Below are positions 1-34,867 of a DNA stretch of 34,867 nt, piece by piece (the stretch's first letter is position 1; the number at the start of each line of letters is the position of its first letter). The DNA is taken from assembly GCF_024105655.1 (NCBI RefSeq), contig NZ_JAAAMH010000027.1:1-34867 (forward strand), given 5' to 3'. Below the pieces are notes generated by a model that was given only the letters and a program-made list of their open reading frames with translations, did no database searches and was not told where the DNA came from. Source of the DNA: Aliihoeflea sp. 40Bstr573. GTDB lineage: Bacteria > Pseudomonadota > Alphaproteobacteria > Rhizobiales > Rhizobiaceae. A program made the translations under genes and the position numbers.

Positions 1-2
1 GG

Positions 3-128
3 CTCTTCAACAAACTCAAGAACTGGCGGCGCGTCGCCACCCGTTATGACAAAACAAAGGAATCCTATCTCGGCTTCGTCGCCATCGCAGCAGTCAAACT
101 ATGGATACCCTTTGTCCACGAGCGCTAG
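3..128 (+). CDS. IS5-family transposase, C-terminal fragment (5' part outside window)
   Basis: The open frame entering from the left edge reads LFNKLKNWRRVATRYDKTKE and ends at TAG 126-128. The N/R-x-x-x-x-LKxWRRxATRYDK block is the usual C-terminal signature of IS5-family DDE transposases. Only 41 residues are present, and the catalytic D, D and E lie outside the window. The stop codon falls in a CTAG (125-128), a target type used by IS5 elements. The fragment abuts and truncates the minus-strand SbcC-like gene. It is partial because the window begins inside the element. I am confident of the family and less sure of the subgroup. Confidence 0.85.
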   Translation, partial: LFNKLKNWRRVATRYDKTKESYLGFVAIAAVKLWIPFVHER

Positions 129-488
129 CCGCGAAATGAACTCTTCCGCCTCATCGGCCTGCGCGACCAATCGTCCCGAACCGAGATCGACGACGTTCGC
201 GCGACGTCCAGAATGAAACTGCTTTGTAAGGCGAAAACGCCCTTGCGTCGTTTCGATATCGGCTTCGATCAGCGGGCTGCCGCCACTGTAGGGTTTGAGC
301 GCCTGCACTGCCCCCGGCGTCCCCGTATGAGGCTGAAAGAAGAGTGCGTGGAGGGCATCGAAGCTCGTCGATTTCCCGAATTCGTTGACCGCGCAGAGAA
401 CATTGACCCCATCACCGATGTTTTCTACAGCAACGCCGCGATCTGCGAACCGGCGCACGTTGTGAAGGCGCAGCGCGGTCAGTTTCAT
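99..488 (-). pseudogene. SbcC/SMC-like ATPase, N-terminal fragment truncated by IS5 insertion
   Basis: It starts MKLTALRLHNVRRF, typical of AAA_23/SbcC/YhaN-type ATPases whose N-terminal half carries Walker A before a long coiled coil. The P-loop is CAVNEFGKST (residues 32-41), with GKST intact but Ala33 where the first Gly of GxxxxGKS normally stands. About 120 residues resemble the family. From roughly base 129 to the stop at 99 the frame runs into the IS5 end, giving an unrelated tail. The coiled coil, hinge, Walker B and signature motif are all missing, so it is presumably non-functional. The start ATG overlaps the stop of the upstream phosphoesterase by four bases (485-488), so the two were translationally coupled, as sbcD and sbcC are. 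Confidence 0.8.
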
Positions 489-1606
489 AAAGCCTCGACC
501 TCGCGGCTGATGGCGAAAAGGCGGTTCAAGGCGTCAGCCGCTACAGCGCGCTCTTGCGCCGAACGCAAGATGTCGGCGCTCTCGGCGCGGAGAATTTCCG
601 CAGCCTGACGCAGTGCACCGCCCTTGTCGATCATGTCGAGGTCTTCCGCTTCGCAGAGGCTGGCAAGGTCTTCGGCCCGGAATTCGAGATGCCCGAATTC
701 GGGCGCGACAGTTTCAACGTTGTTTTCCAGAGCGCTTCGCTGCCCGATCCTCAGCCGTCCGCCGGCGACGATGCGCAGCAAGGTCTGCCGACGCCGTGTG
801 GCAGGCAGGCGATCGCGCAATATCGCCTCGCTATCCTCCTCGCCTAGGAAATCGAGAGCCAACGTCATCCAATCGAAGCTGCCCGTGTCGACCGGGGTAA
901 CATTTGGCATCACGCCAGCCCCCGGGATGGTCACGAGAAGCGCGCGCCCAGGCTGACCATGCTTGAAACGATCGGGTTCAGGCGTGCCGCTATACCAGGT
1001 ACGCGGGTCGATCGACATCTGGCCGTGCCAATCGCCAAGGGCAAGATAATCGAGCCCCGCCCGCTTCGCCCGATCCGGCGCGATGATATCTTCTGCGCCT
1101 TCCTCGCCGAAGCTCTGAATCGCGCCATGCGCAAGACCGATCCGAACAATACCCTCTCCGCTGGTGGCCGCATCCATCCAGTCTGTCAGGTCACGGCCCG
1201 GGCGGCGGACAGTGCACGGGGCGGGCAGGATGACCATGCCAGGCACGATTTCGAGGGGCACGGCCTCAAGCGCCAAGTTGACGTTGTCCGGAAGATTGCG
1301 GCCCATCAAGCTCCACAGTGCGTCGGCGAGAAGTGAATCGTGATTGCCGGGCAGGATCACCCAGGTGTGATCGCCATGACTTGCCATTTCACCGAGCGCC
1401 TGACGCACCAGCGCCGGGGTCGGTGTCTCCGTGTCGAACATGTCGCCCGCGATCAGGATGGCGGCGGCTCCAGCGGCCCTCGCCTCAGCAGCCAGGCGGG
1501 AAAGTACGACATGTCGCGCTTCACGCAAACGGCCGCGGATGTCCTCGGGCAGATTGCCGAAACGTTTGCCAAGGTGAAGGTCGGAAGTGTGCAGGAATCG
1601 GTGCAT
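485..1606 (-). CDS. SbcD-like metallophosphoesterase / DNA exonuclease subunit
   Basis: This 373-residue protein of the calcineurin-like phosphoesterase fold has all the metal-binding motifs of the SbcD/Mre11/YhaO group in order: D9-x-H11 in SDLHLG, GD (54-55) in IAGDMFD, GNHD (87-90), H160 in LAHGAI and GDWHG (191-195). These proteins are Mn-dependent nucleases that work with an SbcC/Rad50-type ATPase on DNA ends or hairpins. Here the partner directly downstream is cut off by an IS. The start ATG lies two bases after the stop of the giant helicase gene, so all three genes form one transcript. The low-similarity C-terminal part (about 250-373) would be the capping and ATPase-docking region. 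It belongs to this helicase cassette and is unlikely to be the housekeeping sbcD. Confidence 0.88.
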   Translation of the reverse strand: MHRFLHTSDLHLGKRFGNLPEDIRGRLREARHVVLSRLAAEARAAGAAAILIAGDMFDTETPTPALVRQALGEMASHGDHTWVILPGNHDSLLADALWSLMGRNLPDNVNLALEAVPLEIVPGMVILPAPCTVRRPGRDLTDWMDAATSGEGIVRIGLAHGAIQSFGEEGAEDIIAPDRAKRAGLDYLALGDWHGQMSIDPRTWYSGTPEPDRFKHGQPGRALLVTIPGAGVMPNVTPVDTGSFDWMTLALDFLGEEDSEAILRDRLPATRRRQTLLRIVAGGRLRIGQRSALENNVETVAPEFGHLEFRAEDLASLCEAEDLDMIDKGGALRQAAEILRAESADILRSAQERAVAADALNRLFAISREVEAL

Positions 1607-1608
1607 GG

Positions 1609-4600
1609 TCAGTTCCGGCTTGCCAGATGCGCCTGCGCCCGCGCAAGAGCCTCGTCAAGGCGCTGGCGCGCCGTCGCCGCCAGTCGTTCCACCCCGAGAA
1701 CCCGCGCCAACGCCAAGGCGGGGTCTGAGGCATCGAAAATATCGGGGTGGTCCACCACGACCGATGCGAGTTCGGCCAGAGGAATGTCGACGACCGAGCG
1801 GCGTGAGTTTTCGTCCCCAGCATCGCGATAGGGAAGAATCTCGACGATTTCTCCCTTGCGCCAGACGAACGTCCCGGTCGTCTCCTGCGTCCTGTCAATG
1901 TCGCGCAGGTGCAAGTCGATGCGCTCGCGGATGCGGTTGCCTGTTCGCAGCCAGCCATGTGCACGCGCGATGCGTTGGGCGAGAATGTCCTCGCGTAGCG
2001 GGGCCTCGCAGGCGAGCACCGCATCGACCATGCCCTGCAGATTTGAGCGGTAGCCGACTTCGTAAAATCGGTCGGGATCTACCTTGAAGGTCGACAAATC
2101 TGTCACGCGGTAGCTGTCCAATGCTGGCAAGCCATTGGAAGGCGCTTCCGATGGGGATGTGGCCGGGCGAAGAGGCGCAGTGTCCTGCTCGTCGACCAGC
2201 ATCTTGCCTGACGCTGGCTCGTGTTCAGGTTCGTTCAGCGGGCAGGCTTCATCCACGTTCTCGAGCGGTTCGATCTCGTGCCCCATGTCCCAGTGCAGAT
2301 CGGCCGGCGGACCGCTTTCCGCGCTGCGTTTCTGCCGGCTTTTCTCCAGCAGTTGATTCAGTTCTTCGTCCATTCGCTGTGCCGCGCCGGCGGCATCAAA
2401 CCACCAGTCGGTCGACCAAACGCGAATGATGTTCCAGCCAAGGCCGCGCAGCACCTGCTCTCGCACCTTGTCGCGGTCGCGCGCCGTCGCCGAACTGTGA
2501 TACGTCGCACCATCGCACTCCACACCCGCAAGATATGCGCCGGCAAGATCGGGATGTCGCACGCCGATGTCGACACGAAAACCGGATATGCCGACCTGTG
2601 GCACGAGTTGCCAGCCTCGCCTTTCGAGTTCTGCGGCGACGGCTTCCTCGAAAGGGGATTCGAGCGCGCCGACAGAACCTTCTTCGACCGCCGGCAGCGC
2701 GATCGCGCCACGTTCGGCAAAATCGAGATAGGTCTTTAGATGATGCACGCCGAGCGCCTTGGTGCGACCCGTGTCGATCTGGTCGGCCGTGAAGCCGGAG
2801 AAGACGATAAGTTCCTGTCTCGCGCGGGTGATCGCGACATTGAGCCTTCGTTCTCCGCCATCGCGATTGAGCGCGCCGAAATCCATCGTCCGCTTGCCCG
2901 CCGCGTCTGCCGTGAAGGTGATCGAGAAGAGGATGACGTCACGCTCGTCCCCTTGCACGTTTTCCAGGTTCTTGACGATTGTTCCCTCGACGCGCTCGTC
3001 CGCGAAGAACCACTCGAGCTTTGGCTCCTCGCGTCGTGCCGCGTCGAGCAGATCCTGTATGAGCGCCTGTTGTTGTGCGTTGAAGGTAATGACGCCGAGC
3101 GTGGGGCGTTGCCCCTCCTCGAGCGACAGCCACGCGCGCATCCGATCGACGGCTTCGCCTGCAACCGCTTCGGCTTCGATGCGATTCGTCCGACTCTTGC
3201 CCCGATCGTAAACGCCCTTGGCAACCGCATGAAGCCGGACGGCCCGGTCTTCGACGCTCGGTGAGGGAAATGTGATCAGTCGGTTCGCGTAGTAGTGGTG
3301 GTTGGAAAATGCGATCAGGGATTCGTTGCGGCTGCGATAGTGCCATCGAAGGTCGCGGACGGGGATCCCGGCAGCACGCGCTTCGTCGAGAATGCTTTCG
3401 AGATCCTTTTCGTGCTCGACAACCTCCTCGTCATCCTCATTGCGCCCGAAGAAGTTCGTCGGTGGCAGCTGTTTGGGATCACCGACAATGATCGTCTGTG
3501 TTGCCCTGGCGATTGCTCCGACCGCATCCCAGGTCGTGATCTGCGAGGCTTCGTCAAAGATCACGACATCGAACAGGGCCTGGTCTGGCGGCAGATATTG
3601 GGCGATCGAGAGCGGCGACATCAACATGCACGGCGCAAGTCTGGAAAAGCTTCCCGGCATGGCCGCGATCATCTCGCGGATCGACCGGCTTGGACGCTGC
3701 AAATCCATCTGGTGGCGAAGGAGACCAAGCTCAGAGTTGCGCGGAACGCTTTGAACTGACGGCAAGCCATGCGCGACGGCTCTGGCCACACGGCCCGTTG
3801 CAGCCGCCCGAACCAGATCATCGATCTGGCGAAAATCCTCGATGGCGTGTTCGTGCTGGAACCGACGAAATTCGCGCAGCACCGGATCGGCGTCGAGCGT
3901 CGGTGGCAGCCACCACCGGGCATAGCCGAGCCAGAACGCCGCCCCCGATGCGTCAGGCTGGACCGCCCCCGATTCGATATCGGCAACCAGGGGCCCGAGG
4001 CCTCGTGACATCGCCTCCTGCCGGACCTTGCACCACGTCGCCCAGTCGCGCAGAAGTTGGCGCGCGCCAGACAACTCGCGAAGTGCGTTGGGCAAATTCG
4101 AGAAGAGCCCCTCCCCTGCCAGCGGATCAGTCCCGCTCAATTCCGTGAACTCGGCGGCGGCGGTTCGAAGCGCGGTCAACTGGTCACAAAAGGCTTGTCC
4201 TGCCTGGCGAACCGGCTCGTCGGCTTGCGCCGATGCGAGCGCTGGGGTGATCGCCTGCACGACGCCGCGCAGTTCGTCCGCTGCGCGGCCAAGCCGCATG
4301 ACACTCTCGCGCACCCCTTTTGCACGGTCGAACTTCTCGCGCACGCTGCCGACGTCGGTATCGAGGCCAGCATAGCCTGTGCGCCGTGACGACAGGGTGC
4401 TCGCCGAAACGGCGGCACCATGGCCTTGCATCCTGCGAATTCGGTCGAGATCTGTCTGGGGATCGACCGTTCCACCGGCTGCGTAGCTCTGCAGCAGCTT
4501 CTTCACGCGACGCCTGCCGAGCCAGCTTTTCGGCCAGATCGAAGCCGAGGCCTGTCGCCAATCATCCTCAAGCCGCTCGACCGGGATCATCGCGATCCTG

Positions 4601-7539
4601 TCCCGCGTGAAATTTCCGGCGAGGCCGGCTTCGGCATCGCGGTAGCCGCCGATCGCGCTCTCCAGCTCGGTAAGCGCGCCACGCAACTGGCTGAACTCCC
4701 GGTCGAACGCGAACGAATGATCGCTTCCTGCGGTGGCGCAGATCGCCCCGGCAAGCTCGGCAAGACGATCGAGATCGATGATCGCCGGTTCCGGCCCCAG
4801 TGGCAGTCCGAGCTGGCGCAAAAGGCCTTCGTGGCTTTTCTGTAAAGCGACGACGCGGTCGCCAAGTTTGTTCGCTGACGCGATCAGCCGCTCTTGCCAG
4901 GCGGACGACCAGTCCGCCATGTCGACGAGGGCAAAGGCAGGCCGATGCTCGACGGAACGGTAGACGCGGCCGAGCTCGATCGCCAGCTCATCCATGCCGC
5001 GCAACATAGCCTCGTCATGCGCGTCGCATGTCGGCCATTCAAGCACGGGGGCATGGTCCTCTCGACCTCTAAGGGCGGTCCCGAGAGCGACGTAGACCGT
5101 CATGCCGTTGCTATACCGTCGGTGCAACGCATCCACATAAGAATTAAGATGATCACGGCGCAGACGCAGCCTTTCATTGACCGCGACCCATTCGCGTTCG
5201 TCGAAACGCGTCGTCGATTCCCAAGAGCGCTTGAGCTGGCCCAGGAAGGTCCGCCGGTCCGTCTTGGATGAGTGGAGTTCAAGGCAGTGATCGCCTAGCC
5301 CATGCTCGCGAAGTCGACGATAAACGACGTCCAGCGCCGCCGTTTTTTCCGCGACGAATAGCACCGTCTTGCCTGTTGAAAGGCAGTTCGCAATCATGTT
5401 TGCGATTGTCTGGCTCTTGCCGGTCCCCGGCGGCCCCACGATGACAAAATCGCGGCCCTCGGCCGCAGCAAGGCTGGCGGCGATCTGGGACGAGTCTGCC
5501 GGAAGCAGGGACACGATGTCGGCCGGCGCGTAAGACCGGTCGAGCTCGCGCTCCTCAATGACCGCGGCCCCCTCCCCCGAAAATGCCTGTTCGGGCGTGT
5601 CGATCAGATGCTTGACGACGCGGTTCTGGCGCAGTGCGTCGGTTCGTTCGACCAGATCCTTCCACATCAAAAATTTGGCGAAAGAGAAGGTCGAAAGCGC
5701 GGTCTCGTCGACCACCTCCATGCCCGGCACGTCGCGCACGGCGTTGCGCATGGCTGCCAAAAGTCGAGGGACATCCACTCCGTTCTCGTCGAGCGGCAGT
5801 TCGCCCGAAAACTGTGGCAGTGAAAGGTCGAAATCGCGCTCGAGGAACTGCAGCAGCGTCGCGTTAAATCGTGGCTCGTCTTCGTGGAACCGCAGGCTGA
5901 AGCGCGATGAGGCGCTTTTGCGCTCGAGCTTGGCCGGCACGAGCAAAAGCGGCGCACGATAGGTTTTCTCGTCCTGCGGTTTCTTTTTCCAACGCAAGAA
6001 TCCGACCGCGAGGAAAAGCGTGTTTGCACCTCCTTCGGCAAGGTCGTTCTTGACCTGCCGGTGCAGGTCGATGAGCCGCCCCTCCAATCCTTTTGTGTCA
6101 AGCGTCGACGCCAGTTCGTCGCGTTGGAGTGCATCGGTGGCAAACCGACGCTGGAGATCCTCGCCGCGAACCTGGCGGAACAGTTCCGCGTCACGCTCGC
6201 CGACCGGGTTCTGCTCGGGCAGAGAGATCAGCCGGATCGCCGCGCCGGCCGCAAGCCTGTCCTCCAGATAGGAGATGTCGGGACACAGGAACGGGATCGT
6301 CTTCTTCGTGTCTGGAAAGTTCAAGAGACGGTTGCGAAGCGTGAGGTCGAGCAGCTTTTTCTGCCACCGATCGATCCGGCCGGCTGCCGTCGTCGGCTTC
6401 TCCTCAATGAGCTCGGCAGGCAGATCTCCGAGCGCCGGAACCTGCGGGAGCGGCAGCTCCAACGGTTCGTCACCCCCCTCCCCTTCCGATGTCTCTACTG
6501 TCGCCCGCTCATGCGAGGCAAGCGGTGTAATGCCGCCGCTCCGTGCGCGCGCGATGTCAATCGCGGCGGTGAACTCGTGCGCGCGGTCTTCCTCCAGCCG
6601 CACCCTGATTGCAGCGCTTGCATGTGCAAGGGTCATCGGCGGACGATGGGTGACGCCTGTGGTCTCAAACACCAGCAACTCCCGCGCGGCGAGTGCCTTG
6701 CGCACCTCCATCGGGTCCGGCTCGATCGCATTCGCCAAGGTTCGCCGGGTCAACCAGACGCCAACCGCGGCGTGATCGGTAAACAGCAATACGACCGCAT
6801 TCAGCCCAGCCGCCTCCAATCCGGCGGCAATCAGCAGCGAGGTGTCGAGGCAAGTGGCCAACTTTTGCTCGGCAATGGTCGATGGGCGGCGCACTTTCTG
6901 TCCGCGCATCTCGAAGCTTGTCGGAGGCTCGGCGTAGTGAAGTCCAAGTCCAGCCGCAGCAGAATAGACTGCGCCCGTCAACAGGAACGCCCGCTTCGGA
7001 TCGCCGCTCTGGTAACCGTCGAGCGCAGACGAATGTCCATGAGCGGCGAGCCGCTCGGCGGCGGCGCGCAAGAGCCTCGCCGTGCCCGGATCGTTCGGCA
7101 TGACGAAGGCCGGCAGCAATTGTGCCATGTCCGCGACCCCGCCCCATTCGTCGCGTGCCAAAAGCCTTACCGAGCGGCGCTCTTCGGCAATCACCCGACC
7201 GCGGGCGGATAAGGTCAGCGTGATCTCACCACGTTCCGCTTCGTTGAGATCGGCAAGGTAAACGGCGTCGAGTTCGACCTTGCGATCGGACAGGTTGATG
7301 CTGTCGCCGGTCAGGATGCGGTCGAGCGTCCAGACCTTCTGGCGGAGGAAAGGCGGATTCGAAACCAGCCGCAGTTCGCAGGACTCCAGATTTTCCGCGG
7401 TGGGGTTGTGGATGGTGATGGAGCGCAGGACCGGAATGGCGTTCTGGTAGGATGCATACGTGAAGCTTCCTGCCAGATCGGCCGCTATCCTGACGCCCAT
7501 TTCCTGCTCTGCCTGCGGCTTCGTTTCAATCACATCCAC
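1609..7539 (-). CDS. DUF4011 / SF1 helicase with C-terminal MTES_1575 nuclease and DUF3320
   Basis: This is a 1976-residue multidomain protein. The N-terminal 370 residues resemble a beta-rich plus transglutaminase-like region. The DUF4011 segment follows (around 385-450, with KKLLDLTLRNRLLNF). SF1 DNA2/NAM7-type helicase motifs come next: Walker A GPPGTGKSQT near 701, DEAS box in VVIFDEASQI near 1326, GDPKQLPP near 1353, GDERDVILFS near 1527 and AITRAR near 1560. A Vsr-like MTES_1575 endonuclease lies near 1640-1715 (FRVDIG, VECDGATYH, RDRDKVREQVL, GWNIIRVWSTDWW), and DUF3320 near 1811-1875. Helicase-nucleases of this build are found in defence islands. Translation probably starts at GTG 7537-7539, with GAGG seven bases upstream. 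It is the first gene of a three-gene operon with the SbcD-like and SbcC-like genes. The helicase frame itself is intact. Confidence 0.92.
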   Translation of the reverse strand: MDVIETKPQAEQEMGVRIAADLAGSFTYASYQNAIPVLRSITIHNPTAENLESCELRLVSNPPFLRQKVWTLDRILTGDSINLSDRKVELDAVYLADLNEAERGEITLTLSARGRVIAEERRSVRLLARDEWGGVADMAQLLPAFVMPNDPGTARLLRAAAERLAAHGHSSALDGYQSGDPKRAFLLTGAVYSAAAGLGLHYAEPPTSFEMRGQKVRRPSTIAEQKLATCLDTSLLIAAGLEAAGLNAVVLLFTDHAAVGVWLTRRTLANAIEPDPMEVRKALAARELLVFETTGVTHRPPMTLAHASAAIRVRLEEDRAHEFTAAIDIARARSGGITPLASHERATVETSEGEGGDEPLELPLPQVPALGDLPAELIEEKPTTAAGRIDRWQKKLLDLTLRNRLLNFPDTKKTIPFLCPDISYLEDRLAAGAAIRLISLPEQNPVGERDAELFRQVRGEDLQRRFATDALQRDELASTLDTKGLEGRLIDLHRQVKNDLAEGGANTLFLAVGFLRWKKKPQDEKTYRAPLLLVPAKLERKSASSRFSLRFHEDEPRFNATLLQFLERDFDLSLPQFSGELPLDENGVDVPRLLAAMRNAVRDVPGMEVVDETALSTFSFAKFLMWKDLVERTDALRQNRVVKHLIDTPEQAFSGEGAAVIEERELDRSYAPADIVSLLPADSSQIAASLAAAEGRDFVIVGPPGTGKSQTIANMIANCLSTGKTVLFVAEKTAALDVVYRRLREHGLGDHCLELHSSKTDRRTFLGQLKRSWESTTRFDEREWVAVNERLRLRRDHLNSYVDALHRRYSNGMTVYVALGTALRGREDHAPVLEWPTCDAHDEAMLRGMDELAIELGRVYRSVEHRPAFALVDMADWSSAWQERLIASANKLGDRVVALQKSHEGLLRQLGLPLGPEPAIIDLDRLAELAGAICATAGSDHSFAFDREFSQLRGALTELESAIGGYRDAEAGLAGNFTRDRIAMIPVERLEDDWRQASASIWPKSWLGRRRVKKLLQSYAAGGTVDPQTDLDRIRRMQGHGAAVSASTLSSRRTGYAGLDTDVGSVREKFDRAKGVRESVMRLGRAADELRGVVQAITPALASAQADEPVRQAGQAFCDQLTALRTAAAEFTELSGTDPLAGEGLFSNLPNALRELSGARQLLRDWATWCKVRQEAMSRGLGPLVADIESGAVQPDASGAAFWLGYARWWLPPTLDADPVLREFRRFQHEHAIEDFRQIDDLVRAAATGRVARAVAHGLPSVQSVPRNSELGLLRHQMDLQRPSRSIREMIAAMPGSFSRLAPCMLMSPLSIAQYLPPDQALFDVVIFDEASQITTWDAVGAIARATQTIIVGDPKQLPPTNFFGRNEDDEEVVEHEKDLESILDEARAAGIPVRDLRWHYRSRNESLIAFSNHHYYANRLITFPSPSVEDRAVRLHAVAKGVYDRGKSRTNRIEAEAVAGEAVDRMRAWLSLEEGQRPTLGVITFNAQQQALIQDLLDAARREEPKLEWFFADERVEGTIVKNLENVQGDERDVILFSITFTADAAGKRTMDFGALNRDGGERRLNVAITRARQELIVFSGFTADQIDTGRTKALGVHHLKTYLDFAERGAIALPAVEEGSVGALESPFEEAVAAELERRGWQLVPQVGISGFRVDIGVRHPDLAGAYLAGVECDGATYHSSATARDRDKVREQVLRGLGWNIIRVWSTDWWFDAAGAAQRMDEELNQLLEKSRQKRSAESGPPADLHWDMGHEIEPLENVDEACPLNEPEHEPASGKMLVDEQDTAPLRPATSPSEAPSNGLPALDSYRVTDLSTFKVDPDRFYEVGYRSNLQGMVDAVLACEAPLREDILAQRIARAHGWLRTGNRIRERIDLHLRDIDRTQETTGTFVWRKGEIVEILPYRDAGDENSRRSVVDIPLAELASVVVDHPDIFDASDPALALARVLGVERLAATARQRLDEALARAQAHLASRN

Positions 7540-7877
7540 GCCTTAACCTCGTCGCCTCCGCTTGGACCTACAACCTTGAGTTCAATACACGACGCCGCCT
7601 GCTTGCAAGCTTAACAAGCACACAAAACGTTCGACCACGTCATCGGCGGTGGATTGTTTGATTTTTGACGGCGTTTCTGGCCTCCGTCGGTTCTTGGTCA
7701 TGGGTTTGTTAAGCTCGAACTTGCACGGCACGTTTCGTCGCTAAAAAGTGCTCGCCTTGTCGTTTAGAGGATGTCGGCGTGTTGCAGTCGCTATCCATCA
7801 CGTTCCTGAATCAATGCCGCTTCAAAGATTCATAAATTGCGTTGGACCATCCTGGTTCGGGCGTGGTTCCTGTCCGC
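7540..7877. promoter_or_regulatory. Divergent intergenic region between helicase operon and WGR gene
   Basis: This 338-base stretch holds no convincing gene. It is less GC-rich than its surroundings. It contains nested GCTTG/CAAGC repeats: TGCTTG at 7600-7605 faces CAAGCA at 7615-7620 across nine bases, and GCTTGCAAGC (7601-7610) is itself a perfect palindrome. These lie about 60-80 bases upstream of the helicase GTG and could be an operator. On the minus strand TTGCAA and a weak TTGAAC-like -10 can be placed around them, but the promoter match is poor. The call is by position and symmetry only. Confidence 0.3.
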
Positions 7878-8102
7878 ATGGAACCCTTCGCTCTCACCCG
7901 CATCGACCCAAGACGCAATATGGCGCGCTTCTATACCGTCTCCATCGAGCCGTCTCTTTTCAGCGACGTAGCCTTAGTGCGACGATGGGGCCGGATTGGA
8001 ACACACGGTCGGCAGGCAATTGAGCTTTTCGCTTCCGCTGCCGAAGCTGGGAGACGGCAGGTAAGGATCGAGACTGCCAAGCGGCGCAAAGGCTATTGCT
8101 GA
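7878..8102 (+). CDS. Stand-alone WGR-domain protein
   Basis: This 74-residue protein starts at ATG 7878 (MEPFALTRIDPRRN) and is almost entirely one WGR domain: ARFYTVSIEPSLF, then the diagnostic RRWGRIGTHGR and the closing AKRRKGY. WGR domains bind nucleic acid in PARPs and in bacterial MolR-like proteins. Short single-domain versions are frequent on alphaproteobacterial plasmids, with unknown function. An in-frame TTG at 7842 would add 12 residues that do not look conserved. No strong ribosome-binding site is visible for either start. It is divergent from the helicase operon and convergent with repC, whose stop lies 15 bases away. Domain assignment is firm; the role is unknown. Confidence 0.8.
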   Translation: MEPFALTRIDPRRNMARFYTVSIEPSLFSDVALVRRWGRIGTHGRQAIELFASAAEAGRRQVRIETAKRRKGYC

Positions 8103-8117
8103 CAAGTGCGCCAACCT

Positions 8118-9422
8118 TTAGCCGGCTATTATCCTTGATTTCAAGTAGCGCTCACGCAGCCGTTCAAGCTGCAGTTCGAGACTGAATGCCCCTTTCTTTG
8201 CTTCATCTGTTAGATGCCGCAGATAGCCGCCAGGGGAACGGATGGCTTCAACGTTCTCCAGCATTGCAGCAACCACGATGGCTGCGCCGGCCGGCCCGAA
8301 CCCGAACCTAGCTTCACGCCAAGCGTCAGAAGATATGCCCAGCATGGCCTGCACTGTTTCCGCCGCCTGCAGCAAGTCAGGCCATCCATGAAGACCGCAG
8401 CGAGCGTAGGAGGCGATTTGCGGGCATAGTCGTCCAATTTCGGCGACGGACGGCAGTGATGGTATCGTTGGCGCAGTCCTTTTGAGCTGTTCCGGCGCTG
8501 GGATGGCCTTGTTAGAGGACGAAAGTGACAGGGGAATCTGGAGGCGCGCGGTAGCGCAATCAATTTTCAGACCATTTTCTATTAAAGTAGACTCTGTGTT
8601 TTTGGTCTCTATGTGGCGCTCATTCTGATCTGCATTGCCGCTCGTTTCGACGTGCTTTTTGTCATCTAAATTATTGCAATCGCTAGGTATCAAGAAGCCG
8701 TTCTCAATGTCGCGCTGAAGGCCGTGGAAGGCAGCTGCGCGAGCGTTTAGCTGTTCTAGGGTGGCATTTCGCGCCAGTCGGCCCTGCAGTTCGCAGAAAC
8801 GTGCATCGAGATCGATGAGCTGCTCTCCCCTGCCCTCCGCGCGTAGCATTGCGAGTGTTTTGGCGACGTCGCGTTGCCGAATTGTAACCTCAGCACGAAG
8901 TCGGCGAATTTCGCTTAAGCACTTGCGGTGGCGCTCGGCTGCAGCGAATACCAGCGATGCGCGGCCGATAAAAGGTGACAGGTCGAAGCCATAGGCCTGG
9001 AGCAGTTGACCGTTGGGATCTCGATCGGCGTAGCGCTTGCCATTGGCGCTGTCGCGCCGGACAATAAAGCCGCATTCAACCAGCGCCGAAAGATGACGGC
9101 GCAAGGTTGCCGGCGACATGCCACGTGCGCGTGTCGAAAGCTCAGCATTGGAAGGAAAAACGACTAACGGAGCGCCAGTAGGCAGATACCGACCGGGGTG
9201 AAAGCTCGTGAGCGCCTCGAGAACTATTATTGTACGGTCTGAGAGTCCAAAATGCTCGCGTGTTTCCGTTAGCGCTCGCAGTAGCGCCCAGCGGTCGCAA
9301 CCTTTCGTCGGCCGGGGGTTTGCATTCTGCGCCGCGTCTCCTTCTACAAACCCACGCGAGGCCATGTAGTGGGCGCGCGTCAAAACCTTCCCGCCAAAGG
9401 GCGAGACAGCCATCATCGTCAT
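8118..9422 (-). CDS. repC: RepC, plasmid replication initiator
   Basis: RepC is the initiator of repABC plasmids and acts at an origin inside its own gene. The protein (434 residues from ATG 9422) begins MTMMAVSPFGGKVLTRAHYM and has the typical N-terminal winged-helix region (CDRWALLRALTETREHFGLS, then RARGMSPATLRRHLSALVE). A variable AT-rich centre follows, then a C-terminal conserved block (EIGRLCPQIASYARCG to the end). The frame can be extended to a TTG at 9446, but ATG 9420-9422, or the ATGs just after it, is preferred because AAAGG and GGAAG lie just upstream. It is the third gene of the operon, separated from repB by the roughly 200-base ctRNA region, as in known repABC units. Confidence 0.94.
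   Translation of the reverse strand: MTMMAVSPFGGKVLTRAHYMASRGFVEGDAAQNANPRPTKGCDRWALLRALTETREHFGLSDRTIIVLEALTSFHPGRYLPTGAPLVVFPSNAELSTRARGMSPATLRRHLSALVECGFIVRRDSANGKRYADRDPNGQLLQAYGFDLSPFIGRASLVFAAAERHRKCLSEIRRLRAEVTIRQRDVAKTLAMLRAEGRGEQLIDLDARFCELQGRLARNATLEQLNARAAAFHGLQRDIENGFLIPSDCNNLDDKKHVETSGNADQNERHIETKNTESTLIENGLKIDCATARLQIPLSLSSSNKAIPAPEQLKRTAPTIPSLPSVAEIGRLCPQIASYARCGLHGWPDLLQAAETVQAMLGISSDAWREARFGFGPAGAAIVVAAMLENVEAIRSPGGYLRHLTDEAKKGAFSLELQLERLRERYLKSRIIAG
8560..8690. other. Candidate oriV: AT-rich segment inside repC
   Basis: In repABC plasmids the replication origin lies inside repC, in an AT-rich stretch near its middle. Here the segment with ATTAAAGTAGACTC and CATCTAAATTATTGCAA is clearly richer in A+T than the rest of repC. 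It also encodes a low-complexity linker (DKKHVETSGNADQNERHIET). The call rests on position and composition plus knowledge of the family. No iterons were recognised. Confidence 0.45.
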
Positions 9423-9479
9423 CTCTTCCGCCTTTCTTAAGGCCAAGTCGAAGAGCCCACCGGAGCGTAGTGCCGATGC

Positions 9480-9508
9480 TTGACATTCGCGCGTGGAAGT
9501 GATTCTTT
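9480..9508 (+). promoter_or_regulatory. Predicted promoter of the antisense ctRNA
   Basis: A perfect -35 hexamer TTGACA (9480-9485) lies on the strand opposite repB-repC. A weak -10 (around 9503-9508, TTCTTT/TCTTTC) follows at 17-18 bases. Transcription would start near 9512 and end at the hairpin 9530-9559. In repABC plasmids the ctRNA has its own strong promoter at this place, and the exact -35 supports it. The -10 is poor, so the start site is approximate. Confidence 0.5.
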
Positions 9509-9511
9509 CAG

Positions 9512-9565
9512 ATTGCTACATCGAAAGGGGGCTTCCGGAATGGCGACGTTCTGGGGGCCTTTTTT
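9512..9565 (+). ncRNA. ctRNA (incA-type antisense RNA) between repB and repC
   Basis: repABC operons carry a small antisense RNA of roughly 50-60 nt in the repB-repC gap. It blocks repC expression and acts as an incompatibility factor. The features needed are present here: an exact -35 box at 9480, a conserved-looking block around CAGATTGCTACATCG (9509-9523) and a Rho-independent terminator at 9530-9565. The predicted length is about 54 nt, and the 5' end is uncertain by several bases. The call is by position, promoter and terminator, not by similarity search. Confidence 0.72.
9530..9565 (+). terminator. Rho-independent terminator of ctRNA
   Basis: GGCUUCCGGAA (9530-9540) pairs with UUCUGGGGGCC (9549-9559) over 11 base pairs, three of them G-U, closing an eight-base loop. 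Six T residues follow (9560-9565). Orientation is plus, antisense to repB-repC. Because of the G-U pairs the complementary strand folds less well, which fits a terminator working only for the antisense RNA. Confidence 0.72.
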
Positions 9566-9605
9566 CTTGTCCGTTTCGTCCTTCTCGTTTCAGTCTCTTT
9601 ATCTA

Positions 9606-9660
9606 CCCAGCGCGATCGCGGACTGGGATAGAATGCTATCAGTCGCTTGAATTGCGACTG
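9606..9660 (-). promoter_or_regulatory. Inverted repeats at repB 3' end / repC leader
   Basis: Two hairpins lie in the mRNA leader between repB and repC. CAGTCGC (9640-9646) and GCGACTG (9654-9660) form a perfect seven-base stem with a seven-base loop overlapping the repB stop codon. CCCAG (9606-9610) and CTGGG (9623-9627) enclose the palindrome CGCGATCGCG (9611-9620). Control of repC in this plasmid family depends on alternative folds of this leader set by the ctRNA, so these are likely parts of the switch. The exact fold was not computed. Confidence 0.4.
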
Positions 9661-10688
9661 GCAAATTCCTCGGCTAGTTCCGGTAAGCGTTCGGCCACAA
9701 AGGATGCAAAGCCAGGCTTGACCGTTTTTTCGAACGCGATGGTTGGGCGCGCGCCGTCTGCGAGAAAAGCGATCCCTTCGCCGCTTCGATCCACGATGCG
9801 TACACGCTTTGAGCCGGCTGCTAGGTTGTTCGCCGCATCGAGATGGGCGAGCAACAATGCAAATCGGTCGTCAGAGGCAGCGGCTCGAAACGTCTCACTC
9901 AAAGTAAAGCGGTGCGCCGCTTCGACTACCTTAGGCTTAGCAACCAATGCTGCGAGACCCATCCATCGTGGCCGGCCGATCTTGGGCGCAGGTCCAATGG
10001 CCGCCGCAAGCTTCGCCGGTATGGCTTCTGCGACATGAAGCAAACGAGTCATCTCCGCCTTGTCGAGGCTGAGCGCTTGCTGGACAGTTGCACGATCGAA
10101 ACCATGGCGCATTAGCGCGTCGGCGAAATGAGCGCGCTCGATGAAAGATAGGTTCCGGCGTTCGCTATTTTCCTTACCTTGCGCAAGGACCAGCTCCGAG
10201 TCGCTCAGGGAACGAACGATCGCACGGACAGGCTGGCCGATCGACGCTGCCGCGCGGATACGTCGATGCCCATACGCAGACTGGTAGCGTCCCGGAACGT
10301 CCGGGTGCGGCCGCAGCAGCACTGGAACCTGCTGGCCTGTTTCCCGCATGCTTTCCACTAGAGCCTCGAAAGCTTCATCCTGCGGATCGACCAATCTGTC
10401 GCGTACCGGCGAGGGGTCTATCAACGCTGGCTCTACCGCAACTACACGCTCGCCGCGTTCTAGTTCCTCGCGCAGCGCGCGGGCGTCCTCCATCTCGCGC
10501 GTCACTCGCGTCAACGTCAGGCCCATTGCCTTTACCGCGCCAGACGCTGCGCGTGTAGGGGAGGGCTTGTCCGTGGCCGTAGTCGGTGGCGCATCTACAG
10601 GATCTACGTTTTGCGGGTCGCTGGACGCCCCGGGGTACTGCGTCTCACCGCCGAATAGCGCTTTCAAATGATCTTTACGCTTGCTCAC
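9639..10688 (-). CDS. repB: RepB, ParB-family centromere-binding partition protein
   Basis: RepB binds parS and works with RepA in plasmid segregation. The 349-residue protein starts with the family signature MSKRKDHLKALFGG. A ParB/sulfiredoxin-like nuclease-fold domain follows (about 82-165, including ESMRETGQQVPVLLRP and YQSAYGHRRIRAA). The helix-turn-helix region comes next (about 168-225, QGKENSERRNLSFIERAHFA, then ATVQQALSLDKAEMTRLL), and then a C-terminal dimerisation part. Its ATG overlaps the repA stop by four bases (10685-10688), so translation is coupled. Length and order match the family. Confidence 0.95.
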   Translation of the reverse strand: MSKRKDHLKALFGGETQYPGASSDPQNVDPVDAPPTTATDKPSPTRAASGAVKAMGLTLTRVTREMEDARALREELERGERVVAVEPALIDPSPVRDRLVDPQDEAFEALVESMRETGQQVPVLLRPHPDVPGRYQSAYGHRRIRAAASIGQPVRAIVRSLSDSELVLAQGKENSERRNLSFIERAHFADALMRHGFDRATVQQALSLDKAEMTRLLHVAEAIPAKLAAAIGPAPKIGRPRWMGLAALVAKPKVVEAAHRFTLSETFRAAASDDRFALLLAHLDAANNLAAGSKRVRIVDRSGEGIAFLADGARPTIAFEKTVKPGFASFVAERLPELAEEFASRNSSD

Positions 10689-11929
10689 GGCTGCGCCCCT
10701 GTTCTGCCCCAGGCTGCGAGCATCAGGTCCTCGATCTCCGCGTTGACAGCTGTCAACGATTCCATTGCACGGTCATAGGTGGCACGAGTAAAGGAGTCTC
10801 GACTGACTTCGTACAGGGTTTGTTTCGTCAAACCGGCATCAGAGATCGCAGTTGACTTCACCATAGGCGCTGTAAGAACGCGCTCGCCAAACTGAGCGCG
10901 TAGAAAACCAACGATCTGCGTTTGCGGGCCATCGTTCGGCTCGTAGCGGGTGATCAAATAGCGCAGAAAGTCGAAGTTGAGCTCACCGCCTGCTTCGCGC
11001 ACAACTGAAAGAAGGTCTGAAGCCATGTAAAGGAACTGTGACATCGACGCGATGTCGAGCATTTGCGGATGAACCGTCACAACAACCGAGGTTGCCGCAC
11101 ATAAAGCGGATAGGGTGAGGAAGCCCAACTGCGGCGGGCAATCGATGACGACAACATCGTAATTACCACTAACCGCGGCGAGGGCGCTCTGAATGCGCGC
11201 AAAGAAGAAGCCGTCGGCACTGGATTCTCCGCGATCGGCCAGCATGCGTGGCGTCGTATGCTCAAATTCGTGTAGTTCCAAATTGCCTGGCACCAAATCC
11301 AGCCCGTCAAAATAGGTGGGCTGGATGATCTCTGAGAGCGGGCGACGTTCCTCATCGTAGCGAATGGCGCCATAGAGCGTGTCATTTGCCGAGAGGTCGA
11401 TCTCTGGCTGATAGCCAAACAGTGCAGACATCGAGGCTTGAGGATCGAGGTCGACTGCAAGGACGCGATAGCCCGCTAAGGCAAGGTATTGTGCCAGATG
11501 CGTGGAGGAGGTCGTCTTCCCGGAGCCACCCTTAAAATTTGTCACCGCAATTACTTGGAGATGCTCCGTCGCCGAATCGCGCCATTTCAGGTAACTGCGC
11601 CCCTTGGAAGCATTCCGCTTTGTCAGCGCCTGCTCTGCCAAATGGTGGCGCAGTGCATTAATGTTTGCGAGTGTGTAGGAGCGTCTGCCGCCTGGGCCTG
11701 TTTCTGGCTGTGGGCCTTCGCCGTTTATCGACAACTGGCGAAGGTATCCATCCGACACACCGATCAGTCGTGCAGCCTCGCCGGAGGTAAAGGACCTCAA
11801 AGTCTTCTGAGCAAGGGGCGGAAACAGCCGATCGCGCAATCCCCTGAGTTGTTGAGACAACAACCTCGCATCGGCGGCGATGGCTTCATCAGCGCCTTGC
11901 AATACATTATGCGGATTGGCTATTGCCAT
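10685..11929 (-). CDS. repA: RepA, ParA-family partition ATPase and operon repressor
   Basis: RepA (414 residues) is the Walker-type ATPase that moves plasmid copies and, with RepB, represses the repABC promoter. The N-terminal helix-turn-helix region (about 46-100, FTSGEAARLIGVSDGYLRQL) precedes the ParA domain, with deviant Walker A KGGSGKTT at 133-140 and VDLDPQAS at 159-166. The ATG at 11929 is preceded by GAGGG. A parS-like palindrome lies 15 bases upstream of the start, and another lies inside the 3' end of the gene. No frameshift or missing motif was seen. Confidence 0.96.
   Translation of the reverse strand: MAIANPHNVLQGADEAIAADARLLSQQLRGLRDRLFPPLAQKTLRSFTSGEAARLIGVSDGYLRQLSINGEGPQPETGPGGRRSYTLANINALRHHLAEQALTKRNASKGRSYLKWRDSATEHLQVIAVTNFKGGSGKTTSSTHLAQYLALAGYRVLAVDLDPQASMSALFGYQPEIDLSANDTLYGAIRYDEERRPLSEIIQPTYFDGLDLVPGNLELHEFEHTTPRMLADRGESSADGFFFARIQSALAAVSGNYDVVVIDCPPQLGFLTLSALCAATSVVVTVHPQMLDIASMSQFLYMASDLLSVVREAGGELNFDFLRYLITRYEPNDGPQTQIVGFLRAQFGERVLTAPMVKSTAISDAGLTKQTLYEVSRDSFTRATYDRAMESLTAVNAEIEDLMLAAWGRTGAQP
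10742..10757. promoter_or_regulatory. parS centromere-like site inside repA
   Basis: GTTGACAGCTGTCAAC is a perfect 16-base palindrome that fits the parS consensus of repABC plasmids, GTTNNNNGCNNNNAAC. It is embedded in coding sequence near repA codons 391-396, just before the repA-repB junction. RepB is the expected ligand. Confidence 0.8.
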
Positions 11930-11943
11930 GTTCCCTCACCGTT

Positions 11944-11959
11944 GTTGACAGGTGTCAAC
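11944..11959. promoter_or_regulatory. Second parS-like site upstream of repA
   Basis: GTTGACAGGTGTCAAC differs from the repA-internal site only at the central base (GG instead of GC). It ends 15 bases before the repA start codon, so it lies in the 5' untranslated region. RepB or RepA-RepB bound here could both partition the plasmid and repress the operon. Confidence 0.65.
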
Positions 11960-12041
11960 GCCCAGCGGCCAGTGTGGCGCGATTCGGGCGATCTTCGCAA
12001 ATTTCGTCGCAATTCTCCCGTTTCTCCGGCTTCTCGCTCTA

Positions 12042-12070
12042 TATACAGCAAGACACGCGAGTTACGGCAA
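12042..12070 (-). promoter_or_regulatory. Possible repABC promoter
   Basis: Read on the minus strand, TTGCCG (12070-12065) and TGTATA (12047-12042) are 17 bases apart and lie about 110 bases upstream of the repA ATG. Match to the sigma70 consensus is moderate. The position agrees with the long leader usual for repABC operons, and the parS-like site lies downstream of it. Confidence 0.35.
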
Positions 12071-12126
12071 AGGAAGAGTTCGGCAGCAAAAGCCGTATCA
12101 AGATGAGACCACGGCAAGTCGGCGTC

Positions 12127-12149
12127 AAGGAATTTATCCTTAACAAGGA
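12127..12149. repeat. Three AAGGA half-sites upstream of repA
   Basis: AAGGA (12127-12131), its inverse TCCTT (12137-12141) and AAGGA again (12145-12149) lie in the 345-base repA/integrase gap (11930-12274). They form two overlapping inverted pairs, with five-base and three-base spacers. A GTTAAC palindrome follows directly. This could be a protein-binding cluster; nothing else in the gap looks like a gene. Confidence 0.25.
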
Positions 12150-12274
12150 GTTAACGACTAGCGCCTACGCATCGTCAAGGTGCGCGGCCAAACCATGCCT
12201 GCCGAAGGATCAGTTGTCGTGGCGCTAATTCCAGATTGCTTGCGCCAGGAAGGGGAGGGGCCTTTTTTTACTCC

Positions 12275-13390
12275 CTACAGCCCGGACGCTCTGGTGAGAT
12301 TGACGCGAAAGCGGTCGCGGCGCCGCTGATATTTGCGCGTCATTTGCGCCGACGCATGCCCGAGCTGCTTTTGCACGTAGCGCTCGTCGACCTCGGCCGA
12401 GGACGCCAGGCCGGCGCGCAGCGAATGGCCCGCAAACAGCTTTTCGCGCTGGCCTTCCGGCAGATCCCCGCGAACACCGGCGGAGAGGGCGGTCCGCTTG
12501 ACCAGGCGGGCGACCTCCTGGTCGTGTAGCCGATCTGCGCCGACCTTCTTCCCCTGCCCGGTGACGCGTCGGAACAGTGGGCCATGCGCGATACGCCCGA
12601 ACTTCAGCCATGTTTCCAACGCGACGACAGGGCAGGTGGTATCCGACGAGCCGCGCCCCACTTCCACTTCCCGCCAGCCGGTCTTGCCGCGCAGCGTGAC
12701 CAGCAGCCCCTTGTCCGGAAAAAAATCGACCCAGCCCGAAGAATCCTCGGTCTGGTCGCGGCCGACGTCCAGTCCGACGATTTCGGAACGGCGCAAGCCG
12801 CCGGCAAAGCCGAGGAGAAGCATGGCGCGGTCGCGCAGACCGCGCAGGGTGCCGCGATCGAGCGTTTCCAGCATGGCGATCAGCTCTTTTGGGAGGATTG
12901 CTTCCTTCTGCCGCGGCGGGGCGGCGTGCTTGTTGCGGATGCCGGCCATCACCGTGGCGATATGCCGGTCCTTTCGGTCGAGGGTGAAGCCGCGCTGAGA
13001 GTAATTCCACGATAGTGACGACAGACGCCGCTCGATCGTGGACACGGAGTTCGGTTTCCTGTCACCGCTCACCGTGCCGGCTGCACAGGCGGTGATGTAG
13101 AGGCCGATCGTCTGCGGCGGCGCGGGCATGATCGAAAGACCCTGGCGCCGGCACCAACTCGCAAAATGCTTCCAGTCGGAGGCGTAGGCGCGCCGCGTAT
13201 TGGCCGAACTCGCGGCCTCGATATAGCCGCGCGCCCGATCGGCAAGGTGCTCAAGGTGGCCGGAAAGCCGATGCGGTTCTTCTGTTGCCACCGGAAGGGG
13301 AGGGGAGGGGGCTTGCGCCGGTTCTCCGGTGCGCCCCATCTCCATGACCACATCGATGATGTCGGGAAGATCGTCGTCGTCTGGAAACAT
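12275..13390 (-). CDS. Tyrosine recombinase / site-specific integrase
   Basis: This 371-residue protein has an N-terminal SAM-like core-binding domain (about 45-150, SSANTRRAYASDWKHFASWC) and a C-terminal catalytic domain. The catalytic set is present: Arg200 or Arg201 in GFAGGLRRSEI, His322 and Arg325 in GHSLRAG, His345 in LGH and nucleophile Tyr354 in TRKYQR. Such recombinases resolve plasmid dimers or move mobile elements. The start ATG 13390 has GAGGG nine bases upstream. It is transcribed away from the adjacent toxin-antitoxin pair. A possible target is the inverted repeat at 14434-14458. No attachment-site duplication was found, so whether it serves the plasmid or an element is open. 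Confidence 0.9.
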   Translation of the reverse strand: MFPDDDDLPDIIDVVMEMGRTGEPAQAPSPPLPVATEEPHRLSGHLEHLADRARGYIEAASSANTRRAYASDWKHFASWCRRQGLSIMPAPPQTIGLYITACAAGTVSGDRKPNSVSTIERRLSSLSWNYSQRGFTLDRKDRHIATVMAGIRNKHAAPPRQKEAILPKELIAMLETLDRGTLRGLRDRAMLLLGFAGGLRRSEIVGLDVGRDQTEDSSGWVDFFPDKGLLVTLRGKTGWREVEVGRGSSDTTCPVVALETWLKFGRIAHGPLFRRVTGQGKKVGADRLHDQEVARLVKRTALSAGVRGDLPEGQREKLFAGHSLRAGLASSAEVDERYVQKQLGHASAQMTRKYQRRRDRFRVNLTRASGL

Positions 13391-13414
13391 GTGGCGATGC
13401 CCTCACTGTGAGTA

Positions 13415-13435
13415 TTCAATGCGTACATACTTGAA
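13415..13435. promoter_or_regulatory. Inverted TTCAA/TTGAA repeat in TA promoter region
   Basis: TTCAA (13415-13419) and TTGAA (13431-13435) are perfect inverted arms 11 bases apart, between the divergent integrase and antitoxin genes. TacA-like antitoxins repress their own promoter at such sites. The spacer is not symmetric, so support is weak. Confidence 0.25.
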
Positions 13436-13438
13436 ACC

Positions 13439-13768
13439 ATGGACCAGCTGATGTATCTATCCCGTGGAGGCAATTCCGGGATTGAGGCCATGGCGCGCGC
13501 AGCCCTCGACGATACCGACCGCATGAACATCCGCGTGAAGCCGGAGGTGAAGGCGCGCCTGATGCGGGCCGCGGCGCTCCGCCATACGGATCTCACCAAT
13601 TTCGTGACCCAATCGGCGCTGCGCGCGGCGGAAACAATCATTGCCGAGGCTGACGCCATAAAGGTGTCGGAGCGGGATTTTGACCGCATCTTAAAACTTC
13701 TGGACAATCCGCCGAGGCCGAATGCGAAGCTGCGTGCGGCGGCGGCAGCACTGCCAAAAGCCCTGTGA
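13439..13768 (+). CDS. DUF1778 (TacA-like) antitoxin
   Basis: DUF1778 proteins are ribbon-helix-helix antitoxins of GNAT toxins. The core runs from DRMNIRVKPEVKARLMRAA through TDLTNFVTQSALRAAETIIA. The C-terminal tail (ERDFDRILKLLDNPPRPNAK) is the typical toxin-wrapping segment. The frame opens at ATG 13439, but ATG 13490 (MARAALDD), preceded by GAGG, is equally possible and would give 92 residues, the usual length. The stop overlaps the GTG start of the toxin (13765-13768), the standard arrangement. It lies between the recombinase and the DUF1403 operon and may stabilise the plasmid. Confidence 0.88.
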   Translation: MDQLMYLSRGGNSGIEAMARAALDDTDRMNIRVKPEVKARLMRAAALRHTDLTNFVTQSALRAAETIIAEADAIKVSERDFDRILKLLDNPPRPNAKLRAAAAALPKAL

Positions 13769-14292
13769 GCCTTCCTCCCTGGCATGAGGAGGCGATCGCC
13801 CGATCGCACGACCGCAAAACCTTTGACTGTGGCGATGACGAGATAAACGCCTTCCTGCAGCGCTTTGCGCGGCAGGGGCACGAGCAGAACGCGGCGAAGA
13901 CTTTTTGCGCGATTTGTGATGATCAGCCGGGGCGAATTCTCGGCTTCTATAGTCTGGCTCCTGCCTCGGTCGAGCATGACGCGGTGCCTGTCGAAATGAC
14001 GAAGGGAATGGCCCGCCATAATGTGCCAGGCTTCCTTCTGGCTCGGCTTGCCGTTGACAAATCGGTTGCGGGCAGGGGGCTCGGTGGCCAATTGCTGCTG
14101 GCGGCAGCGCTGCGCTGCATTCGTGTCACCGAGGAGGTCGGCGGCGTCTTGATGATCATCGACGCCAAGGGCGAGCCGGCCGCAAACTGGTATGCGAGCT
14201 ATGGCGCCGAGCCCCTGCAGGATCGCCCGCTGAGTCTTGTTTTGCCACTGGCGACGTTTGTCGAAACGCTGAAGGCCAGCGGGCACCTCTGA
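13765..14292 (+). CDS. GNAT-family TacT-like toxin
   Basis: This 175-residue GNAT acetyltransferase of the TacT/AtaT type acetylates the amino group of aminoacyl-tRNA and stops translation. The N-terminal block (KTFDCGDDEINAFLQRFARQ) is diagnostic. The acetyl-CoA loop is seen in VAGRGLGGQLLLAAALR (about 96-112). The conserved tyrosine motif is NWYASYGAEPL (about 143-153). GTG start 13765 is set by the four-base overlap with the antitoxin stop. No damaging change is visible, so the pair is probably active. Confidence 0.9.
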   Translation: MSLPPWHEEAIARSHDRKTFDCGDDEINAFLQRFARQGHEQNAAKTFCAICDDQPGRILGFYSLAPASVEHDAVPVEMTKGMARHNVPGFLLARLAVDKSVAGRGLGGQLLLAAALRCIRVTEEVGGVLMIIDAKGEPAANWYASYGAEPLQDRPLSLVLPLATFVETLKASGHL

Positions 14293-14413
14293 CCAACCGC
14301 TGTTGGCCGACACCGGCGCCGCGGAACCATCCTTGGCTGGCCCCGTGCCGCGCGACGGTCCGGAGGCTCGCGCGCGGCGATATTCGGGCTTCTGCTCGAC
14401 GTTTCGGGCCATT

Positions 14414-14425
14414 CTTTATATAAAG
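14414..14425. promoter_or_regulatory. CTTTATATAAAG palindrome, possible -10 region
   Basis: This perfect 12-base palindrome lies in the 246-base gap between tacT and the DUF1403 gene, with a TATATA core that could act as a -10. It is nine bases from the inverted repeat at 14434-14458. No good -35 was found. Confidence 0.3.
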
Positions 14426-14433
14426 AGCAAAAC

Positions 14434-14458
14434 GACTGATAAGGCAACATTATCAGTC
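14434..14458. repeat. Perfect inverted repeat, operator or recombinase core site
   Basis: GACTGATAA (14434-14442) and TTATCAGTC (14450-14458) are perfect nine-base inverted arms around the seven-base spacer GGCAACA. Two recombinase-binding arms around a 6-8 base spacer is the layout of a tyrosine recombinase core site, and such an enzyme is encoded 1 kb away. It also follows a TATATA element and precedes the DUF1403 operon, so it could equally be an operator. Confidence 0.5.
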
Positions 14459-14538
14459 ATTTCAAATTGGCGACAAGCGCGGCTGTTTCGCGCATTGCAA
14501 CTTGCAGAAAGCGCCGCCATGATTCATCCTTTCTCGCG

Positions 14539-15573
14539 ATGATTCTGCGTCACAAATCCTCTCCACGCCATACCAGCGCGCTCACCGGCGCCGCAGCGGC
14601 CGCTCCGGTATCGACGGTGCCGACCTGGATGCGCCGCGCCGTCCCGGATCCGCAAAGCCTTGCGGGCAAAGACATTGAAGACATGGCGCTCGTTGCCGGC
14701 GCCGCCATCGGCGCGCTCGATGCGGTGGTCCGCCGGCAGGAGCGGTGGTCCGGCGCCTGGCGGCAGCGCCTGGCGCTTGTCGCGGCCGCGGTAACGGCGA
14801 AACAGGCCGGCCGCGTCGAGGATGAACGCGCGTTGCGTGATACGTTTGTCTTCAGCGGCCCCGGCGATTGTTTGTCCGAGTCTACGACCCTCGGCCCCGC
14901 CGGGCTTTTTCTGCTCGCCTGGCGTCGGCTGGCTACCTGGCCCGCGGTCGAACTGCTGACGAAGAAAAACCTCGCCGCCGTCCTGGAAGAGTTCGGCTAC
15001 GCTCCGGATGATGCGGTGGTCAGCGATCTGGCGGACGACCTTCAACAGCTCTCCGCCAGTCCCGGGACGGTCGGGATCCTGACTGGGGCGTTCATGACCG
15101 CCGAACGACATGGCTTCGGGCGCGCCGTCGGAGCCTGGCTCGCCGACGCGCTGCTGGCGCAGCGGTTGGGCTGGAGCCATGCTTTGCCGCTGCTTGGAAT
15201 CGAGCTGGCCTTGGGTACAAGCGCCCGCCCGCGTCGATCGACAGGCAGTTCCGTGGCCACAAACGTTGAGATAGGATCTGAGAGTGTCAAAAGTCTCCTT
15301 GCTGCGCAGGCGCGGACCGCGTTGCGGGCGATCGACCTGTCTACCGAGCTCGGCCGTCGCGCGGAAAAACTGCTCGCCATCGCGCCGAAACTCAGAGCCA
15401 GGGGAGCAGACGCGGTCGTCGAAAGGCTTCTGTCAGGCGATGCAATGGTCGCTTCCGACAATGTCGGCGGGATGAGCGATCGCGGTCTGCGCCGCCTGTT
15501 CGACCGGCTGGTCGATCTCGGCGCCGTGCGCGAACTGACCGGTCGCACCGCGTTCCGCATCTACGGGCTGTGA
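14539..15573 (+). CDS. DUF1403 family protein
   Basis: This 344-residue protein from ATG 14539 (MILRHKSSPRH) is of the DUF1403 family, found on rhizobial and related plasmids and usually beside an ScpB-like gene. Function is unknown. The region from about residue 45 (DIEDMALVAGAAIGALDAVV) is alpha-helical and Ala/Leu-rich. The last 50 residues (GLRRLFDRLVDLGAVRELTGR) look like a winged-helix fold. The frame can extend to TTG 14467, but those residues do not look conserved. No clear ribosome-binding site is seen. The stop overlaps the GTG start of scpB, so the two are coupled. Confidence 0.82.
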   Translation: MILRHKSSPRHTSALTGAAAAAPVSTVPTWMRRAVPDPQSLAGKDIEDMALVAGAAIGALDAVVRRQERWSGAWRQRLALVAAAVTAKQAGRVEDERALRDTFVFSGPGDCLSESTTLGPAGLFLLAWRRLATWPAVELLTKKNLAAVLEEFGYAPDDAVVSDLADDLQQLSASPGTVGILTGAFMTAERHGFGRAVGAWLADALLAQRLGWSHALPLLGIELALGTSARPRRSTGSSVATNVEIGSESVKSLLAAQARTALRAIDLSTELGRRAEKLLAIAPKLRARGADAVVERLLSGDAMVASDNVGGMSDRGLRRLFDRLVDLGAVRELTGRTAFRIYGL

Positions 15574-16340
15574 CGACCATGGCGCAGGCAACGCGCAGGC
15601 GAGGGGGGAGCCGGTCAGATGAGCATCGATCCGGCGAACGGCGATCTGCCGATCATTTGTTCGACCGGGAGCTCGATCACCTGCCGCCGGAGGCACGCTG
15701 GCGCGAATGGATGCATCGCGTCGAGGCGACAATTTTTGCGGCCAGCGAGCCCGTCGATCGCGAGGCGCTGGCACGCGTCGTCGGAAAAAGCTGCAGCATC
15801 GATCTCTTGATCGACGATATCCGCGAGGAGTTGCGCGGCCGGCCCTATGACCTTGTTTCCGTCGCCGGCGGTTGGAAACACCTGACGCGGCCCGCCTACG
15901 CCGACGCCATCCGCGCCGCGGTCGGCAGCAATGAGAAGGCAAACCTGACGCAGTCCGAAGTGCTGGTGCTGATGTGCGTCGCCTATTTCCAGCCGATCAC
16001 GCGCGGAGAACTGTCGACGTTCTTCGGTAAGGAAGTTTCGCGCGACCTGATCGGCCATTTGCGCGGCGCGAAACTGATCGCCTCCGGTCCGCGCAGCCCG
16101 ACGCCCGGCGCGCCGTACACCTACGTTACGACCAAAGAGTTCCTGCTGGCGTTCGGACTCGACACGTTGCGTGATTTGCCGGATTTCGAGGCGCTCGAGG
16201 ACGCCGGGCTGCTGTCGAAGGACAAGCTGCTGGCGGGAGATATTCCGGTCGGGTTGGCGAGCGGAGAGGAAGACGGTGAGAACGAGAGTGCTGTGGGCTA
16301 TAGTGAAGAGGCACGATTGGACCAGACGAGCTCGGAATGA
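15570..16340 (+). CDS. Orphan ScpB-like (kite) segregation/condensation protein
   Basis: This 256-residue protein has the two winged-helix domains of ScpB: VEATIFAASEPVDREALARV (about 50-70) and KANLTQSEVLVLMCVAYFQP through SRDLIGHLRGAKLI (about 128-172). The closing YVTTKEFLLAFGLDTLRDLP motif (about 188-207) is typical. ScpB normally binds the ScpA kleisin on SMC. No scpA or smc gene lies in this window. Start is GTG 15570 (overlap with the DUF1403 stop) or ATG 15579. The stop overlaps the next ATG by four bases. The C-terminal acidic tail is not conserved. It may act with DUF1403 in plasmid maintenance; that is inference. Confidence 0.85.
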   Translation: MTTMAQATRRRGGSRSDEHRSGERRSADHLFDRELDHLPPEARWREWMHRVEATIFAASEPVDREALARVVGKSCSIDLLIDDIREELRGRPYDLVSVAGGWKHLTRPAYADAIRAAVGSNEKANLTQSEVLVLMCVAYFQPITRGELSTFFGKEVSRDLIGHLRGAKLIASGPRSPTPGAPYTYVTTKEFLLAFGLDTLRDLPDFEALEDAGLLSKDKLLAGDIPVGLASGEEDGENESAVGYSEEARLDQTSSE

Positions 16341-17020
16341 ACGGAGTGGATCAGCTTAGGCCGGTTGAACTGAAAGTGGTGGACGAGCTGTTCGGAATGG
16401 GTTCCGGCTATGTGCTCGATTTCACCAATGCGACGTTCGACGACTTCTTTCTTCGCGAAGTCGGCGTTGACATCTATGACGACGCCTATGCCCAAGGGGC
16501 CGGTAGCAAGGGGAAGCGTATGCGTGCCTTTTTCACTGTCGGCCAGCCTCGCGCCATCGTGCGCGCGCTCACTTCTCTGTGGGAGTATCGGGAAGCAGCA
16601 CGCATCGGCCGCGGCGACACGGAGACTGTCATCAATGCCCGGAGTCGCCTCAGCGCGATTGTCGAGCGATTGGGTGGCGCGCCATTGCCGTCCTTCGACC
16701 TTGACGATGTCTCACCCCGGTCGGGCCCTTCCTCCGTGCATAGCGCTCCCGACCATATCGCCCTGGATCGTCTCGAAAACGACTTCTTGGCGCTGCACGG
16801 CATGTCGGATGAACCTCAGGCGCGAGGCTATCATTTCGAGCGGCTTCTCACCGCCGTGTTCAACGCCTGGCACATGGATGCAAAGGGAGGGTTTCGCCTG
16901 ACCGGGGAGCAGATAGACGGCTCGTTCCAGCACGGCGGCACCACATATCTGCTCGAAGCAAAGTGGCACCGTGCGAAGACCGATGCGGAGAAGCTGCACG
17001 CCTTACTGGGGATAGATTAA
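16337..17020 (+). CDS. Restriction-endonuclease-like protein, C-terminally truncated
   Basis: The N-terminal part (DELFGMGSGYVLDFTNATFD and FLREVGVDIYDDAYAQGAGS) matches a domain found ahead of nuclease domains in putative defence proteins. The C-terminal part is the start of an Mrr-like PD-(D/E)XK fold: GYHFERLLTAVF, then IDGSF and YLLEAKW (Asp and E-A-K near 194-210). Full-length relatives continue for another 70-90 residues after EAKW. Here the frame leaves the expected path after about KLHA (base 16998) and stops at 17020, directly before the next gene. The catalytic residues remain but the fold is incomplete, so it may be inactive. ATG 16337 overlaps the scpB stop, making it the third gene of the operon. 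Confidence 0.65.
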   Translation: MNGVDQLRPVELKVVDELFGMGSGYVLDFTNATFDDFFLREVGVDIYDDAYAQGAGSKGKRMRAFFTVGQPRAIVRALTSLWEYREAARIGRGDTETVINARSRLSAIVERLGGAPLPSFDLDDVSPRSGPSSVHSAPDHIALDRLENDFLALHGMSDEPQARGYHFERLLTAVFNAWHMDAKGGFRLTGEQIDGSFQHGGTTYLLEAKWHRAKTDAEKLHALLGID

Positions 17021-17034
17021 AAAAGGAGACGACC

Positions 17035-17670
17035 ATGTCCGCCGCCGAAGCGTTCACACTGACCGAGGCCGGCTACGTTCTCAATCGGTCAACTACCGCG
17101 CTCAACAAGGCCGTCGATACCGGTGCTATTCGCGCGCGCAAGCGCCGGGTCGGCACCGCCGTCCAGCGCCTGCTTGGACCCGCTGAGATGCGCTTCCTCC
17201 TAGTTGCCGACCGGCTCGAAAAAGATCTGACGCCCGCCGGACGGCGGCGCCTCTACGAGGCGATCCGTCAGCTTTCGGCTGATGCCAACCGCGTTACGCT
17301 TGGAGAGCTCGTGCTCGATCTTGGCAAAGTCGATGCCGACCTCAAAGGTCGGCTTCGACGCCTCGAGGAGCTCCGCCGATGGGTGGAGGCCGACGACGGA
17401 GGCGACCCGCTTATAAAGGGCACTACCATTCCCGTTCACATGGTGGCGGCCTTGGCCCGCACGCAGTCTGTAGCTGAGATCGTGGCAGACTTTCCATCGC
17501 TGACTCCCGAGCAGGTGGAATCCGCGATCGAATATGCGAAGGCCTATCCCAAGCGCGGACGGCCCTATCCCGCCCGGAGCCTGAAGCGCGCGCTCGCTGA
17601 ATTGGCCGACCTTGGCGCATTCGATGACGAAGCACTGACGACCGAGGTCGCGCCGCGCAGGATTCCGTGA
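17035..17670 (+). CDS. DUF433-containing antitoxin (VapB-like)
   Basis: This 211-residue protein starts at ATG 17035, chosen for the AAGGAG seven to twelve bases upstream. The N-terminal part is a MerR-like helix-turn-helix (FTLTEAGYVLNRSTTALNKA, about 6-60). The DUF433 domain lies at about 121-178 (DPLIKGTTIPVHMVAAL, FPSLTPEQVESAIEYAKAYP). DUF433 proteins act as antitoxins of PIN-domain toxins, and the next gene is one, starting at a GTG that overlaps this stop (17667-17670). The upstream truncated nuclease gene ends 14 bases before it. Confidence 0.82.
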   Translation: MSAAEAFTLTEAGYVLNRSTTALNKAVDTGAIRARKRRVGTAVQRLLGPAEMRFLLVADRLEKDLTPAGRRRLYEAIRQLSADANRVTLGELVLDLGKVDADLKGRLRRLEELRRWVEADDGGDPLIKGTTIPVHMVAALARTQSVAEIVADFPSLTPEQVESAIEYAKAYPKRGRPYPARSLKRALAELADLGAFDDEALTTEVAPRRIP

Positions 17671-18097
17671 CCGCCTATCTGATCGATGAGAATGTACTCC
17701 GCGAATTCGGCGCGCGGGGCAATGCGAATGTGCGCAAATGGCTCGCCACCGTCGACGATGCGGATCTGAGGCTGAGCGTCGCGACCCTGTTCGAGAAGCG
17801 CCGCGGCGCGGAAGCGCTGAAGCGTCGTGACTCGCTGAGGTCGGCGGAGTTGCTCAAGGCTATCGCGGCCGCCGAAAAAGCCTTTGCCGACCGCATCATT
17901 CCCGTCGACCCCCGGTCGTCGAGGAATGGACGCGAGTGCTTGGCGCCAAAAATAAGGACCAGTGGGACATGGCGCTCGCCGCGACTGCGCGGGTTCACGG
18001 TCTCGTCCTAGTGACCCGCAACACCAAGGATTTCGAGGGCCGCGGCGTGCGCCTGCTTGATCCATTCCGTGATCCTCCGGTGCAGATCGAGCCGTGA
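17667..18097 (+). pseudogene. VapC-like PIN-domain toxin with a one-base frameshift
   Basis: The frame starts TAYLIDENVLREF, the first acidic PIN motif, and continues through SVATLFEKRRGAEAL to DRIIPVDP. It then shifts: the bases after 17913 read in the +2 frame as VVEEWTRVLGAKNKDQWDMA, ALAATARVHGLVLVTRNTKD and F to the stop TGA 18095-18097. This is the rest of a PIN domain, with its conserved Asp. Restoring one C in the C5 run at 17909-17913 joins the two parts into about 143 residues. As it stands, the product loses its last acidic residues at about residue 82 and should be inactive. A sequencing error in the C run is also possible. Confidence 0.85.
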
Positions 18098-18266
18098 TAC
18101 GCATCGCCGCATAACGGTTCGATGGTTTGTGCGGCAATTAGCAGTGTATCATCTTTGTTCCTTTCGTTGTCGTTTTTGAACAGCTATGCGGTCATTGGGT
18201 TTTATGACGCGCAGAAAGCCCGCCAAACGGAAAATGTCATCGCCCTCGCGAACATCGCAAAGAGGG

Positions 18267-18295
18267 TTGACCCCTCGCCATTTGTATCGTATGTT
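18267..18295 (+). promoter_or_regulatory. Predicted promoter of the catabolic operon
   Basis: TTGACC (18267-18272) and TATGTT (18290-18295) are exactly 17 bases apart. Transcription would start near 18302, about 36 bases before the dctP ATG. The rest of the 240-base gap 18098-18337 shows nothing gene-like. Confidence 0.55.
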
Positions 18296-18302
18296 GTAAT
18301 AG

Positions 18303-18321
18303 TGTTTCGATATAAGAAACA
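18303..18321. promoter_or_regulatory. Candidate IclR operator upstream of dctP
   Basis: TGTTTC (18303-18308) and GAAACA (18316-18321) are perfect inverted arms around GATATAA. TTTC/GAAA dyads of this size are common for IclR-family regulators, and an IclR gene is the fourth gene of this operon. It overlaps the predicted transcription start, which suggests repression. Confidence 0.5.
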
Positions 18322-18337
18322 TAAGGGAGGAGTTACC

Positions 18338-19321
18338 ATGAACATTCGCAGCGGCATCATTGCCGCCATTGCCCTGTTGCTGCCGGCCACGGCCTTCGCG
18401 CAGGACGTCACCCTGAAGTTCGGCCATGCCGCGACCTCGAAGCACCTGTTCCAGGACGGGCTTGTGATGTTCGCCGACAAGGTCGCGGCCGAGACCGGCG
18501 GCAAGGTCAAGATCGAGGTCTACGGCGACCGCCAGCTCGGCGACGACAAGCAGCTGCTGGAGGGCATTCAGCTCGGCACGATCGACGGCGCGCTCGTTTC
18601 GGTGCCGACGATGCCGCTGGTGCTGAACTCGCCGGTCTTCGATTCGCTGCAGCTGCCGTTCCTGGTGCCCAGCTACGACAAGATGGCGGAGGTCCTGTCG
18701 TCGGACGTCGGCCAGAAGCTGCTGGATTCGCTCGCGACCAGCAACATCAAGGGCCTCGGCTACATCGAGGCCGGCCAGCGTCATTTCCTGTCGCGCACCA
18801 AGGCGGTGAAGACCGTCGCCGACTTCGCGGGCCTCAAGACCCGCATCGTTCCCACCCCGCTGCACAAGGCGATCTGGGAAGCCGTCGGCACGGCCCCGAT
18901 CGGCATGGCCTTCGGCGAGGTCTTCTCGGCGCTCGAGACCGGCACGATCGACGCGGTCGAGATCAACCTCTCATCGGCCTTCGCCGAGAGCTATTTCGAG
19001 GCGGCCAAAAACGCGACGCTTACCGGCCACTACTTCTGGCCGGGCGTGCTGATGATGGGCTCGGCCAAGTTCGATACCCTCACCGACGAGCAGAAGAAGG
19101 CGATCGTCGAGGCCGGCCACGAGGTCATCGCCGAGCATTACGCGCTCGCCCGCGACCAGGAGGCCGAGATCGCCAAGAAGCTCGAGGAGAAGGGCGTCAC
19201 GGTCTCGAAACTCGAGGACCTCGCCGAGATGCAGGCGAAGACCAAGCCCGTGCTCGACGCATGGGTCGCCAAGGATCCGCTGATCCAGGAATTCGTCGGC
19301 GCGGTCCAGAAGACCAACTGA
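18338..19321 (+). CDS. TRAP transporter substrate-binding protein (DctP family)
   Basis: This periplasmic solute receptor of 327 residues has a clear signal peptide (MNIRSGIIAAIALLLPATAF, cut after AFA before QDVT). The mature part shows DctP features: VTLKFGHAATSKHLFQDGL, LGDDKQLLEGIQLGTIDGAL and the ligand-pocket stretch GLKTRIVPTPLHKAIWEAVG. A GTIDAVE motif follows. DctP receptors usually bind the ligand carboxylate through a conserved Arg, probably the one in LKTRIVP. ATG 18338 has an excellent AAGGGAGGAG; longer upstream starts lack signal-peptide logic. It is the first gene of the catabolic operon. Ligand is unknown. Confidence 0.94.
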   Translation: MNIRSGIIAAIALLLPATAFAQDVTLKFGHAATSKHLFQDGLVMFADKVAAETGGKVKIEVYGDRQLGDDKQLLEGIQLGTIDGALVSVPTMPLVLNSPVFDSLQLPFLVPSYDKMAEVLSSDVGQKLLDSLATSNIKGLGYIEAGQRHFLSRTKAVKTVADFAGLKTRIVPTPLHKAIWEAVGTAPIGMAFGEVFSALETGTIDAVEINLSSAFAESYFEAAKNATLTGHYFWPGVLMMGSAKFDTLTDEQKKAIVEAGHEVIAEHYALARDQEAEIAKKLEEKGVTVSKLEDLAEMQAKTKPVLDAWVAKDPLIQEFVGAVQKTN

Positions 19322-19328
19322 TTTTCCC

Positions 19329-19356
19329 GGGGCGGCGCCATCCCGGCTGCCGCCCC
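19329..19356 (+). promoter_or_regulatory. GC-rich hairpin between dctP and dctQ
   Basis: GGGGCGGC (19329-19336) pairs perfectly with GCCGCCCC (19349-19356) eight bases after the dctP stop. No T run follows. Such stem-loops after binding-protein genes stabilise or partly terminate the message so that the receptor is made in excess over the membrane subunits. Confidence 0.5.
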
Positions 19357-19438
19357 GTCCCGACCGCTTTTCCGCACCGTGCCTTGCGGCGGCCTTCCGG
19401 CCGCGACGGCGGAGGCATGCCGATGACGGGGCTGATCC

Positions 19439-19996
19439 ATGCTCGCTTTGCGACGCTATTTCGACGCGGTGGTGTCCACGATCCTGATCTGGATGCTGAT
19501 CGTGCTTCTCGCGGTGATGACGCTGCAAATCGTGCTGCGGTACGGCTTCTCCACCTCGCTGATCTGGGCCGAGGAAATCTGCCGTTACCTGCTGGTCTGG
19601 GTCTCGTTCCTGGCGGCCGTGCTCGCTTATGAGCGGGGCGAGATCGCCAGCGTGCCGATGCTGCGCGATGCGCTGCCGCCCAATGCCGGCCTGGTGCTCG
19701 CGATCGTCGCCAACCTGCTCGGCATCGTGCTGCTGTCGGTGCTGGTCTGGTACGGCTTCGTCTATGCGAACCGGCTTGGCTCCTCGCCGATCCCGGCGAT
19801 GAAGTTCCTGCTCGGCGACCTGTTCGGCCCGGATTTCCCGGTCCCCAGGGTCTATTGGGTCTACATCGCTCTGCCGGCCGGGCTCGCGCTGTTCGCGCTG
19901 CGGCTCGCCATGGACATCGTCCTCTATGCCCGCATGATCGGCACCGGCGCGCGCGCCTCCGACCTCAGGCTCGCAACCGGGATCGAGGCGCACTGA
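19439..19996 (+). CDS. TRAP transporter small permease (DctQ family)
   Basis: This 185-residue integral membrane subunit has four hydrophobic helices and the family motif LQIVLRYGFSTSLIWAEEIC (about 30-49), followed by RYLLVWVSFLAA. The in-frame start is ATG 19439, as a stop (TGA 19433) lies just before. Oddly, a good GGAGG (19411-19415) sits seven bases before ATG 19423 in another frame, which hints at a lost base near the start. The stop overlaps the ATG of the large permease by one base. Confidence 0.9.
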   Translation: MLALRRYFDAVVSTILIWMLIVLLAVMTLQIVLRYGFSTSLIWAEEICRYLLVWVSFLAAVLAYERGEIASVPMLRDALPPNAGLVLAIVANLLGIVLLSVLVWYGFVYANRLGSSPIPAMKFLLGDLFGPDFPVPRVYWVYIALPAGLALFALRLAMDIVLYARMIGTGARASDLRLATGIEAH

Positions 19997-21270
19997 TGAT
20001 CCTCTATCTCGCCATCTTCTTCGCGGCGCTGATCATCGGCATGCCGGTGGCGCTTGGTCTCGGCATGGCCTCGCTGGTCTACCTGCTGATCGAGGGCCAC
20101 GGACACCTGCTGGTCGCCTTCCCGCAACGCATGATCGCCGGCATCGACAGCTTCCTGCTGTTGACGATCCCGTTCTTCATCCTCGCCGGAAATCTAATGA
20201 GCGCGGCCAATCTGACCGGACACATCGTTCGTGCGGCGCAGTTCCTTGTCGGGCGGATCAAGGGTGGGCTGGCCGTGGTTAATGTTCTGTCCAACCTTCT
20301 CATGTCGGGGTCGAGCGGCGCAGCGACTTCGGAAGCCGCCGCCGTCGGGGGTATCATGATCCCCCCGATGAAGCGCGACGGCTACGATCCTGCTTATTCC
20401 GCCGCCTTGACGGCGGCCGGCTCGCTGCTCGGGCCGCTGATCCCGCCGTCCCTCCCGCTGATCCTGTTTGGCGTGCTCAGCGGAACGTCAATCGGCGACC
20501 TCTTCCTGGGTGGCATCCTGCCCGGTCTCATCCTCAGCGGCCTCTTGACCGGCTATGCCCTCTGGAAGGGGCGAAAGGAAAACCATCCTATGTCGTCCGC
20601 GGTCCCGGCCGAAGAACGTCGCGGCCTGCTGGTCGCCGCGGCGCCAGCCGTCTTCCTGCCGATCCTGATCGTTGTCGGTATCCGGACCGGCATCTTCACG
20701 CCTACCGAAGCCGCCGGTGTGGCGTGCATCTATGCCTTGGCCATCGGGCTTTTCGTCTACCGTTCTTTGTCGTGGCAGAAGCTCAAGCGGTGCTTCTACG
20801 ACACCGCGACGATGTCGTCCGGCGTTATGCTGGTCGTCGCCATGGCGAGCATGACAGGCTTTGTGCTGGGCATCGAAAGCCTGCCGCAGAAGGTCGCCGC
20901 CCTGATCCTGGGCGTGTCTGAAAACCCGGCGATCCTTATCATCCTGCTCAACGTCATACTCCTCATCCTCGGCCTGTTTCTCGAGCCGCTGGCGGCAATG
21001 GTTCTGATCATGCCGGTGCTCAACGCGCTGGCGCCGACCATCGGCATGGATCCTGTGCAGATGGGCGTCATGGTGGTCCTGAACCTCATGATCGGCATGA
21101 TAACGCCGCCCGTCGGACTGGTGCTGTTCATCGTCTCCTCGATCGCTCGCAGCCCGCTGCAGGCGGTGACGCGGGCTGCGCTTCCGATGCTTGGGTTGTG
21201 TATCCTCCTGCTTCTCATGGTCGCCGCGATCCCGGGCCTCTCGCTCTGGATTCCAGGCCTGTTCAAGTGA
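19996..21270 (+). CDS. TRAP transporter large permease (DctM family)
   Basis: This 424-residue membrane protein with about 12 hydrophobic segments is the Na+-coupled translocation subunit. The N-terminal MILYLAIFFAALIIGMPVAL and SFLLLTIPFFILAGNLMSAA are diagnostic, as are MSGSSGAATSEAAAVG, LGPLIPPSLPLI and the closing MIGMITPPVGLVLFI. Length is standard. ATG 19996 is set by the TGATG overlap with dctQ. Confidence 0.95.
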   Translation: MILYLAIFFAALIIGMPVALGLGMASLVYLLIEGHGHLLVAFPQRMIAGIDSFLLLTIPFFILAGNLMSAANLTGHIVRAAQFLVGRIKGGLAVVNVLSNLLMSGSSGAATSEAAAVGGIMIPPMKRDGYDPAYSAALTAAGSLLGPLIPPSLPLILFGVLSGTSIGDLFLGGILPGLILSGLLTGYALWKGRKENHPMSSAVPAEERRGLLVAAAPAVFLPILIVVGIRTGIFTPTEAAGVACIYALAIGLFVYRSLSWQKLKRCFYDTATMSSGVMLVVAMASMTGFVLGIESLPQKVAALILGVSENPAILIILLNVILLILGLFLEPLAAMVLIMPVLNALAPTIGMDPVQMGVMVVLNLMIGMITPPVGLVLFIVSSIARSPLQAVTRAALPMLGLCILLLLMVAAIPGLSLWIPGLFK

Positions 21271-21277
21271 GGATGAG

Positions 21278-22048
21278 ATGACGGTAGAGCTCGACAAATC
21301 GGTCAACCAGTCCACCCAGATGGCCTTCATGATCATCGAGGTGATGGCGGAGATCGGCCAGCCCGTGGGCCTGTCCGACCTCGCGCGCCGGATCGGCGTG
21401 TCGAAGGTGCGCGTCTTCCGCTTCCTGCGCACGCTGCTCTCGCTCGGCTATGTGCTGCAGGACCCGGAGACCGAGAAATACCGGCTCTCCTACAAGCTTT
21501 ATCATCTCGGCCAGGCTCTGGCCGACTCGACCGACATCCTGCGCGAGGCGCGGCCCGTCATGGTCGAGCTGCGCGACGCCACCGGCTTCACGGTCTCCTT
21601 CTCGCAGATGGAGCAGGGCGGCATGCGCATCCTCGACATGGTGCGCACCGAGCAGCCGGTGGTGATCGTCACCCGCCCGGGCGCGCTGCTTGACTTCCAT
21701 GCCTCGGCGCAAGGCAAGATCGCGCTCGCCTTCGGCGGCGCGAAGCTCGCCGGCACCGCGCTTCGCCAATGGACCAGCGAGACGTCGGCCGACCGTTCCG
21801 CCGTCGAGGCGGAGGTGTCCGAGGTGCGGACACGGGGTTGGGCCGATGCGCCGAACCAGACCCTGCAGGGCGTCACCGCCGTCTCCGCGCCCGTCTTCGA
21901 CATGACCGGCGATTTCGTCGCCACGCTGACGATCGCCGGACCCACCAACACCATCGGGACGCCGCCCGACCCTCGCTACGTCGAGGCGCTGACGGCAGCG
22001 GCCCGCAAGATCTCCCGGAATCTAGGCAATACGGATCAGATGACATGA
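21278..22048 (+). CDS. IclR-family transcriptional regulator
   Basis: This 256-residue protein has an N-terminal winged helix (about 14-75, STQMAFMIIEVMAEIGQPVG, LARRIGVSKVRVFRFLRTLL). The C-terminal IclR effector domain (about 90-250) contains HASAQGKIALAF and GWADAPNQTLQGVTAVSAPV. It lies inside the operon, seven bases after dctM and overlapping the next gene by four bases, so it is co-transcribed with the genes it presumably controls. The likely ligand is a pathway intermediate. The candidate operator is at 18303-18321. ATG 21278 has GAGG upstream. Confidence 0.93.
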   Translation: MTVELDKSVNQSTQMAFMIIEVMAEIGQPVGLSDLARRIGVSKVRVFRFLRTLLSLGYVLQDPETEKYRLSYKLYHLGQALADSTDILREARPVMVELRDATGFTVSFSQMEQGGMRILDMVRTEQPVVIVTRPGALLDFHASAQGKIALAFGGAKLAGTALRQWTSETSADRSAVEAEVSEVRTRGWADAPNQTLQGVTAVSAPVFDMTGDFVATLTIAGPTNTIGTPPDPRYVEALTAAARKISRNLGNTDQMT

Positions 22049-24117
22049 CCAGATATTCCCTCGCCGTCGACATCGGAGGCACGTTCACCGATGCCGTCCT
22101 TCTCGCCGACGACGGCCGCACCTTCGTCGACAAGACGCTGACCACCCACGGCAACCTGCTCGAAGGCTTCTTCCGCGGCGTCGATCTGGTCATGGGCCGC
22201 GCCGGCATCGCACCGCCGGACGTCGACGACGTGGTCGTCCACGCCACCACGGTCGTCACCAACGCGCTGATCGAACGCAAGGGGCCGCCGGTCGGGCTGA
22301 TCCTGACCAAGGGCTTCACCGACATCCTCTACATTCGCGACGAGCATCGCTACGACATGTACGATCCGCAGATCGAGTTCGCCGAGCCGCTGATCCCGCG
22401 CGAGCGCACCTGGGCGCTGGACGAGCGCGTGCTTGCCGACGGCTCGGTCGAGAAGACGGCGAAGGAAGCCGAGATCGCGGCCATCGCCCGCGACTGCAAG
22501 GCGCGCGGCATCCAGTCGGTCGCCGTCAGCCTGATCAACGCCTATCGCAACGGCGTCAACGAGGCGTTGGTCGCCGAGGTCTTCGCCCGCGAGGCACCCC
22601 AGATCTTCGTGTCGCTCTCGTCCGAGATCGCGCCGCAGATGCGCGAATACCTGCGCACCTCGACCGTCGCGATCAACGCCTACACCGTGCCGATCACGCG
22701 GCCCTATCTCGACGCGCTGATCAAGGAGCTCGACCGCCAGGGCTTCTCGCAGCAGCCGCTGATCATGCTCTCCAACGGCGGCGTCATCGGCGCCGGCCGC
22801 GCCGGCACGCTGCCGGTGCGCATGATCGAGAGCGGCCCCGCCGCCGGCGCACTGGTCGCCTGCTACTTCGCGCGCATGTCCGGCCTGCCGGACCTGATCT
22901 CCTTCGACATGGGCGGCACCACGGCCAAGGCCTGCATGATCCAGAACCATGAGCCGCTCGTGACGGGCACCTTCGAGGTCGACCGCCGCTACCGCTTCAA
23001 GCCGGGCTCGGGCATGCCGATCACCGTGCCGTCGATCGACATGATCGAGATCGGCGCCGGCGGCGGCTCGATCGCCTGGGTCGACGATCTCGGCCTGCTG
23101 CGCACGGGCCCGGAAAGCGCGGGTTCGATCCCGGGCCCGGTCAGCTACGGCCGCGGCGGCAAGGAGCCCTGCGTCACCGACGCCGACGTGGTGCTCGGCA
23201 TCCTCGATCCCGACCGCTTCCTCGGCGGCGACATGAAGCTCGACGCAGCCGGCGCTCGCGCCGCCGTCGGCAAGCTCGGCGTGAAGATCGGGCTCAGCCC
23301 CGAACAGACCGCCTGGGGCATCTACGAGGTCGTCTGCGAGCAGATGGCGGCGGCCGCCCGCACCCACGCCACCGATCGCGGCGTCGACTATCGCGGCCTG
23401 CCGATGCTGGCCTTCGGCGGCGCGGGCCCCGTGCACGCCTGCCTCGTCGCCGACCTGATCGAGTCGAAGCAGGTGATCTACCCGCCCCTGGCCTCCGTGC
23501 TGTCGGCCTTCGGCACGCTGGTCACGCCGGCGCAGATCGACCTGGTGCGCAGCCAGCTCGGCCTGATCGACCGGCTCGACCCGGCCGGGGCCCGCGAGCT
23601 CGTCGGCCAGATGACGACCGAAGGCACGGCGGCGCTGACCGAAGCCGGCCTCGCACCGTCCGACATCGCCTTCGTCTTCGGCGCCGATCTGCGCTATTTC
23701 GGCCAGCAGTCGGAGTTGCGCATCGAGCTGCCGTTCGACCCCCGCGAGACGCTCGATGCCGGCGCCATGCGGGCGATCTTCGATCGCGAATATGTCGCGC
23801 AATACGGGCTGAAGCTCGACATGCCGCTGGAGCTGGTCAACTGGCACGTCACCGCGCGCGGCAGCCTGCCGGACCGTGCCGCCGCGACCGTCGCCAAGGG
23901 GGGCAGCCGCCCGGTGCCGCGCAGCCGCATCGTCCACTTCCGCGGCAAGCCGGTGGAGACCGCTGTCTACGCCCGCACCGAGCTGATGGTGGACGACGTT
24001 ATAGCCGGTCCGGTCATCGTCGAGGAACGCGAGACCACCATCTTCGTACTGCCCGGCTGGACGATCCGACTGCACGCAAACGGCAGCCTGATTGCCGACA
24101 AGATGACGGAGCACTGA
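22045..24117 (+). CDS. Hydantoinase/oxoprolinase family protein, A subunit (HyuA-like)
   Basis: This 690-residue protein of the N-methylhydantoinase A/5-oxoprolinase group performs ATP-dependent opening of a cyclic amide together with the B subunit. Nucleotide-binding motifs of the actin-like fold are seen: DIGGTFTDAV at 9-18, VVHATTVVTNALIERKG near 69-85, FDMGGTTAKA near 287-296 and AFGGAGPVHA near 456-465. The start overlaps the IclR stop (ATGA). The gene for the B subunit follows after two bases. Family members also include acetone/acetophenone carboxylase subunits, so substrate and reaction remain open. Confidence 0.9.
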   Translation: MTRYSLAVDIGGTFTDAVLLADDGRTFVDKTLTTHGNLLEGFFRGVDLVMGRAGIAPPDVDDVVVHATTVVTNALIERKGPPVGLILTKGFTDILYIRDEHRYDMYDPQIEFAEPLIPRERTWALDERVLADGSVEKTAKEAEIAAIARDCKARGIQSVAVSLINAYRNGVNEALVAEVFAREAPQIFVSLSSEIAPQMREYLRTSTVAINAYTVPITRPYLDALIKELDRQGFSQQPLIMLSNGGVIGAGRAGTLPVRMIESGPAAGALVACYFARMSGLPDLISFDMGGTTAKACMIQNHEPLVTGTFEVDRRYRFKPGSGMPITVPSIDMIEIGAGGGSIAWVDDLGLLRTGPESAGSIPGPVSYGRGGKEPCVTDADVVLGILDPDRFLGGDMKLDAAGARAAVGKLGVKIGLSPEQTAWGIYEVVCEQMAAAARTHATDRGVDYRGLPMLAFGGAGPVHACLVADLIESKQVIYPPLASVLSAFGTLVTPAQIDLVRSQLGLIDRLDPAGARELVGQMTTEGTAALTEAGLAPSDIAFVFGADLRYFGQQSELRIELPFDPRETLDAGAMRAIFDREYVAQYGLKLDMPLELVNWHVTARGSLPDRAAATVAKGGSRPVPRSRIVHFRGKPVETAVYARTELMVDDVIAGPVIVEERETTIFVLPGWTIRLHANGSLIADKMTEH

Positions 24118-24119
24118 AC

Positions 24120-25685
24120 ATGGACGGCGTAGAACTCCAGATCCTCTGGTCGAACATGATCGGGATCGTATCGGAACAGGCGCGCGCGCTGCAGCGCATC
24201 GCCTTTTCGCCGATCGTGCGCGAGGCGGGCGATCTCGCCAACGGCCTGTTCGATGCCCGCGCCCGCATGATGGCGCAGGCCGTCACCGGCACGCCCGGCC
24301 ACATCAACTCGCTCGCCGCCGCCGCCGCCAACCTGCTGAAGCACGTCGACGCTTCGAGCCTGAAGCCCGGCGACGTGCTGATCACCAACGATCCGTGGAT
24401 GTCGGCCGGCCACTTCTTCGACATCACCGTTCTCTCGCCGATCTTCCGCGGCGAGAAGCTGATCGGCTATGCCGGCTCGACCATCCACCACACCGACATC
24501 GGAGGTTACGGCATCGGCTCCGGCGCGCGCGATATCCATGAGGAAGGCCTCTGGATCCCCGTGCTCAAGCTCTACGAGGCGGGCATGCGCAACGAGACGC
24601 TGTTCGCGATGATCACCCGCAACGTCCGCACACCTGACGCGCTGCTCGGCGACCTCGGCGCTCAGGTCTCCTCCGGCCTCATCGCCTCGCAGCGCCTCAA
24701 CGCGCTCTGCGACCGCTACGGGCTGGACGACATCGAGGCGCTCTCCGACGAGATCATCGCGCGTTCGGAGAACGCGACGCGGGATTCGATCCGCACCCTG
24801 CCGGGCGGCACCTTCCACGGCGAATCGACCTTCGACGTGCCCGGCGGCGACCGGGTCACGCTGAAGACCGCGGTCACCATCGACAACAAGGCGGGCGAAA
24901 TCACGGTCGACTTCACCGGCTCGTCGGGACGCAGCCCGCGCGGCATCAACGTCGTGCCGGCCTATACGCAGGCCTATGCGACCTTCGCGATCCGCTCGAC
25001 GCTCAATCCGGACCTGCCGAACAATGCCGGCTCGCTGGCGCCGATCAAACTCAAGCTCCCGGACAACTGCATCGTCAACGCGACTTACCCGTCGCCCGTG
25101 AATGCGCGCCACGTGGTCGGCATGTATGTACCGTTCCCGATCCTCAACGCCCTGGCGCAGGTGGTGCCGGACAAGGTGGTGGCCGAGGGCTCCGGCGCGG
25201 TGTGGACCGTGCAGATCCAGGGCCAGGACGAGGAAGGACGTCCCTTCACCTCGTCGATGTTCAACTATTCCGGCGGCATGGGCGCGCGTGCCGGCAAGCC
25301 CGGCATCTCGGCGGTCTGCTACCCGACCGGCGTGTCGGCGGTCCCGGTCGAGGTGCTGGAGGCGGCCTATCCGATCGTCTTCACCTGCAAGGAGCTCGAG
25401 CGCGGCTCCGGCGGCGCGGGCCTGCAGCCGGGCGGCGACGGTCAGCGCATCGGCTTTCGCATGCGCACCACGCAGCCCTGGCTGCTGAACACCGTTCCCA
25501 GCCGCCTCAGCGAGGCGCCGCAGGGTCTAGACGGCGGCGCGCCGGGCCGCGCCGGCCAGTTCCTCGTCAACGGCAAGCCGGTCGTGCTTTCGGGCAAGAC
25601 CGACATGAAGGCCGGCGATGAGATCACCATGATCACACCTGGCGGCGGCGGCTTCGGTGTGCTGAAGGCGGCCAAGGTCGCCTGA
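24120..25685 (+). CDS. Hydantoinase B/oxoprolinase family protein (HyuB-like)
   Basis: This 521-residue partner of the A subunit carries the typical motifs ALQRIAFSPIVREAGDLANG (about 22-41), TGTPGHINSL, GDVLITNDPWMSAGHFFDIT (about 84-103) and GSGGAGLQPGGDGQRI near the C-terminus (about 430-445). It ends with MITPGGGGFGVLKA, the usual glycine-rich tail. Length is at the lower end for the family but all recognisable blocks are present. It forms a two-subunit enzyme with the preceding gene, in the cytoplasm. Confidence 0.9.
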   Translation: MDGVELQILWSNMIGIVSEQARALQRIAFSPIVREAGDLANGLFDARARMMAQAVTGTPGHINSLAAAAANLLKHVDASSLKPGDVLITNDPWMSAGHFFDITVLSPIFRGEKLIGYAGSTIHHTDIGGYGIGSGARDIHEEGLWIPVLKLYEAGMRNETLFAMITRNVRTPDALLGDLGAQVSSGLIASQRLNALCDRYGLDDIEALSDEIIARSENATRDSIRTLPGGTFHGESTFDVPGGDRVTLKTAVTIDNKAGEITVDFTGSSGRSPRGINVVPAYTQAYATFAIRSTLNPDLPNNAGSLAPIKLKLPDNCIVNATYPSPVNARHVVGMYVPFPILNALAQVVPDKVVAEGSGAVWTVQIQGQDEEGRPFTSSMFNYSGGMGARAGKPGISAVCYPTGVSAVPVEVLEAAYPIVFTCKELERGSGGAGLQPGGDGQRIGFRMRTTQPWLLNTVPSRLSEAPQGLDGGAPGRAGQFLVNGKPVVLSGKTDMKAGDEITMITPGGGGFGVLKAAKVA

Positions 25686-25709
25686 CGGATTTCAGACAAG
25701 GAGGACGAG

Positions 25710-26102
25710 ATGAGTGAACTGCAACCCTTCCGTATGCCGGTCAAATGGGAAGACCTGCCGCGCTTCCCGGTGCGCGAGCATATCAGCCGGGCCGGCTTTC
25801 GCGGCGAGGACGTGCTGCTGGTCATGAACTGGCTGGAAAAGGGCATGACGCTCGGCATGCACAAGCATCCCTTCGAACAGATCGCCGTGATCCTGACCGG
25901 CCGCATGCGCTGGACGGTCGGCGACGAGACCTTCGAGTTCGGCGCCGGCGAGGTGCTGCGCGTGCCGCCCGACGTGATGCACGGCGGCATCCCGATCTCG
26001 GACGAGGTCGTGATGAATCTCGACATCTTCTGCCCGATCCGAAAGGATTATCTCGAGATCGTCGACCACCAGGCCGCCGACTTCCCGCCCGTGGAGAGCT
26101 GA
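25710..26102 (+). CDS. Cupin-domain protein
   Basis: This 130-residue single-domain cupin has motif 1 as GMHKHPFEQIAVILTGRMRW (two His and Glu as metal ligands, about 49-68) and motif 2 as GEVLRVPPDVMHGG (about 82-95, third His). Small cupins in catabolic operons act as isomerases, decarboxylases or dioxygenases, or as ligand sensors. The AAGGAGG before ATG 25710 is excellent. It is 24 bases downstream of the B subunit gene and one base upstream of the aldolase gene. Confidence 0.88.
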   Translation: MSELQPFRMPVKWEDLPRFPVREHISRAGFRGEDVLLVMNWLEKGMTLGMHKHPFEQIAVILTGRMRWTVGDETFEFGAGEVLRVPPDVMHGGIPISDEVVMNLDIFCPIRKDYLEIVDHQAADFPPVES

Positions 26103-26103
26103 G

Positions 26104-26886
26104 ATGGGCTTTCCCGCGGTCCATGCCGACCTCGCCCTGGCCATCCGCCGCGGCGCGCTGCACCTGTCGACCTTCTGCCAGTTGCCCGATCCCAACGCGA
26201 TCGAGGCGCTGGCAAAGACGAAGCTCGATTCCTTCATCCTCGACATGCAGCACGGCATGTTCGACGAGGCCGCCGTCGTCGCAAGCGTTGCCGCCGCCGC
26301 GCTGGAGGGCAAGCCGGCTTTCGTGCGTCTGCCGGTCGATTGCGGCGGGCTCGCGTCGCGGGTCCTCGACTTCGGCGCGATCGGCGTCGTCTGCCCGATG
26401 GTCAACACGGTGGCGGACGCGGAACGGCTGGTGTCATATACGAAGTTCCCGCCGGTCGGCTTCCGCAGCTGGGGACCGCGCCGCGCGATCCCGATATCTG
26501 GCCTGAACGGCCCTGGCTACCTCGCCAAGGCCAATGAGCTGAACCTTGCGATCGCCATGATCGAGACCCGGCAGGCGCTGGACAATCTCGACGCGATCCT
26601 CGCAGTGCCCGGCATCGACGGTGTTTTCGTCGGTCCGTCGGACCTGTCGGTGTCACTGTCGAACGGCGCCACGCTGGACAGCGCGGACGTGGCGCCCGCC
26701 CTCGACCACGTGGCGGCGTGCGCGAAAGCGGCGGGCAAGTTCGCCGGCATCTTCGCCATCAGCCCGGCCTATGCGAACGACTGCGTCGCGAAGGGCTACT
26801 CCTTCATCGCGCTGATGCAGGATGCGATGTTCATGCAGCAGGCCGCCGACGCCGCCGCCGCCTCCGTGCGGGGCAAGGCGGCATGA
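26104..26886 (+). CDS. HpcH/HpaI-family aldolase
   Basis: This 260-residue TIM-barrel class II aldolase cleaves or forms C-C bonds of 2-keto-4-hydroxy acids, normally giving pyruvate or a related keto acid plus an aldehyde. Motifs: LDMQHGMFD (catalytic His50 region), GVVCPMVNTVADAERLV, RSWGPRRA, IAMIETRQALDNLDAIL (metal-binding Glu) and GVFVGPSDLSVSLS (metal-binding Asp). Here Met replaces the more usual Trp or Glu in LDxQHG. Start ATG 26104 follows the cupin stop by one base, and its stop overlaps the next ATG. Confidence 0.92.
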   Translation: MGFPAVHADLALAIRRGALHLSTFCQLPDPNAIEALAKTKLDSFILDMQHGMFDEAAVVASVAAAALEGKPAFVRLPVDCGGLASRVLDFGAIGVVCPMVNTVADAERLVSYTKFPPVGFRSWGPRRAIPISGLNGPGYLAKANELNLAIAMIETRQALDNLDAILAVPGIDGVFVGPSDLSVSLSNGATLDSADVAPALDHVAACAKAAGKFAGIFAISPAYANDCVAKGYSFIALMQDAMFMQQAADAAAASVRGKAA

Positions 26887-27770
26887 CGCGCCCGGTCATC
26901 CTGACCGCCTGCATCAACGGCGGACGGCCCGATGCGGCGGAGCTCAACCCGAACCTGCCGGTGAGCCCTGAAGCCATCGCCGGGGCGGTCGCCGAGGCGG
27001 CGGAGCTGGGTGCGGCGGTGGCCCACATCCACGTCCGCGATCCGGCAACGGGCCTGCCCTCCAACGGTATCGGCCTCTGGCGCGAGACCGTGGGCCTGAT
27101 CCGCGCAGCCGGCACGGACATTCTCCTTAACCTCAGCGCGTCGATGGACGGGCTGCTGGCGCTTGACGACGCGGCGGGCTTCGCGCCGGCCGAAGGTACC
27201 ACTCTGCGTCCGGCGGCGGGGAGGGCGGACCATGTGCTGACGCTCAGGCCGGAAATCGGCACGATCGACTGCGGCACCTTCGCGCTCGGAGAGGCGATCC
27301 ACGTGGCGCGTATGGGCGACCTGCGCGAGATGGCGCGGCTCTACGGCGAGAAGGGCATCCGCGCCGAGGTCGAATGCTTCGATTTCGGCCATCTGGAGGT
27401 CGCACGAAAGCTCGCGGCGGAGGGTGCGTTCGGCCCGACGCCCTTCATGCAGATCTGCCTCGGCACCGGCTATGGCGGCGCGCCCGCGACGCCGGCGGCA
27501 CTTGCCGCGATGCGCGAACGCATTCCCGACGGCGCAGTCTGGGCCGCCTTCGCGGCCGGCGAGGACAATCTCTGGGTTATGCGCGAGGCGGTCGAGCGCG
27601 GCGGCCATGTGCGCGCCGGGCTGGAGGATGCGCTGTTCGATGCGGCCGGCAAGCCGACCAGCAATGCCGCGCTGCTCTCGTCCGCCTTGGAGACCATGCG
27701 CTCCGCGGGCGGCCGCCCCGCGACGCCGGCCGAGGCGCGAGCCATCCTCGGTTTGCCCGCCCGGACCTGA
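26883..27770 (+). CDS. BKACE-family beta-keto acid cleavage enzyme (DUF849)
   Basis: This 295-residue TIM-barrel Zn enzyme of the 3-keto-5-aminohexanoate cleavage (Kce) family condenses a beta-keto acid with acetyl-CoA to give acetoacetate and a new acyl-CoA. The Zn ligands are visible in AHIHVRDP (His48, His50), and the Glu of AAGEDNLW is probably the third. Other family blocks are ILTACINGG at the start, EVECFDFGHL and GGHVRAGLEDAL near the end. It overlaps the aldolase stop by four bases. The acyl-CoA product would fit the acyl-CoA synthetase or beta-oxidation-like steps. The exact keto acid cannot be told. Confidence 0.92.
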   Translation: MTRPVILTACINGGRPDAAELNPNLPVSPEAIAGAVAEAAELGAAVAHIHVRDPATGLPSNGIGLWRETVGLIRAAGTDILLNLSASMDGLLALDDAAGFAPAEGTTLRPAAGRADHVLTLRPEIGTIDCGTFALGEAIHVARMGDLREMARLYGEKGIRAEVECFDFGHLEVARKLAAEGAFGPTPFMQICLGTGYGGAPATPAALAAMRERIPDGAVWAAFAAGEDNLWVMREAVERGGHVRAGLEDALFDAAGKPTSNAALLSSALETMRSAGGRPATPAEARAILGLPART

Positions 27771-27832
27771 CCGCGCGTGACGGTCGGCTCAACCGCGGGC
27801 GGCAACCGCCGGGCACGAGGAGGGAGGAAGAT

Positions 27833-29398
27833 ATGAATCCAGCACGCTGGCTCGAACGCGCCGCCTTGCTCTGGCCCGACCGGCCGGCGTTGTTCAGGGG
27901 CGCGGAACCGGTTCTCGACTATGCCGGCTTCAACGTCCGCGCCGGATCGCTGGCCGCCGGGCTTGCGGCGGCAGGCATAGCGCCGGGCGACCGCGCCGCC
28001 CTCTTCCTCGCCAACCGCACCGACTATCTCGTCGCCATGCAGGCGGTCTGGCGCATCGGCGCGGTGGCGGTGCCGGTCAACGCCAAGCTGCACGAGAAGG
28101 AAGCCGCTTACATCCTCGGCCATTCCGGCGCGGCGCTCTGCTTCACCGACGCCGACCATGCCGGCGACCTCGCGGCACTGGCGCCCGAAACGCGCATCGT
28201 GGATATGGACGGACCCGACTTCGCCGCACTCATCTCCGACGCTCCTGCGCCGCCGCTCCATCCGACCGCCCAGAACGACCTCGTCTGGCTGTTCTACACC
28301 TCCGGCACGACCGGCCGGCCAAAGGGCGTGATGCTGACGCCGGCCAACATCCAGGCGATGATCATGAGCTATTTCGCCGATGTCGATGCGGCCGTGGCCG
28401 GCGATGCCAAGGTCTACGCCGCACCCATGTCGCATGGGGCCGGCCTCTACCAGTTCATCTATCTCATCTGCGGTGCGCGCCACGTCGCGCCGGCTTCCGG
28501 CGGCTTCGACAGCGACGAGATCCTCGACCTCGCCGGACAGCTCAACCGGCTCTGCTTCTTCGCCGCCCCCACCATGGTCCGCCGCCTGGTCGCTGCCGCG
28601 AAGGCGCGGAGCCATCGAGGCGAGGGCATCCGCACGATCGTCTATGGCGGTGGGCCGATGTATCTCGCCGACATCCGCGACGCGATGGACCAGTTCGGCC
28701 CTCGCTTCGCCCAGATCTACGGCCAGGGCGAGACGCCGATGACGATCACCGCTCTGACCCGTGCCGCCCATGTCGAGGCAATGGAAGCCGGATGGGATGA
28801 CGCAATGCACGCGCGCCGCCTTGCCTCGGTCGGCGTCGCCCAGGCAGGCAGCGAGTTCGCCGTGCTTGGACCTGACGAGAAGCCGCTTCCGCCCGGCGAG
28901 ATCGGCGAGATCGCCGTGCGCGGGCCGTCGGTGATGAAGGGCTACTGGAACGACCCGGCCGCGACCGCCTCCGCCATCCGCGACGGCTGGCTGCATACGG
29001 GCGACATGGGCGCGATGGACGAGGCCGGTTTCCTCACCCTGCACGACCGCTCCAAGGACGTGATCATCTCCGGCGGCACCAACATCTATCCGCGAGAGGT
29101 CGAGGAAGCGCTGTTGACGCATCCGGTCGTGGCGCAGGTCTCGGTCATCGGCCGGCCCGATCCCGAATGGGGCGAGATCGTCGTCGCCTGCGTCGTGCTG
29201 GAGCCGGGCACCACCGCTGACGTGAAGACGCTCGATGCCCACTGTCTGACCCAGATTGCCCGCTTCAAGCGGCCGAAGGACTATGTCTGGCTCGAGGACC
29301 TGCCGAAGAACGCCTACGGCAAGGTGCTGAAGACCGAACTGCGCGCGCAACATGGCCTGGCAGGGGGCGTCGCTGCCTTTGATTTAGGTCATCGATAA
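27833..29398 (+). CDS. AMP-dependent acyl-CoA synthetase/ligase
   Basis: This 521-residue ANL-superfamily enzyme makes acyl-CoA from acid, ATP and CoA. P-loop YTSGTTGRPKGVML is near 155-168, IYGQGETPMT near 298-307, GYWNDPAATA and GWLHTGDMG near 385-393, the hinge DRSKDVIISGGTNIYPREVE near 405-424 and the catalytic Lys in NAYGKVLK near 496. It lies 62 bases after the BKACE gene with AGGAGGGAGG before ATG 27833, and is the last gene of the operon. The substrate is probably a small or medium organic acid of the same pathway. Longer in-frame extensions upstream are not coding. Confidence 0.93.
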   Translation: MNPARWLERAALLWPDRPALFRGAEPVLDYAGFNVRAGSLAAGLAAAGIAPGDRAALFLANRTDYLVAMQAVWRIGAVAVPVNAKLHEKEAAYILGHSGAALCFTDADHAGDLAALAPETRIVDMDGPDFAALISDAPAPPLHPTAQNDLVWLFYTSGTTGRPKGVMLTPANIQAMIMSYFADVDAAVAGDAKVYAAPMSHGAGLYQFIYLICGARHVAPASGGFDSDEILDLAGQLNRLCFFAAPTMVRRLVAAAKARSHRGEGIRTIVYGGGPMYLADIRDAMDQFGPRFAQIYGQGETPMTITALTRAAHVEAMEAGWDDAMHARRLASVGVAQAGSEFAVLGPDEKPLPPGEIGEIAVRGPSVMKGYWNDPAATASAIRDGWLHTGDMGAMDEAGFLTLHDRSKDVIISGGTNIYPREVEEALLTHPVVAQVSVIGRPDPEWGEIVVACVVLEPGTTADVKTLDAHCLTQIARFKRPKDYVWLEDLPKNAYGKVLKTELRAQHGLAGGVAAFDLGHR

Positions 29399-29407
29399 TT
29401 TCGACAT

Positions 29408-29430
29408 GCGCTGGACCTTAAAGTCAGCGC
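29408..29430. terminator. Hairpin between convergent operons
   Basis: GCGCTG (29408-29413) with AC (29415-29416) pairs with GT-CAGCGC (29423-29430) around loop CTTAAA, with one bulged G. It lies ten bases after the ligase stop, in the 163-base gap between convergent operons. No T run follows, so intrinsic termination is uncertain. Confidence 0.3.
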
Positions 29431-29561
29431 TGCGGCTCTCTCGTCAGGTAATGACGGTTTGAGAAGCGATGCAAGGATCTCCTCAGCATGAGAGAAGGGC
29501 TGTCGAGACGAGGCAAGACCCTATGCGACAGTAAGACTTGCCGGATAAGCTTGACTCAATT

Positions 29562-30452
29562 CTATGACTTGACCAGCTCTGCCTTATGGGCGGTGAGGAA
29601 GTGACGGACCGACTGCCCGGGCGTTCCGGTCAGCGTCTTCAGGTCGTCGCCGGCCACGGACAGATGCCCTTGCACGATCGCCTCGTCGAATGACACGAAG
29701 ACTCGCGCCACGAATTCAGGCAGGCCATTGCCGACCATCGCCTGCACCAGATCCTCGGCCGGCAGCGGGACATAGGGGATCTGCTTGCCGGAAAGTTCCG
29801 ACAGGATCGCCGCCACTTCGGCCTGGCTGACCCCCTCCGGCCCGGTGATATCCAGCGTCTGCCGGCCCGACGCATACATCAGCGCGTCAGCCGCGGCGCG
29901 GGCGCAGTCAGCGCGGGTGACATAGCCGGTCACGCCATCGCCCGCGGCTGCGAAGTGCTGGCCGATTGCGATGCTTTGAGCGCCGGCCATCACCAGCAGG
30001 TCGGCATACAGATTGTTGCGCAGGATCGTATGGTCGATCCCCGTTGCGGCAATCTGTCTCTCCGTCTCGGCATGGTCGGGGGCAAAGCTGATCGGGCTGT
30101 CCGCCCCGGGGTTGATGAGCGACGTATAGACGATGTGGGTCACGCCCGCCGCCTGCGCTGCCGCCACCGCATTCTTGTGCGCGGCCAGCCGTGCCCCCGG
30201 CGTCAGATCGTCGGTCGAGATGATCAGGATCCGCCGCCCTCCAGCAAATGCCGAGCCCAGCGATCCGGAGTCGTTGAAATCGCCCTTGCGGACGTCCACG
30301 CCCCGGGCCTGTAGATCGTCCAGCTTGTCGGGGCTGCGTGTCATGGCGATGATCGGGCCGACCTTCCCCTCGATCAGTCGATCAATCACCTGCCGGCCCA
30401 GCTGGCCCGAGGCGCCGGTGACGATGAAGGGACCGTTCTGCGCGGATGTCAT
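29562..30452 (-). CDS. NmrA-like NAD(P)H:quinone oxidoreductase-type protein (SDR family)
   Basis: This 296-residue atypical short-chain dehydrogenase is of the NmrA/QorB type. The Rossmann motif TGASGQLGRQVIDRL (about 13-27), the second-strand MTRSPDKLDDLQARG, and ILRNNLYADLLVMAG near 143-157 are like those in QOR2 proteins that reduce quinones. RDADCAR-like and DITGPEGVSQAEVAAIL blocks also fit. AAAGGAAAA precedes ATG 30452. It is the last gene of the operon, 39 bases after the DUF5519 gene. In context it would reduce quinones formed from catechols. Confidence 0.87.
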   Translation of the reverse strand: MTSAQNGPFIVTGASGQLGRQVIDRLIEGKVGPIIAMTRSPDKLDDLQARGVDVRKGDFNDSGSLGSAFAGGRRILIISTDDLTPGARLAAHKNAVAAAQAAGVTHIVYTSLINPGADSPISFAPDHAETERQIAATGIDHTILRNNLYADLLVMAGAQSIAIGQHFAAAGDGVTGYVTRADCARAAADALMYASGRQTLDITGPEGVSQAEVAAILSELSGKQIPYVPLPAEDLVQAMVGNGLPEFVARVFVSFDEAIVQGHLSVAGDDLKTLTGTPGQSVRHFLTAHKAELVKS

Positions 30453-30491
30453 GGTATTTTCCTTTCTGTTGGATAGCCGAGGGAAGACCCT

Positions 30492-30983
30492 TCAGCCATG
30501 CATGTGGACTGGTGCGGGATTGCCCAACTTGCCACGGGCGAATTCCCAGCTGACGTTGAGAAGTTGCAGCATCACCTCGGCCGCGTCGCGCGGGGCGAAG
30601 GCCATGACCGCCGTTGCCGGGATGTAACCCAGCCGAGCCATCGGATGCGGCTCGCCCCAGCCCCTTGCGATCACCTTGTCGACCACCGGCAGCGGCAGCA
30701 TCAGATGCGCCGAGCCGTCATAGGCGGGGTGCAGATGGGCAAATTCCCGCCCGATCATGAATGCCTCGGACGGGCCACAGGCGTGAGCCTTCGGCAAGAC
30801 CAGTGCCTCGGCGCCCGGCACGGAGATGCCCGAAGGGCGGCGCTCGACAAAGGGCAGTTCGAACGCCCGGCGCTTGAACAACGCATGCACCGTTGCCGAA
30901 GAATTCTGCGTAACCTGTTCGTGTGGCGCACAGTCCGTGGTTTGCGGGCGGAGTCCGTCGCGAGGGGGCAGCTCGAAACTCAT
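30492..30983 (-). CDS. Luciferase family protein (DUF5519)
   Basis: This 163-residue protein has the DUF5519 pattern GISVPGAEALVLP, EAFMIGREFAHLHPAYDGSA, HLMLPLPVVDKVIARGWGEP and a closing APRDAAEVMLQLL. The family is called luciferase-like from its fungal or plant relatives, but no activity is known. ATG 30983 (MSFELPPRD) lies four bases after the stop of the dioxygenase gene; a longer frame to 31082 overlaps that gene and is not preferred. Confidence 0.8.
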   Translation of the reverse strand: MSFELPPRDGLRPQTTDCAPHEQVTQNSSATVHALFKRRAFELPFVERRPSGISVPGAEALVLPKAHACGPSEAFMIGREFAHLHPAYDGSAHLMLPLPVVDKVIARGWGEPHPMARLGYIPATAVMAFAPRDAAEVMLQLLNVSWEFARGKLGNPAPVHMHG

Positions 30984-30987
30984 CCCG

Positions 30988-31803
30988 TCAGCCAAACCGG
31001 AAAGCGCTTTCGACCGCGCCCATGACATGATCCTCCAGCGTCTTGACGCCGCGATCCGCCAAGGCGGCGCCTGCGACCACATGCAACGGGATCAGGTGTT
31101 CCTCGCGCGGGTTGGCCTCGCGCGCGCCGGGCGCCTGCGACCAGGCGGCGAGCATCGCGTCACGCCGCACGGGATCGTCCTGCGTGGCGGCATCGGTCAG
31201 CCAGCGGTCGAAGTCGGCGCCGGCCGCCGGGCCTTGCGTCCCGCCGCGCATGGCCCGCATCATGACCGCCATGTTGTGATAGGTGTTGCCCGAACCGACG
31301 ATCAGCACGCCAGCATCACGCAAGGGCGCCAGCGCGCGCCCCGCCGCAAGATGGGCCTGCGGGTCGAGATCGGCGCGAAGGCTCAGTTGAACGGTGGGTA
31401 TGTCGGCGGCCGGAAAGGCCACCTTCAGAGGCACGAAGACCCCGTGATCATAACCGCGCGCCGGGTCGGCCGCGGTCTCGAATCCCGCATCCCCGAGCAA
31501 CTGACGCACCCGCCCCGCCAGCGCCGGATCTCCGGGCGCCGGCCAGGTCAGCTTATAGGTGTGCGGCGGAAAGCCGTTGTAGTCGAACAGAAGCGGCGGC
31601 ATAGGGTTGGTCTGCACGGTGAATACCGGCGCTTCCCAATGGCCCGAGATCACCAGCAGCGCGTTCGGCCGGGCGCGCAGGGTTGCCGGCAGATCCTCGA
31701 GAAAGCGGCGCTGCCTGTCCCATGTGTCGGGCGGGTCCCAGTCCATGAAGAAGCAGGGACCGCCCCTGTGGGGCACGAAGACCGCAGGTTGTCTGTCCGC
31801 CAT
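30988..31803 (-). CDS. LigB-type extradiol dioxygenase (4,5-DOPA dioxygenase family)
   Basis: This 271-residue enzyme of the DODA/YgiD group opens catechol rings with non-haem iron, or Zn in some members. Motifs: VFVPHRGGPCFFMDW (first metal His), LVISGHWEAPVF (second His, about 49-60), YDHGVFVPLKVAFP (about 123-136) and GSGNTYHNMAV. The usual HGxP or HGGGP motif reads HRGGP here. ATG 31803 has AGGAAGGG upstream. It is the second gene of the operon, after doxX. The operon context of a thiol-type HxlR regulator and quinone reductase supports catechol/quinone detoxification. Confidence 0.87.
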   Translation of the reverse strand: MADRQPAVFVPHRGGPCFFMDWDPPDTWDRQRRFLEDLPATLRARPNALLVISGHWEAPVFTVQTNPMPPLLFDYNGFPPHTYKLTWPAPGDPALAGRVRQLLGDAGFETAADPARGYDHGVFVPLKVAFPAADIPTVQLSLRADLDPQAHLAAGRALAPLRDAGVLIVGSGNTYHNMAVMMRAMRGGTQGPAAGADFDRWLTDAATQDDPVRRDAMLAAWSQAPGAREANPREEHLIPLHVVAGAALADRGVKTLEDHVMGAVESAFRFG

Positions 31804-31828
31804 GTCTGGCACCCTTCCTGCCGCTCGC

Positions 31829-32236
31829 TCACGCCGCGGTGGCAGCCGCCGCTGGCGCATAGGCCGACTTGACCTCCCGCACGCGGTTCGCGGTCAGCCA
31901 CGAGACGACAAGCAGAACTAAGGCCACAAGCGCAGGCGGCCAGCCGGGATCGCCCGCGCCGATGTGGGCGCTCACGGCGAGCAGGAGATGAAAGAACATC
32001 GCCGCATAAGCCCAGTCGGCGAGCATTGCCGAGGGACGCCAAAGGATGACTACCGCGCCTACGATCTTGAGGATCGCCAGCGGCCAGATAATGTAGGTGG
32101 GATAGCCCAGAACCTCGCGATACATGCCCGCGACCATGTCGTGGGACGAGATGTAGAAGGCCGCCCCGCCCAGATAGACCAGCGCGACGAGGCCGGTGGC
32201 GATCCAGTAGACATATCTTGCCGTCTTGCCGGTCAT
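31829..32236 (-). CDS. DoxX-like membrane protein
   Basis: This 135-residue inner-membrane protein with four hydrophobic helices starts RYVYWIATGLVALVYLGGAA. It carries the DoxX-like motif LGYPTYIIWPLAILKIVGAV (about 43-62). DoxX-like proteins often accompany quinone or thiol stress enzymes. It is the first gene of the operon. GGGAGAAGGG precedes ATG 32236. The divergent HxlR gene starts 134 bases away. Confidence 0.88.
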   Translation of the reverse strand: MTGKTARYVYWIATGLVALVYLGGAAFYISSHDMVAGMYREVLGYPTYIIWPLAILKIVGAVVILWRPSAMLADWAYAAMFFHLLLAVSAHIGAGDPGWPPALVALVLLVVSWLTANRVREVKSAYAPAAAATAA

Positions 32237-32330
32237 TTCCCTTCTCCCTGCTTGCGCCTGGTTCCAACTCGGCTTGCCATAGTAAGGTTTTCGCCGTAAG
32301 TTTAGTTAAAGCTGCTATGTCCTTTGGTAA

Positions 32331-32354
32331 AGTAGGCACTTTCAAGTAACTACT
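32331..32354. promoter_or_regulatory. Candidate HxlR operator between hxlR and doxX
   Basis: This is a 24-base dyad: AGTAG (32331-32335) and CTACT (32350-32354) are outer arms, ACTT (32338-32341) and AAGT (32344-32347) are inner arms, and two-base spacers separate all four. All 18 arm positions are symmetric. YodB-type HxlR proteins bind similar TACT/AGTA dyads. It ends 16 bases before the HxlR start codon. Confidence 0.65.
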
Positions 32355-32370
32355 CGATGTCGAGGCCCAC

Positions 32371-32712
32371 ATGAAAGCCGAGCTGCCCCGCAGCTGTCCG
32401 ATGGAAGGACTGTTGCGCCTCATCACCGGCCAATGGACGATCTACATCCTGTGGGTTCTGGCCGAACACGGGGACCGGCGCTTTGGCGCGATCAAGCGAC
32501 TTGTGCCCGGCATTTCGACGCGGATGCTGACCGAACGGCTCCGGATGCTTGAGCATGCAGGGGTCGTCTGGCGCGAACAGGCCATGACCATACCGCCCGC
32601 CGTGACCTATGGGCTGACCGATCGCGGCCTGGAACTGCGCGGTGTCCTCGACACTCTGGGCGGCATTGCCCGCCGCTGGGACGCCGAGGGTGCCTTTGCC
32701 GATGCCGAGTGA
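32371..32712 (+). CDS. HxlR/DUF24-family regulator with N-terminal Cys
   Basis: This 113-residue winged-helix protein starts MKAELPRSCPMEGLLRLITG. The Cys9-Pro motif is the place of the redox-sensing Cys of YodB, HypR and QorR. The recognition part RRFGAIKRLVPGISTRMLTE (about 36-55) and the wing YGLTDRGLELRGVL follow. GAGG precedes ATG 32371. It is divergent from the doxX operon and presumably represses it until Cys9 is modified by a quinone or oxidant. Confidence 0.92.
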   Translation: MKAELPRSCPMEGLLRLITGQWTIYILWVLAEHGDRRFGAIKRLVPGISTRMLTERLRMLEHAGVVWREQAMTIPPAVTYGLTDRGLELRGVLDTLGGIARRWDAEGAFADAE

Positions 32713-32797
32713 CTAGATGTAAGCTTTCTGAAGGTTGTCCATTCGACCAACCGGGGAGACCGGGGCTACCGGGTTTCAGCAACCCGCGAGGGTCCGA

Positions 32798-33049
32798 ATG
32801 AACATCCACAAGAGCGCCAGTCCGACGCGGTTGCGTCGAGGAGAACTGGCGCTATCGGTAATTGAAGGTCCGCTTCCCCAAAGCGCAGGCTGCGCGGACA
32901 TTTTAGTGTGTCAGGGCAGATCGTGGCGTGCTGGCTCGAGCGCTTCACGGTTGAAGGGCGTGCGGGCCAGGGTCGATCGATCGTCACGGCCCAGAGTGAT
33001 GCCGGGCAGGACCGATCCCGCGATTGCCGACCGCTTCGCGGCCGCTTAA
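32798..33049 (+). pseudogene. IS481-type transposase, N-terminal remnant with frameshifts
   Basis: MNIHKSASPTRLRRGELALS is the usual start of IS481-family transposases (helix-turn-helix part). The next part continues in another frame as SGQIVACWLERFTVEGRAG (about 32909-32965), then returns to the first frame as RVDRSSRPRVMPGRTDPAIA. At least two frameshifts are present, and the DDE core is missing after 33049. It is dead debris behind the hxlR gene. Confidence 0.72.
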
Positions 33050-33186
33050 TCTTCGATGTTGTCTCCGGCGTCCAGATGCGCGGTAACTGCTGTTTTCATG
33101 CCACGGCCTTGAGTGGGGCCGGGGCATAGACTACGTGTTTAATCCCGCAGTGTAATGGCGTATCTTTGTCGCCGTCAGAGAGGGAT

Positions 33187-33360
33187 TGACCTGCGATCCC
33201 AATCTCCTCCGGTTTGAGGGAGAGTCCTGAGTTTCGTTTTAGGCCTCATGCGGCCTGTTTTCCAGCGTGGATTTCGTTACGAACTCGGCCGGCGGCATAT
33301 TGCCTAGTGCCGAGTGTGGTCGTCGATGGTTGTACAACACCACGACCTCATGCGAAACAC
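33187..33360 (-). mobile_element. IS3-family element remnant: end plus transposase C-terminus
   Basis: On the minus strand 33239-33345 reads YNHRRPHSALGNMPPAEFVT, then ends with RPHEA and a stop. This is the classic C-terminus of IS3-family OrfB. The plus-strand TGACCTGCGATCCC at 33187 looks like the element's terminal repeat (IS3 ends begin TG). Upstream of about 33365 the transposase is lost, so only some 170 bases remain. The stretch 32713-33458 has no intact gene. Confidence 0.82.
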
Positions 33361-33458
33361 CTAGAGTAGTACTGCTTTCACCCAGCGCAAAGGTCGTCAC
33401 GCCAGTCACGCCTGCGCGGATGTCAGGTTAATGGCACTTGCCAGTGGCCGCGTGGCAT

Positions 33459-34295
33459 TCAACGCGATATCAGCACCGGCATGGTTGTGCCCGTTAGAAT
33501 TACACGTGTGACACTGCCGAACAGCAACTGTCTGGAGCGGCTGTGACTGTGACCGCCCATGACGATCAGGTCTGCCCCGGCGGTGCTGGCCGCGCTCAGA
33601 ACCACGTCGGCGACCGGGGTGCCGTTGGAACGGAGTTGCTCCACCTCGACCTGAGCCCCGTGTCGCGCCAGGTGGCGGGCAATGTTCGCTCCAGGCTCTT
33701 CGCCGTGACGGTCTGCATTCGAGTCCGCATCGACAATCAGGATCTTGACGGACCGGGCCATCGACAACAGCGGCAATGCATCGGTGGTCGCCCGCCGCGC
33801 CTCCTTGCTGGCATTCCAGGCTACGACGATGCGATCGCCGATCTTGTCTGCTCTCCATGCGTTCGGCACGACCAGCACCGGGACGCTGCTGGCCAGCAGC
33901 AGATGGTCGGGCAGCCAGTTTTGCGGGAGACCGTGGGGCTCAGTCTGGCCGACAATCGCAAGGTCGGCATAGAGGGAGTTGAGCATGACATTCTGGTCGA
34001 CCTCGCTGTTGAGGATGAGCCTGAGCTCCGCTTGAATGTCGTGGCGTCTCGCTAGGTCGGCGAACTGCCTGCCGACCTCGAGAACGGACCGCTCCTCTTT
34101 CTCTCGACGATGCTCTGCCACTGAGCGAATTGATTCGCCGCGCGCGTATCCATCGTGAGAGTGACCGACAGACGGCACGACATAGACGCCGATCAGATGT
34201 GCTGCATATCGTTGAGCCAGGTCGGCCGCGATGCGAAGGCGGTGGAGGCTCGATGGCGCCGTATCGGCAAACACCACAATATCCTTGAACGCCAT
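33459..34295 (-). CDS. Universal stress protein, two Usp domains
   Basis: This 278-residue protein consists of two UspA domains in tandem. Domain 1 (about 2-145) starts AFKDIVVFADTAPSSLHRLR and ends with VPVLVVP. Domain 2 (about 155-278) starts DRIVVAWNASKEARRATTDA and contains the ATP-binding GGHSHSRSRQLLFGSVTRVI. Only the second has the complete G-2x-G-9x-GS pattern. Start is ATG 34295 (MAFKDIVVF); the longer frame to 34388 overlaps the upstream usp remnant. It lies five bases after that remnant's stop. Confidence 0.9.
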   Translation of the reverse strand: MAFKDIVVFADTAPSSLHRLRIAADLAQRYAAHLIGVYVVPSVGHSHDGYARGESIRSVAEHRREKEERSVLEVGRQFADLARRHDIQAELRLILNSEVDQNVMLNSLYADLAIVGQTEPHGLPQNWLPDHLLLASSVPVLVVPNAWRADKIGDRIVVAWNASKEARRATTDALPLLSMARSVKILIVDADSNADRHGEEPGANIARHLARHGAQVEVEQLRSNGTPVADVVLSAASTAGADLIVMGGHSHSRSRQLLFGSVTRVILTGTTMPVLISR

Positions 34296-34300
34296 TTCGA

Positions 34301-34680
34301 CTATCCTTCGCCTGTTTCCATCTGGGCTATGAGCAGGCTGCATCCGATCTGTTCGAGAAGATTGGCGCCGACCGAGCCGCGCCACCACTTTGCAAGACTG
34401 CTCTGGTGGCGCTGACCGACGAGCCCCGAGCCGGGCCGCCGGGAAAAGCCCATCGACTCTAATCGCTGGACGCCTTCGGTCAGGACTTCGCGATATGTGT
34501 CATGCTGATGTTCAAGCGCCCCCGGGAGGCACCCTCGGCCATGACAAATCCCCTCGACAGATCGACAACGGCAAGCAGGAAGACCTCCACGCCGCATAGC
34601 CGCGCCGGCTTTGCGCCCTCCCGCAAGGCGAGCCGTCCCTCGACCGAGCCGTCATAGGCCAGCAGAACTTTTCCATACAT
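34301..34680 (-). pseudogene. Universal stress protein gene with frameshift and internal deletion
   Basis: It begins MYGKVLLAYDGSVEGRLALR at ATG 34680, a normal Usp start, and continues to LSRGFVMAEGA. The frame then leaves at about 34530-34540, in a G/C run, and stops at 34480. The following bases read in another frame as EHQHDTYREVLTEGVQRLES and GSGLVGQRHQSSLAKWWRGS, the Usp C-terminus. Part of the central region also seems missing. The two pieces together are shorter than a normal 140-residue Usp. Confidence 0.75.
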
Positions 34681-34739
34681 CGCACGTCTCCATCCCAGCG
34701 GAATTGCCATAGGGTCCATCGAGGAATATCGATAGCATC

Positions 34740-34867
34740 CTAGGCTGTGTGGACGAATTGACTCAGGTACAGGTTTTGGGGTTCCGCGGATGAATCCGGC
34801 CTGATTCATAGGTTGCCGACTGATTTGGGAGGTCGGCGATGTCCACAAAGATGACGGATACGGATTG
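34740..34867 (+). mobile_element. Left end of an IS5-type element with transposase start
   Basis: CTAG (34740-34743) is followed by GGCTGTGTGGACGAATTG, which resembles an IS5-type terminal repeat. The inverse of the left-edge element end (CTAG, then CGTGGACAAAG) shares GTGGAC-AA at the same distance from its CTAG. Transposase coding begins at ATG 34839 (MSTKMTDTD), with GGGAGG six bases upstream, and runs off the window. The family is probable, not certain. Confidence 0.55.
34839..34867 (+). CDS. Probable transposase, first nine codons
   Basis: ATG 34839 with a GGGAGG ribosome-binding site opens MSTKMTDTD and continues past the window. M-T-D-T-D-W is a common beginning of IS5-family transposases. 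Only 29 bases are available. Confidence 0.45.

Follow-up and report, generated by a model that had tools for sequence, protein, structure and literature searches.

A ProA-type helicase-nuclease gene adjoining a short, hook-less SbcCD-like pair on a repABC plasmid of Aliihoeflea sp. 40Bstr573

With a probability of about one half, the locus described here represents a variant of the anti-phage helicase-nuclease ProA that is probably cotranscribed with a short SbcCD-like pair of the Mre11-Rad50 type lacking the hook. The Mre11-Rad50-type module is most likely an optional one that, by analogy with archaeal Mre11-Rad50-HerA-NurA and with MRN-DNA2, would carry out resection, here aimed at invading DNA. 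The three genes lie on the reverse strand of a stretch of 34,867 nucleotides (contig NZ_JAAAMH010000027.1, positions 1 to 34,867; 'the window' in the following).

The first gene (1609..7539, GTG start) encodes a helicase-nuclease of 1976 residues that matches the NCBIfam model NF058533 'anti-phage protein ProA' with 2176.2 bits over profile positions 1–1903 of 1903 (curated cut-off 1500 bits), and it also matches the PADLOC candidate PDC-S37. As the protein scores above the ProA cut-off it is not undescribed, and we dropped this part of the original prediction, which had proposed an undescribed defence system. What distinguishes the window from ProA as described by these full-length models is the added co-directional SbcCD-like pair. 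Filing the helicase as Hhe (NF042953, 'DUF4011 domain-containing anti-phage protein') was rejected, since the match is partial (best over residues 1147–1738) and its 774.2 bits lie below the cut-off of 2000; the neighbouring NCBIfam accession NF058534, 'antiphage_HyoA', had no match in the genome. The putative anti-phage role of ProA is taken from the name of the database family, and because a source paper for the name or for the activity was not found in the open-access literature searched, this label is NCBI's word alone.

The domains that had been predicted for this protein all score above the Pfam cut-offs. A DUF4011 region (residues 395–566, 5842..6357; PF13195, 155.9 bits) is followed by an SF1 helicase of SMUBP-2/SEN1/DNA2 type that contains a long insert (AAA_11/AAA_12, residues ~684–1580, 2800..5490), and the solved chains matching this helicase part include SMUBP-2, SEN1 and DNA2. 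Further downstream are the MTES_1575 nuclease domain (residues 1630–1727, 2359..2652; PF18741, 115.5 bits) and the DUF3320 region (residues 1823–1872, 1924..2073; PF11784, 58.2 bits), which are a Vsr-type nuclease and a winged helix, respectively, according to passages of PMC3710099. The Walker A Lys (K708), the Walker B Asp-Glu and the motif VI Arg1572 of the helicase as well as D1657, E1674 and D1676 of the nuclease are kept in all 68 aligned ProA rows, the window included. In addition, we noticed an N-terminal transglutaminase-like region (residues 134–334, 6538..7140) that was absent from the original prediction. All 68 full-length ProAs in the alignment keep its Cys230 and His256, and the AlphaFold model of residues 130–345 has a pLDDT of 89.1. 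When this domain model was used alone in a Foldseek search, no match reached E <= 0.001; many of the weak matches were to transglutaminase-like folds (among them PNGase, TgpA and TGase), though flagellar proteins also appeared. With residues 1–390 as query, transglutaminase 2, pilus chaperones and others were found with low TM-scores over ~115–165 columns lying somewhere within this query. Our assignment therefore rests on the conserved Cys and His, on the secondary structure and on passages of PMC3710099 that report MTES_1575 alongside a transglutaminase domain.

The second gene starts after a gap of 2 bases and encodes an SbcD/Mre11-like metallophosphoesterase of 373 aa (485..1606, ATG start; Metallophos, 39.8 bits), whose best PDB matches are SbcD chains. 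This reading frame is intact, but the claim that it carries all motifs has to be qualified: motif V, usually of the form GHxH, reads GDWH in 70 of 70 members of the SbcD family (near-copies included), and with 60.0 bits the protein stays below the TIGR00619 cut-off of 77.65. The SbcC/Rad50-like frame shares four bases (485–488) with the SbcD-like one, so the tight packing of the cassette is confirmed at both junctions, yet the third gene is only a stub in the window. It ends after ~121 residues (128..488; AAA_27/AAA_23 matches; 76% identity to residues 1–122 of an intact relative), where it is split by the end of an IS5-family insertion sequence at the contig edge (1..127). These 127 bases are identical to the start of contig C36 and resemble segments of plasmid records that in some cases carry an IS5-family transposase annotation. 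The 3' part of the gene is located on a further contig of this genome, C43, where the other end of the IS borders it. Nuclease and ATPase genes with metallophosphoesterase and ABC ATPase domains are arranged in tandem, with the 3' part of the latter on C43. The SbcC part is probably dead in this isolate, and a working three-gene cassette is not what the window holds. An intact ProA-SbcD-SbcC cassette is carried, for example, by Rhizobium phaseoli pRphaN831c (L231). A similar situation was found elsewhere: in 5 of 45 other loci checked (L008, L017, L053, L071, L229) sbcC is broken or lost while ProA stays open.

A zinc hook has the form CxxC, and we found none in 35 near-full-length SbcC relatives, nor in the C43 part. 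The hook is described as a feature of Rad50 in passages of PMC10586767. Like SbcCD/Mre11-Rad50 and YhaO/YhaN, the pair combines a metallophosphoesterase with a coiled-coil ABC ATPase in tandem; however, with an SbcD below the TIGR00619 cut-off, GDWH as motif V and a hook-less SbcC of ~876 aa, we rejected its classification as true SbcCD. The SbcC of a relative (P0004) shows a weak partial match to Lamassu LmuB (40.5 bits, residues 536–852). In Lamassu, LmuB occurs with an LmuA effector, whereas the partner of SbcC in our cassette is an SbcD-like nuclease. HerA and NurA are protein families other than ProA. The archaeal Mre11-Rad50-HerA-NurA operons and eukaryotic MRN-DNA2 nevertheless follow the same logic, i.e. 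an end sensor/nuclease beside a helicase-nuclease (passages of PMC4351679); their role is repair, and in ProA a single polypeptide carries both the helicase and the Vsr-type nuclease.

How often do relatives of the helicase have such partners? Among 79 named ProA loci, sbcD-sbcC lies downstream of ProA in 40, and in 11 a divergent YhaO/YhaN pair lies beside it (an annotation 'YhaN family protein' was found). The underlying search was seeded on six peptides of the protein in the window and yielded mostly near relatives, including ten near-identical Mesorhizobium copies. In labelling the loci of this set and of the broader searches below, that of L170 was set by hand to 'downstream', as a merged reading frame had misled the script and the pair is present there; a 44-residue SbcD remnant (L071) was scored 'none', and a weak YhaO-like fragment beside L212 was left out of the count. 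Order- and phylum-wide searches gave 56 loci (30 and 26 new ones), taken from the best-scoring places and in part below the ProA cut-off. Here a Mre11/Rad50-type neighbour occurs in 3 of 47 informative loci (own locus excluded), more distant partners being missed because the flanks measured ~1.5 kb. Loci at contig edges were set apart as uninformative (6 of 79, 3 of 30 and 5 of 26), and the named and unnamed sets overlap (L170 of G193 is L031, and L171 of G205 is L054). Such partners are frequent among the named loci but scarce in the broad searches.

Several observations nonetheless indicate that the association is not a local coincidence. Distant ProAs have their partners in different gene orders, namely SbcD-SbcC-ProA (L221, ProA 41% identical in the best segment), YhaO-YhaN-ProA (L109) and ProA-YhaO-YhaN (L230), and in L222 the divergent YhaO/YhaN adjoins a 38%-identical ProA. 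Distances of ProA and SbcD correlate over 19 loci (rho 0.80; none of 5000 permutations as high). As a control, we inspected the flanks of the 79 loci: 28 of 1135 picked ORFs match the SbcD or the YhaO profile, and all of them adjoin ProA, including two matches beyond 1.5 kb (L056, L082) that adjoin ProA genes split by frame breaks; the 28 are not a count of pairings, because the ORF picker missed some partners. Pure chance pairing was rejected on the grounds of this recurrence, the several gene orders, the flank control and the correlated divergence, and the association claimed in the original prediction holds.

With a partner in 3 of 47 loci, ProA does not need one. Many genomes hold members of this SbcDC family without ProA beside them, as would suit a role in ordinary repair. 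A minimum of 10 changes of the SbcDC label is needed on the ProA tree, 7 of them forced by starred branches, so the tie is made or broken often (this tree was built by a quick method and has no bootstrap values, and the midpoint root of both our trees serves for drawing). Consequently, SbcCD as an obligatory or fixed part of the system was discarded. These findings also bear on the idea that two independent modules of plasmids and defence islands merely travel together and share an operon by happenstance. Mostly solo ProAs, frequently solo SbcDC, the loss or breakage of SbcC in several loci and the many label changes would fit; but we consider it unlikely in view of the different gene orders seen on ProA branches that lie apart, the two kinds of Mre11/Rad50 pair, the tight spacing, the correlated divergence and the lack of such genes elsewhere in the flanks. 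Moreover, a rough chance expectation (assuming two neighbours per locus and two SbcD-type genes in 4000) is ~0.05 pairings in 47 loci, compared with 3 observed.

Alternatively, the SbcCD-like pair could shield the host by repairing breaks that arise from ProA or from infection, rather than attack the invader. Stand-alone relatives of the pair sit in non-defence surroundings (by eye, genomes of the order), no other SbcD above the TIGR00619 cut-off was found in the window's genome, and ProA is still open where sbcC is broken. Such a role predicts, however, that ProA without the pair is rare or broken, while in the sampled loci this is the usual state, with ProA mostly an open frame, which makes this explanation rather doubtful.

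The plasmid location was predicted correctly: repC, repB and repA (8118..11929, reverse strand) were identified by RP-C, RepB and ParA-type Pfam matches, with the cassette following repC on this strand at a distance of 578 bp. An Rfam search of the window gave no match. From this position, and from the repair function of the archaeal Mre11-Rad50-HerA-NurA operons (passages of PMC4351679), one might think of a cassette for DNA-end resection and recombination that mainly maintains the large repABC replicon instead of serving defence. This appears very improbable, as the ProA family is labelled anti-phage, at least one relative with all three genes lies on a chromosome (L028), and Cas9, AbiE or PARIS-like AriAB (proteins picked by eye) adjoin some relatives. 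The same label and neighbours support the defence link proposed for the helicase type. The pairing itself does not seem to be a named system: among the PADLOC and NCBIfam matches of the SbcD-like and SbcC-like proteins (both libraries consist of single-protein models) none bears the name of a ProA system, and such a cassette is described in no title or abstract among the matches listed from the open-access literature.

As to the mechanism, we infer substrate, order of action and cooperation of ProA with SbcCD as follows. When phage or plasmid DNA enters or replicates, the SbcCD-like complex would bind its free, hairpin or protein-blocked ends and clip them. ProA would load there and unwind the DNA via its DNA2/SMUBP2-type helicase, and its Vsr-type nuclease would cut, leading to degradation of the invader. 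The SbcCD module would be optional in this scheme: ProA also occurs solo or with a YhaO/YhaN pair instead. Tentatively, ProA together with Mre11-Rad50-type pairs may represent a bacterial counterpart of MRN-DNA2/HerA-NurA resection that was turned into immunity, joined more than once with end-sensing lineages of the short SbcCD-like and YhaO/YhaN kinds that would set which ends are attacked. The recurring tie suggests DNA-end structure as the cue and bears on how helicase-nuclease defence proteins distinguish invader DNA from self. The naturally occurring ProA-alone, ProA-SbcCD and ProA-YhaON versions would offer a direct test of this cue.

The helicase-nuclease of the window (1976 aa, 7539-1609, minus strand) matches the whole of the NCBIfam profile NF058533, 'anti-phage protein ProA', with 2176 bits at a cut-off of 1500, so that this gene, which the original prediction had placed in a candidate undescribed defence system, is already a named anti-phage protein. 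It also matches the PADLOC candidate PDC-S37; as an Hhe protein, the identity we rejected, it scores far below the cut-off. A structure search relates the helicase part to SMUBP-2, SEN1 and DNA2 chains, among others, and the helicase motifs and the D/ExD residues of the nuclease are kept in 68 aligned full-length ProAs. Cys230 and His256 of the N-terminal region are invariant in the same alignment (68/68), and in the model of this region (pLDDT 89) the Cys lies at the start of a helix and the His at the start of a strand; its structural matches are weak, many of them transglutaminase-like, and a passage in PMC3710099 describes an MTES_1575 protein with a transglutaminase domain. Shorter ProA frames of 1747-1813 aa occur in the sampled loci L026, L027, L030, L039, L063, L066 (Aureimonas and relatives) and L079; their alignment ends near residue 1740, which makes it probable that the DUF3320 end is missing, and none has an SbcCD-like neighbour beside ProA. 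In a further set of relatives, about 1600 aa long, roughly positions 1-345 of the profile are missing.

ProA is followed on the minus strand by an ORF for an SbcD-like protein of 373 aa (1606-485) and by the start of a gene for an SbcC-like ATPase (488 to about 128), and this cassette reads away from repA-repB-repC (8118-11929, minus strand). The ORF coordinates bear out the predicted two-base gap and four-base overlap; of the three predicted genes, however, ProA and SbcD are present as ORFs, but sbcC is represented in the window by only about 121 codons, after which the frame departs from its own gene. Bases 1-127, at the edge of the window's contig (C20), are an IS5-family end: they match plasmid records, part of which are annotated as IS5-family transposase, and are identical to bases 1-127 of C36, another contig of this 4.2 Mb draft genome, the two diverging at base 128. 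A third contig, C43, carries the 3' part of sbcC in an open frame (matching residues 104-874 of an intact relative, 45% identity) and terminates in the opposite IS end, with plasmid matches similar to those of the window's IS end. IS5 relatives are known to produce a short TA duplication on insertion, and the flanks CTA-IS-TAG at the two contig ends fit such an event. We read the two pieces, which were kept separate in the analysis, as one sbcC split by a single IS insertion, the join being unproven by assembly. This isolate may produce ProA and SbcD, but its SbcC is very probably not functional. The second copy of the IS end opens C36 (L004, 1-532), where a 143-aa ORF, MucR/Ros-like by eye, starts within the IS end and continues without a frame shift; it looks as though this regulator gene had exchanged its start for the IS. 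Further along the window (12275-17670) lie integrase, DUF1403, ScpB and DUF433 genes, and plasmids of Mesorhizobium and Aminobacter have the integrase-to-ScpB part in conserved form.

Among 45 loci checked for integrity (40 named loci with the pair downstream, L071 and four plasmids), L008, L017, L053, L071 and L229 have a broken SbcC or have lost it, L024 and L071 have a broken SbcD, L082 has a split ProA and L045 a truncated one; in L016, L020, L044, L065 and L078 it is only the end of the contig that cuts the genes short. Including the window there are six SbcC losses. All these counts are small, and an isolated frame break may reflect a sequencing error. In plasmid locus L229 (13925-20240) an IS21 splits sbcC beside intact ProA and SbcD, a second case of an IS-split sbcC.

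The window SbcD is Mre11-like but stays below the SbcD cut-off. TIGR00619 has two matches in this genome, the window SbcD and one of 20.7 bits, neither over the cut-off, and a search there with protein P0002 found no SbcD but this one. At motif V, which should be a metal site, 70/70 family members, linked or stand-alone and near-copies included, carry GDWH in place of GHxH, a family-wide change. The SbcC relatives are about 876 aa long and none of 35 has a CxxC hook; the intact relative's SbcC matches Rad50 ATPases and, weakly, Lamassu LmuB.

The pairing recurs. The ProA-seeded search gave 79 named loci. In 40 of them SbcD-SbcC follow ProA on its own strand, in a few cases as broken genes; 11 have a divergent pair of the second Mre11/Rad50 type, YhaO/YhaN, upstream, 22 have neither pair, and in 6 a contig end cuts the locus. 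In the dereplicated set the loci with SbcDC downstream fall in a single ProA clade, which is alphaproteobacterial and has 36 rows (18 SbcDC, 8 YhaO/YhaN, 10 neither), and on the ProA tree the SbcDC label changes at least 10 times, 7 of these forced by starred branches (shuffled mean 16.4), which points to frequent gains or losses. From 324 plasmid records with a match we read 13 loci: four ProA-SbcD-SbcC (one with the IS21-split sbcC), two divergent YhaO/YhaN, one ProA-YhaO-YhaN, one YhaO-YhaN-ProA and five with none of these arrangements, one of which (L107) has a metallophosphoesterase matched by none of the profiles used. Klebsiella (231) and Raoultella (11) plasmids are among the 324 records, with ProA relatives of about 40% identity in the rows shown; one locus, L106, has transposases and an AbiJ-NTD4 gene at its flanks but nothing SbcCD-like beside it. 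When the search did not start from the window protein, ProA was over the cut-off in 29/397 genomes of the order and 32/398 of the phylum. The loci from these searches are the best-scoring places, a few below the ProA cut-off: 30 from the order (2 downstream, one being the window; 1 YhaO; 24 none; 3 at edges) and 26 further ones from the phylum (1 upstream SbcC, 20 none, 5 at edges). In L221, from a phylum-search genome marked as sharing only the phylum, the three genes lie on one strand in the order SbcD-SbcC-ProA, and the best segment of this ProA is 41% identical. The association on which the prediction was to be judged is common around near relatives of the window ProA, but in the broad searches an Mre11/Rad50-type neighbour is found at only 3 of 47 informative loci, the window's own excluded.

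Seen from the other side, 53/397 genomes of the order, the window's own included, contain an SbcD relative at E up to 1e-30. At 29 other SbcD places examined with flanks of about 1.5 kb, one (L123) has ProA directly upstream and 27 have neither ProA nor a remnant; in L120 a ProA-like remnant of about 50 residues (44% identity) directly precedes a stand-alone SbcD-SbcC pair, so that ProA has probably been lost here. In 20 SbcD places read with up to 15 kb, only the place of L123 (L152) was labelled ProA among the matches listed. One genome, G174, has a stand-alone pair on one contig (C5, L122) and an over-cut-off ProA without an SbcDC-type neighbour on another (C16, L181). The main rival explanation holds that the SbcCD-like pair repairs host DNA; the surroundings of the stand-alone pairs, judged by eye, look ordinary. 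In the SbcD tree (50 rows) a single clade of 34 takes in every one of the 24 rows linked to ProA, together with 10 stand-alone rows; the stand-alone L116 pairs with the ProA-linked L012, and the SbcC at the place of L116 (L145) shares 91.5% identity with the L012 SbcC. ProA and SbcD have diverged together: over 19 loci the ProA and SbcD distances correlate with rho 0.80 (0/5000 permutations), to which shared species history can contribute.

As for the question of defence neighbours, known defence genes were found in some loci, in a PADLOC scan of ten neighbour proteins from eight loci that were chosen by eye and give no measure of frequency: Cas9 (L018, L061), AbiEi/AbiEii (L035), AriA/AriB-like (L037), PDC-S06 (L010) and a GajB-like helicase (L053), with two proteins (L009, L013) unmatched. 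L061 and L037 are ProA loci without SbcDC. Some of the loci thus have a defence context. Genes of ubiquitin-like conjugation (ThiF, multiubiquitin, DUF6527 or JAB-type) lie near the plasmid ProAs L229, L231, L109 and L236. A Pseudomonas aeruginosa defence hotspot is described, in a part of PMC10250203, as flanked by a large DUF4011 gene.

The recurring link of ProA with two kinds of Mre11/Rad50 pair was not seen in the PADLOC and NCBIfam scans, nor in open-access titles and abstracts among the matches listed. The logic of such an arrangement resembles that of Mre11-Rad50 with HerA-NurA, as treated in a part of PMC4351679, and that of MRN with DNA2. Gene layout, motifs, recurrence and joint divergence are seen in the sequences; that ProA and SbcCD act together, on what substrate, and that the cassette defends the cell are what we infer. 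We conclude that the ProA-SbcDC operon is probably old in its clade, that ProA and the pair can each be lost, with repeated gain as another possibility, and that in one Mesorhizobium group YhaO/YhaN stand in for SbcCD. The locus is best read as an anti-phage helicase-nuclease whose end-processing partner is optional.
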